From assembly GCA_032768795.1 (NCBI GenBank), contig CP136490.1:8370001-8434000 (forward strand): 64,000 nucleotides of DNA. The letters are read 5' to 3'. This DNA is from Tremella fuciformis (lineage: Eukaryota; Basidiomycota; Tremellomycetes; Tremellales; Tremellaceae). Below the pieces are notes generated by a model. That model saw only the letters and a list, made by a program, of their open reading frames with translations. It made no database searches and was not told the DNA's origin. A program made the position numbers and the translations under genes. Of this stretch, positions 1-64,000 are shown piece after piece; positions within the stretch are counted from its first letter, which is position 1; each line of letters begins with the position of its first letter.

Positions 1-1
1 A

Positions 2-130
2 ACACCGATGCTGCTGGGCACGGGGGACGCAGACCTCATCGAGAGCATACTTGATCTCCTCGCGAACGAGGTGAACCTCGATGATGATGGGTGGTGTTCG
101 AAGGCCATCGGGATATTGCAGAGCTTATGA
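2..130 (+). CDS. 3' end of an unidentified gene (partial)
   Basis: An open frame enters from the left edge and stops at TGA 128-130. The visible 42 residues are acidic and look helical (DADLIESILDLLANEVNLDD, then WCSKAIGILQSL). I do not recognise a family. A helical-repeat protein C-terminus is possible but this is only an impression. The upstream part lies outside the window, so the start and domains cannot be judged. About 290 nt separate this stop from the ligase start; that gap holds nothing else I can support. Confidence 0.45.
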   Translation, partial: TPMLLGTGDADLIESILDLLANEVNLDDDGWCSKAIGILQSL

Positions 131-421
131 GTGGCAAGACGGGATGCGAAAGGGGCCGAAGCAGCTGATAAGTGATGGGACCTTTGGCCATCTCGGCTTC
201 TGATGGGTGATGGATTGACATTCAAGAGGCTTTCCTCGGTCTTGTAGTCGCATCACACCATCATCTCATCTGGAGTCCGGACCAGTCAGTACGGCCTCCA
301 CTCCGTACCACGTGGGGTCGAATCCGGGGCACCATCTTCTGGTTGACACAACTGTGTAGCGGCAAACGACGAGCAGTTGAAAGTTGCTTTCTCTCATGTC
401 GAAGTCATCGAGGTGACAGGG

Positions 422-3400
422 ATGCCCCCGCCACCTAAGTACAGTCGAGGCCATCGCCTATCCCCGTCGAACGGGGCAGAACGGGCGGAAGACGACGATC
501 CCGATGTCCTGCCCCCAGCGACGGCTACCCTCGAGCGGCCGAAGGAATGCATCAACAAGCACCCAACACCTGCCTTTTCGCTTCTATGCGCCGTCATGGA
601 CCGGCTGAGAAGTGAAGACATGTCGAAAAAGAGAGATACGCTGTCGCGATTCTTCATGATCTGGCGGGAGAAAATCGGCAATGATCTATACCCCTTGATC
701 AGATTGTTACTGCCTGAAGTCAGTCCGTCGAAAGTGCTTGTCGGTGACGCTGAACGTGCAGAGAGATCGCGAGAGACCGGTGTACAATCTCAAAGAGGCC
801 ATGCTGGCGAAGTGCTACATCGAGGTTCTGGGCCTGGACAAGCATTCAGCGGCGGCTCAGAAGCTCATCAAGTGGAAGCAGCCGGTTGATGGACAGGTCA
901 GCCGGCTTGCCGTTCGAATGGCGCAACTGATCGTCAGTCTGAAGGCTTCTCTGGAGACTTTGCTCGGGTATGCTACCACGAAATTGCGGCGCGCTCCACG
1001 GTCGAAGAAGGGACTTTGTCCATCGAGGCAGTCAACGCCCTCCTTGACCAGCTTGCTGGCGGGCGCCTGAGACAGTCAGTTCCCTATTCCTGGAAGCCTC
1101 TCAGCTGATCAAACAGAGCGCAATACGTCCCAATTCTCCGCAAAGTCCACCAGCAATGTACAGCCGTCGAGCAAGAATGGATCATTCGCATCATCCTGAA
1201 GGACCTGCGCATCAGCATTCGAGAAAAGGGTGTATTCTCGTGCTTCCACCCGGATGCGGCCGACCTGTTCAACGTATGCTCGGATCTCAAGCGAGTGTGT
1301 TGGACGCTCTACAAGCCTGAAATAAGGCTGGAGAAGCATGTGAGACACGTTGCGCGCTGCGTTTACGCGGGCTGATAGGTAGCAAACCAACATCGAGCTG
1401 TTTCGATCCTTTCTCCCACAACTCTGCTATCGATCACCCTCATCCTCCCATGATATCATTGCAAAGCTGGTGGGAGGGTCTAGCGGGGAGTTCTACATGG
1501 AAGAAAAGTTGGATGGAGAGCGAATCCAGCTGCACATGCGAGGGAGCGGTGCCCAGTGGTTCTATTGTTCGAGAAAGGCGAAAGACTACAGTAGGTGATG
1601 GAGCTACTGTTGCGGTGCACCGCTGATGCTATAGCCAATCTCTACGGCCCTCATCTTGGAGAAGGGAGTCTCACTCAGCACATTGCTGGTGCTTTCAGAG
1701 AAGGGGTTCGCAACATCATCCTTGACGGAGAGATGTTGGTATGGGATCCTCAATTGGAGAAGTATCTGGCCTTTGGTCGTCTCAAGTCATTTGCTACCGA
1801 CAAACTGAGTGATGAAACTGCACCGAGACCCTGTTGTAAGGAAGTTCTGCTCCGAAATGACAGATTACTGATTGTCCAGTCAAGGTCTTCGACATCTTGT
1901 ATCTCAACGATAAATGCCTCACCGGCAAGAGACTCTCGGAGCGGAAGCGTCTTCTGCATTCGGGTCGAATCTTCCAAAATCTAGAAGACTATAAAGGGCG
2001 TCTCGAGTTTGCCACAGAGGAGATCGGCAAGTCGGGCAAGGACATCCGTGCGATGTTGGAGAGAATTTTGGAGGCCCGGTTGGTCCACTCATGGTACCTA
2101 GGGTTCCGCTTATACCTTCAGAGGTGAAGGCTTGGTGGTCAAAAAGACAGATAGCGTATATCAGACCAACTCCAGAGGACAAGATTGGGTGAAGGTCAAG
2201 CCAGAGTGAGTTCGCATGTGCGCGTGTTTCCGGCTAACGGCCAGATACGCCGATCAGATGGGCGAGGTGCGCTGGTCTTGACCATGCTAACAGGTCGAAG
2301 CTGATCCTCCAGTCCCTTGATGTGCTCGTTCTCGGAGGTTGGTGGGGGAAGGGTGGCCGGACTGGCAAGCTTTCCAGTCTCCTCTGTGGTCTGCGCATTC
2401 CGCAAGAGGACGATGACAGTGGCGAGATTCCCGAGTTTGCAAGTTTCTGCAAGGTGGGGTCCGGCATGAGCTATGAAGACTATGAATGGATCCTGTGAGT
2501 CCCTTTCGCTTGCCGACTGGTTTTCCGCTCATGTTCAAGCACGAAACACAAAGATCACTGGAAGCCATTCAAGCGTGACAAACCTCCTAGGTGGATGAAA
2601 CTGGGCGAAGTGGGCCTTGACGATAAACGTTAGTGGACTTCTTCCCGAGCATGACGCGCCTGCTCACCTATCAGCTGATGTATATATCGAGCCTGAACAG
2701 TAAGTCTCCTCGTCAGATAAGAGATGATGATGCTTATGAACCAGCTCCTTCGTCGTGGCGGTCAAGGCCGCCGAGATTGTCCCAGCGACTGGCAATTACG
2801 GCGTTCCCTATACTATGCGCTTCCCCCGATGCAAGTGGATCTTTTACGACAAAGCGAGTCGTGATCATCCGCTGGAAGATGAGGCTCTTGATCGGGACAT
2901 GTGGAATTGCGTGAGTGCTCCTACTTCATACTCTGTCCGTTACTTACGAGAGTTCTCGGTAGACGAGTTCAACGCCATGATCCTCAAGCCGAGAAAGAAG
3001 TACGAAGATGACGGGCTCGGCTCGTCAGTCATGTCCGCAGATTGAGGTTTCGAGCTTACTCGCAGAAACCGACGCAAGAAGCGCAAAACTACCACCAAGA
3101 AACGAGTGCAGCTCATGTCATCTCAGCAAGGACAGAAGCTTGATGGCGGGCAAGTCGATAGCGGCATTTTCCGGAATCAGGTTTTCTGTGAGTTTTGCTC
3201 CGAAGCCTGCCTTTCCCTGATGAGTGCAGACATCGTCAAGGGCGATCACAAGCACACCAAAGCGGAACTGGAAACCCTCGTTCACAAGTATGGCGGCGAC
3301 TTCACGCAGGCCCAGCTGTCTGACCAATCTGCCATTGTCATCTCGCCAGACGAAAAGAGTCAGCGGCAGCAGATCTTGAGTATAGAATTGATCATTAGGT

Positions 3401-4574
3401 CCACTGGTCCGAGCGCAAAAGAAGAAAGGCATCAGCGTTGTGAAGCCTGACTACATATACGAAAGCATCAAGCGAGGCCAGGCACTGCCTCTGATCAAAC
3501 AGTGCATTCAAGACACTGGCAGCGAGAAATGGACACTGACTTCAGGTTCTTCGTCTTTGCGTCCGAGGAGTCTCAACACAGCAAACACTATGACAAGCTG
3601 CTCGCAGACCTGGAAACACTCTCTATGTCGCCATCTCCAGGACCGGATCCTGCAAATGAGGGGGTGGAGACCGGATCGGACAGTAACAGTGCCGAGGGGG
3701 AGGAAAACAACGAAACAGAGGACGAGGCTCGCGCTCGACCGGAAAAGACTGGGAAGCAATTGCAAATGGAAGACGAATGGGGTCTTCGATCTTCCCAGAA
3801 AGAGCACACACCCTCGACAGTGAAATCCGAGCCACAAGAAGAGGAGGAGTACGATTCCGACGCAGATTCCGTCCATCAGGACAAGTTTCATGTGAGTCTT
3901 CCGACTGGCTTTGGGATCTGATGAGGTAGCGATCAGAGAGTCATGAGACGGATGAAGAGGATGATGACGATGGCCAACGCTACCGTACATTCCCCGTCAG
4001 ACTACCTCAGAAAACACCAGCCGAGGTACATTCGTTTTCGGTACTTGAATGTCACTGATTGGCAGGAGGGCATGGGTGAAGCGGACATCGACGCGTACGA
4101 CGAGGACAGTATATTCCGACATCTGGTCTTCTACGTGGATACCCATGATAATGCCCTTACAAACGGTCTTGAAGCGTCTGAAGCTCCCCAAGGCGTCATC
4201 GAGCGGTCGGCGCATTCCATTTATGTCAAGATGACCGTATGCTGAGCCACAGTCTGGAACGAGCTCGGCAGCTGCTCGAGGCACATGGCGGGAAAATCAC
4301 TACCGATTTGCGAGATCCAAAGCTCACGCACGTCATTATGGACGATGAGGACTCAAGGCGCTATGTTGCGATCAGTCGAAAGACCGCGGAGTGGGTGCTC
4401 TGTCCAAGGAGGAACGCTTTATTGATGCCATAGACCGAAGCGAAGACACATTGTCACGCCCAATTGGGTCACCGAATGTGTTGACGAGGAGACATTGCTG
4501 GACGAGGATGGTATGTGTCTTCGCTGGGCGCTTGGCGTGACCGCAGCTGATGGGAAGGGTACAAGCCGAGGTGA
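422..4574 (+). CDS. LIG4: DNA ligase IV (ATP-dependent, NHEJ), many introns
   Basis: Seals double-strand breaks in non-homologous end joining, in the nucleus, with an XRCC4/Lif1-type partner. An N-terminal DNA-binding region includes PVYNLKEAMLAKCYIEVLGL and IIRIILKDLRISIREKGVFS. The adenylation motif EEKLDGERIQLHM has its nucleophilic Lys codon at 1506-1508. GEGLVVKKTDSVY and the OB-fold stretch AAEIVPATGNYGVPYTMRFP follow. Two BRCT regions lie near 3160-3340 and 4260-4500, the last ending in NWVTECVDEETLLDED. Roughly a dozen short introns split the gene. The last one seems to end in AAG|, giving the terminal residues GYKPR and TGA 4572-4574, which resembles other ligase IV tails. The start is uncertain: ATG 377 is in the same frame, and I prefer ATG 422 (MPPPPKYSRG). 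An acidic insert (about 3640-3970) separates the BRCT regions. Confidence 0.9.
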
Positions 4575-4876
4575 ACACATCAGAGGAACCTCACTGTTGT
4601 TGTGCATATCATATCATGCATGTGAGTATCATGAGCTTGAGTGTGGCAGAGACGTATCATAGGTGGACAGCCAAAGGGACGTGAATATCGGTCAACGCCC
4701 CTGATCACGCCGCGAAACGGTTCCACCCTGAGTTGGGTCGTACTTGACCATCGTCCCGCGGTCACTCGACCCTTCGCCACTCTCTCCCCACGTCAGGCGA
4801 CGAGTTGGCTGGTCTTGAGTCCTGTCCTCCGGCTCCCAGGGTTCTTCAGTCCGCTCTGATCATCAGCGCCCTTCCC

Positions 4877-5272
4877 TCAAGTGAAAAAGAGGCACTCGCC
4901 ATACTCCCACTGTGGGTCCCGACTGCTACCAGCTGCGGAAGACCGTGAGGGTCCGCCAGTCCTGGACGGGCGGCGCCTATGTTTGCGCTCTTTGCGCGTA
5001 GTCGATTGCCGGGCAGTAGAAGAAGAAGAAGAGAACCAGTCTTTGCCCCAGGCTTTGGCATCCTTGTACAGGTCTACCATCCCCTCTGCCAAGTAGTCCA
5101 GGCCTTTATCCGCCTTTTTCGCGGTCCATACTATCCCCTCACCGACGGCGTCGGTGGCGTCGTTTACGTCGTCTATCAGACTACTGCCGGTCGACCTGCG
5201 GGCTGGGGACTGCGGGGGAGCGTCATGCTTGCTGGTGCGGTGCGAATCGTGGCGCGTGGATTTGTCGGCCAT
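4877..5272 (-). CDS. Small Ser/Arg-rich hypothetical protein
   Basis: A 131-residue open frame if started at MADKSTRHDS (ATG 5272-5270); the frame stays open for 60 more residues upstream, so the start is a choice. The chain begins polar and disordered. It then has one helical, amphipathic part (DAVGEGIVWTAKKADKGLDY and AEGMVDLYKDAKAWGKDWF) and ends in a Ser run and a basic, Arg-rich tail. No membrane segment is clear. I do not recognise a family. It heads a block of minus-strand genes for Ser/Arg-rich proteins but lacks the hydrophobic core the other three share, so kinship is unproven. It could be a fungal-lineage orphan or a spurious ORF. The roughly 300 nt between this stop and the LIG4 stop hold nothing else supportable. 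Confidence 0.45.
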   Translation of the reverse strand: MADKSTRHDSHRTSKHDAPPQSPARRSTGSSLIDDVNDATDAVGEGIVWTAKKADKGLDYLAEGMVDLYKDAKAWGKDWFSSSSSTARQSTTRKERKHRRRPSRTGGPSRSSAAGSSRDPQWEYGECLFFT

Positions 5273-6103
5273 GTTGGTGTTCAGTGCTGTAGTGAGTTGG
5301 GTACCTGTGCAGATGAAGGCGGTTAAGAAGTGCTTTGAAAGAATGTGTACAGAGACACTCGAAAAAACCAGCTGGTGACTCCTCCCAGCAGCCTTCATAC
5401 AGCCGACACGCACGGAAACACGGGTGACTGCTCGGCGCGATCGCCGTGCCACAAAGGATAGTGGTGCCTCTTTGTTGCGTATAACATGACATCACTTGGC
5501 AGCGGTCGTATCAGCCAGGGGGTGTAATGGATGCGGATGTACTTCAAACGTGTCGCAGTCTCTCGTGTCGAGAAAGATATGGACCCGCGATCAGGAATGT
5601 GCCTGTGTGGCAGTCGGACCGCCGATGTACAGCGGCAATCTCCTCCATCGTCCTTGCACAACGGCATGAGAAGATACAGTACCACTTGTCTTCGTACTCT
5701 TCTCGTGACTCACAAGGGACGGCCCAAAATATAGCACTCAACAGCATGACCAACGCGCGATGACAGACATATACATCGTGGAATACGGAATCACCAGCAG
5801 GGGATTGATTCACACTATCAATTTATGTTTCACGCAATACGCGCGTCTGCGTCAGGTGGGAGCCGCTATCATGTACGCCTTCTATGACCCGCCTGACTTG
5901 ACCGTGTTGGTTGTTGGGAACTTTTCTACAGGAGGGGTGAATAGAGTCGAGGGGAAGGCCACAGTTGCTGCAAAGGCAAGGTCGGCCTAATGCTCCGCGC
6001 TGGCTAAGGCAGCTAGGACGAGGAAGGGGAACATACAGATGGCAAGTATCGAAGGTGTATCGAAGCACAACTAAGCGGGTCCGCAGGTCCGGTGTCATGT
6101 GGA
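5273..6103. other. Intergenic, no gene supported
   Basis: Presumed promoter of the small gene at 4.9 kb and downstream region of the gene at 6.1 kb. Short ORFs in all frames look like shadows. It holds one copy (5408-5423) of a 16-nt word, ACGCACGGAAACACGG, that recurs at 7647-7662. Confidence 0.5.
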
Positions 6104-6784
6104 CTAGCGACTGTCCCTGCTCGAGCTACTCCATGACGGGGAGCGACGGCGCGTGAGCGCGGTCGAGCTCCGGGGCCTCGATCGAGATCGTCCTCTGAAA
6201 GGCGCCGTCACTGTCTGAGTGACCTTGCTGGCAGCCCCGCCGGCGCGTCTCGCTGCCCTTCCCAGGATGTTCTTATCGTCTCGACAAGTATACAACACGG
6301 CAGCTCCGATCAGTAAGGCCGCAGCCGATCGAACGATCGTGGCTTGGTGATCTTCGACATACTCCTTTGCCTTAGCGAGTCTGCCCGTTCGAGGTTTGGG
6401 CCTTTCCTCAATCCAGTATCCCTCTGACGAAGAGAAGGATTCGGTAGAATATCTCCTCCCTACATCTCTGTCAGTCTCTGTGTACGAAGGAGGCGGGGAC
6501 TCTCGTCCCCTGGTAGGCTGGCGCGAACGCGAGCGGGATCGCGAGGGCGCTCTGTGGGTTGTGGGTCGCGTGGTACCGGCATCGAGACGACTTTTGGTCC
6601 TCGGGATGTCTGGCAACCTCTTGGGGGGCGGGGTTGAGGGAGGTAGCCGCCGAGACCTGTGCGAGCTATACTGAGGGTCGGCCATCCTTGTGGACTGAAG
6701 GGTTCGGTCGCAGGACACCGGATAGTCAACACTACCATCATCGTCGTAGTAGCTTATCTCTCGCGGCATATCCGACAAGGCCAA
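6104..6784 (-). CDS. RS-rich protein with one hydrophobic segment (family member B)
   Basis: A single-exon 226-residue frame. Residues 1 to about 140 are disordered and rich in Ser, Arg, Pro and Thr, including RS dipeptide runs. A hydrophobic stretch near residues 150-170 (IVRSAAALLIGAAVLYTCRD) could be a membrane anchor, followed by a Gly/Ala-rich stretch and a second RS-rich tail. The core DH-ATI...GAAVLY-x2-RDD-x3-LG-x2-AR matches the core of the gene at 7.8-9.1 kb (DH-TI...GASLY-x2-RND-x3-LG-x2-AR), so the two are paralogues. I chose ATG 6784 because it puts the conserved upstream block (6934-7000) about 150 nt away, as in the relatives; ATG 6685 (MADPQYSSHR) is an alternative. Function unknown. 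Confidence 0.6.
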   Translation of the reverse strand: MALSDMPREISYYDDDGSVDYPVSCDRTLQSTRMADPQYSSHRSRRLPPSTPPPKRLPDIPRTKSRLDAGTTRPTTHRAPSRSRSRSRQPTRGRESPPPSYTETDRDVGRRYSTESFSSSEGYWIEERPKPRTGRLAKAKEYVEDHQATIVRSAAALLIGAAVLYTCRDDKNILGRAARRAGGAASKVTQTVTAPFRGRSRSRPRSSTALTRRRSPSWSSSSRDSR

Positions 6785-7788
6785 GAGCTATGTGTGTAAC
6801 GGCGAGTGAGCAATGCGTGACCTTACACGAGATGTATAGGGAGGAAGCGCGCAAGGGGGACGGTGGCGCGAGGCTAGGTATATAGTAAGCGGGGCCAGGG
6901 AGGTCTCGCTCGACAGACGTTCCAGAATCCTGTCCTCCTTTGATGCTTTCAGAGAGCGACAAAACCCACAGCCTCCTAGCTTGCGAAGGCTTCCAGAGTC
7001 TCCTCCCTGGCCGAGCATGCTCGGACAAACGTCGCGGTCTTAACCTGAGACCGAGGTGGAGTGAAGAAGGCAGGGAGAAGTGTCGGGGTCAGGAATGAAA
7101 ACATCATTGCTTCAATGACGAGCAAGAAGCGAATGTTGAGCTCGTGCTTTGTGGAAAGACAGGCGAGGATGCATCGGGTGGACGTCCAACTATAGTGCGC
7201 GTCAAACGTCATGGTGCATAGTGGCACTTGCCTCTGCTGTGGTGAGGTCAGTTTTGTGCCGGGCCACGAAGGGTCCTGTTCGAAAGCTCTTACCCGAGGA
7301 GAAGTTGCAAACCGCCACTCCTCTTTCCTCTCAAGTCCGCGACATGTTACGTGCGTCATAGTCACCAGAAACCGTCGATCCATGCATTGCCCAGAACGTA
7401 TGAGACTTCTTTGCTTGCTTCTTGCCTTCTCGAATACTGCACGGGGGTAACGGACGTTACCGTTCCATGTCGCTTGCAAAGGTTTGAGACTTTTCGTGCG
7501 CTGAAGAAGTTGGCTTGCGAAGTCGTTACGGAGAGGAGACCAGAACGAGGAGGTGAGTAAAGAACATCGGATGTCATGTTTTCTGTGATTTCGTGCCGCT
7601 TGCACCCTCGCGCACACATACTCTCACACACACACAAGCAGCCCTGACGCACGGAAACACGGTAAGCCGTTCTCACTGCCACCTGTCACGGGCATGTAGC
7701 ATTGGCCCTCGGAAGATCTGGGGAAACATCCGGAGATATGCATCGAGACGATATGAAGACATCTATGTGAGAGACAAGTCAAGCGCCC
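6785..7788. other. Intergenic, promoter side of family member B
   Basis: No convincing gene on either strand; the ORFs are shadow-like. It holds the conserved block at 6934-7000, a TATATA-like word at 6879-6884 read on the minus strand, a short CA-rich run near 7614-7638, and the second copy of the 16-nt word at 7647-7662. Confidence 0.45.
6934..7000 (-). promoter_or_regulatory. Shared upstream block, copy 1 (gene at 6.1 kb)
   Basis: Begins CCTCCTTTGATGCTT on the plus strand, contains GCGACAAAACCC, and ends GAAGGCTTCCAGAG. The same ordered words recur upstream of the genes at 7.8 and 9.7 kb. It lies about 150 nt upstream of the chosen start. It could be an upstream activating region, or a 5' exon that I cannot resolve. 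Confidence 0.5.
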
Positions 7789-9089
7789 TCAATGGTGATG
7801 ACGTGAAGGACCAGGCGTAGGCGCTCTCCCGCGTTCCTGCCGGGGCACACGGCTGCTTGGGCGGTGCTCAAGCTCCGCGATCTCGGCATCAGTCAGATAT
7901 TTGACTGCTAGTCAGCAAGGTACCGCACAAACGACGTCGAACGGGCAAGAAGAAGCGGCGGGAAGACACTGAAAAACGACGTACCATCCTTACTGGTCAC
8001 TCTCACAATGGGTGTCAATTCCACTTCGCCATGTCTGCGAGATCGACTTCGCGAGCGAGAATATGACCGCCTTGGCGTCTCTTCATGTTGGTCCCTGCCT
8101 CGAGACCTTGATCTCGATCGCTGTCGGGAGGGAGGGCGTGATGTAGGCCGGGGACGATCATTGCCGAGGAATGTGTCCGCGATGCTCGTCATCCCTCCTT
8201 TCACTGCTCGTGCTACGGTCCCGAGGGTACCCTCATCATTCCTGGCGTTATACAAGCTCGCCCCGGCCATGACGCCTACGGCCGCGAAGATTGTCCTATG
8301 ATCCGTGAGCTTCTCGAAGAAAGTGCTACTGTCCTGACGTTCTTGAGAACGGGGCCGCTTGGGGGAACGACCCCGCCCCTCGCGGTCCGAGTGGTGTAGC
8401 CTTCTACCTTGATAGCCCGAAGGGCCGTCACGACGAGTCGAAGGTTGTGAGGCGGTGCCCGTGCGTGGGTCCGAGCGTTCGGGATAACGGTACTGAGAAG
8501 GGCGTTCAGACTGAGGTGCCCTGCCTTTTGAGCTTCTTGTATCGGGTTTGATTCCCAGCTCTGTCGACGAGCTGGAAGAAGAATGTCGTCGTGAATCTCT
8601 GTAAGCTTTTTGGTGCTCTGGGTTGGCAGCGGCAAGAGGGTCAGGGTATCCTTGGTCCGGTCTAGGTGTGTATTTACTTGTTTTACTTGATTTGGTGTTG
8701 CTCCCATAATTGTCCTGTTCTTGGGAGACGGGTAAGCTTGTTGACGCATTCGATCGGTTGAAGGCGACGGGCTTTGCCCCGGTGGACGAACGTCGTCGTG
8801 GATCTTTGGGACTCGGGTAATCTTGGGTGGCGGCAGCACGGGGGTCATAGTATCCCTTGTTCGGTCCACTTGTGTATTCACTTGATGTGGTGTCGCTCTC
8901 GACATAGCTGTCCTTGTCTTGGGAGGCGGGCAGGCTTGTCGCTGCCTCCGGCTCATTAAAACCGACCGAAGTCTTGTTGGTGGCAGGTCGGACGGTTCCG
9001 CCCAAGGGCATCAAGGAAACGTGAGGCGGTGGCAGCCCTGTGAGCTGCCGCTTACTAAGTTTGCCCCTCTCATCACTTCTGGAAGACAT
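7789..9089 (-). CDS. RS-rich protein with one hydrophobic segment (family member C)
   Basis: Starts at MSSRSDERGK (ATG 9089-9087). About 280 disordered residues rich in Ser, Pro, Arg and Thr come first; they include two degenerate copies of a roughly 55-residue repeat built on SLP-S-QDKDSY / SLPVSQEQDNYG followed by a PNKGY-D / PDQGYPD motif. A core FFEKLTDHRTIFAAVGVMAG with ASLYNARNDEGTLGTVAR follows, then RS-rich runs and the conserved VELTPIVRVTSKD. A short intron appears to end the main exon after that, and the final exon gives VKYLTDAEIAELEHRPS to TGA 7791-7789. The core has one weak membrane-like segment. Function unknown. The internal repeat and the paralogues on both sides suggest local duplication. 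Confidence 0.6.
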
Positions 9090-9735
9090 GAGGCGAGGCA
9101 AAGCAAATGCGTAATTAGGCTCAGCCTGAAGGAATGTTCGCACCAGCAAGAAGCAAACGTGGAGGATACTTGAGAGGATGTGGCGTGGAGCAATCTGTCC
9201 TCTATACGCTTTGGGCTGGTGGAGTGCGGTATGAAAGCACGCACAGAGGTCCGCCCTCCCTTTATGCCTTGCGCACCGAAACGCAACTCGTTTCTCGCCT
9301 TTGAAGGCGCTCAGAGTCGTACGCTTAGCTCTTCAGGAATCGCGAAGTCGCAGCGTCAACCTGAGACGCGACACTCGTCATGGAAGACCGCATTGGACAC
9401 TGACGTGTAGCAGCTAGTAGGAGCGGTATGCGCATGGATGCTTCTGAACTTAAGCCTCGTGACGATTGGCACCCAAAGGGACAACTCTGCGCTCTATCTT
9501 CTGGTTGCGTGCAAGTCAGAAGCTGAGTGGAGCCCCGACCTTGTTCAGCGAGCGAAGCGCGCATCAAATCAAGGCAAGGCATAGGAGCGTACAGGGTATG
9601 ATTGATGCGTGTGCGGGTCAAGCCATTGAGTATCCAGCTCGCTCTGTTTGCCATCACATTAGTACATAGACTTAGTGTACATATAGACAATGTGCAGGGT
9701 ATGGAGAAAAAATGCTTCCAATGATCAGCGGATCA
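9090..9735. other. Intergenic between family members C and D
   Basis: Contains the presumed promoter of member C, with the conserved block at 9255-9319, and the 3' flank of member D. No gene supported. Confidence 0.45.
9255..9319 (-). promoter_or_regulatory. Shared upstream block, copy 2 (gene at 7.8 kb)
   Basis: CCTCCCTTTATGCCTTGCGC, then CGAAACGCAACTCGTTTC, then GAAGGCGCTCAGAGTCG. It lines up almost without gaps with the copy at 12351-12413, and sits about 166 nt upstream of the start of member C. Confidence 0.55.
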
Positions 9736-12174
9736 TTAGGCGGGGGAGGATTGAGGCCAACGGGACACCAGGCCATCAGGGCCATCAGTTGCCTCGCGAG
9801 AACCCGGATACAGCTCAGGGCCTGTCTGGGTGCTCTGCGACCTTGTCGTTGGCTGTCCATGTGCGGGTGACTCGCCACTAGGGCCGGCTACATCGCCTTG
9901 CTCCCCCTTGTTGTCGTACGGGACCAGAGCTTGAGATGAATCTGCGGGCGATCGAGCCCACTTAGGGGTGTATCGCTCCTCAAAAGTCGTACGGGGTTTA
10001 GCCGAGTCGCCATGGCCCTCGCCCTCGCCCTCTGCTGTTGGGTCGGGTGTGTCCTCGTCAACGACGATTTCATCACTTCCCGTCGACGTTTGCGGCTGTG
10101 CATCAGTCGGAAATTCCAGACTGCGCCGCGGCGGCGTGGCGTCCAGTGCCCTCCAATACCTGCGGTTTCGCGAACGGGAGCGAGAGCGAGCGCGAGCGCG
10201 AGATGGATGCGGGCTCGATGGAGGGGAGTCAACTCCGTCTACGAATCAGCGCCAGTCAGATTGTGTGAAGTGGGCTAGGTGAACTGCGAATGATTCTGTC
10301 AACTTACAGAATTTATATACTACGTCGGATTTTCTCCCCCTTCGAGGTGGTCGCTCCGGACTGACACGCCGACGAGGTGTGGTCCTCTTTGGTGACGGGC
10401 TCGGAGTCCGGAATCGTGGCCGAGTGCGCCGAGGGCTCCACGATGGCGGATCGCTGTCCATCGATCGCCTCTCGAGACGTGCATAAGAATCGGACACGAT
10501 GCTGCGCGTGTCCATTGATCTGCTTTCTGTTTTGCGCTTGAAGCCGAGAACCTCACTCCCCTTGTCCTTGATCGAATTGACCGCATTGGCGACTGTGAAT
10601 GCGGCCGTGCCAGCTAAGGTAGCCATGCCCACCGCGAAAAACACTGTGTCTGCTGGACCCTTCCGCGCTCTCGTGGCACGCTCTCGGCGTGCGGGGAGCT
10701 CTTCGTGGGACCTGGACAGGCGGCGAGTCGTTGGGGGACGACCTTCAGGCGAACTTCGCTGGTCCTGCGAGCGATGCCTATTCCACGCCGGATCCGGACT
10801 CGCTCGGCGCGTTGTCGGTCGAGAGCGTGAGCTTCTTTGCACGGTCGCATGTGCTCTGTGCGGCTGAGGGCTTCGGCGACGCGATCGAAGATACTCCATT
10901 CTAGGGGGCGAATTTCGTGGATATTGTTGCTCATCTGAAGGATAGGCTCCTGACTCATTTGGTGCGTAGTCGGTATCGACTTGGGATGGGCCTCGCTGAT
11001 TGACACTTCTGCTTCGCCATGCCGTGGCGGGATGTCTGGCTTGAGGAAATGGAGATGACTCTCGCGGTCTCGGAGAGGACGAGCGATACCTTGGAACATA
11101 TGTTCCTGAGTATACGGGACGAGAAGGGTCGCGAGTCGTATCATAACTAGCAGAAGGCTCTCCCCGCCGAGTAGCGTACGCCCTGTCCTCCCGTCGAGTA
11201 GGGATAGTGTAGTAATATGTCCCATCGGACCCGAACAGGGCTTCCTGCGCTGTCCGAGGGGTCGTATGAGAAGCTTTGCGGGGCGTGCGGCCGGGAGAAT
11301 CGGAGTGATCTGAATCTGCCAGGTCATGGCGACCGCTATCGTCCACCACATACGTTGTCGGTGGTCTGGGCTGTCGCCGAGTCCGTCCACCATCATCGCC
11401 GGACGGGGAGTCGAAATATGGGGCGTCGCGGTGAGCCGCTCGGTCAAGCCTCGACTGGACTCGCCTCGCTCTCCGAGACTCTTTGACATCGAGCTGGGTG
11501 TCCATTTCAGGACGAGCCCATGTGCCTGCGCCTGAGGAGGTGCGTGGTCGAGCGTCCATGGAACGTGGGCGGGCCGGCATTGTGGGGTCAGGCTGCAATC
11601 TTGGGTCAGTTGGACTATGAGGAGTCCTCGAACGCTGCGTTCGCCTCTGCCAAGCCGGGAAAGTCGAGCGCGCTGATTCGCCGCACACTTCGACTTCGCG
11701 ATACTCATAGCCGGAATCATTCTGGGGGGCGTGTCGGTGTTCGACGTCGCGAGGGATTCGAAGATGACCCGTGGGCTCCAAGTCGGCGGTTCGGGTATAA
11801 GTTGGTACCGCAGCAGCATCATCGATGCCGCCAGTCTCCCTGACGGCCGATCGGGTCCGACGGTACGAGGTTCGAGGGCGTGTACGAGCGCCCTGAGGCT
11901 CGCGCCTGTCTCGTCGATACTTCGTCTCTTCTCTATGAGGCGCTGGATCTTTCTGGGAATAGAGAGTCTCGCCGCGATTGTAAGCAGCCAGCCATTGATC
12001 TGGGTCTAAGCCAAAATTCCTTGCGTAATCACTCCACTGCGCTTGTGTGGCGGCGAACTCGTCGTCCGTGGGTTGTACAGAGATTATGGGGACATTGCGC
12101 GCTTGCTGGCTTCGTCTGCGAGTCGTAGCGGGCGGATCACGCGCCGTATCACTGCTGCGTCTGCCAGGAGACAT
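9736..12174 (-). CDS. Large RS-rich protein with one hydrophobic segment (family member D)
   Basis: The first exon starts MSPGRRSSDTARD at 12174 and runs about 630 residues. It is very rich in Arg, Ser, Pro, Asp and Tyr; near the N-terminus a more ordered patch reads QWSDYARNFGLDPDQWLAAY. A hydrophobic stretch (DTVFFAVGMATLAGTAAFTV) lies near residue 530, preceded by basic residues. The exon frame breaks at a donor GTAAGT near 10305. Splicing to an acceptor TAG before 10230 opens a second exon with RSRSRS, an EGEGEG acidic run, and about 155 further residues to TAA 9738-9736. That second exon is my inference from frame continuity. The core is weakly like members B and C, but the shared upstream block supports relationship. 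Function unknown; a membrane- or nuclear-scaffold role would be a guess. Confidence 0.55.
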
Positions 12175-12874
12175 TCAGCTCTGACGTAAGTAGCTATGTT
12201 TGTCTGCTTAGAAGTGAAGATTTCAATCTGACGTCGCAGTGAAGCGGCGCGGGATTGATGAAGCTGAGAAAGAAGGACGTTACGCAAGGCCTCTAGCTTT
12301 AGTATGAGAATCTTGCGGAGTCGTCTCTGAGAAGCGCTCCAAAACTTTATCCTCCTTTGATGCTTCTCGCAACGAAACGCCACTCGTTTCCATGGGGGAA
12401 GGCTCGCAGAGCCGCGCGTTGCTCCGAGTCGTGTCGGTGAGATTCTCAGTGTCCAGCCCAAACCGAGGCTCAGGGGAAGACTCTTGTATGAGAAGACGGA
12501 TAAAAGGCTGGAATTGCATGATTGCGCTGCTCCCACGAGATGATCTCCTCAACTTCCGACTGCGTGGGCGTTGGTATGGAGATTGGCCGCAGTATCCATG
12601 TGGACAGGAAGTGCTCGCCGCTGCGGCGAATATATGCACATGAAGATGGAGGAGTTCGGCCGTCGGTCCCTCTCCTGATCGCAATATGGGCGACTCGGCG
12701 CTCGATAGGTGAGAGCGGGTAGGGGCATACGCGCTGGATATGGACAAGTTTCGCCAAGAAAGCGGCATTATAGTGGCGGACATTCCGGGCTTGCTCGCAG
12801 TGCTGTTATGTATACCGGCACGACATTGACGTCTTTAGCATCAGCAAGGAGCCGTATATCGATGAGACAGCTCA
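12175..12874. other. Intergenic, promoter of family member D
   Basis: Holds the conserved block at 12351-12413. ORFs across 12280-12783 overlap it in several frames with no consistent protein-like composition, so I do not call a gene. Confidence 0.4.
12351..12413 (-). promoter_or_regulatory. Shared upstream block, copy 3 (gene at 9.7 kb)
   Basis: CCTCCTTTGATGCTTCTCGC, then CGAAACGCCACTCGTTTCC, then GAAGGCTCGCAGAG. It is about 177 nt upstream of the member D start codon. Confidence 0.55.
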
Positions 12875-14047
12875 CTAAGGTACTCGACGACCAGAACGGA
12901 CGTTGGAATCATGACCGGGCAACATTCCCTCGAGCCAGACGATTTTCTGTTGTGCGACTTCGAGTGCCTGCTCCAACCCCTTGATACGAGCATTGGCAAC
13001 CGTGAGCTGCTCGGTCAGAGTGTCCAGCTCCACTCGCCGCCTCTCCCGATGCTTCTGAGCGGACTTGCGGTTGATCTGACGCCGATCTGCCTGTCAGTTC
13101 AACTGACACGATGAACGGTCAGAAAGGAGAAACCCACGCTCCAGGCGTTTCTGTTTGGCCACCAGGGATTCGCTTTGCACATTGTTCTGCAGAGGCTGCG
13201 GACCGGCAGAAGCCCCGGTATCCGGTGGCGTATTTTTATGAGCGGAGGGCGGCACTCCCGGCGGAATATGAGGGGAGGCGGCATGAAGACCTATGGGCGG
13301 CGGACTAACGCTACTGGGTGCGACGGTCCCTTGAGCTATGTGCGACAGATGACCCCCGCCCATGTTCGCGAAACCCGCACGGATCTGCTCGAAAGCTTCC
13401 ATTTGTGCCGTATTGGCGAGATGCTGCGCGGCTTCTGGCAAGTACTCGGCCATCTCCTCGTCGTCCATCTCGGTGGTGGCGTAACTGAATTCCGAGCCGC
13501 CCGAAACGTCGGTCGCATCAGAGTAATGAGAGTGTGCAGAGGAAGGGCGGAAGGTGGCTTCGACCATGGCGCTGTGGGTAGGTATGGGGATTTGATTGAA
13601 GATGGGGTCGTCGGAAGGGTCCGACATGTTGTTGAGGAGCGTGTTGAATGACACATTCATATCCAGGGCGGCGGAAGGGTTGGGATGGAGCTGCACGTAT
13701 TCCTCGGTCACCTACAGTCAATCCCTGACTTTGCACATGTAACGACAATACTCACAAACAGGCCGTTCTGGGGCTGCTCCTGGTTGCCGTTTGCGATATC
13801 CAGCAACTCCCGGCCCAGGGTATCCTGGGGCATAAGGATGTTGCCGGCGTGGACAAAGCTGGACAGCTGCGCCGGCTGCCTCTCATTGTCATTCTCCGCT
13901 TTGATGGTCGCACTGGACGAGTTGAACCTGCACAAATCAGTCACTCCGCTTCTATCTCACCCCACAAACAACTCCGGAAAAAGAAAGGGGAGCGGGCAAG
14001 CGGTAGGTAGCTCACGAGTCTGTGGCCCGAAGGAGTCGGCCGACCAT
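12875..14047 (-). CDS. bZIP transcription factor
   Basis: A nuclear DNA-binding regulator. The basic region NRKSAQKHRERRR fits the bZIP consensus N-x2-(S/A)-A-x3-R. The zipper follows directly as heptads LDTLTEQLTVANARIKGLEQ and ALEVAQQKIVWLEGML. Reading the minus strand, a short first exon MVGRLLRATDS joins FNSSSATIKAENDNERQPAQ, then a long acidic and Pro-rich exon (VTEEYVQLHPNPSAALDMNV through the PPPIG region), and a short intron before the bZIP exon, which ends at TAG 12877-12875. The last splice junction is ambiguous by a few residues. It is divergent from NADP-glutamate dehydrogenase, with 970 nt between the starts. The target genes are unknown; a nitrogen-related role is only suggested by the neighbour. 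Confidence 0.8.
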
Positions 14048-15017
14048 GATGGTTGCGTGTCCCTTGCGGCTACTCCGAGAAGCTAAACAATGATGGAAGA
14101 TGAGCAGACACAAGGCCTCGCTGTCCTCGAGGCCCTCGTCGCTGTCTTCCCGAGTCGGAGTGATGACGACAATGCGATGGATACGCGCTTGACTTTTGAA
14201 CTCCTCACACCTGACCGGTTGACTCAACCGCTAGAGCATTTACGTAAATTGCCCGACCATGCGGCCTTGTGTTCGATCCCCCCGGATTAACAACGTGGCC
14301 CCACGGTCAGTGTGTTGGTGACGATCACGACCGCTTCCTTTGATCTTGTGCCTGGTCGGTGAACGAGCCGAAGCGCTCATCGACACCTTGGCAGAGCATG
14401 TCCAGCTGGTTTTGAGCCATGAAGGAATGCCCGTCCTCATGTGCGACTATGAGGATAGCCGGAAGCAAAGCTCGGTATTTGATTCGCCTAATGGGAACGC
14501 AAGACAATCAAATTACTAATTGGCAACTGGGCAATATTAACCATCTCAAACCCTGACGGCGAAGTTATTTCCTACAATTGGCCGAGTCTCTCTGGCTTGG
14601 CACCAACGCCTGGAGGGCCTTATCTCTGCCTCCTCTGACCAATCATGTCGCAGGACTCCCCCGAGCCAATAGCGTTGCTTCTTGCGTACTCTCCTCCTCT
14701 CATCTTTCGACTTGCTATCTTGAACCCATTTTATCTGATATTTTTTCGACGACGGAGGGCCGCTCGTGCAGCGCATCGGCCGATTTGGAAGCATCCAGCG
14801 CAGCAGAGGCGCGCCTAATGCTCGTACATGCAGACTGGGGCGGGCATGGGGCCCTGCGAGTCGCTGAGAGTCGATGTATTTTTTTTCGGACATCGGGTGA
14901 TCAAGCCGTTCACCTTGTTTCCACTCCCCCGGATTCTCAATTCTTATACAGACACATAGCTCACCCAGCCCCTCCCTAGTCTCACTACTCACAAACACAC
15001 AAAGCATCACCACCACC
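14048..15017. other. Divergent intergenic region, bZIP / GDH
   Basis: No gene supported. Near 14205-14280 there is a tRNA-like stretch (GCTAGAGCA, then GTTCGATCC) that I could not fold into a proper tRNA, next to a 12-bp palindrome ATTTACGTAAAT. The last 60 nt before GDH are rich in C, A and T, as expected for a strong fungal leader. Confidence 0.5.
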
Positions 15018-16693
<1,676 letters not shown>

Positions 16694-17056
16694 TCCGCTC
16701 GTCGCTTCTGGATGTCAGAGATGAATGATTTGGGTCGCTTGATGCCGAGGAGCCACATGCCGGCAGCCACGTGCCAGCATGTCTGTCGGCAGTATTTAGA
16801 TGTTCAGAGGTACATGGGTAGATGTATATTCTTGCAGTCATCAGAGTCTGACACGTCGGCGGGCACAGCATTGTGGACGTACTGTTGAGGCTGGGTCTGT
16901 ATCCTCTAGTAGGACTGGTGCATTCGAAAAGTACGAGGTGTGAGTGTAGACGCCACGACACGTGGCGGACACGGACCTCCACTTTGGCTTGACCACCCTC
17001 CTGTCTCGTTTCGTTTCATCATCCTTCCTGCACACTGCACTGTGCACCTCTCGACA
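16694..17056. other. Intergenic, GDH terminator side and PSMD9 promoter
   Basis: Short plus-strand tandem arrangement. No gene or RNA recognised. Confidence 0.5.
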
Positions 17057-18055
17057 ATGGCACTCCCGCCCCCGGCCCAGCCGGCGAGCACCTCGCTCCC
17101 CCTTCCACACCCAGACGCATACCCCGGCGAGCCACGAGAGTACGCCCGGGCGTTGATGCAGCGAAAGGACGATATCCAGGCCGAGATGGTGCGCCGGCTC
17201 CTTCCCCTCGGTCGGGTTCGGTGATGACTGAAAGCTAATGGCAGGACGCGCTGAACGACGTGCTGGTCTCGCACAACGTGACGCCCTCCACGCAGCTCGT
17301 GGACCCAGAGGGCTACCCCCGCGCCGACATCGATGTCGTGAGTCGTTCGTTTGCCCGTCTCCCCTGCGCTCGGACCTGGTCCGAGCGCCTTGGGCGCGTA
17401 GCGAACAGCTGTAGATGGTTCTAGAACTGAGCGCAGTACACCATCCGACACGCCCGCTCGGCGCTCGCGAGACTGGTCAACGACCGCAAGGCTGTCGAAG
17501 AGCTCCTCAAGCCCGCTCTGGAAGCGAGCTTTGCCGCCCCGTCATCGTCGTCGGCATCGGCCGCGCCCCTTCCGCCTAGGGCGCAGACCAACGCCCACGC
17601 GCCTTTTTGGGTATCTTGTGATCTCGGTATGATTTCGAGCGATATAGAGTGGCCAGAAGGGATCGACACGCCTGTGGCGCGGGTCAACAGCGTCGCACCG
17701 CTCAGCCCGGCTGCCGTGGCCGTGAGTCGCATCTCCTTTGCGTGGCCCTCGCCCATCGATTGAGAGGCGATGAGTGGGGTAGGTGCTGAGTACAGGGCTT
17801 GCAACGTGGCGACATGATTCATTCGTTTGCCGGTATCACGTCCGCTACCGAAGGCGGCATCCAGACGATCGGGCCACTCGTCATGAGCTCCGAGTGGGCA
17901 AGTCTATCAAGAACAAGTCGGAGAGGAGGAGCTGATCGCAGACTCCGCTGACGCTCTTCGTCATACGGCAAGAGCTACGACTATCCATCACGCTCACGCC
18001 GCGCAGCGGGTGGGGCGGGCGGGGCCTGCTGGGATGCCAGATCCTCCCTCCGTGA
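17057..18055 (+). CDS. NAS2: 26S proteasome assembly chaperone Nas2 / PSMD9 (PDZ)
   Basis: Chaperone for assembly of the proteasome base; it binds the Rpt4/Rpt5 module in the cytosol or nucleus. It starts MALPPPAQPASTSLPLPHPD. The N-terminal helical region (YARALMQRKDDIQAEM, DALNDVLVSHNVTPSTQLVD, YTIRHARSALARLVNDRK) leads through a Ser/Ala linker to a PDZ-like domain: FARVNSVAPLSPAAVAGLQR, then GDMIHSFAGITSATEGGIQT. The C-terminus (SGWGGRGLLGCQILPP) closely resembles the human PSMD9 tail. Short introns separate these parts. It lies downstream of GDH on the same strand and converges with the MICOS gene, 91 nt between stops. Confidence 0.88.
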
Positions 18056-18146
18056 ATACCAAGCCTGACCTCACGCTACGAAACGCAACCCTTGTTCTAT
18101 ACCATGCATGTCTGATACTTCCCGCGCGTCTCGTCTCACATCTACT

Positions 18147-19259
18147 CTAGACCATCCGCTTGCCCGGGACCTCCTTCGCCTCGCCGACAGGGACGACAAT
18201 CTCCGCCACCGGGCGCTCCTCAACGACCACGCCCACCTTCTTGACGGGCACAAGCACCTTCTCGCCCTCAATCACCTGCTGGGCGCGCTGACCCGCCTCG
18301 CGCGCCTCGTTGACCTTGCTGACCATATCCCCCACGCGCAGCCCCGTGCTCTGCTCCACTCCCTCCACGCCGCGCCGCACGAGCCCGCGCCCCGCCTCGC
18401 CCGCGCCCTGCAGGCGGTCGCGCAGGATATCCCAGTGCATCTCCAGGTTGGCGCTGAACTTGTCGTGCGACTGCGCAAACTCGGGCAGGTGCTTGTCTTC
18501 CAGGTCGGAGAGGTACGCGCGCAGGTTGTGCGCGGTCTTCGGGAGGAAGTAGGGCAGCGCGGCCAGTGTGAAGAGGGGCGGCGCGAGGAAGCGCACCGGG
18601 AAGGACCGCGTGCGTGTGAGGACCGACGCGGACAGCGTGGAGATGAGCACGTAGATCAGGCCAGGGTTGAGCGACTCGTCTGGCGGCAGCACGGCCTTGA
18701 CCTCGCCTGGGAGTCAGCACCCTGCGCTGCTTGCTTGCGCACGCTGTGCTGCTGAACATCGACGACTCACGCTCCACCCTCCGCTCAAAGGTGATCCAGC
18801 GCGCGACGCCGGCTTGCACGTAGCCAGTGACTCCGCTCAGGGCGTCGGTCACGCCAACTCGGGCCTGTGCGATGTATGGCACCAGAGGCGAAGTCGTCTC
18901 GATGAGCGTGACGATCGGCTCGGGTTGGGGGTAGATGGGAAGCTGAAGTCAGCGTCCCTTTCCGTGTAGCTCCTCTCGCATCTCTGCTCCTGCTTCGCCC
19001 TCCCAACGCTTACACGCCCTCTTCTCAAACCCCCCTCTCGACGAGCCTCACTTCTCGAATGGGGCTAAGACCCACCTTTTCGCCGTTCGCCCCAAAGCCA
19101 GGTCGGACCGGTCTGCCATCGTCCAACAAAAGGGGAGAGGTGAGGTACGTCGCTGCGCCCAGTCCCGTCAGCGGCCCGGCGAGGCCCAATATCCGCTAAA
19201 ATGATCAGTCTGCCGCTCTGCCCTACCCGCTGTTGACCCCGACTCACCCTCGAAGCCAT
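18147..19259 (-). CDS. MICOS subunit MIC26/MIC27-like (apolipoprotein O family)
   Basis: Inner-membrane component of the MICOS complex that shapes crista junctions. It starts MASR at 19259 and splices to ILGLAGPLTGLGAATYLTSP, then to LPIYPQPEPIVTLIETTSPL, then VTDALSGVTGYVQAGVARWI, and finally the main exon LPPDESLNPGLIYVLISTLS with SFPVRFLAPPLFTLAALPYF (two membrane segments). A helical region NLRAYLSDLEDKHLPEFAQS and a basic tail ending KRMV follow. The LPIYP motif and the paired membrane segments with a Gly-rich turn are typical of the family. I cannot tell the MIC26 from the MIC27 type. It is divergent from NDUFA8. Confidence 0.8.
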
Positions 19260-19636
19260 TTCAGCTGCTGAAAGACCTTTTAACGAAGCTAGAAGCAGAG
19301 CAGGAGCATGACGGACTTTCATGCCGGCCGACCATCCGTCAGTCCGTCAAACGACCGTGGGAGAGTTTAGCGGTTTTCACCTCCCCGCTTCAAGGTCTTC
19401 TTGCGCCATATGCATCCAGCTTGGGGCTATGTACGATAAGAATTCAGATGCTATTTATGTGTGGTCAGCCGTACAAGGTAGCCAGTGTACGCATGCATAA
19501 TGCGATGAGGCTGCAGAGCAAAGTGGAAAAAGACGACCAATGGGGAGGTCCGAATAACGTCCCTGAACCAACCGCCAACTTCATCTCCCATCTCCAACCA
19601 CGTCGCGCACTTGACTCTGGATTTCATACCGCGAAG
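19260..19636. promoter_or_regulatory. Bidirectional promoter, MICOS subunit / NDUFA8
   Basis: 377 nt lie between the divergent start codons of two mitochondrial inner-membrane proteins. No TATA box is clear. No gene inside. Confidence 0.6.
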
Positions 19637-20642
19637 ATGGCCTCGCACCGCTCAGCCGTCTTTGCCGACCAACCCTACACCGACCCGAACCCTCTGCCGT
19701 CGAGCATACCTCCCGTCGATGAGCTGGGCGTCACGTCGGCTCCACTCAAGTCGGCGAGCTTTTTCATCGGGCAGTACTGCAAGGATGTGAATGGTGGGTA
19801 GCGAGCTGTCTGTAGCATGACTGGGAGTTGGCGTGGGAGGAATGGATGGCTCAAGAGTGGCTAGGGCGGCTACGTTCGCTTCGTGCGAAGGGCAACAGGC
19901 GGAGGAGTGGTGTCTTGTTTTGCGAGGCAAGGCTGGAGAAGCAACTTGACTTTGTTGATGGAGGGAGGCGAAGGAAGGAGTCGCATGGGGCGAGGCTGAT
20001 TCTGCAGAGGACTTTATGCTCTGTAAATCTCAGAACCGAGATCCGGAACACTGCTTGAAGGAGGGGAGAAAGGTGACTCGGTGTGCAGCAGAAGTGTGAG
20101 TGTTCTCGCGAGGTACTCTGGGCCGCCTCGCATCACGCCGCGTCATCTGAGAGAGCCTCGAGTCCGGCTGTTCACGAATCGTCTGGAACCGAGCACATTT
20201 GTTTTGCTCAAGGACGTTCAGGCGCGGGTGGACGTGAGGGAAAGGCCGCAATGAAGCGGCAGAGGAGCAGGGACACCCCACTGATTCTACAGAATAGGCA
20301 AGATGCGGGAAAACTGCTTGGCCGAGTTCGACCGGCATTGGCAATGTCTCGAGAAGAACAACCAGGTTAGTCATCAGGACCTTCAAGTTCGACAGGGTTG
20401 TCCTGTTCATCAAGGAGAGATGTCTGACATGCAGTACTTCCAGGCATGCCGGAAAGACGAGAAAGCCCTCAACTCTTGTGTCTTTTCGAAACTCGTGGGT
20501 CTTCTTCCCCTTGATAGAGCAGATGGGAGGCCTTTTGCGATACTGACTTTAGAACCTTTCCAAAACCATCCCCGGATCCCCAGAGGGTCAACCGCAGATC
20601 CACGAGAAGAAATCGCCAATCTTCACTCGCGTGCAAAAGTAG
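19637..20642 (+). CDS. NADH:ubiquinone oxidoreductase subunit NDUFA8-like (CX9C protein)
   Basis: Accessory subunit of respiratory complex I, oxidatively folded in the intermembrane space. It starts MASHRSAVFADQPYTD. Spliced, it has eight Cys in four CX9C pairs: C-KDVNEDFML-C, C-KSQNRDPEH-C (sharing the flanking Cys), C-LAEFDRHWQ-C and C-RKDEKALNS-C. That is the NDUFA8 layout. The C-terminus reads LSKTIPGSPEGQPQIHEKKS and ends at TAG 20640-20642. Four or five introns interrupt it; the first is about 200 nt, long for this genome. The divergent MICOS neighbour suggests joint control of mitochondrial membrane genes. Confidence 0.88.
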
Positions 20643-21105
20643 AGCAGCAGTGCGACTCGTCTGGCCACGGAGTGTCTCCTCTTCCGATATGGAGCAGTAT
20701 CGCGGCGGATCATACCTAGCATACCGAGCATGAGCATGGCATGCGACATACATATCATCGAGGGTCACTGGCGCTCATCTGGCTGAGGGGAGTGGACGAA
20801 CGTGGAGCGCGAGTCTACGACTAATCTCTCGCTCCTGTCCTGTTGTCTCTCTTGGCCCACTCTACCACCCTAGTCATGCTTCCCACGGCTCGACTCTGCC
20901 CCGTCCTCTATCTCTTGCTCTGCGTCTCAGCCATTGGGGCCTAAGAGGCTTGGACATATTTGGTCCCCCCTTTTAGACCGGGTACGAAATTGACGTAGCG
21001 TCATTACCCTTCTTTAGCCTCCCGTGTCCAGACTGGTCTCGCGACGGTTTTCACAGTCCCGGACTACTCTATTCCTTTGTTTTTACCCTCGACACTCGCA
21101 GCAAC
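20643..21105. other. Intergenic, PA2G4 promoter and leader
   Basis: No gene supported. A 22-codon plus-strand ORF at 20876-20944 (starts MLPTARLCPVLYLLLC, stops TAA) could be an upstream ORF in the leader of the next gene. Confidence 0.45.
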
Positions 21106-22710
21106 ATGTCCGCCGAAGCCCAAGTCGACCTGAAAAAGCAGGCCCCGGTGGCTGAAGAGAAGAAGGAGGAGCCGAAGGGGTTGAACGATGACATGTGGGT
21201 GGTGTCTTCTGGACGAACGGCCCTTTTGCCGCTCCTTCTTGCCCTTTCGGGGGGCCAATCATGGCCTAGGCTATCCGCTGAGGAGTGCCGGTCAAGACGC
21301 TGGACGGCTCGCTGATGATCAGCATCACCAAGTACACCTCGGCCGGACAAGGACTGGGCGAGGTGCTCAAGAAGTTGATCCCGCAGATCACGCCGGGCAA
21401 GAAGGTCCTGGAGCTGTGTATCGAGTGAGCCTCAGCTCTGTAACTCCGCGCAAGAGCTGAATTGTAGGGGCGACAAGCTCGTCGCTGAGGCCGTGGCGCC
21501 GCTATGGAACAAGGCAAAGAACGGCGTCAAGATCCAGAAGGGTGTGTACCACTTTGGGAAGAGAGAGTGGAAGGCTGACGTATCAGGCCTCGCGTTCCCC
21601 ACCGCGATCTCCATCAACAACACCGTCTCGCACTTCTCGCCCCTCCCCTCCGACCCCGAGGTCGAGCTCAAAGAAGGCGACGTTGTCAAAGTCATGCTCG
21701 GCGTCCAGCTGGACGGCTACGCCGTTACGCACGCCGAGACCATCCACCTCGCCGCCAGCGGCGCCAAGACCGAGGGCCCGGCGGCAGATGTCATCCGCGC
21801 GGCGTACGACGCGGCCCAGGCCGCTATGCGTACCCTCAAGGTCGGCGCGAAGAACTGGGACGTCACCGAGGTTGTGGATAAGGTCGCCAAGGCCTATGGG
21901 TGCAGTGCGGTCGAGGGCATGCTCAGCTGCCAGCACGAGAAGAACGTTACGGACGGCAAGAAGCGCGTGCTGCTGAACCCCACACCGGAGCTCAAACGTG
22001 ATCACGAGACTTGCACTTTCGAGGAGGGCGAGGTGTACGGCGTGGACGTCCTGGTCGTGACTGGCGCAGACGGCAAGGTGATTTATATCTGTCTAGGGAG
22101 AGTAGCTGCAGACGCTTATGGGGACAGGCCCGCCCTGACCCGTCTCGCACATCCATCTACAAGAAGGCCGACATCAACTACCAGCTCAAGATGAAGACTT
22201 CGCGAGCTGTCTTTTCCGAGATTCAGAAGAAGGCTGGCGCTTTCCCTTTTACTCTCCGCGCACTCGACGATGAGAAGCGGGCACGGATGGGTGTTGCTGA
22301 GGCAGTGGCTCACGGTGGGTAACGCAAGGGCTCTAGTCACGATTTCATTCTGACACTTAGGCCTCTTGAAACCTTACGACATTGTGCAGACTGGTGGCGG
22401 TACCTTGGTGGCCGAGTTCTTCTTCACCAGTGCGTCCACGTGGTGCAGATCCTGCTCTGACTGACTCTCAGTCGCCCTTCTTCCCGCTGGCCCGTTGTTG
22501 CTCTCTCCCAACCCCGTATGGTACGCGGCGTAAGTCTAGATCGCCTGCTGAAGCGGGCACGGACTGACCAGCAGCGACAAGCTCTCGCCAACAAAGACAC
22601 TCGAGGACGAGACCATCACATCGCTCATCGCCGCTCCCCTCCGAGCCCCGAAAAAGAAGAAGGCCAAGGCTCCCGCAAACGGAGAGGCCAAAGAGGAGGT
22701 CAAGGCTTGA
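21106..22710 (+). CDS. PA2G4/EBP1-like protein (methionine-aminopeptidase fold)
   Basis: Ribosome-associated, growth-linked factor with a creatinase/aminopeptidase fold and no expected peptidase activity. It starts MSAEAQVDLKKQ. A first intron ending GATCAG joins GLNDD to IITKYTSAGQGLGEVL, the usual family start. Landmarks are VLELCIEGDKLVAEAV, LAFPTAISINNTVSHFSPLP, LKEGDVVKVMLGVQLDGY, CSAVEGMLSCQHEKNV and KMKTSRAVFSEIQKKAGAFP, then PFTLRALDDEKRARMGVAEA. A Lys-rich tail (APKKKKAKAPANGEAKEEVK) ends it. Where active aminopeptidases have metal-binding Asp and His, it has the EBP1-type replacements (GVQLDGY in place of the active-site motif). Several introns are present. Confidence 0.87.
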
Positions 22711-22937
22711 GGTGTGGTGAGGTGATTCGGTGTCGGACAAGAAGCAGAAGGATCCGCAGCATCATGGCGTCCAAAAGTAACTGCAAGACGAGAGGCAAGT
22801 GTACACAGCATATGCATTCCGATACTCGGCACTGTTGCTAGACGGCCTGCGTCGGGCCGAACGGGATATGCAGGGTCTAAAAGGTTAAATGACGAGCGTG
22901 GCGCCCCTGCTCCTTCGGCTGGCCCCGTCTTGCCCCG

Positions 22938-25900
22938 GTGCATTACCCCGCTTCCTATAGCCCTTCTAGAACTACGCTCCGTCTTTCAACAGCGACTCCC
23001 GTGCTGGAGCCGACGACGACGAGCTCGAGTACGCCATCAGCGACCAGTCCATCGCCGAATCTCATCGCGAAACCCGACCTTGACACCCGAAGCACACCCT
23101 CACCGCCCGAGACTCCTTCCGACATCTCCACAGTATCGGCCGCACATACTCCGGCCTCGCCTCGACATCGCCGACTGTTCTCCATCCCCATTCCACCCCC
23201 ACACGACCATCCGCGATGCCACGAGCAAGTCGGTCGCCGGGACACATCGCCACGCCCCTCCTGCTCGACAGGCGAATCAGTAAAGACTCGACCGGCAGCT
23301 CGTCCGCACATGACCCGTCCCTCCTCTACCACCGCGGGTCCACGGGGTCAAGCACGACGGCCGCCACCACCACCACGGCGACGACGACCAGTCCGATAAA
23401 CGTCTTTGCGGGCCTGCATCATGTCTCCGCCTCCACCTCCAGCAACGGGAAGATAAATGGACACCACGGCCATCATCCCTACGCCTTTTTGGACATGAAG
23501 GCTGTGGGCGGTATGCCTGCCGGAGGGTCTGGCGGGATTGGTGCGAAGGCGTCTGGGAGTGGGGCTGGAGGGTCGAAGCAGGCTGTGGTGGAGGTGCTGA
23601 GCAAGCGCCAGCCGCCCAGCTGCGATGCGTGCCGCACCAGGAAACTCAAGTGCTCGGGACGGCCGGATCGCATCGAGCTCGATGCGGATGCTACGGCCAT
23701 CGTGCCCTGCGATGTGAGCGGCTTGAGAGAGTATTGGCAGGGTGATGGCTGACTCGCAGCACTGCCGCGAATGGTCCCTCGACTGCTCGTATCTCTACCA
23801 GCGCAAGCGGCGGGGACGGAAGAACCTCGTGGTGGAGCGACTGGCGGAGGAGCAGAAGCAGCGCAAGCTGGGGGTCAGTATCGGCCGAGGGGACAGCAGC
23901 GAGGACGAGGACGACTTTTCCACCAGGGATCGCAGCAATGAGCATCCTCTCATCTCAAGGCGGCATGTGAGTCTACCCTGGTGGCCTCGTCTACATGCTC
24001 ACTAGCAGACGATCACCGTAGATCCCCGCGAGACGGCCATGCCCCAGGTCCCGACCAACATCTTCACCTTCCCATCTCCCTCGGCATACTTCAACCCAAG
24101 TCCCAATCCCCGTCAACCGACGACGTCTCCGAAAAACATGTTCATCCCGCAGACGCAGGCCCCGCCGCCTCTTATGCACTTTGGCCAGCCCAAGTCCGAG
24201 TGGATGCCCACCATTCCCCAAGCACCGGAACCCAGCCACGTACCCCCGCCCATCCCGCACATGCCCATCCCTCCTCATCCGGCTTTCGCACCTCAAGTCC
24301 CTCCACCGCCACCCACGGCTATCCCCTCTGCTCCCATCGCTCCATCTACCTCTCTGAGTGGTATGGGCTTCGCTACAGGCAGCTCCGCCGCCAATGACCC
24401 TTCGCCCAATACAGTCTTCAGCGAGTCGAGCTTTGGTGGGCCGAGCTCGACACCCGGATGGGTCGTGCCGGGGTCGAGTACCGGTCCTGGGACTGCCAGC
24501 GGCGAGCTGTTGGATGGGCAGAAGCGCACGCTGGAATCTGTCCTACCGCGTGATCTGGCCATGCACGTCATCCGCCTCTTCTTCGAGCATGTCAGTATAT
24601 GTACACCATCCAAAGTATCCCTCTGACACCCAGATCCATTGCATCATCCCCCTCCTACACCGACCGACGTTCATGGCCGAGCTCGCGGCTAGAGAGGAGG
24701 AGAAAAAGCCCATCTTCTTCGCGCTTATCATGGCAACGATATCGATGACCCTCATTCACGTCCCCAAATCGTTCTTTCCGATACCTGCGGAAAGCGTTCG
24801 CCGACTCTCGGATCACTGCTTGAAGCATTCGTACAGTATTGCGAGGCGCGGGGCCGAGAGTCCGAATATCGACCTCGTGTGCCTGAAGTACTTCCAATAT
24901 GTTATACACAACGTACGTCGTGCTGGTCGGGCATTCTGAGTAGCCCATCTGACAAGCAGAAACATCAACAGCCTGGCATGGAGGCCGCGGCATTTGGCGA
25001 GCTGCTGTATTTGGCCATTGGTATGGCGTACCACCGAGAAGAGTCTTATAGAAATCTGAGTAAGTGTCACATCCATGCGACCTCGCAGCGCGGGGCCATG
25101 CTTAGACTTAGATCCCGTCGAGGCGGAACGGCGACGGCGAGCCTTCTGGACCATCTACAATTGCGACAAGTATGAAGCACTGGGCGGCCTTCAGCCTGTC
25201 ATGTTGCGTTCGGACGAGTTTATGGGGCAGGCCGAGTCGGTCGCCCTCCCTGCCGAGCTGTCAGTGGATCCTCAGTGTGGTGTATCACAGGCTGACCGGC
25301 AGTGATGACAAGTGCATCACGGAGAATTCGTACATGCCTTCTAGCTCTGCTGTCACCCTCATGAGCGGTTTCAACGTGATGGTCAGGCTTGCTTCGTGAG
25401 TAGTGCTTTTGCCTTCATATGGCCAGCGCTGATGTGTAGCGTTCTCGGAGACATACTTGTGCACGAGAGGGACATGCGGCGGAAGGCTCCGCAAGATCCG
25501 GAAGAGATGCTGGCGGCACTAAAGGATGTACGGCGGCTGCAGTCACGGCTGAAGACTATTGCCGATAAGCTGCCACGGCCTTTCCAGCTGGATGTGGATG
25601 TGGGCTCTGTCATGTGAGCCGAGCTGGACCCGCCTTGTCGACCTGCTGACAGTAGGCCTGAGCCCGGGTGGGAAGCTGCAATCCGAGACGAGCTAGATCT
25701 GTTCTTCTCTGATCCCATGTCGAGCGAGACGGCAAAGGATGGCTTCCTCGTCCTGAAAGCCAACATCCACGTCACCCTCGCCATGATCCGCCTTCGCCTG
25801 ATCTTGCATCGCGAGGACCTCTTGAATCGCTCAGGAGCAGTCGGCACCACGAGCAGGCATGCCGCCGAACTTGTGGCCAGTGACTTGGGCGAGAATGTGG

Positions 25901-26243
25901 ACTGGCGGCATCTGGTGTATCAAGACTTGTTCAAGGCCGTGCATTGTATTCCGATCCAAGCGGTGAGCACGGGCCTCCTCGCGCTTCCGTGCGATGGCCA
26001 AAGGATGGTGATGCTGATGGCAGCTTGCGGCGAACGGACCCTCGCTCGTAGCGAAAATCAGGACAGTCGCTGTCACACTGCTTGATGCGTTGCCGGCGCA
26101 GGACTATGAGGATGCCAATGTGCAGGGGATAGCCGAGTACTTGCTGGGTGAGAACAATTCAGCTTGGAACAGAGCTCAAGCTGATTGCTCGAACAGACTT
26201 TTTGAATATAATGACGAGCATCGAGAGTCAGTTTGCCGACTGA
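22938..26243 (+). CDS. Zn2Cys6 fungal transcription factor with fungal-specific TF domain
   Basis: The binuclear cluster is C-DA-C-RTRKLK-C, an 18-residue loop (SGRPDRIELDADATAIVP), then C-DH-C-REWSLD-C. An intron at about 23712-23758 falls inside the cluster between PCD and HC. A basic linker YLYQRKRRGRKNLVVERLAE follows, then a Pro-rich region, then the middle homology region (HCIIPLLHRPTFMAELAARE, FFALIMATISMTLIHVPKSF, RRAFWTIYNCDKYEALGGLQ, WRHLVYQDLFKAVHCIPIQA). After the last intron the frame ends FLNIMTSIESQFAD at TGA 26241-26243. The N-terminus is unresolved: a Pro/Ser/Thr-rich frame from 22938 and the cluster-bearing frame (open from ATG 23216) differ and I found no clean intron between them. 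The loop resembles xylanolytic-activator-type factors, but the target is unknown. Confidence 0.85.
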
Positions 26244-26306
26244 TATTCACTCAGGAGGAGTATGCGCGCTGGATGTGCGGTGATGCCGCGGCCCGAGATG
26301 GTGTTA

Positions 26307-26316
26307 GACGTAGATA
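26307..26316. repeat. Target-site duplication of the MULE, left
   Basis: GACGTAGATA, repeated exactly at 47972-47981. Ten bases fits the 9-11 bp usual for MULE transposons. Confidence 0.7.
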
Positions 26317-27007
26317 GCCAAATCATATTGTCGCACGTCGGAGGGAATTTCTCGGAAGCTAAGTGGAGCCGATTCGGCCTCCCGCTAGTTACCGAGGATT
26401 TTTCGGACTTTTGCTGGATTTCTCGTACGTTGGCGGTTTTTTCTCGCACGTTAGGCAGTGATTTTCGCACCTTGGAGGTGGTTTTTGGGGTCTTAGCATT
26501 CAACAGCTGTTCTTCGTCCTCTGCGCAGGTGTATCCAATGTAAGTCTTCGTTCTCCATCCCGTTCGAAGGAAATATCTCAAATCGAGGTCAGTGTCGACT
26601 GGACATCGAGCGGTTGTGGCGCCACACCATAACGCCGATGTTATCACTCCCATCAGCAGGCACCATCAGGCGCGATCCGTGCTGATCCCGCGATCAGTGC
26701 GTGTATTGTCATCTCTCGTTTCAAGTATTTCCCGATGCTCTTGTCTGCCCGCACGATCCCCCGCACTTTGTGGGCATCCTCCCTCTCTCGGTACTCTTTG
26801 TTGCCATCACGCAGAGGAACGGGCATGAGGCCTCCTTGTTTTTGTCGGGCAGCACAGCGCCCGAGACTGAATACTGACTTTCCACCCGTACGCTGAGTCT
26901 CAGTCATAAGTGGAGCACGATGCCCGTATCCCCCATTCACATCATTTTCTTACCATTGCTCTCGTTCTAACCTTCAACTGCGAACAGCCGTTTGTGACAC
27001 CGACAAC
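26317..27007 (+). other. MULE left terminal and promoter region
   Basis: Starts GCCAAATCATATTGTCGCAC. From about 26395 to 26485 there are three or four degenerate copies of a T-rich unit ending in TCGTACGTTGG / TCGCACGTTAGG / TCGCACCTTGG. Similar units occur inverted near the other end. The rest, to ATG 27008, holds no supportable gene. Confidence 0.5.
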
Positions 27008-30000
27008 ATGACTGCCAGGCGCTTCCGACCTCGAGACCCCCCAACCGGTCAGGTTCCCGCGGGTCTCATCTCCAGGGGAACCCGTGCTCGAAAGCGTGGC
27101 CGACCTTCAATCCTTCCCAAACCGGTCAAGAAAGTCACAGTATCATCGTCTGGACCTCCGAACATCACCGTCTGCGATAATCCTGACTCTTCGGCTGCAA
27201 AGATCCCTTCTCAACCCGTGTCCGATGATGCTTCTGCACCCGCTCCCTCGCCCTCAGCTCCTCCTCTCACCATCTCTAGTCCTCCTGCACGTCTCACGGG
27301 ACAGGCGAACCCTTCTTCTGTAGATGTTTCTCCCGTTTCAGCTTCTCAAGAGGCAATGCAGACGCCTCCCAATAATCGTCATATTGGTGCGGCTTCAGAA
27401 ACTACGCCATCCACTGTCAATCAAGCTCAGTACGAGGAATGGGCCCAGCGATTCTTTGCGGCACCCGACATCCGCATCACCGGTGATCTTTCGACTCACA
27501 ATCCTCCGTCGGGGGTTCCGATTCACACGCACGACCACACCAAACCCTGTCGCACACCTGGAGTCCTTGTCATGTCGAGCAGTATGAGGTCCGGCAAATT
27601 GGAGATGACACATGAGCGAGGCTATGTCAGCCATGAACGGCCCGTTGCTGATCTTATTCGGTTCTTCGACGGATTGGTGAGCCATGCCTATCCATTATGC
27701 CCCTCGCTGAGCAGATAGGGCCATGATTATGTGTTGAAGAGACACGCGATAGCCTCTTCAGCTTCGATCGAGTGGCTAGATGGCCCCGGCCTCAATCCGA
27801 ACGACATACGGGCTCGCAGGCTCCAGATTCACACTTCTTCGCCTCTTCCTCAAGCTGCATTCGGCGAAACATCCGATTCTGGTCCGGACAATCCTATTTG
27901 GCGAGTCACGTGTGAGTGTAACGGCATGTGTAGGGCTCCTTCGCGCCACCAAAGCGGCCCGCCAGCGGTGGTCTCAGTCCGCGACTCTTTGAAGCAGGAG
28001 CTTTTCGAATACGGGAAGGCTCACTTCCTATCTAAGAAACAAGCAGCAAGCCTTCCTCCTACTTTGCGGACTCCTACACCGTCCGCTAACGAGATCGCCT
28101 CGTCCGTGTCGATTCGGGCCAAGTCAGCTACTCTGTCGAAGGGAAAAGCAAGGCAAATCGAGACCTCAGCTGCTGCAGGGCCAGGCCGTACACCTGTACC
28201 TGATACTCCTGGTCCGTCCGATTGGTTCGAGAATAATGAAAATCGCGAAGGCCGTTCGGACAATTCTGCGGATGATGACGATTGGCCAAGGTCATTGGAC
28301 GGAGAGCAAGGTAGCAATGATGACGATGATGCAATCGAAGACGAGGAGCTATGGTGGCAAGACGGCGGACCGGGTCATGCCGGCAACGAGGACATGGATG
28401 AGGACGACTTTGAGCCATTGAGCGGAAGCCGAGCAAAGAGCGGCTGTGGAGCTTTACTCTCCGTACGAATCTCTATCTGCACCGACCAACACTGACTCAG
28501 AAGGTCCTGATGACGAGGGAGCAATGCGCACGGCATGTATGCACCATCACAATGCTCAATGACGAAATACATCACCCAGTAGCCGATCGATCGAGACTCA
28601 AAGTCTCACCTTATCTGCGTCGAGTCTTACACGAGCTGTCCACCGGGTTCTCGATGACCGAAGCGAGATTGAAACTCTGTGCGTACCTTGACGAAGTCAC
28701 GAAGCTTGCGTTTCTCATTTTGGCAGGGTTCACGAGGACGGTCATGACCAAAGATCAGCATGCTCAATGGGTTCGCGCCCACTGTCCCCATCGAATTCCA
28801 TCAGGCAAGGTGTACCGTGTTGCTATGAAAACGGCTGGAAATGTCTACCAAATACATCAAAATCCTCTCGCTGCAATGGAGATCATAGCTGAGAAACACC
28901 CTGACAGTGTCATCGCGTGAGTCCGATCTCGTCATGCACAGTATCCGCTGATCAGGGAGGGAGAGGGGGCCCAAGTTTTTACTGAACGAGCGTCCCAATC
29001 GTTTGAAGAAGAAGAGAAAATCCAGAACCACCGATGGCGAACAGCGCATGGAATGCGTGATCGCTCCCCGACTGGCACGCGTCATGGCAATATTGCAAGT
29101 ATTCCGAATGGGCATGTACATGGATTCCTCGTATCGGAACAAGAACGCCTTCAGATGTCCCCTCACAATGCTGGTCACCTTGAATGAACAACATCACATG
29201 ATACCTCGTGGGTTATCTTGCCGCCTTTCGGGACACTTGAAACTGACCGACGCCAAGTTGCGGCCATGGTTTCCGCGCATTCCGATCAAATCGCCTACCA
29301 ATATCTACTTGAAGAGTTTGAACGCGGCTGCAGAGACGTTGCCGAACAGGTATTGTCAGGAGAATACGTCCCGAGCATTCCAGGCGTTACCGATGCCGAT
29401 CTCAAAGCGCAATGCAAGGTCTTCCTTGCAGACGGCCTCTGCCCACGATTTATGATGATCGATGCATCCGAAGCGGAGCGCAATGCCATACAGGAAGCCC
29501 TTCCAGGGACCGAAATCCGAGTTTGTCAGTTCCACATGATGCAAGCTTGCCGATCGCAGCTTCGCAAGTTTTTGTCAGACTATACGACGCGCACCCGCGA
29601 TCTCAAGATCCAAGAACTCCTGGACGCCATTCGACTCGCTCAGCGCTGTCCAGCGCAGGAGGAGTGGAATTCGTATCATGCAACTCTAGGTGAAACGGTT
29701 CGGGCATGCACTTCGGACGCCGTTTGGGAACGGCTCGACGCCTATCTACAGTCTACCTGGTTCTCGCAGAATTGGGCTTCCTGCTCTATCGATTACGGCA
29801 TGCCACCAGGTGTCACCAGAGACGGTCCGTGGTCCACGAACAACTACAGTGAAGCCTGCTTCAGAACATTTGATAGAGTCTTCTTGAGCTGTCGGGTGAA
29901 TCGGCGGTGAGCAACATCTTCACGGCTTTCGTGCGCTTTCGCTGATACTGTCTATCAGGCTCGATCGGCTCATGATCATTCTGATCGACGCATATTTCCC

Positions 30001-33000
30001 TTTCTATGAAGACCTCAGTCCTACCGCTCCTCGTCCCGATCCGAAACTTCAACAGCAACTCTTCTACGGTCTTCATCGTTGGGAGACGGACTGCATTCGA
30101 CCATGCGCTATAGAAAAGGTTGATGCTCGTAATCAGCGCCTCTTCGGGACAGACATTTTCGCGGTGTTTCCACAGAGACGACACACCGCGGCAAGCTCCG
30201 TTTGTCACTGCGGGAGGTCGCCGCAAGGACGAGAAGTGTGTACTTGCCCGTACTTCAAATCGACAGGCAAACGATGTCTTCATCTGTGGGCAATGGTGTC
30301 CTACGAACTGCTTGGGCCCGTTCTTGAATTCGAGGAGAATATGGCGGTTATTGAAGCCCATTTGAAAGACCTGAAAATCGGCGATGTCATCGACCACTCT
30401 ACCGGCAATCAAGAGGATGATCGAAAAGACTTTGCCGAATACTGGGGAAAGAACATCGAGAACGCAGAAGATTTGTCGGATCCGGACCCTCGTTTCTTCC
30501 CAGCGAGCAGGCAAGTGGCAGAGGACGTGACCTATGAGAGCTCTGATGAGGACGGCGATCAAGACGAAGTGGCCCTGATTGGTGGAGACAGGCCTTCTCC
30601 CATTATGCGGCGCCATCAGCCGATTCGCTCCCCACCCGTCAAAAGCAAAGTCCCTGATGTGTTCGATGTCGACTCCAACACACATGCGAAGCCGGGGAAA
30701 CCAGCTTTAATCCGTGCGCTGAATCCTAGTCGGGCAAAGGGCCCAGTGAAGGCCAAGGCCCCACAAATGGTCAGCACCGGCACTGCGAAGACCAATGTAG
30801 ATGCTCCGATTATCGGAAATACCCCAAATCTCCCTCAGAATGCCACGAACTCTTCGACAGGGGTTAGCGGACAGCTGGCCGTCACGGCCGCCCACGCCAT
30901 TATCCCGCGTGCGATTCCCAGCGTTCTCCGACTACCGGAAGAGGTCAGACTCCATGTTGACTCTTTCCTCAAACCGATTGGTATCAAGAATACCGGGACA
31001 GACTGCTATATTACGGCGCTCATACAGGTCCTCGCTCATCTCGATACTTGGCAGTCCGTCTTCAACAGCGTCAGAGATGAATACGGGCTTGCGGGTGGCG
31101 CGCCTCCCTGGGGAGGCGTGGAGTCTCCGCCAAATCCCGTGTATCGAATCCTGGATGAAGTGCAGAAGTCTCTGCTTGGGGACTCTGCCCTGGCCTTCCC
31201 CACTCTTCGGACTGTTCTGCATGGTGAGCAGCAGTCGGATCTCTTCTGTTTGTCGGCTGATCCGAGCAGAGGCCGGCCTGATTGACTCATCGTCATCTAT
31301 GGGAGATACTTCCGAGTTGTACTCGAAGCTGTTGACCTACCTGGACAACAGTCTAGGGTATATGGAACTCGAACAAAGGGTATTTGAGTATAATCTACGA
31401 TGCGGCTTTGTGCACCACAGACAGCACGAAGCGGACGGTGTGCAGCGATTTGAGAACCACCATCAGGCAGCAATCTTGGTTTACCCTCAACTGAATCCAA
31501 CTGCGTCTCTTTTGGCGATGGCCGAAGAAGCCATCTCATCTGACTGCATTGTGCCTTATCATTGCAGTCATACGCCGCCACATACGCCAACAGTGCTCCG
31601 AAACGCGGTCTCCTACTGTCATCTCTTTACGATTCAGGTGGTGTGGCCAGTACGAGTGGTGAAGGACGCCGACGGCTCATCTCGTACACTTCTTCACATT
31701 GAACGCACCTTTGCAATCCCCGAAAGAATACAGTATGGCACCGACCAGCGGCCCTGGCGGCTTAAAGGCGTCATCTGCAGGATCGGCGAGGATCCGAGCT
31801 CGGGACATTACATCGCCATCGTGTTGCACCAAGAGGTGTATTGGGTGATGGACGACCAACGGGTTCAGAGAGCAAGGGGCGTTGGTCGAGAGGCTTTCAA
31901 GGCCGGTCGATATCCTGTCCTGGTGTTTTACGAGCGGGGAGACCAAGGCTATATCCCCGTGGGCTCGAGTCACTCCCTGTGGTCCTCACCGCTGATCATT
32001 CAGATACCAGAAGCCATGCCGGCTACGCAAAATGCCCCAGTCACGGACCCGTTCGGCCTGGAGCAAGAATGGATGAACGACTTATGGGCTACCGTCGACT
32101 CATCGCAGGATGCCCCACAAATTCTGGACGCAACAGTGCCCTCTGGGGTCGCCGACGAAGCGAGTCATAGTAGTCAACCACCGACACAGCCTCCCGGAGA
32201 TCAACCAGATACCGAGACGTCTCCTTTCTTGTCCACTGAGGTCGACATCGCCCTGCAAGGCCTTGGACCCACTGCCGGGTCCGCTGTGGCGTCCTCTGGC
32301 GTGGACGCAGTTTGGCAATCGCAGAAGACTCCGAAAGTGACTTTCGTGGTCCCGGATGGGATTCAAAAACACCCATCCTCTTCCCGAGCGACATCGCGCA
32401 TGCTGGTGCCCACACCGCCGTTACTAGCGTACCACCCATTGGCAACGCCGCAGCCTGGCGATCCGTCTTCGGTCTCTAATGGGGTTGCCTCTCAATTTGA
32501 TGTGTCCGGCTTCTCGATCATAAGCCCTTTCCCCACTCCTAGCCCGACGAGGCAATCGCCGCTCGACAGGCCGTATCAATACTCGTTTGGTGTCGCTTTC
32601 AAGCACGGACAGGGTCATCCTCATGGTGGACCCAGACTTAGCGTCTCTGCTCCCCGCCTATCATCAGACAGTATGGGCAATTCATTCCTGAGCCCTTCGA
32701 CGACACAATCAAGAGTCAGTGGCGATCAAGCGAGGCAAGCTGTGATCCGATATCGGACCCAAATTGTGTGGGAAGTCCCCGAATCGAGACCTCGCGGAAG
32801 TCTTATCGTTCGAATGATTGAGGATGGAGCTAAGGTCGCGGCCTTGTCTGAGAGTCCGATGGCCATGCGGAGGAAATTGTTAGACTCTGCTCAAATCGAG
32901 CTCCGCCGAGCGATGTTTGACCGTCAAGACGTCTTTTCTCGGGGACTGCATTGCGGTTTAGACCACACATCGGTCACCAGCGACGATCTGGAACTATTCC

Positions 33001-33286
33001 GAGACCATTCGTCCTGGTGGTCGAACTCGCTCATCGACGCCTTATGCCTCACAGCAGCTCGAAGACTTGATCGTCTCGATCGCACTGCCACTGTCGCGGC
33101 ACCTAATGACGCTGACCGGCCTCTCAGGTCACCGTCAACCTCAATCGGGAATGATATAGAGGTTCAATACGTAAGGGACTTGCTGGAGTGGATTCAAACG
33201 GATGAGGACGGTATAAAGCCTCGGCTCCAACCGCTGGAAAGCGATCCCTCGCTGTACACGTCTCTACCGTGGCCAGCTCTGGGTCC
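27008..33286 (+). pseudogene. MULE transposase + SWIM + USP-like gene, 5' part (cut by gypsy)
   Basis: Starts MTARRFRPRDPPTGQ and is joined through short introns. A disordered and acidic N-terminal part precedes the transposase. The catalytic core is MDSSYRNKNAFRCPLTMLVT (Asp 29123-29125), FMMIDASEAERNAI (Asp 29461-29463), CQFH (29524-29535) and WSTNNYSEACFR (Glu 29851-29853), a MULE D-D-E arrangement. A SWIM finger CTCPYFKSTGKRCLHLW sits near 30240-30290. After a linker, GIKNTGTDCYITALIQVLAH resembles the USP/C19 Cys box (Cys 31004-31006); after an intron, GEDPSSGHYIAIV (His 31806-31808) and YWVMDDQ resemble its His box. A disordered stretch leads to SSWWSNSLIDALCLTAARRL, like the first helix of Ulp1/C48 proteases. 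The gypsy insertion cuts the frame after 33291. The single-polypeptide reading is inferred from frame continuity across introns. Confidence 0.75.
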
Positions 33287-33291
33287 AGACA
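33287..33291. repeat. Target-site duplication of the gypsy element, left
   Basis: AGACA, repeated at 44594-44598. Confidence 0.9.
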
Positions 33292-33863
33292 TGTCATGAA
33301 TCAACACATAGGAGAAATAGTATTAGAATCAGGATCCAAGAAATAGAGTAAAGTCCGGAACTTAAGGGTAACATTCGTAGAAGCTGCACAGAAGTTGCTC
33401 AGCACCTGCACAGCATCTGCTTAGAACCTGCGTAGCACTTACTTAGAACTTACTTAGCACTTGCTTAGAACCTGCTCAGCACCTGCGTAGCACCTGCTCA
33501 GCACCATTCGTAGAATCTGCCCAGCGCTCTGGGTGGCAAATTCATAGTTCTTAGCAATCTGGTGAAAGGGATATAAGCAGGCCTGTTTGCCGCTGAAGAC
33601 CTTTCCCCAGTTATGGATCAAAAGTCATTCCCTTGTCTCTCTTCCTAGTCCCAGTCCCCCAGTCCTCCAGACCACGTCCAGTGCAACCCTGCGCCATCAT
33701 TCTGTTACACAGAGAGGCAAGACAGCAGACAAGCCAGAGACTAGTCATTCCAGTTCCAGTCCAGTTTGCCACTCACAGTAGTGCGCTTCCAGTCAAGTCC
33801 TGCCTAGCTTTAGCTCCATCCGTCCGACAATCCGACCACCTCCCGTCCACGACAAGTACGACA
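33292..33863 (+). repeat. Gypsy 5' LTR
   Basis: TGTCATG...TACGACA, 572 bp. From about 33382 to 33510 it holds a degenerate tandem array of roughly 10-11 bp units such as TCAGCACCTGC and TTAGAACCTGC. A TATA-like box (GATATAAGCAGG) lies near 33570. Confidence 0.92.
33571..33577 (+). promoter_or_regulatory. TATA-like box in the gypsy LTR
   Basis: ATATAAG within GGGATATAAGCAGG, downstream of the tandem array; probable start region for the genomic transcript. The same site is in the 3' LTR near 44301. Confidence 0.5.
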
Positions 33864-34038
33864 GTATCCATAACCAAACCCCTTGTCCTCGCTTGTCTTG
33901 CTCCTAGTCATAGCCAACCCTAGTCGCTCATTACACACACTCGTTTACACCACACTCGTTTACAATCTACCAAGGTACTCTTCCTTTTCAGCTTAGCTAA
34001 TCAAGTAGAACCCAAAGACGACCACACCCCGTATCATC

Positions 34039-35007
34039 ATGTCCGACACCGTTACCAATACCCAAGATGAGGTCTTGCAGGAGATGCAGGCGCGCATCAT
34101 CCAGCTTGAAACCATGCTACAGACCCAGACCATCAATGGTCCACGAGCCAAGGAACCCAAGGTCACCAATCCACCGCCTTTCAGTGGCCGTAAGGATGAG
34201 GCCTATGAGTTCATACTCAAGTGTGACATGGTCTTCAATGTTCAGCCTCAGACCTATGCCAGTGACAAGGCAAGGATTGCCTTTGTCACCAACTTGCTCA
34301 AGGGAGAAGCCTATCAATGGGTAATGCCTTACCTCCTTATGGACCATGACGCACAGCCAGCATGGGTCCAAACCTGGATCAGCTTCAAGGAGGAGTTCAA
34401 AAAGGTTTATGGCGACTCCAACATCATTGAAACATCCCGTCGCAAGATCCAGTCCCTCCGCCAGACCGGTTCCGCCACCACCTATCTCACGGAATTCCGT
34501 TGCCACTCAGCCTATCTGCATTGGGGTGATGAGGCTTTACGTCATGCCTTCTTTGATGGACTGAAGGAAGACGTGAAGGACAAGCTCCTCACTCCCAACA
34601 AGTTTAAGGACTTCAATGCCCTGGCAAACGATGCCATCCAGTGGGATGATCTTCTCTTTCAGCGCAGGAGAGGTTATTCCAATATCCGCCATCCCGCAGC
34701 CCGAGTTACCACCCATGTCACCAATCAAGTCACCCGTCCTCAGTTCCAGCGCACTCCAGTCACCACCACAACCAGCTCTTTCACTCCAACCCCAATGGAG
34801 ATTGATGCTGTCCGTCCACGCTTCACACCTCTCACCGCTCAGGAGAAGCAATACCGCTACGACAACAAGTTGTGCCTTTACTGTGGCAAGCCTGGCCATA
34901 CAGCTTTCGCTTGTCCCAACCGGCCAGCTATCAGGGCCAACAAGGTGAACGCCACAACTGCCACTACCAATCCCATCAAGTCAAAAAACACCAAGCCCCT
35001 GGCCTAG
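34039..35007 (+). CDS. Gypsy Gag (capsid, CCHC zinc knuckle)
   Basis: 322 residues from MSDTVTNTQDEVLQEM. It has a retrotransposon capsid-type region (PPPFSGRKDEAYEFILKCDM, AYQWVMPYLL, FKEEFKKVYGD, LRQTGSATTYLTEFR) and a nucleic-acid-binding knuckle C-LY-C-GKPG-H-TAFA-C. It stops at TAG 35005-35007. pol is in the -1 frame and overlaps the 3' end. The heptamer AAAAAAC, positioned in the gag frame as A AAA AAC, lies 15 nt before the stop. Confidence 0.92.
   Translation: MSDTVTNTQDEVLQEMQARIIQLETMLQTQTINGPRAKEPKVTNPPPFSGRKDEAYEFILKCDMVFNVQPQTYASDKARIAFVTNLLKGEAYQWVMPYLLMDHDAQPAWVQTWISFKEEFKKVYGDSNIIETSRRKIQSLRQTGSATTYLTEFRCHSAYLHWGDEALRHAFFDGLKEDVKDKLLTPNKFKDFNALANDAIQWDDLLFQRRRGYSNIRHPAARVTTHVTNQVTRPQFQRTPVTTTTSSFTPTPMEIDAVRPRFTPLTAQEKQYRYDNKLCLYCGKPGHTAFACPNRPAIRANKVNATTATTNPIKSKNTKPLA
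34983..34989 (+). promoter_or_regulatory. -1 ribosomal frameshift heptamer, gag to pol
   Basis: AAAAAAC in gag phase (TCA AAA AAC). Slippage by -1 enters the pol frame at CAC CAA GCC CCT, which is open for the next 3.9 kb. The site is of the X XXY YYZ type. I have not tested for a downstream stem or pseudoknot. Confidence 0.7.
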
Positions 35008-38000
35008 TCATGCCCCAAGCCATGGGGCTCTGCTTAGGGCAAACATCCAGTCAACAACAACACGGTCTCCGTATTTCAGCCACAACGATCATGTCAATCA
35101 TTCCAGTCAACCATGAGCCACACCTGTGCTTGCCAATCACACTCAGCTATGGCAGTCATCAGTATGACACCTATGCTATGATTGACTCAGGTGCCACAGG
35201 CAACTTTATCAACTCCGACTTCCTTCCTACCACCAGCATATCCCAGGTCCCCAAGGACACACCCTTAGAAATTCAAGTCATTGATGGACGACCAATCAAA
35301 TCCGGCGCCATTACACATCACACCAATCCAGTCCAACTCTCAGCCCTTGTTCATGAGGAAACAATATCCCTTGACATCACGTCCCTTGGCGACTACCCAG
35401 TTATCCTTGGCCTTCCATGGCTATCCCAGCACAATCCCAGTATTGATTGGACCCGTCAGTCCATCAATTTCTCCTCCGCACACTGTCTGGCACAGTGCAT
35501 CAAGCCTGACAAGCTTGAGGAGGTAGATTCCAGTCCCAGTATATCAAGTTCCGGCAACCTGTCTGGAAAGACATCCTCAGGTACACCATCCCAGCAACCG
35601 AGTCTCACCAAGTCAAGCCACTCCAATCCAAGTCCAAGTCATGGCATGCCAAGCACGACCGCTTCATGCACATCCAGCCAATCCAGCAAACCCAGCCTAC
35701 CAAGATCAAATCCAGTCAACATTGCCCTAGTCAGCGCAGCAGCATTCCACCTTGCCCTCAAGTCAGCCAGCATCTATGGTGTGACCACATCCAGCCAAGT
35801 ATCCGGTCTCATTGATCCTCCACCAGCAGAGGACAATGACGAGTCAACAATCCCCGACATCACTACCCTCAGGTCTCAAGTCCCAGCCGAGTTCCATGCC
35901 TACCTTGATGTCTTCAACAAATCCAACTCCGACAAACTCCCAGAACACGGAAGATATGACCATTCCATTGACTTGGAAGGGGACGCTCAGCCCAAGTTTG
36001 GTCCAATATATTCCCTTTCTGAAGTAGAGTTGAAAGCTTTGGATGAGTATTTGAAGGAGAACCTCAAGAAAGGATTTATACGCCCAAGTTCAAGCCCAGC
36101 AGGATCACCAATCCTATTTGTCAAGAAAAGCGACGGATCATTGCGTCTCTGTGTGGATTACAGAGAACTCAACAAAATCACCAGGAAAAATCGCTATCCG
36201 CTCCCGCTTATCCAAGAATCATTGGACCGCCTCAGAGAAGCGCATTGGTTTACAAAAATCGACTTGCGTGCGGCCTACAACCTAGTCAGAATCAAGCCTG
36301 GTGACGAGTGGAAAACAGCTTTCCGCACCCGCTACGGCCTTTTCGAATACCTAGTCATGCCATTTGGCCTAACAAACGCCCCGGCATCATTCCAGCACCT
36401 CATAAACGACACTCTCAGGGATTACCTTGACATCTTTGTCATTGTGTACCTTGACGACATCCTTATCTTCAGTAAAACCCGGGAAGATCACATCAGCCAT
36501 GTTCAACAAGTCTTGCAACGCCTACGCCAGCATCATCTTTGGGCAAAAGCAGAGAAGTGCACCTTCTTCAAACATGAAGTGGATTTCCTTGGCTATCTTG
36601 TCTCTGACAAGGGAGTCAGGATGGATCCAAAGAAAGTTGAAGCAGTGACTTCTTGGCCACCACCAAAGAATGTTCATGATACCCAAGTATTCCTTGGCTT
36701 TGCAAACTTCTACCGACGATTCATCAAAGCCTACTCCAAAGTCACAGCACCCCTCACCAAACTTTTACGCAAAGGAGAAAAGTTCATATGGGGAGACAAA
36801 GAATCAAAGGCATTCAATACCCTTAAGGAGGCTTTCACCAGTGCTCCTATCCTTCAGCATTTCCAGCCCGGTACACCCATTGTCATTGAGACAGACGCAT
36901 CCGACTTTGCCATTGCAGGCGTCCTGTCACACTCAGTCAACAATCAGCTCCACCCAGTTGCCTACTATTCCAGGAAGCTCCAGCCAGCGGAGCTCAACTA
37001 TGAAATCTACGACAAAGAAATGCTTGCAGTAGTGGAAGCATTTAAGCATTGGCGACAATATTTGGAAGGAGCAAAGGACATCAGTGTCTACACCGACCAT
37101 AAGAATCTGGAATATTTCACCACCTCCAAAGTGCTCAACAGACGACAAGCACGGTGGGCAGAAATCCTAGCCAACTTTGATTTCAAAATTTATTACCGAC
37201 CTGGTACCAAGATGGGCAAACCCGATGCCCTGACCAGGAGGTCAGACCTTCAAGGGGGGAGTAGAGCTGCAGATGCACCTCCCCACACACTTCTCAAGCC
37301 TAGCCAGTTTGTACTTGGAGCTTTACGCCAGCCCAGGTCACAAAATCCCAAGCCAAGTCCAACACAATCCAGTCTCATCCAACAAATCCGGCAATTCCAG
37401 TCTGAGGATTGCACCCTCCAGCAACTGCGACCGTATTTAGAGGACCCCAGCCTAGTTCAACCTCCAGAGATCCAGCAACAAATCCAGTCATTCAGCATCC
37501 ACGACAACATCATCTACTATGCCAACCTAGCGTACATCCCAGACAATCATCAGCTCAAGCTCAACATTCTTCATCAAGTCCACAATGCGCCAACTGCAGG
37601 TCACTTTGGTCAGGCCAAGACCTATGACTTAGCAGCCCGACAGTATTATTTTCCAGGCCTACGCAGCTTTGTCAACACATATGTCAATGGTTGTCACACC
37701 TGCGCACGGAACAAAGCACCTCGACACAAGCCCTATGGACCACTCCAGCCATTGCCAATCCCGTCACGTCCCTGGCAGTCCATTTCAATGGATGCCATTG
37801 TCAAGCTTCCAATGTCTGATGGTTACGACTCCATCATGGTCTTTGTAGACCGCTTCAGCAAACAAGCACACTTTGTGCCATTCACAGAAAAGGGTTTTGA
37901 TTCACCCAATCTTGCAACAATGTTCCGGCAAAACATCATGCGACTTCACGGTATACCTCAAGACATAGTATCGGACCGTGGCCCAGTATTCAACTCTCAG

Positions 38001-38957
38001 TTTTGGCGAGCCTTTGTCAAAGGCTTAGGCATCACACCCAACTTCAGTACAGCATTTCATCCCCAATCCGATGGTCAAACCGAGAGAGTCAACCAAGTAT
38101 TAGAGGCATATTTACGGAATTATTGCAATCACAATCAGGACAATTGGACATCACTCTTAGACCTTGCAGAGTTCAGCTACAACAACGCTGTACACACATC
38201 AACACACCAGTCACCATTTGAAGCCAACTACGGTTACCATCCAACATCACCTTCAACACTCCCAGCTCCAGCCTTGGTCCCAGCAGCACAGTCCTATCTG
38301 GAGGATCTGCAATCAGTACAAGAGGGCCTCAAGGAGAATCTCAGCCGCTCCCAGCAATCTCAAGCCCGTTTTTACAACCGGAAAATCAAGGAAATCATGA
38401 GTTCAGACGACATTCCCAAGTTCAAAGTAGGAGATCAGGTGTTCCTCAACCGGAAGAACATCACCTCTCTTCGCCCATCACTCAAGTTAGACCAGCGCAT
38501 GCTTGGTCCCTACACCATCATTGGCACTACATCATCACCACTTGCTTTCAAGCTTGACCTACCGCCAACTCTGCCAATTCACCCAGTATTCCATGTCAAT
38601 CTCTTGGAACCAGTACGCCTTGGACATCCCGGCCAGCAGCAAGATCCCCCTCCCAAGATAGAAATCCAGGGAGAAGAGGAATATATTGTGGAAAGGATTC
38701 TCAATTCACGCATCAGTGAAGATGGTGGATACGATTACCTTGTCCATTGGAAGGATTACTCCTCCGCACATGACTCATGGGAACCATGGGAGGAGGTCTA
38801 CCAAACAACGGCTTACAAGCACTTCAGGCGGCAACATTTACACAATAAGACTCAGCACTTCCCGCCACACTCAGCTCACCACAACAAAACAGATGCTCCA
38901 GCAGCACACACAAGTCAGACACGTACATCAGCCAGGCTCAGAGGACTTCGCCTTTAG
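34990..38957 (+). CDS. Gypsy Pol (PR-RT-RNaseH-IN-chromodomain)
   Basis: Open in the -1 frame relative to gag from 34872; functional sequence would begin after the frameshift at 34989. In order: protease YAMIDSGATGNFINSDF; reverse transcriptase KKGFIRPSSSPAGSPILFVK, MPFGLTNAPASFQHLIN and the YLDD active site; RNase H IVIETDASDFAIAGVLSH; integrase zinc region with CHTCARNKAP, then SMDAIVKLPM, VSDRGPVFNSQFW and DGQTERVNQVLEAYLR (D-D-E). At the C-terminus EEYIVERILNSRISEDGGYD, YLVHWKDYSSAHDSWEPWEE is a chromodomain, which in chromoviruses steers integration toward marked chromatin. The stop is TAG 38955-38957. No break is visible. Confidence 0.93.
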
Positions 38958-38965
38958 AGGGGGAG
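38956..38965 (+). other. Gypsy polypurine tract
   Basis: AGAGGGGGAG, four bases before the 3' LTR and overlapping the pol stop. Confidence 0.75.
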
Positions 38966-38969
38966 CTCC

Positions 38970-39059
38970 TGTCATGAATCAACACATAGGAGAAATAGTA
39001 TTAGAATCAGGATCCAAGAAATAGAGTAAAGTCCGGAACTTAAGGGTAACATTCGTAGA
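38970..39059 (+). repeat. Gypsy 3' LTR, first piece
   Basis: The first 90 bp of the LTR, ending GTAGA, which is the target site of the copia insertion. Same as 33292-33381. Confidence 0.92.
39055..39059. repeat. Target-site duplication of the copia element, left
   Basis: GTAGA, repeated at 44107-44111. The uninterrupted 5' LTR has it once, at 33377-33381, which proves the site. Confidence 0.92.
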
Positions 39060-39378
39060 CGACGGAATCTTAGCTCTGAGGCAATGGGATTCCGGTCACC
39101 TGTTGCCCGCTCAGCACTTGCTATGAGTGATGCATTCGGACTTACCTGTTGCCCGCTCAGCACTTGCTATGAGTGATGAGGAGGGCAACAGGCGGCGGCA
39201 TTCTACAAGGTCGTCGAGGGTGTCGGCGTTATATGCGGAGTTATCGTTGTGGCAGCTTCCCCTGCCTCGTCGAGGGATGAACCTCGTCGAGGCACAACCT
39301 CGTCGAGGATGTGTGTGCCTCGACGAGGCTACTCGAGGCTGAGTCAAGCTCATGTGAGCGTACTACCTATTTCCGTTG
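39060..39378 (-). repeat. Copia 3' LTR
   Basis: Reads CGACGG...CCGTTG on the plus strand, so CAACGG...CCGTCG in element sense; not the usual TG...CA. Internal features: a 35-bp direct repeat (39098-39132 and 39144-39178) and several copies of the palindrome CCTCGTCGAGG. Confidence 0.92.
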
Positions 39379-39387
39379 CCTCCCCTC
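39379..39387 (-). other. Copia polypurine tract
   Basis: GAGGGGAGG on the minus strand, directly against the 3' LTR. Confidence 0.75.
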
Positions 39388-39397
39388 GCGAGCATGT

Positions 39398-42300
39398 CTA
39401 TTGACTCTGCTGCTCTGCTTCTCCTTGTCTTCCCAAGCCCAGTAGCTGCCGAAGCTGTCTCGTCTTCTCGGCCGAAAGGTTCTTGGTCAGGATGTCGGCT
39501 CGGTTGCTGTCCGTTGGTGTGTATTTGAGCTCAAGCAGTCCACCAGCTTGATGCTCTCGTATCCACTGGGCTCGCATGTCGAATGCTTTGTTCAGTTTGA
39601 ACCCGTGTTGATGTTTGGCCAGTTGAATGGCTCCATTGTTGTCGTTGTAGATGGGCACTGCTCCATCTATACCTAGGTCGAGGTCGCTCAATAGTTGCCT
39701 GAGCCATATTGCCTCTTTGCCCGCTTCTGTTGATGCTAGGAGTTCGGCCTGTGTCGTCGAGAGTGCGACTGTTGGTTGTCGCCTGCTTTTCCATGACACA
39801 ATGCCCCCGTATGTATTGAAGACGTAGCCGGTTGTAGATCGACGTGTGTCGAGACATCCACCCCAGTCTGCGTCTGCCCAGCCTAGCAGTGCTCTTCTCC
39901 CTGCATGTGCGTCAAAGGTGAGTGCGAGATCTGATGTTCCTCGCAGGTACCTCAACAGGTGCTTTGCGGCCCTCCAGTGTGTGAGAGACCATTTGCTGAT
40001 GAAGCGACAGAGCAGTGATGCTGCGTAGGCGATGTCGGGTCGGGTGATCGTGGCAATATAGAGGATTGACCCGGCGAGTGCTGGAAATGGTTTATCTCGA
40101 GCCTCGTCGACCTCCTTTGGCGTAGCCTCGACGAGCTTTGCGTCTGGCAAGATTGTCTTGCAGGCTTTGCCGGGTTCACCGAAGCGTTGAAGAACTGCCT
40201 CGATGTAGTGCTCTTGTGACAGGTACATCTTCTTGTTTGGCCTGTCTCGGTAGATGTTGATACCGAGGAAGTAAGAAACCGGTCCTTGGTCCTTGCACTC
40301 GAGTTCCTTGTTGATCTTCCGTTTGATCTCGTCGATTGTTGATCGATCGTTGCCAGCTATGAGCATGTCGTCAACGTGGACTGAGATCATGCACCGCTTG
40401 TGTCCTTGTCGCAGCGAGTAGATGCATGGATCCGCTAGGGTCGGTTTGAAGCCTAGCTCCCGTAGGAACTCGTCGAGGCGCTTGTTGAACAAGTGCGGTG
40501 ATTGTCGGAGACCGTATAGTGATTTCCGGAGGTGCAGGACGTGTCCGGCGGCAATGTCGCTGCCTTCTGGTGGCTCGATGAAGATGTCCTTGTCGATGTT
40601 GGCCTTGAGGAATGCTCCAATGATGTCTATTTGGTCGCATTCCCAGTCGAGGTAGTTGACGATGGAGAGGAATAGGCGGAATGATGACTTGTGGGTGACC
40701 GAAGCAAAGAGTTCGTCGAAATCTCGTCCTGAGACCTGTTGAAATCCTCTCACGACGAATCTGGCCTTGTGCTGACTCGCTTTGCCCGTGTCCCCGTCGA
40801 TCTTGCGAGTGAATACCCATTTGCCTGTAAGAGTACGGTGATTCTCCTTGGGGACCATCTCCCACACTCCGTACTTCTCCATCTTTCCCATCTCCTCGTC
40901 CATGGCCGATTTCCAATCCTCCCAGTCTGCGGCTCGACGAGCTTCGGCGTAAGACTGGGGGTTGTTGAGTGACTGGGCTGATAACGCGTGCTCTATGGCT
41001 ACTCGGTTATAGTCCATATCGATGTCGTGCAGAGGGTGATGACTAGGTTCTTGGCCTGCTAGTCTCCCCGACCGTCTTGGCTCATCTGCATTGGCCGCTG
41101 TGGGCTCGTTTAGTCGACGATCGGGATCCTCTGGTCCGTCGTCGGGATTCGGTTCCGGGCTCGGTGCATCCTCTCGAATGTACTCATTGGCCCAGCCTCT
41201 CCCTTGCCTGGGTACGGCTTGGGGAGGTATGTCGTCCATCTCTTCCCCTTGTTCCTCTTCTTCTGGTTCCTCCCCTGCCTCGACTATCTCGTTCAGCTCG
41301 ATGGATGTATCGTCATCCTCGTCGAGGCTCGTCGATGGTCGTCGAGGTCCAGGTTGAGGCGGCTCCAGGATCTGTCGTGGTTCATCTGAACTGGGCGTTG
41401 TCTTCCTGCCCGTGATGAATGTGACGTCTCGGCTTGCAATGACCCTGTTGGATTGGGTCAGCACCTTGTAGCCCCAGCTCCCTTCTGTGTACCCCAGCAG
41501 TCGACCGCATTGTCCCCGCTCGTCGAGCTTCGATGCGGGGTTCACAACTCGATAGATGCAGTGATGGCCGAATGGCTGCATCCCCTGGTACTGCAGGTCG
41601 ATATCGTGGTCTGGTCGGAAGAGCGTTATCGGGATTTTCGCGTGGGAGCCTGGCAGCCTGTTCCGAGTGAAGACTACATACCGCAGTGCATCTACCCAGA
41701 ACTGGGTTGGCAAGTTCGAGTCCGCAAGACATGTCCGGATGTCATTGAGGATGGTAAGATGGACGCGCTCGACTCGACTGTTTTGGTTGTGTGCGTCGGT
41801 CGGCGTGAGGGTGTGCTCAATTCCCTTGCTTTTGCACCAGTGGCTGAATTCCTTGCTCGTGAATTCGCCTCCTTGGTCTGAGCGGATGGTCTTGACTGTT
41901 CGATCAAGCTGATTCTCTGCCAACTTGATATAGTCTTGCAGTGCTTCGGCTGCATCCGACTTCTTCTTGAGTGGTATGGCCTGCACGTATTTGCTGTGGT
42001 CGTCATAGCAGGTGAGGAAGTATTGGAAGCCTTCTCTCGACTGGACGGTTGCTGGTCCCCATAGATCGACTGATACCTCGACGAGGGGCTTGCTGGCTCG
42101 ACGAGGGTTAGGTAGAGATGCCGAGCGCGTTGCCTTCCCTTTCAGGCAATCCATGCATTCGACTCTCCGAAATGACCCTGTCCACTTTGCGCCTAGCTTC
42201 CCCTCTTTCCCGAGCTCCCACACCTTCCTCATGTTCGAGTGACCTAGGCGTTTGTGCCAGGTGAGGAGGCGAGTGTCTTCGGCTTCAGTGTTTTCTATTG

Positions 42301-43690
42301 CCTGAAGTGCTCGGTGAATGCGCGAGGTGGTGCGTACCGGTGTGTCGTCTACAACCCATAGGTTGCCAAGTTTCTTTCCCCGGAGGATGACCTTCCCTTT
42401 CTCGACCAATGTAGCCGAGTCCTTCGAGAAGCGCCAGTGTGTCCCTGTGTACGGACCGAGGCGCTGTGTTGAGAGGAGGTTGTGCGAGAATGATGGAACG
42501 TAGAGGGCGTTGTTGTACCATACGTTGTTGAAGGTGAGGCGGCCGGAGTGTGTAGCTTCGACAATCGATCCGTCTCCAATTTGGATCTTGACGGCCTTGT
42601 CGAGTTTGGTGAGATGTGAGAGAAGGTGCTTGTCCTTGATGAATGGACTGGTGGCACCGCTGTCGATGATGATGGAGGTGGATGGGAGGTTGTCGTTGGC
42701 GTGTAGTGCAATCTCCGTCGCATAATATCCTTCCTCCTTTGTCTCCCTCGACGAGCCTCTCTTGCTCTCACTCGATGAGTCATCCTCTGACTCCATCTGC
42801 TCTCTTGCCTTCTTCGCTTGTCCTCCCTGCTTCCTTCCCTTGGCTGCTTCCCTGGCCGACCTTTGCTCCTGGATGTGCTTCGGCACTCCAATCACTTTCC
42901 AGCACTCATCTGTGGAGTGCCTCCCCTGATCCGGATGGTGGATGCATCTCTTGCTTGCCGGTTTCTGCAGGGATTTGCTGAGCATCCCCATCTCGTTTAC
43001 GCTCTCGCCCTTTTGTTGACGTCTGCGATGTTCATCGGCGACCCTATCGATAACCTCGTCGAGGTGGATCTTGTTCGACGAGGTCCCTGAGTAGAAGGTC
43101 GATGCGAGGAGGCCGTATGAGGACGGTAGGCGACGGATGGCGGCGTATGCGCCAATCTGGTTGGCAAATTGCTCAAGGGTGAGCTTGGAAGTGATGGCGG
43201 AGGAGGTGATTTCGGCCAGTTGCGACCGGATAGCTGTGAGATGAGGTTCGGGGTCCTCATTCTCTGGGATGGTCTCGCCAAATATCGATGACCATAATTC
43301 GGCTAGGCGAGATCCGTTGTCGGCCCCATATGTGGTGACCAGATGATCGTAGAGCCCCTTCGGTTGAGGATTCTCGAAGTCGATCAGGTTCGAGGGAAGC
43401 TTGTTTTGGACAGTCTCTGTCAGACTGCCATAGAGAGTGGAGAGGGCGGTGGACTGCTCCTTCTCATGCTCGTATAGAGCAACTGCTCTCTTTGATGTCT
43501 CGGCTGCTGTCGCCGGACTTGACACTGGATATCGAGCCTCGACGAGTGCCCGAATCGCTGACGCGTCCTTGGTGATGTGGGGTACGAGACCGGCGGATCC
43601 GAGGACGACTCGAATCTCGCGCACCCACTGGGCGTAGTTGTCGCGCCCGTTGAGCTTGCGCTCCTCTTTCACCGTCTGCACAGATGGCAT
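39398..43690 (-). CDS. Copia Gag-Pol polyprotein (intact)
   Basis: 1430 residues from MPSVQTVKEERKLNG. In order: Gag-like region, including EQFANQIGAYAAIRRLPSSY and a CIHHPDQGRHSTDEC knuckle-like motif; aspartic protease STSIIIDSGATSPFI; pre-integrase HKRLGHSNMRKVWEL with a CMDC pair; integrase SVDLWGP, RSDQGGEFTS and NSRVERVHLT (D-D-E); reverse transcriptase WVFTRKIDGDTG, LYGLRQSPHLFN and HVDDML (the HVDD form of the YVDD box); RNase H WADADWGGCLDTRRSTTGYV and ALSTTQAEL. The order IN before RT is the copia order. All parts share one frame with no stop, unlike the gypsy element, which needs a frameshift. It can be expected to be active. Confidence 0.94.
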   Translation of the reverse strand: MPSVQTVKEERKLNGRDNYAQWVREIRVVLGSAGLVPHITKDASAIRALVEARYPVSSPATAAETSKRAVALYEHEKEQSTALSTLYGSLTETVQNKLPSNLIDFENPQPKGLYDHLVTTYGADNGSRLAELWSSIFGETIPENEDPEPHLTAIRSQLAEITSSAITSKLTLEQFANQIGAYAAIRRLPSSYGLLASTFYSGTSSNKIHLDEVIDRVADEHRRRQQKGESVNEMGMLSKSLQKPASKRCIHHPDQGRHSTDECWKVIGVPKHIQEQRSAREAAKGRKQGGQAKKAREQMESEDDSSSESKRGSSRETKEEGYYATEIALHANDNLPSTSIIIDSGATSPFIKDKHLLSHLTKLDKAVKIQIGDGSIVEATHSGRLTFNNVWYNNALYVPSFSHNLLSTQRLGPYTGTHWRFSKDSATLVEKGKVILRGKKLGNLWVVDDTPVRTTSRIHRALQAIENTEAEDTRLLTWHKRLGHSNMRKVWELGKEGKLGAKWTGSFRRVECMDCLKGKATRSASLPNPRRASKPLVEVSVDLWGPATVQSREGFQYFLTCYDDHSKYVQAIPLKKKSDAAEALQDYIKLAENQLDRTVKTIRSDQGGEFTSKEFSHWCKSKGIEHTLTPTDAHNQNSRVERVHLTILNDIRTCLADSNLPTQFWVDALRYVVFTRNRLPGSHAKIPITLFRPDHDIDLQYQGMQPFGHHCIYRVVNPASKLDERGQCGRLLGYTEGSWGYKVLTQSNRVIASRDVTFITGRKTTPSSDEPRQILEPPQPGPRRPSTSLDEDDDTSIELNEIVEAGEEPEEEEQGEEMDDIPPQAVPRQGRGWANEYIREDAPSPEPNPDDGPEDPDRRLNEPTAANADEPRRSGRLAGQEPSHHPLHDIDMDYNRVAIEHALSAQSLNNPQSYAEARRAADWEDWKSAMDEEMGKMEKYGVWEMVPKENHRTLTGKWVFTRKIDGDTGKASQHKARFVVRGFQQVSGRDFDELFASVTHKSSFRLFLSIVNYLDWECDQIDIIGAFLKANIDKDIFIEPPEGSDIAAGHVLHLRKSLYGLRQSPHLFNKRLDEFLRELGFKPTLADPCIYSLRQGHKRCMISVHVDDMLIAGNDRSTIDEIKRKINKELECKDQGPVSYFLGINIYRDRPNKKMYLSQEHYIEAVLQRFGEPGKACKTILPDAKLVEATPKEVDEARDKPFPALAGSILYIATITRPDIAYAASLLCRFISKWSLTHWRAAKHLLRYLRGTSDLALTFDAHAGRRALLGWADADWGGCLDTRRSTTGYVFNTYGGIVSWKSRRQPTVALSTTQAELLASTEAGKEAIWLRQLLSDLDLGIDGAVPIYNDNNGAIQLAKHQHGFKLNKAFDMRAQWIREHQAGGLLELKYTPTDSNRADILTKNLSAEKTRQLRQLLGLGRQGEAEQQSQ

Positions 43691-43767
43691 GACGGAGGAC
43701 CACTTCGAGGCTGGCGGTGCGTAGGCAAGGTCGACGAGTTTGTTGACGCGTTCTATCTACCGCGACT

Positions 43768-43787
43768 TGTCGAACGAGACGTTACCA
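43768..43787 (-). other. Copia primer binding site (candidate)
   Basis: Directly inside the 5' LTR on the minus strand, beginning TGGTAACGTCTCG; the leading TGG fits pairing with a tRNA 3' CCA. I cannot name the tRNA. Confidence 0.5.
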
Positions 43788-44106
43788 CGACGGAATCTTA
43801 GCTCTGAGGCAATGGGATTCCGGTCACCTGTTGCCCGCTCAGCACTTGCTATGAGTGATGCATTCGGACTTACCTGTTGCCCGCTCAGCACTTGCTATGA
43901 GTGATGAGGAGGGCAACAGGCGGCGGCATTCTACAAGGTCGTCGAGGGTGTCGGCGTTATATGCGGAGTTATCGTTGTGGCAGCTTCCCCTGCCTCGTCG
44001 AGGGATGAACCTCGTCGAGGCACAACCTCGTCGAGGATGTGTGTGCCTCGACGAGGCTACTCGAGGCTGAGTCAAGCTCATGTGAGCGTACTACCTATTT
44101 CCGTTG
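43788..44106 (-). repeat. Copia 5' LTR
   Basis: 319 bp, the same as 39060-39378 as far as I can compare, including the 35-bp repeat. Confidence 0.92.
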
Positions 44107-44593
44107 GTAGAAGCTGCACAGAAGTTGCTCAGCACCTGCACAGCATCTGCTTAGAACCTGCGTAGCACTTACTTAGAACTTACTTAGCACTTGCTTAGAA
44201 CCTGCTCAGCACCTGCGTAGCACCTGCTCAGCACCATTCGTAGAATCTGCCCAGCGCTCTGGGTGGCAAATTCATAGTTCTTAGCAATCTGGTGAAAGGG
44301 ATATAAGCAGGCCTGTTTGCCGCTGAAGACCTTTCCCCAGTTATGGATCAAAAGTCATTCCCTTGTCTCTCTTCCTAGTCCCAGTCCCCCAGTCCTCCAG
44401 ACCACGTCCAGTGCAACCCTGCGCCATCATTCTGTTACACAGAGAGGCAAGACAGCAGACAAGCCAGAGACTAGTCATTCCAGTTCCAGTCCAGTTTGCC
44501 ACTCACAGTAGTGCGCTTCCAGTCAAGTCCTGCCTAGCTTTAGCTCCATCCGTCCGACAATCCGACCACCTCCCGTCCACGACAAGTACGACA
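44107..44593 (+). repeat. Gypsy 3' LTR, second piece
   Basis: Starts with the right copy of GTAGA (44107-44111) and continues the LTR to TACGACA. Matches 33377-33863. Confidence 0.92.
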
Positions 44594-45249
44594 AGACAGC
44601 TCATGGCGCAAAAGGATCACGATCTCTGTCATCAGCGTCTACTTCAACCTGCACTTCATTTGCGTTGCGATATTCGGCCCAGCACGATTGGTGATTCCCT
44701 TCGATGGTGAAGGTGGCGCGTATGATTGCGAAGAGCTGAAAGAGGTTCGTGAAACGGCGAGCATGGGTTGATGCTGATCCACAGCGATGGCCGCGACTTC
44801 TGGAAGATCGGATGGCCTACGAGGCGCACCACGGTTGGGTGAATGCCCAGGATAACCAGGAGTGGATTTTCGCGCCCAACACCCCGGTAAGCCGTGGCGC
44901 CTGGAGGTCGCCAGATTGAATTTGACTGACGCTCAAGCTCGTTCGGGATCAACTTCGCTGGATTGTGCAACCCGACAGAAACAATTGCGGTCCACTGGCG
45001 GTAGCTGCAGCAATTTTGATGCTGCAACATCTTCGACCGTGCTGCTGGAACTTGGGTCTGGACGAAGGATCGATTCAGCCGTCGGTATTGAATCGAACAC
45101 AGTTGCTCCGTGACTCTTTGCTGATAATGGTCTTGGAAGAGGCCAGGGAGTACGCCAAGGCGGACGGCCGGGAGCAGCGGAAAATACCACGGGCAGAATC
45201 TCTGTGGGAGTGGCTGGCAGAGTGGAAGGGGACTATGGATATCATTTAA
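44594..45249 (+). pseudogene. MULE gene, 3' part: Ulp1/C48-like protease module
   Basis: Continues the MULE frame interrupted at 33291. Entering in phase after AGACA, it reads ISVISVYFNLHFICVAIFGP (His 44652-44654) and VIPFDGEGGAY (candidate Asp). Two short introns follow. LRWIVQPDRNNCGPLAVAAA has Gln at 44968-44970 six residues before Cys 44986-44988 and then Gly, the arrangement of Ulp1/C48 peptidases. The frame stops at TAA 45247-45249 after LWEWLAEWKGTMDII. A neighbouring frame stays open with protein-like sequence (YHLTWSNYTLYEIATSLAHV, FKTCIHVFHAGR), so a one-base change in the GGGG run near 45230 may have cut off the tail. An OTU-like reading of the Cys region and tail is a weaker alternative. 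Confidence 0.6.
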
Positions 45250-45367
45250 CCTGGAGTAATTATACCTTGTATGAGATCGCAACATCACTCGCTCATGTCT
45301 TCAAAACGTGTATACATGTATTTCATGCTGGACGATTACGGACTAAAGGAGACTATAGAGTCGCGAT

Positions 45368-47530
45368 CTACAATTGCGAAGGTGGGGCCTCCAAAAGGCC
45401 TCTAATAACAGCCGATGGCGCAGCCTCAACGGAAGTGCTGCCGTCCGGCATTTGCACGGGAGCATGCAGAACGGCCGCGTCGAGCGCCCCTTGGGTGTTT
45501 GGCGCGTTGACCTCTGGAGTCGTGAACGATTCGGTAGCCAGATGGCCTTCCTGCAACATTGCTACTGACAACTGCTCCACAGAGGTTGTAGCTGCCTCGA
45601 TCGACGCCGATGGAAGAGATGCACTGCCCGCCACGATGCCCGCCACGATGCCCTCCACAGCTTCTTTGTCAATGAACCTCTCAAGAGCCGAGCGGAGTGC
45701 TTTGATCTGCTCCAACAATTGATCATTCTCCTTACCAGCACTAGTCAGGGCCCACGAGAGGGTGGACCGCCGAGAGATCGATTCCAGAAGTCGCGAATGC
45801 TCCTGTCGAAGCAGCTCTTGCATGCGATCCACCTCCTTCGACATCTGGGCCCTGCCTTCTTCAGCCGTCTTGGCATTGTTGACGGCATCAGCCAACAGAG
45901 AATCGAAAGATGCCTGTTGCTGCTTTTCGGTGGCCATCTTTGTCTGAATGAAAGCAAGTTGCTTCTCTAGCTCTCGGATACGGGCGGCCTTGTCCTTGAG
46001 CTCGGTCGTATTTTCGGCCACACGACCTTTAAGTACCTCGACTTGGAGAGCATTCTTGTCACGGTCGCTACGCAAACTCTCGATCGAGTGTTGCTCGCTG
46101 TCTGCCTCCTGTTTCAAGGTGTCACATGCGCTTTGAGTCTTCTTGACAGCTTCGATGGCTGCACTCTCTGCGCGTTGAGCGAGCTCATAGGCGGTTCGGA
46201 CACTCGCCACGGCCTGTGAGAACTCTTGGCGTATCACTAGTAGACCGCTGGCGATGGCATCCGTGGTGAATAGTCGCTTCGGAGTGGAGGGCGGTCTGCC
46301 AGCGTTTCGAGGCAATGGGGACGGCGTTTCAGGGATGGAAGCGATAGCAGAATTGCCAATCGAAGCCGAGGACTTGACAACAATTTCTGGAGGAGGCATG
46401 ACTTGCTGAGCGATCGACTCGACTTGACCGGGTCCTGGACCGAGGGTTCTAGGACGCTCTAACTCATGTGCCAGAACGGAGCGCCAATCATCGGGCAGGA
46501 CATTTGAGTCACTGATGATCGGTGCGGGCTGTAAGTGCTTCTCCGTTGCAACTGGTTCCCCGGGCTTGCTTGCGGAGCCTTCCTCGATCGGGATCGACGT
46601 AGCCGGTTCGACACCTGGTTCGGCATGCTTTGTTGGCGCCTGGTCTGAAGCCGATCTGTTCAACAGAAATTGGCGGAAGGGTACAGGATCCAGTTCAGCT
46701 TCCGAAGCCGTCCTTGTCTTGGAGGGTTTACGGGGAGCAAAAGCCGCCGGATGGGCCTCAGATTGTGGAGACAGATCCCTATCTTGCACAATCGGTGACT
46801 TGAGTGAGGGGCTGGGCTGCCGGCTGTCGAAAGACTCGCTCCGAACAGACGAATGAAGGACGGGAGACAACGAAGAATGCGGGGACAAGCGTGTGTCTTT
46901 GATAGGACAATCGCTGTCACCACTAGTGAAGCAAGCCCAGCACGAATGAGTCAGAAGATCGCCGTCCTTGGTGATATGCCAGTTGAAGATGAGCGTCGGA
47001 AATCGTCTCTTCCGCGCTTGCGCACATTCTTTGCCAGGCAGTCTGCAATGGATGAGCTTCGATCAATGATGATGGGATGGGGCACCGTACTTGTACAAAA
47101 ATGCTGGAATACAAGACACATGGCATTTGACGACTTTCGGGTGACCAGGAAGAGTGCAGCTAGGCCCTCGACTCTTGTTGGGCGGGATCCGGCGGTGTTT
47201 CCATCGCAGAAGCCCGTAGACACGGGCCACATTGGGGAAGAGATTGGGCGATACATGTTCGTAGGGTTGAATTCCGTGTCCCCCAACGATAGCGCTGACT
47301 GCCACGATCTGTTGCTTCGAGGAAAACACCGGATCGGTTGCTTGTTCATTCGCCAGCCACTCCTTGATAGGATCGGCGGGTATGAGGGGCCGCGATATTG
47401 ATGGAAGAGGCGGGGGAGGCGAGAGGGACCCCGCCGGCGATCCAGCACGAGACGTGGCGCTGTTCGTTTTTGCGGCTCTGCTGGGCGTGCGCCTGCGAGG
47501 AGTGGTTGGGCCACGCGAAACCGAGACCAT
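45368..47530 (-). CDS. Second MULE gene, coiled-coil protein of unknown function
   Basis: Starts MVSVSRGPTTPRRRTPSR (ATG 47530-47528; the frame is open upstream to 47662). The first exon has a Ser/Pro-rich N-terminus, then IKEWLANEQATDPVFSSKQQ and KVVKCHVSCIPAFLYK. A roughly 47-nt intron (donor GTACGG) joins PGKECAQARKRRFPTLIFNW, DLLTHSCWACFTSGDSDCP and the 506-residue long frame. Cys and His in KCHVSC...C...H...CWAC...C suggest a zinc-binding or BED-like DNA-binding module (inference). The C-terminal half holds a long coiled coil (about 46250-45700: KDKAARIRELEKQLAFIQTK). It ends PPSQL at 45368. It lies inside the MULE boundaries and converges on the main gene. A DNA-binding accessory factor of transposition is plausible; I recognise no family. 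Confidence 0.65.
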
Positions 47531-47971
47531 GATGAAGGTTGCTGGAGTAGCGATGAGTACGATCGAATGAGTACAGCTTAGTCTTTTTGATGGTTCTGAT
47601 GAGGGCACGGAGACGGAGAACGCATTGTTCGCTGACTCTATGGTTCGCTGATCGGTGGACATTGTCCCGCTCGGAGGACAGAGAAGCGAACATTCTTCTG
47701 GTTGAAATGGATTGCAGACCGATTCGATACATGCATCAAGTCACGAGGCAACTCAGAATGGCGATTCAGTACAAGGTGGACGTGTCCAGTCCAGATCGGG
47801 CGCTCGATTGAAGTTAGGGATCTAAGTTGCTATAGACCCAAGGTGCGAGAAAACACAAACGTGCAGGAAAACAGCAAGTTACGGGATTACCCGAAAGAGA
47901 ATGCAGAGAAAGAAAATCGGGAAAATTGGCATGCGAGATTTCTAAGCTGAGTTACAATAAATTACGCATGC
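47531..47971 (-). other. MULE right terminal region
   Basis: Upstream of the minus-strand gene. Read on the minus strand, it ends the element with GCATGCGTAATTTATTGT at the outer edge. It holds the inverted subterminal words CTGCACGTTTGTGTTTTCTC and GCACCTTGGG (about 47845-47880). Confidence 0.5.
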
Positions 47972-47981
47972 GACGTAGATA
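47972..47981. repeat. Target-site duplication of the MULE, right
   Basis: GACGTAGATA, same as 26307-26316. Confidence 0.7.
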
Positions 47982-48717
47982 TCCTGTATCCTGGCAGATC
48001 AGATGCAGAGCTATCAGGAGTATTCCCGGGCCGCTTGGCCGCAGCGACGTCGTGCTAGAGATGCGAGATGCCACGTCAGTGTGTCACTCAAGTGGGCGTC
48101 GCTATCACGGAGCAGCGCGGAGTATTGGCGATAGCGCCTCTGCATAGTCAGGCAGCTTCGTGCTCCTGTCCGGATCAGCTCTGCAACGAGCTGGACTGAG
48201 GGAGTGATTGAGACCAATCATAATGACACGTGAGGCGGTCTGTGCGGCGTAAAGCAGGAGATGCTCGAGTGGCCGAACGAGATCGCTAGCCTCGGTCTAA
48301 TCGCGGTCATCTCGCTCCACTCGTTTGCCCCCAGGGCTCAGCGCAGCGCAGGCCCCAAACAAGGGGCGTCCGGGGCACAGCGGTCCGATCGGAAAGTTGC
48401 CGAACGGCACTGCCGCCTGGTGGCTTGGGGTGCTTCGGCGACCCGGACCGTACCCCTCCTTCCTTCCTTCCTTCCTGGTCCTTGGTCACAACGTAACCAC
48501 GCAGTTAACGTCGATGGTGGACCGTTAAATCCCCGGCTAAACGCCATCCGTCCGTGCTCGTCTTCTCACCGACCGACCGCGGGGCGAGGGGTATATCTAC
48601 CGCTCGCCCAGCCTGGTCGGTCGTCTTCCCATCACTCTCTCGCACTCGCTCGCATTCGCATTCGCGCCCCTCTCTCTTCACAGACCCCACCACACCCCAC
48701 AGCAAAACACTCGCAAG
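47982..48717. other. Intergenic, transaldolase promoter
   Basis: No gene supported. It has a short (CCTT)n run near 48454-48475 and a pyrimidine-rich leader with TCGC/ATTCGC repeats just before ATG 48718. Confidence 0.55.
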
Positions 48718-50016
48718 ATGGTCCGTTCTATGCTCGAGGCCCTCGAGGAGGACTACATGAACATTGACATGGACACCTGGGACCCCGAGGTCGCCAAGGC
48801 CATGCCGTTCAAGCCGCACAACCGTGAGTCGAGTCGAGCGCAGCGAGGCATCCCTTCTCCACTGGACGATGTCGCCGCTCCTGGCTTTGCAGCCCTCCCC
48901 TCTTCAACTGGCCTAGTGCCGTTTTCTTCGCCAGGGCGCCTGCTCGCTTCGCTCGGGAAACGCGGCGCGCTGACCCGCAGAAACCTCCAACACCCTCATC
49001 ATCTCCCAAGCGATGAAGGACGAGCGCAACAAGCCCGAGGTCGACGAGATCCTGCGCAAATACAAGGACGAGCCCTTGCTTGACATCTTTGACCGTATCG
49101 TGCGTCGGCTGCTTCCTCCAGCGTTGGCCCGGTCGCATGCTGACTCCAGGGTGTCGCCGTGTGCAAGAAGAACATTGGCAACATCCTCGGCCGCTGTCTC
49201 ATCCAGGTCTCGTGCCACTACCTGTACGACACGGACAAGGTGATCGCGCACGCGCGCCACTACGCCAAGCTCTTTGACGAGGCCGGCATCTCGCGCGACC
49301 GCTTCTGCATCAAGATCCCCATCACCGGCCCGTCCATGGTCGCCGCGCGCGTCCTCAACTCGGAGGGCATCCGCACCCTCGGCACCTCGCTCTTCGGCCT
49401 TCAGCAGGCCATCGCCGCCGCGCAGGCCGGCTGCATCATGGTCTCGCCCTACTACAACGAGTGCGCCGCCCACGACAACCTCGACACCCTCTGGCCCGGA
49501 CCCCTCGACGACCCCGCCACGCAGCACCCCGCGTCCTACCGCATCCGCCACTACCTCGAGGCCTACCAGGCCATGTACGACCGCGGCCAGGAGGTCCCCA
49601 AGGTCATGTCCGCCTCGTACATCAGCGCCAACGAGATTGTCGGCTCGGCCAAGCTCGGCGTATGGGCCGTCACCCTCTTCCCCACCCACCTCAAGGAGCT
49701 CGCAGAGACCCCCGAGGACGCCACCGTCTCCAAGGGCCCCAAGGTCAAGGCCGACGACCCGTACAAGCTCAAGAGCACCGTCAACCCCTCCTACGCGCAC
49801 ATGTCCAAGCTCGACCCCCTGGCGGGCGACGACTGGGACGGCAAGCTCTTCTCCATCGACACCGACTACCTCGCCAACGGCGGCGCTCAGCTCGAGGCGG
49901 ATATCAAGAAGGACAAGATCGTCGGCCCCCGTCTCAAGGACGCCCGCGTCCTCTTTGCCGACGCCGAGGATGAGGCTCTTGGCTGGATCAAGGCCCGTCT
50001 TGAGGCTGCCGCTTAG
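48718..50016 (+). CDS. Transaldolase family protein
   Basis: Moves a dihydroxyacetone unit between sugar phosphates in the non-oxidative pentose phosphate pathway (cytosol). It starts MVRSMLEALEEDYMNIDM; two introns are followed by one long exon. The Schiff-base Lys region is RFCIKIPITGPSMVAA, followed by EGIRTLGTSLFGLQQAIAAA and AGCIMVSPYYNE, equivalent to the TalB-like barrel strands. Helices to the end include RLEAAA. The N-terminal fit (GVAVCKKNIGNILGRCLIQV) departs from the classical Tal1 sequence, so it may be a divergent class or a paralogue and not the main enzyme. Codon use is strongly C-biased, typical of a highly expressed gene. Confidence 0.8.
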
Positions 50017-50384
50017 GAGTGTCGAGCAGAGTCATAGAAGTTGGTCTTACAGGGTGAACAGTGTACAAGAGCAGATGCATCGTCTCGTGTAATTCATCCT
50101 TCATGTCAGACCCAGTAATCCCCATTAGGATTAGCCTTTCTAATCGGCCATTACCGTGACCCCCTGAGTCCCTAATCGGCTTCAGGGTCCGTGCCATGCG
50201 ACACGACGCCACCGTTGCTACCTGGAATTCAAGAAACCAACCTGTTTTTCTCCTTTCCCCTCAACCTCATAGGCTGCTCGTCGCGCACACAGTGCGTAGT
50301 CCAGCTCAACGTCCACCTCGAGCTCACAGCTGCCTGCCTCTCTGAGCCGCGCATCCTTCCTGGCCACGGCGCCTCCTGTCCAAC
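50017..50384. other. Intergenic, transaldolase 3' flank and GDT1 promoter
   Basis: No gene. The word TAATCGG / CCGATTA-like motif recurs near 50130-50180. Confidence 0.45.
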
Positions 50385-51761
50385 ATGGCCAGCCCAGCAG
50401 GGGACGAGAGCAACCTCGGTCAGTCGGCATTTCATAGTGCTCCCCACCTATCTACCGCGTCTCGCATGTCCCGCATCGCTTTGAGGCGGCTTGCAGCCTC
50501 GGGCTAGTGTGGACACGAGGCATTTGCTCCTACTGCTGGAGAATCACAGCTCGTCTCTCAGCCTTGCGCCAATAGCAGAGTCAAAGCGGTGCAAAATGAC
50601 AGTCGCTGACCTGCAGATGCCTTCTTCCAGGCGTTCGTCATGATTGTCGTCTCAGAGATAGGCAAGTGCCCATGTTGCCCGGGCGAAGATGCGTGCTGAC
50701 TCTGCAGGAGACAAGACGTTCCTCATCGCCGCCGTCATGGCAGCTCGGCATCCCCGTATAACAGTTTTCGGAGGGGCGTTTGCCAGTTTGGTGATCATGA
50801 GCATTCTCAGTGCGGCCATGGGCAGAGTCATCTTGGGCTTAATACCGAAAGTGCGTATATCCTCCATCGATTCCCGCATGCCTCATTCTTCGCTAGTCCG
50901 GGCTTCAGTTGAGAACTACAGGCTGACCCCAGGTGTGGACGCTCTGGGCCGCCGCGATCCTGTTCCTCGTGTTCGGTGTCAAGATGCTGCAGGAGGGTCT
51001 GTCAATGTCGGGCGGATCGTCACATATCCAAGAAGAGATGCGCGAAGTGGAGGAGGAGCTCGAGGAGGATGCCTCGAAACACGATATTCAGAACCCTCGC
51101 GGATCATCTATCCCCCTCGAAGCGGTCGAAGAAGGCCGCAATGTGGAGCCCTCATCCCCTATCAGCCGATCCAACAACCTCCCCTATGCTCGAAGCGCAT
51201 CGCCAAAACCGAAAAAGGCCTCAATCAGCTTTCCCCTCAGTCATCCTACCGGCGGCGTTGGTCCGGTCAAGGGCGAGAAGGGGGAGAAGCAGTGGACGTA
51301 TCGCCTGCGCGAGGGCACACGACAGACACTGCAGATGGTCACGAACCCGGTCTTTGCGCAGGCGTTCATCTTGACTTTCCTGGGGGAGTGGGGAGACCGG
51401 AGTCAGATCACCACCATCGCCATGGGCGGAGCGCACGTGGGTTCTTCTCTCTGAGCGTGTCACCACGCGCTGCGCTCTTGAGGTAGCATGTGGGCTGATT
51501 GACAGAGCGTGCCTGTCATCGCTTTCGGTACGATCATCGGCCATGGCATATGCACCCTCGGTGCAGTCATGGGCGGTCGCTTGTTGTCCACGAAGATCTC
51601 TGTCAAGCACAGTGCGTCAGCTGTATTCCAGTCTACGACGAAGCTGACCAGCAGTCACTCTGATTGGCGCGGCTGCGTTCGTCATCTTTGCGTTGCTCTA
51701 CGTGCACGAGGCGTGGTACACCCCGAGCCGCAGTAGCGACGGCACTCCTGCCGGGTGGTAA
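50385..51761 (+). CDS. GDT1: Gdt1/TMEM165 family cation (Ca/Mn) antiporter
   Basis: Golgi-type membrane transporter that supplies Mn and Ca for glycosylation. A first small exon MASPAGDESNL splices to FFQAFVMIVVSEIG and GDKTFLIAAVMAARHP, giving the first family motif E-x-G-D-K-T. Membrane segments follow (FGGAFASLVIMSILSAAMGR, VWTLWAAAILFLVFGVKML). A long acidic and Ser-rich loop separates the halves. The second motif is FLGEWGDRSQITTIAMGG, then PVIAFGTIIGHGICTLGAVM and LIGAAAFVIFALLYVHEAWY. The intron within the first motif starts GCAAGT, a GC-AG intron. The stop is TAA 51759-51761. Confidence 0.9.
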
Positions 51762-52068
51762 GGGGAGGAGAGCGGAAGGAGAGTGGGAGGAATGGGGCAT
51801 CTGGCTGGGAGATCGTCTCCCGGGCGACGAGAAGCACATACAGTACAGCACACTCAACAAAATAGACAGACTGGCATACAGTCACCATCGTGTATCATAA
51901 TAATGCATGCGCAACGGTCTCGCAACACCGTCTCGAGCAGCGCTGGTGTCGCTGAGGCTTGGTCGTCTGACGAAATTCGCCTCAAGAATTGACTTTCGCT
52001 CCCACTCTTCTTCGTCTTTCAGCACTACAACCGGGTTGGCAGGCTCCCTAGTACCTGGGGCTTGCACG

Positions 52069-54649
52069 ATGAGCGAGGCCGGGCCATCTATACCTGGCGT
52101 GAAGCATAAGGTCATCGCCCTCCTGTCAGGGGGCAAGGACAGCTGCTTCAACCTCCTGCACTGCGAGGCCAATGGCCATGAGGTGGTCGCCATTGCTACT
52201 CTCACCCCAGAAGAAGGCGTAGGTGAGCCTCCCTTCCCACGCACTCTCAGACGCCCCTTGCTGTGCACGAACAGCCGTCCTTAGGCCCAGTCGAGCGGGC
52301 TGATCCCCAGACGAGCTCGACTCGCACCTGTACCAATCGGTCGGCACGCGCCTCCTGCCCCTCATCGCGCGCGCGGCGGACCTGCCCCTGCACACGCGGG
52401 TCATACGCGGCAAAGCAGTTGAGCTGGGGCCAGAGTACGGCAGCCGCTCAGGTGGGATAGGCAAGGGGAAGGGGAAAGGCAAGGAGGGGGACGAGACCGA
52501 AGACCTGTACGAGCTGCTGCAGGACGTCATGGCGAGTCTCCCTCCAGCTCTTGCTGCTGCCGAGGCTCATCGTGTAGAAAGCACATCCAGGTGCGACGGC
52601 CCTCTCGTCCGGCGCCATCTTGTCCAACTACCAGCGCCTGCGCATCGAGCACGTCTGCTCCCGCCTCGGCCTCGTGTCGCTCGCGTACCTCTGGCAGCAG
52701 CCCCAGCTGCCCCTCCTCCGCTCTATGCTATCGTGCGGCATGGAGGTTGTGCTTGTGAAAGTTGCCGGTGTGGGCCTGAGCGACAAGCTTGTCGGGCGGC
52801 AGCTGGGCCACGTCTTGCCCCTTCTCACCAAGCTGGTACGTTCTCAGTTTTATATGGGGCTGCCTCGAGGGCTGGCTGATTGGCAGGAGCAGCTGTATGG
52901 CTCGCATCCCGCCGGCGAGGGCGGCGAGTACGAGACCATCACTCTCTCTTCTCCTCTGTGGTCACGTCGCTTGGTGCTCAAGGACACCGAGGTCGTCATC
53001 ACCGACCCTGGCGAGTATCCGGTCGCGTACCTCAAGGTCAACCATGCCGAGCTCGAGGAAAAACAGGGCTGGAGACGGCCAACGATACGACAGCTGCGAG
53101 ACATGTTGCGCTTGCCACCGCCGACGAGCGAGCCTCTTACAAGCTCAGCCTTGGACGACAACGATGAGCAGCCCCTCCTCGGTACTGAGCCAGCCTGCCT
53201 GGACGACGTATCGAAGAGCATCTACGAGCAGGCGCTATCGGCCGCTGGGACACAGTGCGATTCAGCCGCCGAAGCAGAGTCATCTCTCATGGCTCTCGAG
53301 CGACTCCGCCTCGACCGGGCTGTCCCATCGCCACTGGATAGCGAGCAAAAAGCTCGTTCGAGCCGCCGCGGTCGTTGGATCGTGGCGACCATCGACGGGC
53401 ATTGCAGCACGGATGACGAGCCCATCGACATCGAAATCAAGCGGGCATTCGACACGCTGTCATCTGCTCTGGACGCTGCAGGTCTGTCGCTCTCACTGCA
53501 CGCCGCGCACATCACTTTCCTCCTCTCGTCCATGTCTTTGTTCGCGCCTGCCAACGCGGTCTATGCCTCATATTTCGGTGTCTCGCCTCCGAGTCGGGCG
53601 ACGGTGGCTGTTCCGCTACCGCCCAGTCAGCGGATACGGCTGGAAGTCGTCTGCTTTGACGATCGATCAGATCCTGCCAAACCGGACGTCGCAACTCAGA
53701 TGGGAGGGCGACAGGCTCTGCACGTACAGGGGCTGAGCTACTGGGCGCCAGCCAACATTGGCCCTTACTCGCAGGCGGTAGTCGTGAGTCACCGTCTCTT
53801 AATTCTCCAGCAGTGCTGACGCAAAGGTCAACTCTCGCGTGCACCTCGCCGGGCAGATTCCCCTCATTCCCGCAAGCTTGACACTCCCAGAACCGTCTCC
53901 AGGCATCTCGCCGTATCCTCTCCAAGCCGCTCTGGCACTGCAGCACGTCCGGCGGGTCTTGGACCTCCTTCGCAGTAAACAATCGACAGGAGGTGGTTGG
54001 AATGGATGGTGCGAGTCAGCGATCGCGTGGTGGGCCACACCTCCTGGCGAGCCGTCCACCGATGGGAGCACCATCGTTCGAGCTGCCTGGGACGCCTTTC
54101 AGCCTTCTAGCGAAGCGCCGGTGGCGTTCGTCCAGGCTGCCGAGCTGCCCCGTGGTGCTTTGGTCGAATATCAGGTCGACATGCACACTGGCCGGCCGGG
54201 TGTCGGCGCCGCCTCATTTGAAGATGAAGAGGAGGATGAGGATGATAACCTTCGACCGGTATATGAGCAAATCGTCTCGGACAGTCTGCGATGGGAAGTT
54301 TGCAGTACGTCTCGACCAGGACAGGGAAGTCGGGCGATGCTCTTCGCCGCTGGGCCACTTGCGGATGGCGACGCAGTAAAGACCATCAAGACCTTCATGG
54401 ACAACTCGGCGGTCGGCATCAAGCTGTTCTATACAAGCGAGGGCGCAGAGGCCTACAAAGCTGGTATGTCTGCCCACGTCTGGCAAGACTTCAGCTCATT
54501 CCACAGACCAACTTGCAAAGCATCTGCTGCCTGACTTAGTGACTTCGCACGGAGTCACCACGCCCTGCGTGACCCTCGTCCCCGTACTCAGCATCGCCGA
54601 CCGGACCGGACGCCGCTGGCCATTCGTCATGGAGATCTTCGGGGCGTAG
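52069..54649 (+). CDS. DPH6: Diphthine-ammonia ligase (Dph6) with RidA-like domains
   Basis: Last step of diphthamide synthesis on elongation factor 2 (cytosol). The start MSEAGPSIPGVKHKV leads straight to the ATP-pyrophosphatase P-loop LLSGGKDSCFN. Landmarks: GHEVVAIATLTPE, GAILSNYQRLRIEHVCSRLG, GMEVVLVKVAGVGL and GSHPAGEGGEYETI. Two RidA/YjgF-like stretches follow (first near 53390-53800, then RVHLAGQIPLIPAS and FVMEIFGA to TAG 54647-54649), as in yeast and other fungal Dph6. An upstream in-frame ATG at 51907 would add 54 basic residues with a mitochondrial-presequence look; I prefer 52069. The intron after QDVM starts GCGAGT, so it is GC-AG. Confidence 0.9.
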
Positions 54650-54702
54650 TCTACTCAGAGATGCCATGCAGATGCTATGCAGAGTAATAGTCAGAGTAGT
54701 GC

Positions 54703-56614
54703 TTACAACATGCCCTCCACCCCGAGAAACACCAGCATCCGCGCCAACCAGCTCACACGCCGGTCGTCCCTCGCCCACGTCTCGCCGCCCACATCGTGCG
54801 CGTGCTCGTCCAGCTGCTGCACCTCGGCCGCCAGGGCCTGCCGCAGGGCCGGGCTGGACGTCATGACGCACAGGCTGAGCTCGGTGTCGAGCGACAAGCT
54901 GCGCGTGGAGAGGTTGGAGCTGCCTATAAATGTGAAGAAGGGTCTTTGGCCATGCGCCGCAGCCCCGCTCTCCACCCCTCTCTCGCTAGGAGCAGCTGCT
55001 GAAGAGCCGGGCGAGATCCACAATCCTTTCGAGTGATATGTCCACCCGTCCCTCTCCCACTCTTTGAGCCGCACGCCGCCTTCTGCACCATCTCCAGCAG
55101 AGGCGCCTCGCCCAGCTGCCTGGCAGTCTTTCCAGAACTCGCGTTCCAGGAGGGTGTACCCCTCTGGGATCAGCCTCGACAGGCCTTTGGAGCCGAAGAA
55201 CCCGTTGGCGCGAGGAGCAGCGGCGATGATATCCACCGGGGCGGGCGAATCGATGATGGCGCGCTTGTACGCGGGGTACAGCCCAAAGTATCCGCTGGTC
55301 AGGTCCACTTTGGCCTTCAAGGCCTCCGAGACAGAGTCGCCAGCGTGGGACGAGCTCGATGCCTCCGGTCGATGCGAAGCGGCCACCGCGTCCCATATCC
55401 GCTCCATCGCGCGCTCTTCCTCTTTCACGCCCAGCACGCCAGCCTGCACGACCGGCCAGATCCACGTGTCAGCCTCCATGCCCCTGCTACGACTCGCATT
55501 CGATACCCGCCACGCGTTCTGCATCGCCGAGACCGTCGCCAGCGCATGCGCGCCAAATGCCCTCGGGTGGACGGACGGCGTTGGCCATATCAGCGCCGCG
55601 CCGCTGGGGGCGGAGGACGGCGAGGGGGAAGGGAGGGGCACCGAGTAGTGTCGGTTGACCGATGGCGCCGGGGCCGCTGAGAGGTGGTACGAGTAGTGCG
55701 TGTAGAGTCGCGTGAGGGACGAGAGGTAGGACAGGAGCGCGGGCTGGTGTTGTAGGTGCACGTAGCGGTCTTGCCGATTAGTAAAGTACGACTTGGCGAG
55801 GTTGGCACTGGGAATCAGCGGGGCGCGAGTGAGGTCTTGGGGTGTTGGCAGGGACTCACCCCGATAAGATGACCTCGTCGTCGACGGCGTACCACTTCCC
55901 ATGCCACGTCCCCCATCCCTCGTCGTATCGCTCCGGCACGATACGCTCCATGATCCCCTTGAGCTTGGGCGAGCGGTAGAGCCAGACTTCGCAGCGATCC
56001 GGATGGGCTCTGAGCAGGGGCAAGAGCATATGGGCAGACGAGGGCGGCTCGCCCTCCGAGCCAGAAGCACCGGAGGTGCTGCTGGAGCTGGGTGGCCGCG
56101 CCCTGTTCAACCTCGTAGCACGGTGATAGTCCAAAACAACCGTGACCTTCAACTGAGGATACGCCTTCAAAGCCGTGGCAATACTATCCACGAGCTCTGC
56201 CTCCTGGGGGCCCGTACCGATATACAGCGAGCTGATGATGATCCTCCGCCTGGCCCGGCGGATCATGGCCAGCAGGGCCGCGTAGAACTGCGCGGGGGTT
56301 GAGAGGAGGGCGATCTCATCTCCCCTGCATGGGAAGCATGGCTGGGTCTCCGAGAGGTTGGTGGCGAGGCGCTGGAAGGGCGGGGAGGCGGTCGGGTCGA
56401 CTGGGCGATACGGGCGTTCGGCGCTGGCGACAGAGGAGGAGGAAGCGGTGGGGGTGGCCGCTGCAGATGCAACAGGTGATGAGTATGGGCGTCTGTGATG
56501 AAGTTGGCGTGGGCGAGGGGACGGGCGAGGTGGACGGTGTTGAGCATGGGCAGGCGGTTGACGGACGGCCTGGGCGGCCTTGCAGGCTCTTCTGCACGCG
56601 ATTCGGCCGCTCAT
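54703..56614 (-). CDS. PGS1: Phosphatidylglycerophosphate synthase, mitochondrial
   Basis: Makes phosphatidylglycerol phosphate from CDP-diacylglycerol and glycerol-3-phosphate, the first committed cardiolipin step (mitochondrial inner membrane). The start MSGRIACRRACKAAQAVR has a basic presequence-like N-terminus. One short intron near 55806-55858 separates two exons. Two phospholipase-D-type HKD motifs: HGKWYAVDDEVILSGANL and YHSKGLWISPG...FTFIGSSNLSTRS. Between them FYAALLAMIRRARRRIIISS and YPQLKVTVVLDYHRATRLNR are typical. It converges with DPH6, 53 nt between stops. Confidence 0.9.
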
Positions 56615-56940
56615 GCTTCTCTTACTCTCTCGATGTTATCTGACCATCCGCGTTGGCGTCGCAGCTGCGTCAAGAAGAGGAGTGAAGGAGTAGAAAGGCG
56701 ACACGAGTCGGATGGAATGACAAGATTGAAATTTCCCTCGCTCGTCATCGTGTCACTCGCCGACGCGACGGGTACTCCCAAGATGCTGCCTGGCCTGCCT
56801 GGATACGTAGCGATGCATGCCCTCTATAATTGTATACTTGTAAATGGTCCAATGCTAATGATGCAGGGATGAAGTAAAAGCTATGCACAATAAAATCCCA
56901 AGAATCGTCTCCCTCTAGCTGATCTACTGCTCCCCCGCGA
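56615..56940. other. Intergenic, PGS1 promoter and GT90 3' flank
   Basis: No gene or RNA recognised. AT-rich near 56820-56900, consistent with 3' processing signals of the GT90 gene. Confidence 0.5.
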
Positions 56941-59592
56941 TTAAGTAGTGTAGGATTTGTGATACGAGGCGGCCTCACGATCCGGCGCGGCCAGCCGGGC
57001 ATACCTGCTCATCAGCATGCCGCGGCATAGAGGCGGGGGAACCCACTCTAGGAGGAGACGGAACATGTACGCCTGCATGTCTTCCCACCGCCAGAACTCC
57101 ATCGCAAACGCCCGAGCATTCTCGGCGATCTCTTTGGCCAGCTCGTCGCGTCCGGGACTGCGGCCCTCTGGCGAGCCGACAAAGAACGACATGATCGAGT
57201 ACAAATCAGAGTAGTCGATCTTGGCGGGCTGGCGATCAGACTTGGAAGCTATGGGATAGAAGGAGGGCGACGCACGATGTAGTGGTACCACGGGATGAGC
57301 CAGTCCGAGTTCCACTCGTCGTACAGGGTCGACTTGACCGTCACGCTGCCCGATGCAAGCAGGCGATGGAAGCGGGACGACCAGCCATTCCCATCCACAT
57401 CGAGCATATCTTCCCGTCAGCCCCCGAAAGGAGCCAAAAGCCGATGTCACTTACACTTGTAGTGCACAGCCTGTTCTGGCGCCACCCGCTCGTGATACAC
57501 GATCTCCTTGGCCATCTCGTCGCACGTCCCATCCTTCTTGTCGCACTGGTGCGGCTTCCCGATCATGCCGATGTCAAAGTATGCCTCGTTCAGCTTGCCA
57601 ACGTTCCACTTCTCCAGCTCCCAGTCTTTGCCGTCCGACCCACGCTGGACCCAGACGCTCTCTTCGCCGTCTTTCTTCTGCGCCATGAGGGCCAGACGAG
57701 TCCGGTGGCTCAAACGCCAGTCGTAGTTCTTTCGCTTGCTATAGGCGGCGCCCGTGCCACTCCCTCGCCAGAAGAGCTTATTCTCGGTCTTCTCCTCCCA
57801 CGGAGCGTACTTCTCTTGTCCCTCCTGGGAGCTGGTGTTCTGGTAGGCCTCTAGCGGGACAGTGAGAAATTCGGGATTGCGTCCGAGCTTGGAGTACTGG
57901 AAGATCGGTCGCCACTGATTCGGTCGGGTAGTGTCGAACGAGATGGCGCCGTGGAGCGGGATGTTCTCGGGCTGGACACAGAAATCGTTCGAGAGCCTCG
58001 GGGCATAGATGAATGATGTTTCTGCATGTCAGCTCTATTCGTCCATGATCGAACAGCTGACCTTGTTGTCGCAGGGGCGGCAGCGGCTCGCCATTCTGCA
58101 GTGCCAAGGATCTGTTCCACGCAGGACTGCCTTCAGGGCAGACGGAAACCAGTCCACCAATCTCTCTCCTGCCATCGCTCTTTTCCAAATCCTTGAGGTC
58201 CATCTCGGTGAAATGCTTCCCCTGCTTGATCATCTCCCGAGCGGCCTGCAGCTGATCGTCGCCAAGAAGGGAGTTGCCCATGTCGTGATCCGAGCCGTAG
58301 AATGTGATGTCAGTTGGTAGGAATTGGGCAATGGGTTCGAGCAGCTCGAAGAGTCGCCGCGCTCGAATGGAATGGGACCTGTCTCCCGTCAAATGGGATG
58401 AGGAGCCGGGCGAGAGGTCTATGCGGCTGTGGGTCAGAATAGGTTCTCTTAGGCAGACAGATGAACGCACTATGTCCACTTCGTCTCGCTCAGCTGGTGT
58501 ACGCGACGACGGAAGAGCTCTGGCGAGATGGCAAAGTACGGCTCGATATCGTGGAAGATCTGGTCGTACTATACATGAGTCCCATTTCTCGGTCGAATGA
58601 CGCGTAACTCACGTCGTCCACTATGCGAACATTGTTGCGCTTGCAGAATTGCCACCACTCGCCGAATCCCTTAGGCGGTGGGCGGCCATACCGCCTGGTG
58701 TACTCGCTCACCGCCTGAGGCAGGGTCTTGCTCTGCCTACTGAATCAGCACCACATGTCTGAGGAGTGATGTCTAGTGCTGACCTAGCGAGCAGGGATTC
58801 CCAGCGGTCCTTCCCCAGCGCCATCAAAACCTCAATGGGATGAGTACCCTTGACGTCCTTGAGCCGGTTGAGGTCTTTCCGCTTGAGCTCCATGCTCCCA
58901 TGCTCCACCACCTCATGCACGTTGTCCCACCCCCTCACCAGGCCATCGTCGCCGTACACCAGCCCGGGGAGGTCAGACGAGCCCTGGGAGAAGAACGACA
59001 GCCACGAGTTCTGCCCCGGCAGGCCCAGGTCGTACGGGATGGCCGGGCGCCCCAAGGCGGGACGGAAGTGGTCCAGTTGGCCTTGGGGCGATAAGAAGAG
59101 CAGCGAGCCGGCGAGGAGGAGGATGACGCCGAGGAAGAGGGTGGGGCGGGAGAAGCGCAGGCGGATCATGGCGCGCTGCAGGACCTTGTAGCGGCTCCCG
59201 AGGGAGAGGCGGACGTGGTAGAGTAGAGGCCGTATGGTGGGAGATGTGCCGTTGGTGTTCGCAGGGCGGTGGGAAGTGATGGCGACCGGTCGAGGAATGT
59301 CTCTGCTCCTCTCGAGTGCGTCGGTGTGATGTAGTCTATATTCCTCCACTTCTATCTCGTCTATTAGTCGCCTGACCAGCCAGCCAGCCTCTCTCTGCCT
59401 CTGCCTCAGCCTCTGCAGCTCCTTACGTTCTGGGCTCTTGATGTCGCTGCTTCTGGGATGGTTTTTGGTTTTCCAACTGTTCGTCGTTCCCGGATGCGGA
59501 TTAACTCTGGCCGTCCCAGGGGGTTTCAGGGTCTCGGAATGGCTTCCACGTGCTGTTACAAGAAGCCGATGGTCGTGCCTGAGAGGGCGCAC
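56941..59592 (-). CDS. GT90 / CAP10-type glycosyltransferase
   Basis: Type II membrane enzyme of the family that includes Cryptococcus CAP10 and CAS proteins (capsule or glycan xylosylation). An N-terminal cytosolic part of about 140 residues ([20 protein letters not shown]) precedes one membrane segment [20 protein letters not shown]. The luminal catalytic region follows through introns: [92 protein letters not shown] and [20 protein letters not shown]. The last two are the nucleotide-sugar-binding core of GT90. It ends SYHKSYTT at TAA 56943-56941. ATG 59592 is the furthest start and the N-terminus could be shorter. The sugar donor is not readable from sequence. Confidence 0.85.
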
Positions 59593-59678
59593 TTTGCCCT
59601 GAGATTACTACCACGCGAGGATAGCATGGCCTCGTTTCAGCTTTTCCTCTTTCCATCATCATCGAGCTCACCGACGAG

Positions 59679-60329
59679 ATGAGCGGCACCAACACGCCTA
59701 ATAGGCAGAGGCTGGAAGTAGAAGATGATGAAGCTAGGCGGGAGCGACTTGGTGCGTGTGCACTGCGCGTAGCTTGCGTTGGTTGACTGCTGACAGCCAG
59801 GCGGACTGCTCGCCTCGCTCGCCAATACCTCGAGCCCCAGTTCAAAGTCTGATTCGGTGCCCTCCTTTCGACCGACACCCCAGCCCTTGCCGCCATCAGA
59901 TGGTATGGTCTGGACTGCTCTTGAGTCGTGTGTCCTGACGCCCAGCGCTCGCCAGGGTCAAGGCATTCCTGCCCCTGCTGCAGCAGTCCAATGCCGCCCT
60001 CCTCGCTGCTCAGAAGGAGGACCCGGCGCATGGCAATGTAGAGGATACCCAGGGAGATGAGCGGGTGATACAAATGGTCAGCTCGCTATCTTCGGAGCTG
60101 GACACGGATTGAGCTGATGGATCAGGACCTTGGTCTCGGCGTCTACGATGTCAAGGGTGCCACGGAAGGCGTCGATGGGCTAGGGCCAGTGGTGGATTCC
60201 GTGGTACCTCCCGAGGCAGAAGCGGATGAGACCGAGTCTGAAGAGGAAGATGAGGACGACTCTAGCTCGAGCGAATCGGACGAGAGCGCCGAAGAGGACT
60301 CGGAGGCCGACACGACTTCTGCAAGGTGA
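59679..60329 (+). CDS. NOPCHAP1 (C12orf45)/DUF4598-like snoRNP chaperone
   Basis: Starts MSGTNTPNRQRLEVEDDE, splices to RRTARLARQYLEPQFK, then VKAFLPLLQQSNAALLAAQ, RVIQMDLGLGVYDV, and an acidic Ser-Glu-Asp tail ending TTSAR at TGA 60327-60329. FLP-x3-N-x-L and VIQMD-x-x-L-x-V match the human protein, where these motifs help load NOP58 for box C/D snoRNP assembly. The acidic, Ser-rich tail also fits. The gene is divergent from the GT90 gene (86 nt between starts). Confidence 0.75.
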
Positions 60330-60371
60330 TCACCAGGCGCACTGCACCGTCTTGTTCTACACATCCGCCAA

Positions 60372-60893
60372 TTGACTGGCTTGACTCAGATTGCCACAAG
60401 GTTGCCGTCACCGACACGCCATTCTACGAGCTCGTTGGCGGCGACATTCGGCGCGTACGCACTTGCCAGGCTCATTGAGATGGCCAAGGTGCGCGGACAA
60501 ACTAGGTATCGCCAAAGGTCAACGTCGAGTTGGCGGCCCGCATCTCACTCAGCCCCGTCTGGGCCGACCAGCGCGAGACGCGGCTCACTTATGCCGTTTT
60601 GGATGCTCTGTCATGCATGTCCTGCCGAGCCTCGCTTCTAGCACTTGCTCTTCCTGCCGCCCATGCCACACCCTACCCCCTCCCTCAAGCCTTCAGGGGC
60701 AAAAACCACAGCACCCGGGATTCCCAGCTGGTCCCCCACGCTGGTACTGACCGGGCGATACACGATTTGGCTTCCCAGAGCAGACGGGATGGGGCATTTC
60801 TCGCGTTCTATGGCCGTGGATGTCTACGACCGGACAAGAAGGCGTTAAGAATCAGTTGGAAGGGGGATCTCGGCGTCGGAATAACGATGTAGA
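60372..60893 (+). pseudogene. Possible remnant of a 3'-5' exonuclease domain
   Basis: Protein-like pieces in different frames: SLAATFGAYALARLIEMAK, then (after a possible 29-nt gap) VNVELAARISLSPVWADQRE with TRLTYAVLDALSCM. The Y-AVL-D spacing resembles the Exo III motif of DEDDy exonucleases. No full domain, start or clean splicing is visible. It may be a decayed fragment, unresolved exons, or chance. Confidence 0.25.
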
Positions 60894-60972
60894 CGATGAC
60901 GTCGTGCCTGCTTGTCACCCAAACGATCGATTCTTCTTTCTCGACTGTTTCTCTTTCGCTGCTCGCTGCATA

Positions 60973-61845
60973 ATGACTATCTTCCCTCCTTGGCATTTCG
61001 GCAGATGGACAGCGGTCGATGATCGTGTGAGAGGAGGAGCCTCGGTGTCGCATCTCGACAAAGTCGAAGTGGGCGGTCACACCGCCGCCCGATTTCACGG
61101 GACGCTCGGTGAGTCACCCTCCTCCCCCACTGCTCCTAACAGCACCTTCTAGCATCAGGTCCCAATCAAGTCGCGCGTGACGTACGAGCTGAGATCAGAC
61201 ATCGACACGCTCGGCGGCGCAGGGTTCGCCTCGCAGCGATACCAATTCGGCCCCTCCCCCCTGCACCTCCCTCGACACAAATACGACGGCCTCGTCTTGC
61301 ACATCCTACCCGAGTCCTCTTCCCAGGAGAAGGAGGACCCGCAGAGACCGTCGACATATACGCTCGTGCTGAAGAGCACGCTGCGCGTCGAGCCGCCTCG
61401 CGAACCGCGCGTGCCGCCCGCGCCGGAACCAGCCAGTCTATCTTACGAAGCGAGCTTCTCGCCCTCTTCCTCTTCTCTTGACGGGGCAGGAGGAGAGGAA
61501 GGTGCGCAGGTCAGCAAAGGGAAAGGGTCGAAGGTCCAGCTGGGATGGACGGCCTTCCGCCCCTTCTACCGCGGCAAGGAGGTCAAGAGGGACGATCCGA
61601 TGTGGCAGCCGTTACGCCCTGAGAAGATCTACGAGCTGAGCTTTATGTGCCGCAGCGACTTTGGCAGGCAGAAGGGCGAGTTTGGCCTGGTCGTCCTCTC
61701 CCTGGAAGGGTGGAAGAAGTCGCCCGGCTTCTTGGGGAGACTGTGGGCTGGGCTAGCGGGATGGGTGACAGCATGGGCAGAATGGTTTGTGGCTTTGTGG
61801 AGGGGGTCGAAGGACAGTCATATTCGGCTCGACGACAAGGAGTAG
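60973..61845 (+). CDS. CIA30-domain protein (NDUFAF1-like)
   Basis: The CIA30 family binds complex I assembly intermediates; some fungal relatives have other roles. It starts MTIFPPWHFGRWTAVDDRVR and continues GGASVSHLDKVEVGGHTAAR. An intron that appears to end GATCAG joins FHGTLD to IDTLGGAGFASQRY, the family's conserved core. HKYDGLVLHILP, STYTLVLKSTLRVEP, WTAFRPFYRGKEV and MCRSDFGRQKGEFGLVVLSL complete the jelly-roll. The C-terminus has a hydrophobic, Trp-rich segment (GRLWAGLAGWVTAWAEWFVA), so it could be membrane-associated. No mitochondrial presequence is clear. The stop is 61843-61845. Confidence 0.8.
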
Positions 61846-61899
61846 ATCGGCCACCCGACGATATGCATAGCAGTACAACAACACTGAGATGATTATAGA

Positions 61900-63341
61900 T
61901 TACAGGCAGTCACCATCTGCAAAGTTCATGGCGACCACCAGGCCCGCCAGATCCCACCCGTCTCTGTAAAAGTCCAGCAGGAGACACGCACGGACCCTCC
62001 GCCCTTCCGCCAGTTGAGCCAATAACCACCGTGTCAGTCGGCTATTGATGCCCTCGACGCCCATACCCCATCTCGGCCACCCGAAGCCCTTGGCCAGCGT
62101 GGTGGGGAGGGCAAGCGGGAACGTCGACGCCGACGCGTAGTCCAGCGTAAACGCCGGCCTCGCCTTCTCTCCCTCGTCCATAGTCGGCATTAGATGCCTC
62201 ACAATCTCCTCAATCAGTACTTACTCGCTGAACACTGCATGGGCAGTGGAGCAGGGGAGCTCACCGCATTGACCTTTTCCGGAATCTGAATGAACGACGG
62301 CACGCGATACCAGTCCTGCGTCCTGACCGTCGTGCCCTCACAATCCCACTCGAAGCCCTCGACTCTCGAGTCCGGCCACCGCGTCGGGTGCACGCCCATA
62401 CCATGCGGCCATATACCCTCTTCCTCCTGTACCCCCTCATCCCGCGAAAACCGACTCCACAGCACCCCCTTCCCCCTCACCTCCCCAAGGGTGGGTATCC
62501 CCTGCCGGACCCACCACCGCCCCTGCGCCAGAGCGGGCTCGAACGCCCTGTACACCAGCGTCGCGAACTTCGGATGGTACGGCGGCGTCTCCTGCTTGAT
62601 GCACAGCATCACCGTCTCCCCTTGGTGCGCATCGAGGAAGCCGTGCACGGCGTGCAGTATCTCGGGGAGGGACGAGCGCTGCGGGCGCGGGCCGTGGTAT
62701 GTCAGCAGCTGGTCGCCCACCACGCGCAGCCGCACGTCCAGGAAGCGCACCCCGTCCGCCAGCTGCTGTGCGATGGGCGTCGACGGCTGCTGGCATTGGC
62801 TGATAGGGTACCCGAAGCGCGCGCAGGATTCGTGCGTGCCGATCATGCTGATTTGCCCGAGCGGCGTCTCGGATGGGATGTGTGCCATGAAGTCTGAGGG
62901 CGGTGGGCTGGAGCATATGAGCACGGTGTCGGGTTCACGAATCGTGAACAGGCGGTAGGCAATGATCTTGACGCTGTTGACGGCGAGGTCGAGCTCGACA
63001 TGAAGAGGCTGGTATCCCTGACGCCGGTACTTGCGGGATACCTTGCAGGGCAGGTGGATGGTCGCGCGAAGCTTTGCATCGTGTATAGGCGCCACCGTCA
63101 AGACAATATTTCGGCTTGACAAGCTGGGCGAGAGTAGAGCTTCGGTAGGCGATTCCTTTGTCCAGGTCCATTGCGAGGAGCCAGCGGTCTCGGCGGCCTC
63201 AACTAGGCCTGCACGATCGGAGTGGCCTGCGAGAGGAGAGACTGGCTGGACATCGAGCAAGATCGAGCCGCGGGTGACGATGCGCATCGTACCAGGCAGA
63301 TATAAGAACAAAGGCAAGAGAGATATGGGCTTGTCGGGCAA
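61900..63341 (-). CDS. PI-PLC X-domain phospholipase-like protein
   Basis: A single X-type domain like small bacterial-type PI-specific phospholipases C and their fungal relatives. The start is MPDKPISLLPLF or, 17 residues on, MRIVTRGSILLDV. An N-terminal beta-rich region precedes ISMIGTHESCARFG (first catalytic His), LADGVRFLDVRLRV (metal-site Asp/Arg) and LLTYHGPRPQ (second His). A C-terminal exon after a short intron reads FTLDYASASTFPLALPTTLA to the stop at 61900. The Y domain and EF hands of eukaryotic PLC are absent. Substrate unproven. Confidence 0.82.
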
Positions 63342-63439
63342 AGCTCGGTGATCATCTCAGAAGTCAAAGTGGGGCAAAGTGAAAGTGGGGAAGGTGACTA
63401 GCTGCTGCACTATCAAACGCGTACTCAAATATACTACAC

Positions 63440-64000
63440 TCAAGCCTTCTTGCCCTCGGGCACGCCGTGCAAGCTCAGATCATACTGCACATCCGGATCG
63501 CCGGACGTATCGCGCGAGCCCGCGAGCCCCGGCCCGCTCTCCAGCACGCTGTTCTCCAGGCCCGTCAGGTCGGGGTGCGGTAAGCCAGGGTACTCCTTGA
63601 CGCCCGCGAGCTCGAGCGCGCGGTCGCTCAGCACCGGCTTGACGTCTGGCACGTCGCGCTCGCCGGGGGTCTTCTTGCCGAAGACCTGGGTGCCGCGTTC
63701 GCGGAAGATGAGCGGGTCGTGCGATGTCATGCCCCATTCGCGCAAGAGGCGGTGTCGCACCGCGAGACATTCGGGCGTGGCGTCCTTGGCGGGCTTGTAG
63801 CAGACGTCTGGGCGTCAGTGTTGCCGACCGCAGGAGGTATGTCATAAACAGCAAGGATTGCACTTGCGGAGGGAGCGGTGCTGGGGACGGAGGTGGGTGA
63901 GCACTCACACATTGCAAAGCGCGGATTGTCGCCCTCGGCATGTGCACCATAGTGCACGGCGCGCGAGTCCCACAGCAGAAGATCTCCCGGCTCCGCCTCC
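63440..64000 (-). CDS. Phytanoyl-CoA dioxygenase-like protein (partial, C-terminal part)
   Basis: Enters from the right edge. EAEPGDLLLWDSRAVHYGAH and EGDNPRFAM form the distal Fe(II)-binding His and the Arg that binds 2-oxoglutarate in the PhyH-type double-stranded helix. A roughly 100-nt intron joins to YVCYKPAKDATPECLAVRHR and the C-terminus ending HGVPEGKKA at TGA 63442-63440. The N-terminal part, with the first His-Asp pair, lies outside the window. The substrate cannot be inferred. Confidence 0.75.

Follow-up and report, generated by a model that had tools for sequence, protein, structure and literature searches.

The window analysed here is a 64,000-nucleotide stretch of the Tremella fuciformis genome (C1:8370001-8434000). 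Between positions 27008 and 45249, its plus strand carries, in this order, a MULE transposase, a SWIM-type finger, a USP (C19) domain and a putative Ulp1/SENP-like C48 peptidase. The gene is interrupted by nested LTR retrotransposons and is followed by a companion gene on the opposite strand. The features are the following.

26307..26316, no strand: probable left target-site duplication, GACGTAGATA, a 10-bp repeat present at both inferred ends
26317..26480, plus: probable left terminal inverted repeat (TIR), degenerate, from local alignment to the right end
27008..33291, plus: MULE-SWIM-USP gene, 5' part before the insertion, from a splice-aware model with exons 27008-27676, 27719-28462, 28501-28916, 28960-29207, 29258-29906, 29959-31223 and 31270-33291
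28960..29906, plus: MULE transposase core, DDE residues read by eye in MDSS, MMIDAS and NNYSE; PF10551 matches 29437-29544; backed by corresponding motifs in relatives and by a tree
30239..30301, plus: SWIM-type zinc finger (PF04434, E 0.0021, below cut-off)
30975..31935, plus: USP (C19) domain with Cys box NTGTDCY and His box SGHYIAIV..WVMDDQ; PF00443 matches in two pieces, 30977-31075 and 31740-31877; backed by the paralog profile and a Kwoniella model
33000..33291, plus: N-terminal part of the putative C48 domain (WWSNSLIDALCL), severed by the insertion; counterpart of the paralogs' WW stretch
33292..44594, plus: inserted LTR retrotransposon, gypsy-type by eye, right end placed by eye; identical LTR copies, long ORF 34806-38957
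about 39060..44107, minus: copia-type element (by eye) inside the 3' LTR of the gypsy-type element; LTRs identical over 318 bp, ORF 39398-43756 on the minus strand (1452 aa)
44595..45249, plus: C-terminal part of the putative C48 domain, HF..FDG followed by Q-x5-CG, from a three-frame reading; corresponds to the paralogs; introns by eye near 44726-44784 and 44887-44937
45368..47697, minus: companion gene with a Cys-rich N-terminal module and a coiled coil (by eye), recognized by similarity to the C6 companion; exons modelled at 47091-47697 and 45368-47042, with two further short upstream exons in the model and an uncertain start
47830..47971, plus: probable right TIR
47972..47981, no strand: probable right target-site duplication, GACGTAGATA

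The splice-aware model of the 5' part has 7 exons and 2004 residues. It is stop-free from the ATG at 27008 up to 33290, where it adjoins the start of the LTR at 33292. Introns were modelled with a home-made splice script that overruns real stop codons, and the models were trimmed at the natural stop; in the G3 paralog model, one exon, in the region of the first catalytic Asp, was probably given a wrong frame. Beyond the insertion, the frames restart with HFICVAIFGPARLVIPFDG and the next frame carries GWVNAQDNQEWIFAPNT and QPDRNNCGPLAVAAA, with introns between them placed by eye. QPDRNNCGPLA is present in these downstream frames. The window gene is broken within C48 by the gypsy-type element, which was in turn hit by the copia-type element. 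The two labels were given by eye and do not come from a profile search. The LTR copies of the gypsy-type element are identical where compared (90/90 and 300/300). Both insertions look young, since neither LTR pair shows a difference in the compared stretches.

A preliminary description of this DNA had proposed that all these parts lie in order along one plus-strand gene. Pfam scans, the splice-aware model and the three-frame reading beyond the insertion bear this out. Relatives were sought in the whole genome (28.1 Mb, 11 contigs) and in other species, and were found in both: paralogs in the same genome, and single predicted proteins in other tremellomycetes. The two protein queries gave at least 15 and at least 17 matches, which were grouped into 17 loci (C5:562-575k being counted once). 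Six divergent lineages, C1/C4/C8, C11, C4b, C5b, C6 and G3, share the module order. All six combine, on a single strand, a MULE region with a motif of SWIM type, the USP boxes and the C48 motifs. The USP and C48 domains are about 20-33% identical between lineages. In the C1/C4 lineage, a single open frame of 672 aa extends from QHDPVEF, a box of the USP domain, to where C48 ends, and so contains the USP His box together with all of C48. Of the genome's 20 strongest MULE places, not one was matched by the USP query; within that search, other MULE families here therefore appear to have no similar domain nearby.

Homolog searches, of which the first used an alignment of three rows with the C6 row stopping after the USP domain, returned 14 proteins. 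The named ones are annotated as hypothetical or uncharacterized, but P0010 is called "USP domain-containing" and P0011 "SWIM-type domain-containing". The following proteins are the most informative.

P0001, Tremellales sp. Uapishka_1, 2064 aa: MULE and UCH both pass the cut-off; the His motif and the Gln..Cys-Gly motif of C48 are present
P0002, Kwoniella mangroviensis, 1236 aa: as P0001 in all four respects
P0010, Naematelia encephala, 2302 aa: likewise as P0001
P0011, K. newhampshirensis: C48 motifs; neither MULE nor UCH reaches cut-off, though each is matched
P0013, Tremella mesenterica: C48 motifs; MULE at E 0.13; UCH not matched at E<=0.5
P0012, T. mesenterica: MULE over cut-off; UCH not matched at E<=0.5; sequence stops after the C48 His
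P0006 and P0007: partial proteins

In P0001, P0002 and P0010, independent gene predictions thus place MULE, UCH and the C48 motifs within single proteins. P0009 was rejected as a family member: it has UCH, but its N-terminal part is unrelated. Taken together, the sequence data support one gene encoding the MULE, SWIM, USP and putative C48 modules.

The transposase core is recognized with variable strength. On the single window ORF, PF10551 matches with an E-value of 1.5e-5, below cut-off; when the neighbouring frames are joined, the score reaches 27.8 bits against a cut-off of 27.6. Values in the paralogs are 1.0e-5, 1.2e-4 and 0.0035, all below cut-off. Among the relatives, the profile is over cut-off in P0001, P0002, P0006, P0010 and P0012, and not so in P0011 and P0013. 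A search of NCBIfam gave IS256-type transposase matches alone, and these were weak. The SWIM finger is listed by Pfam below cut-off (E<=1) in the paralog ORFs L035, L027 and L028 and is absent from the list at the same E-value for the paralog ORF L026. In some lineages, the SWIM-type motif was read by eye.

The USP assignment is strong. In the window, the Cys-box and His-box pieces match UCH in Pfam with E-values of 0.0041 and 6.7e-5, both below cut-off because the exons were scanned apart. Matches over cut-off within single exons were obtained in three paralogs (UCH 4.4e-7 in the C1/C4 lineage, UCH_1 1.7e-7 in C11 and UCH 7.3e-12 in C5b). Once spliced, the USP regions of all six own-genome lineages match PF00443 (E<=10, best 6.7e-16). 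A profile built from these six regions matches USP46, USP12 and USP7 across the whole domain, the best E-value being 5.8e-16 with USP46. At E<=10 this profile finds 96 distinct sequences, and the best 60 of the 96 are USPs throughout. The predicted structure of the USP domain of the Kwoniella relative, a low-confidence model (pLDDT 57.4), points in the same direction: the best 50 of its 759 matches are all USP structures (best E 1.4e-11). A USP fold is therefore indicated by profile and by structure prediction, together with the catalytic residues.

These residues were surveyed in 19 sequences: one from the window, six from the own lineages and 12 from the set of 14 homologs, with P0009 and P0014 excluded as lying outside the family. 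The catalytic Cys is found in 19/19, 17 by pattern plus P0006 and P0007, and sits one residue further from the Asn in P0006. The His is found in all 15 sequences that reach that far. In the same 15 sequences, the first acidic position of the box, which we take to be the triad residue from USP7 numbering, is Asp in 12, Asn in two (P0006 and P0007) and Ser in one (the C4 lineage). The position that follows is Asp in 13/15. For the two proteins of Tremella mesenterica, UCH goes unmatched in Pfam at E<=0.5, yet both boxes are present by pattern.

The C48 domain is more elusive at the level of sequence profiles. The preliminary description had proposed profile searches for both peptidases; these recover UCH, and C48 is matched weakly, in one of six own-genome regions at E 0.0012, the other five being missed. 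Among relatives, Pfam C48 is matched in one of seven proteins (E 0.21) and in none of four further ones at E<=0.5; it is not matched in P0001, P0002 or P0010 at the E-values used (1 and 0.5). Profile matches in the PDB are weak (E 0.22-0.85) and are partly to an unrelated phosphatase. A homolog search with the Kwoniella C48 region alone matched itself and nothing else. Alignment with hhalign to a Pfam-verified polypore C48 gave E 0.032 and a probability of 1.6%, with the catalytic residues aligned and the polypore sequence entered twice. The His/Asp/Gln/Cys set is invariant in the 11 aligned C48 sequences (11/11) and is also present in the window pieces. A low-confidence structure model (pLDDT 61.0) suggests an Ulp1/SENP-like fold, the 24 best PDB matches being SUMO or NEDD8 proteases. 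The assignment is thus carried by the invariant residues and by this model, and C48 is best regarded as a putative Ulp1/SENP-like domain. Structure prediction, which had been proposed for both modules, led to the expected families in each case at low pLDDT. Chance motifs are ruled out as an explanation, since profiles, structure and conservation agree.

Phylogenetic trees of the MULE and USP modules agree on two pairs: the window copy joins C6 (100/99 for MULE, 97/93 for USP), and G3 joins Tremella (100/99 for MULE, 98/98 for USP). This agreement suggests that these two modules travelled together. The C48 tree, from which the window copy was left out, resolves little. It does not recover the G3-Tremella pair and contains no supported conflict; it joins C4 and G3 weakly, and this was flagged as a long-branch join.

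The ends of the window element are probable. The alignment of its TIRs scores 97.5, compared with a mean of 68.6 (sd 7.0, maximum 95.2) for 500 shuffles. The 10-bp repeat is weak evidence taken alone because 0.75 shared 10-mers are expected over the two wide regions compared. The window copy ends in GC, like the four copies that could be delimited. Two of these belong to the C1/C4 lineage. They are 9923 and 9356 bp long and differ by 1 base in 7756 and by 2 in 1605. Their TIRs are about 114 bp long and 86% identical, and the printed flanks contain the duplications CGACGCTATC and TTCAGCACG. The C1 copy is longer by 567 bp and the extra stretch lies inside a modelled exon, so that a broken gene is possible there. 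On C8, a third copy of this lineage ends inside C48. The other two delimited copies, on C3 and C5, belong to the G lineage and show 6 mismatches and 2 gaps over 10.3 kb, with 64-bp TIRs (91%) and the duplications CCTCCAGAG and CTCCACTTC, again from printed flanks. Overall, the four copies have target duplications of 9-10 bp with four different sequences, and each copy starts with GC. Near-identical full-length pairs with TIRs and differing target duplications show that two lineages have transposed recently. A plain BLAST search gave no TIRs for C11, C4b and C6, and the elements of C11, C4b, C5b and C6 were consequently not delimited; a 16-bp TIR match in C5b was taken as chance. The MULE assignment thus combines a MULE-type DDE transposase, TIRs and a target-site duplication within 8-11 bp.

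The companion gene is convergent with the transposase gene. The window companion is 32% identical to that of C6 over 630 aa (E 8.8e-73). Homologs occupy the same place in C6, C5b, G3 and C4, which with the window makes five modelled elements, and at this position C11 and C4b each show a long ORF on the minus strand. The Cys-rich module was read by eye as SRGP.C ... C...C.PAF.Y. A Pfam scan of the window companion ORF gave nothing convincing. Other MULEs are known to have a second ORF in convergent orientation, Mutyl being one example (PMC6446971).

How do these elements compare with known systems? The preliminary description likened them to the plant Kaonashi MULEs. The likeness is real in that an Ulp1 domain is present on a plant MULE, and it fails on the position of that domain. 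In the relevant passages of PMC13317346, the plant Ulp1 domain belongs to the VANC-type (KIU) gene, one of three genes in non-TIR Vandal MULEs, and not to the transposase; the window family has TIRs and its Ulp1-like domain is fused to the transposase. MULEs with Ulp1 or OTU are reported from hydra, lancelet and plants (MuDR-6_HM carries OTU) and likewise encode a ubiquitin/SUMO-type cysteine peptidase, but in the passages on these elements neither a USP nor a pair of peptidases is mentioned, unlike in the window family (PMC2836005, PMC6446971). Ginger1 resembles the family in having a transposase with C-terminal Ulp1 or OTU in the same protein; its transposase is of the gypsy-integrase-like type and, within that account, at most one peptidase is found per element (PMC2836005). 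The Trichomonas protein XP_001314237.1 provides a C19 peptidase fused to a transposase, but of another family (transposase_11), and Ulp1 is not mentioned in its brief description (PMC2836005). A further relative was found in the polypore Earliella scabrosa (P0014). The transposase part of this protein is similar to that of the family, SWIM is over cut-off and Pfam C48 is matched at E 1.1e-15; in contrast, UCH and MULE are unmatched at E<=0.5, a PHD finger is just below cut-off, and its identity to the family is 23-28%. MULEs with Ulp1 or OTU, and C19 joined to another transposase, are thus already in print, and the pairing of USP and Ulp1 in a MULE appears, within the literature covered, to be what is new. 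A full-text search of open PubMed Central papers found no MULE with both USP and Ulp1, in agreement with the earlier statement that such an element was undescribed. The present sequences define a clear fungal family, most named members of which are now annotated as hypothetical or uncharacterized.

We propose a two-gene MULE family with GC-ended TIRs, 9-10 bp duplications, a transposase of the DDE/SWIM-USP-linker-Ulp1/SENP-like type and a convergent coiled-coil gene, in which the isopeptidases would be tethered at the transpososome. We regard this proposal as about equally apt to be right or wrong. Both peptidases would be catalytically active isopeptidases that the transposase keeps at the transpososome, and their location on that protein would make them act in cis with transposition. 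The targets might be ubiquitin and SUMO (or a related modifier) on the transposase and on host chromatin or repair proteins at excision and insertion sites. The protein could thereby escape ubiquitin/SUMO-dependent turnover or silencing, and strand repair could proceed. A participation of the ubiquitin and SUMO pathways in transposition was suggested by the authors of the Ginger study (PMC2836005). A stronger version, in which the transposase of an old tremellomycete MULE lineage bears a double editing machine for ubiquitin and SUMO without which the lineage could not transpose, is tentative, the balance being tilted a little against it. If true, a mobile element would arrive at the DNA break with a deubiquitinase and a deSUMOylase of its own. 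The presence of both kinds of peptidase in one recently mobile, lineage-conserved protein makes a role in transposition testable.

Alternatively, the peptidases might act in trans as anti-silencing factors on host chromatin (for example on histone H2B ubiquitin or sumoylated repressors), in a VANC/KIU-like manner, instead of at the transpososome. USP and SENP enzymes are known to act on host factors. Vandals that carry KIU cause related elements to become hypomethylated (PMC13317346). We nevertheless hold action in trans to be unlikely, the domains being fused here to the transposase whereas the plant Ulp1 is on a separate gene. Self-processing, in which one peptidase would cut the long protein into transposase and cofactor parts in the style of a viral polyprotein, is still harder to sustain and seems quite improbable. 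The protein is very long, its linkers are poorly conserved, C48 is in the clan of the adenovirus protease and that protease appears among the structure matches. On the other hand, inspection by eye of 12 sequences showed no (L/I/V/Q)xGG site recurring at any shared linker position, and Pfam scans list no ubiquitin-like fold up to the E-values used.

The view that both domains are captured passengers, or binding modules devoid of a catalytic role, draws on the frequent acquisition of host gene fragments by MULEs (PMC6446971) and on the Ser that the C4 lineage has in place of the first acidic residue of its USP box. Most catalytic residues are conserved over the lineages: the USP Cys and His and the C48 His, Asp, Gln and Cys are kept at about 20-33% identity, which is not expected of neutral passengers and leaves this view very unlikely. 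Finally, a misreading of separate neighbouring genes as one, which might be feared from joins made by a home-made script, is hardly credible given the single open frame across USP and C48 in a paralog, the occurrence of the modules in one predicted protein in each of at least three further species and the constant order in six lineages.

Two LTR elements, typed by eye, interrupt the transposon in the window, and a companion gene converges on its transposase gene:

33292-44594, gypsy-type LTR element, the LTR stretches compared being identical
45368-47697, minus strand, convergent companion gene, in whose product a Cys-rich module and a coiled coil are read by eye

The second element, of copia type, sits inside the 3' LTR of the gypsy-type element, and its own LTRs are identical too. 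Judged from the sequence, these are apparently two very recent insertions, one nested in the other. A close paralog of the window element (G000:C5:562-575k) in the same genome seems to be broken as well: its transposase part and its C48 part are apparently separated by sequence from an LTR element.

Sequence comparison revealed genes similar to the companion gene at the equivalent position in four other lineages. A Pfam scan of the window ORF gave no convincing family.

The long linker between the USP and C48 domains contains GATA-like Cys fingers in the regions of paralogous lineages C4b and C5b (L018, L055, L016). Several are seen by eye in C4b; the C5b linker has one (PF00320, E 0.0008, below the cut-off of the Pfam scan).

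Genome-wide, the best 20 matches to the MULE profile (E 1.9e-23 to 1.5e-18), several scoring equally, are all stronger than the window element and presumably represent other MULE families. The whole-genome Pfam C48 search matched two places about 200 bases apart (G000:C1:8288984-8289474), presumably two exons of a host Ulp1 gene; no transposon C48 domain was among the matches listed.

In the related Earliella scabrosa protein (P0014), Pfam also places a PHD finger, just below the cut-off. Upstream of its Pfam C48 domain, a second stretch resembles by eye the Ulp1-type His..Gln..Cys-Gly set.
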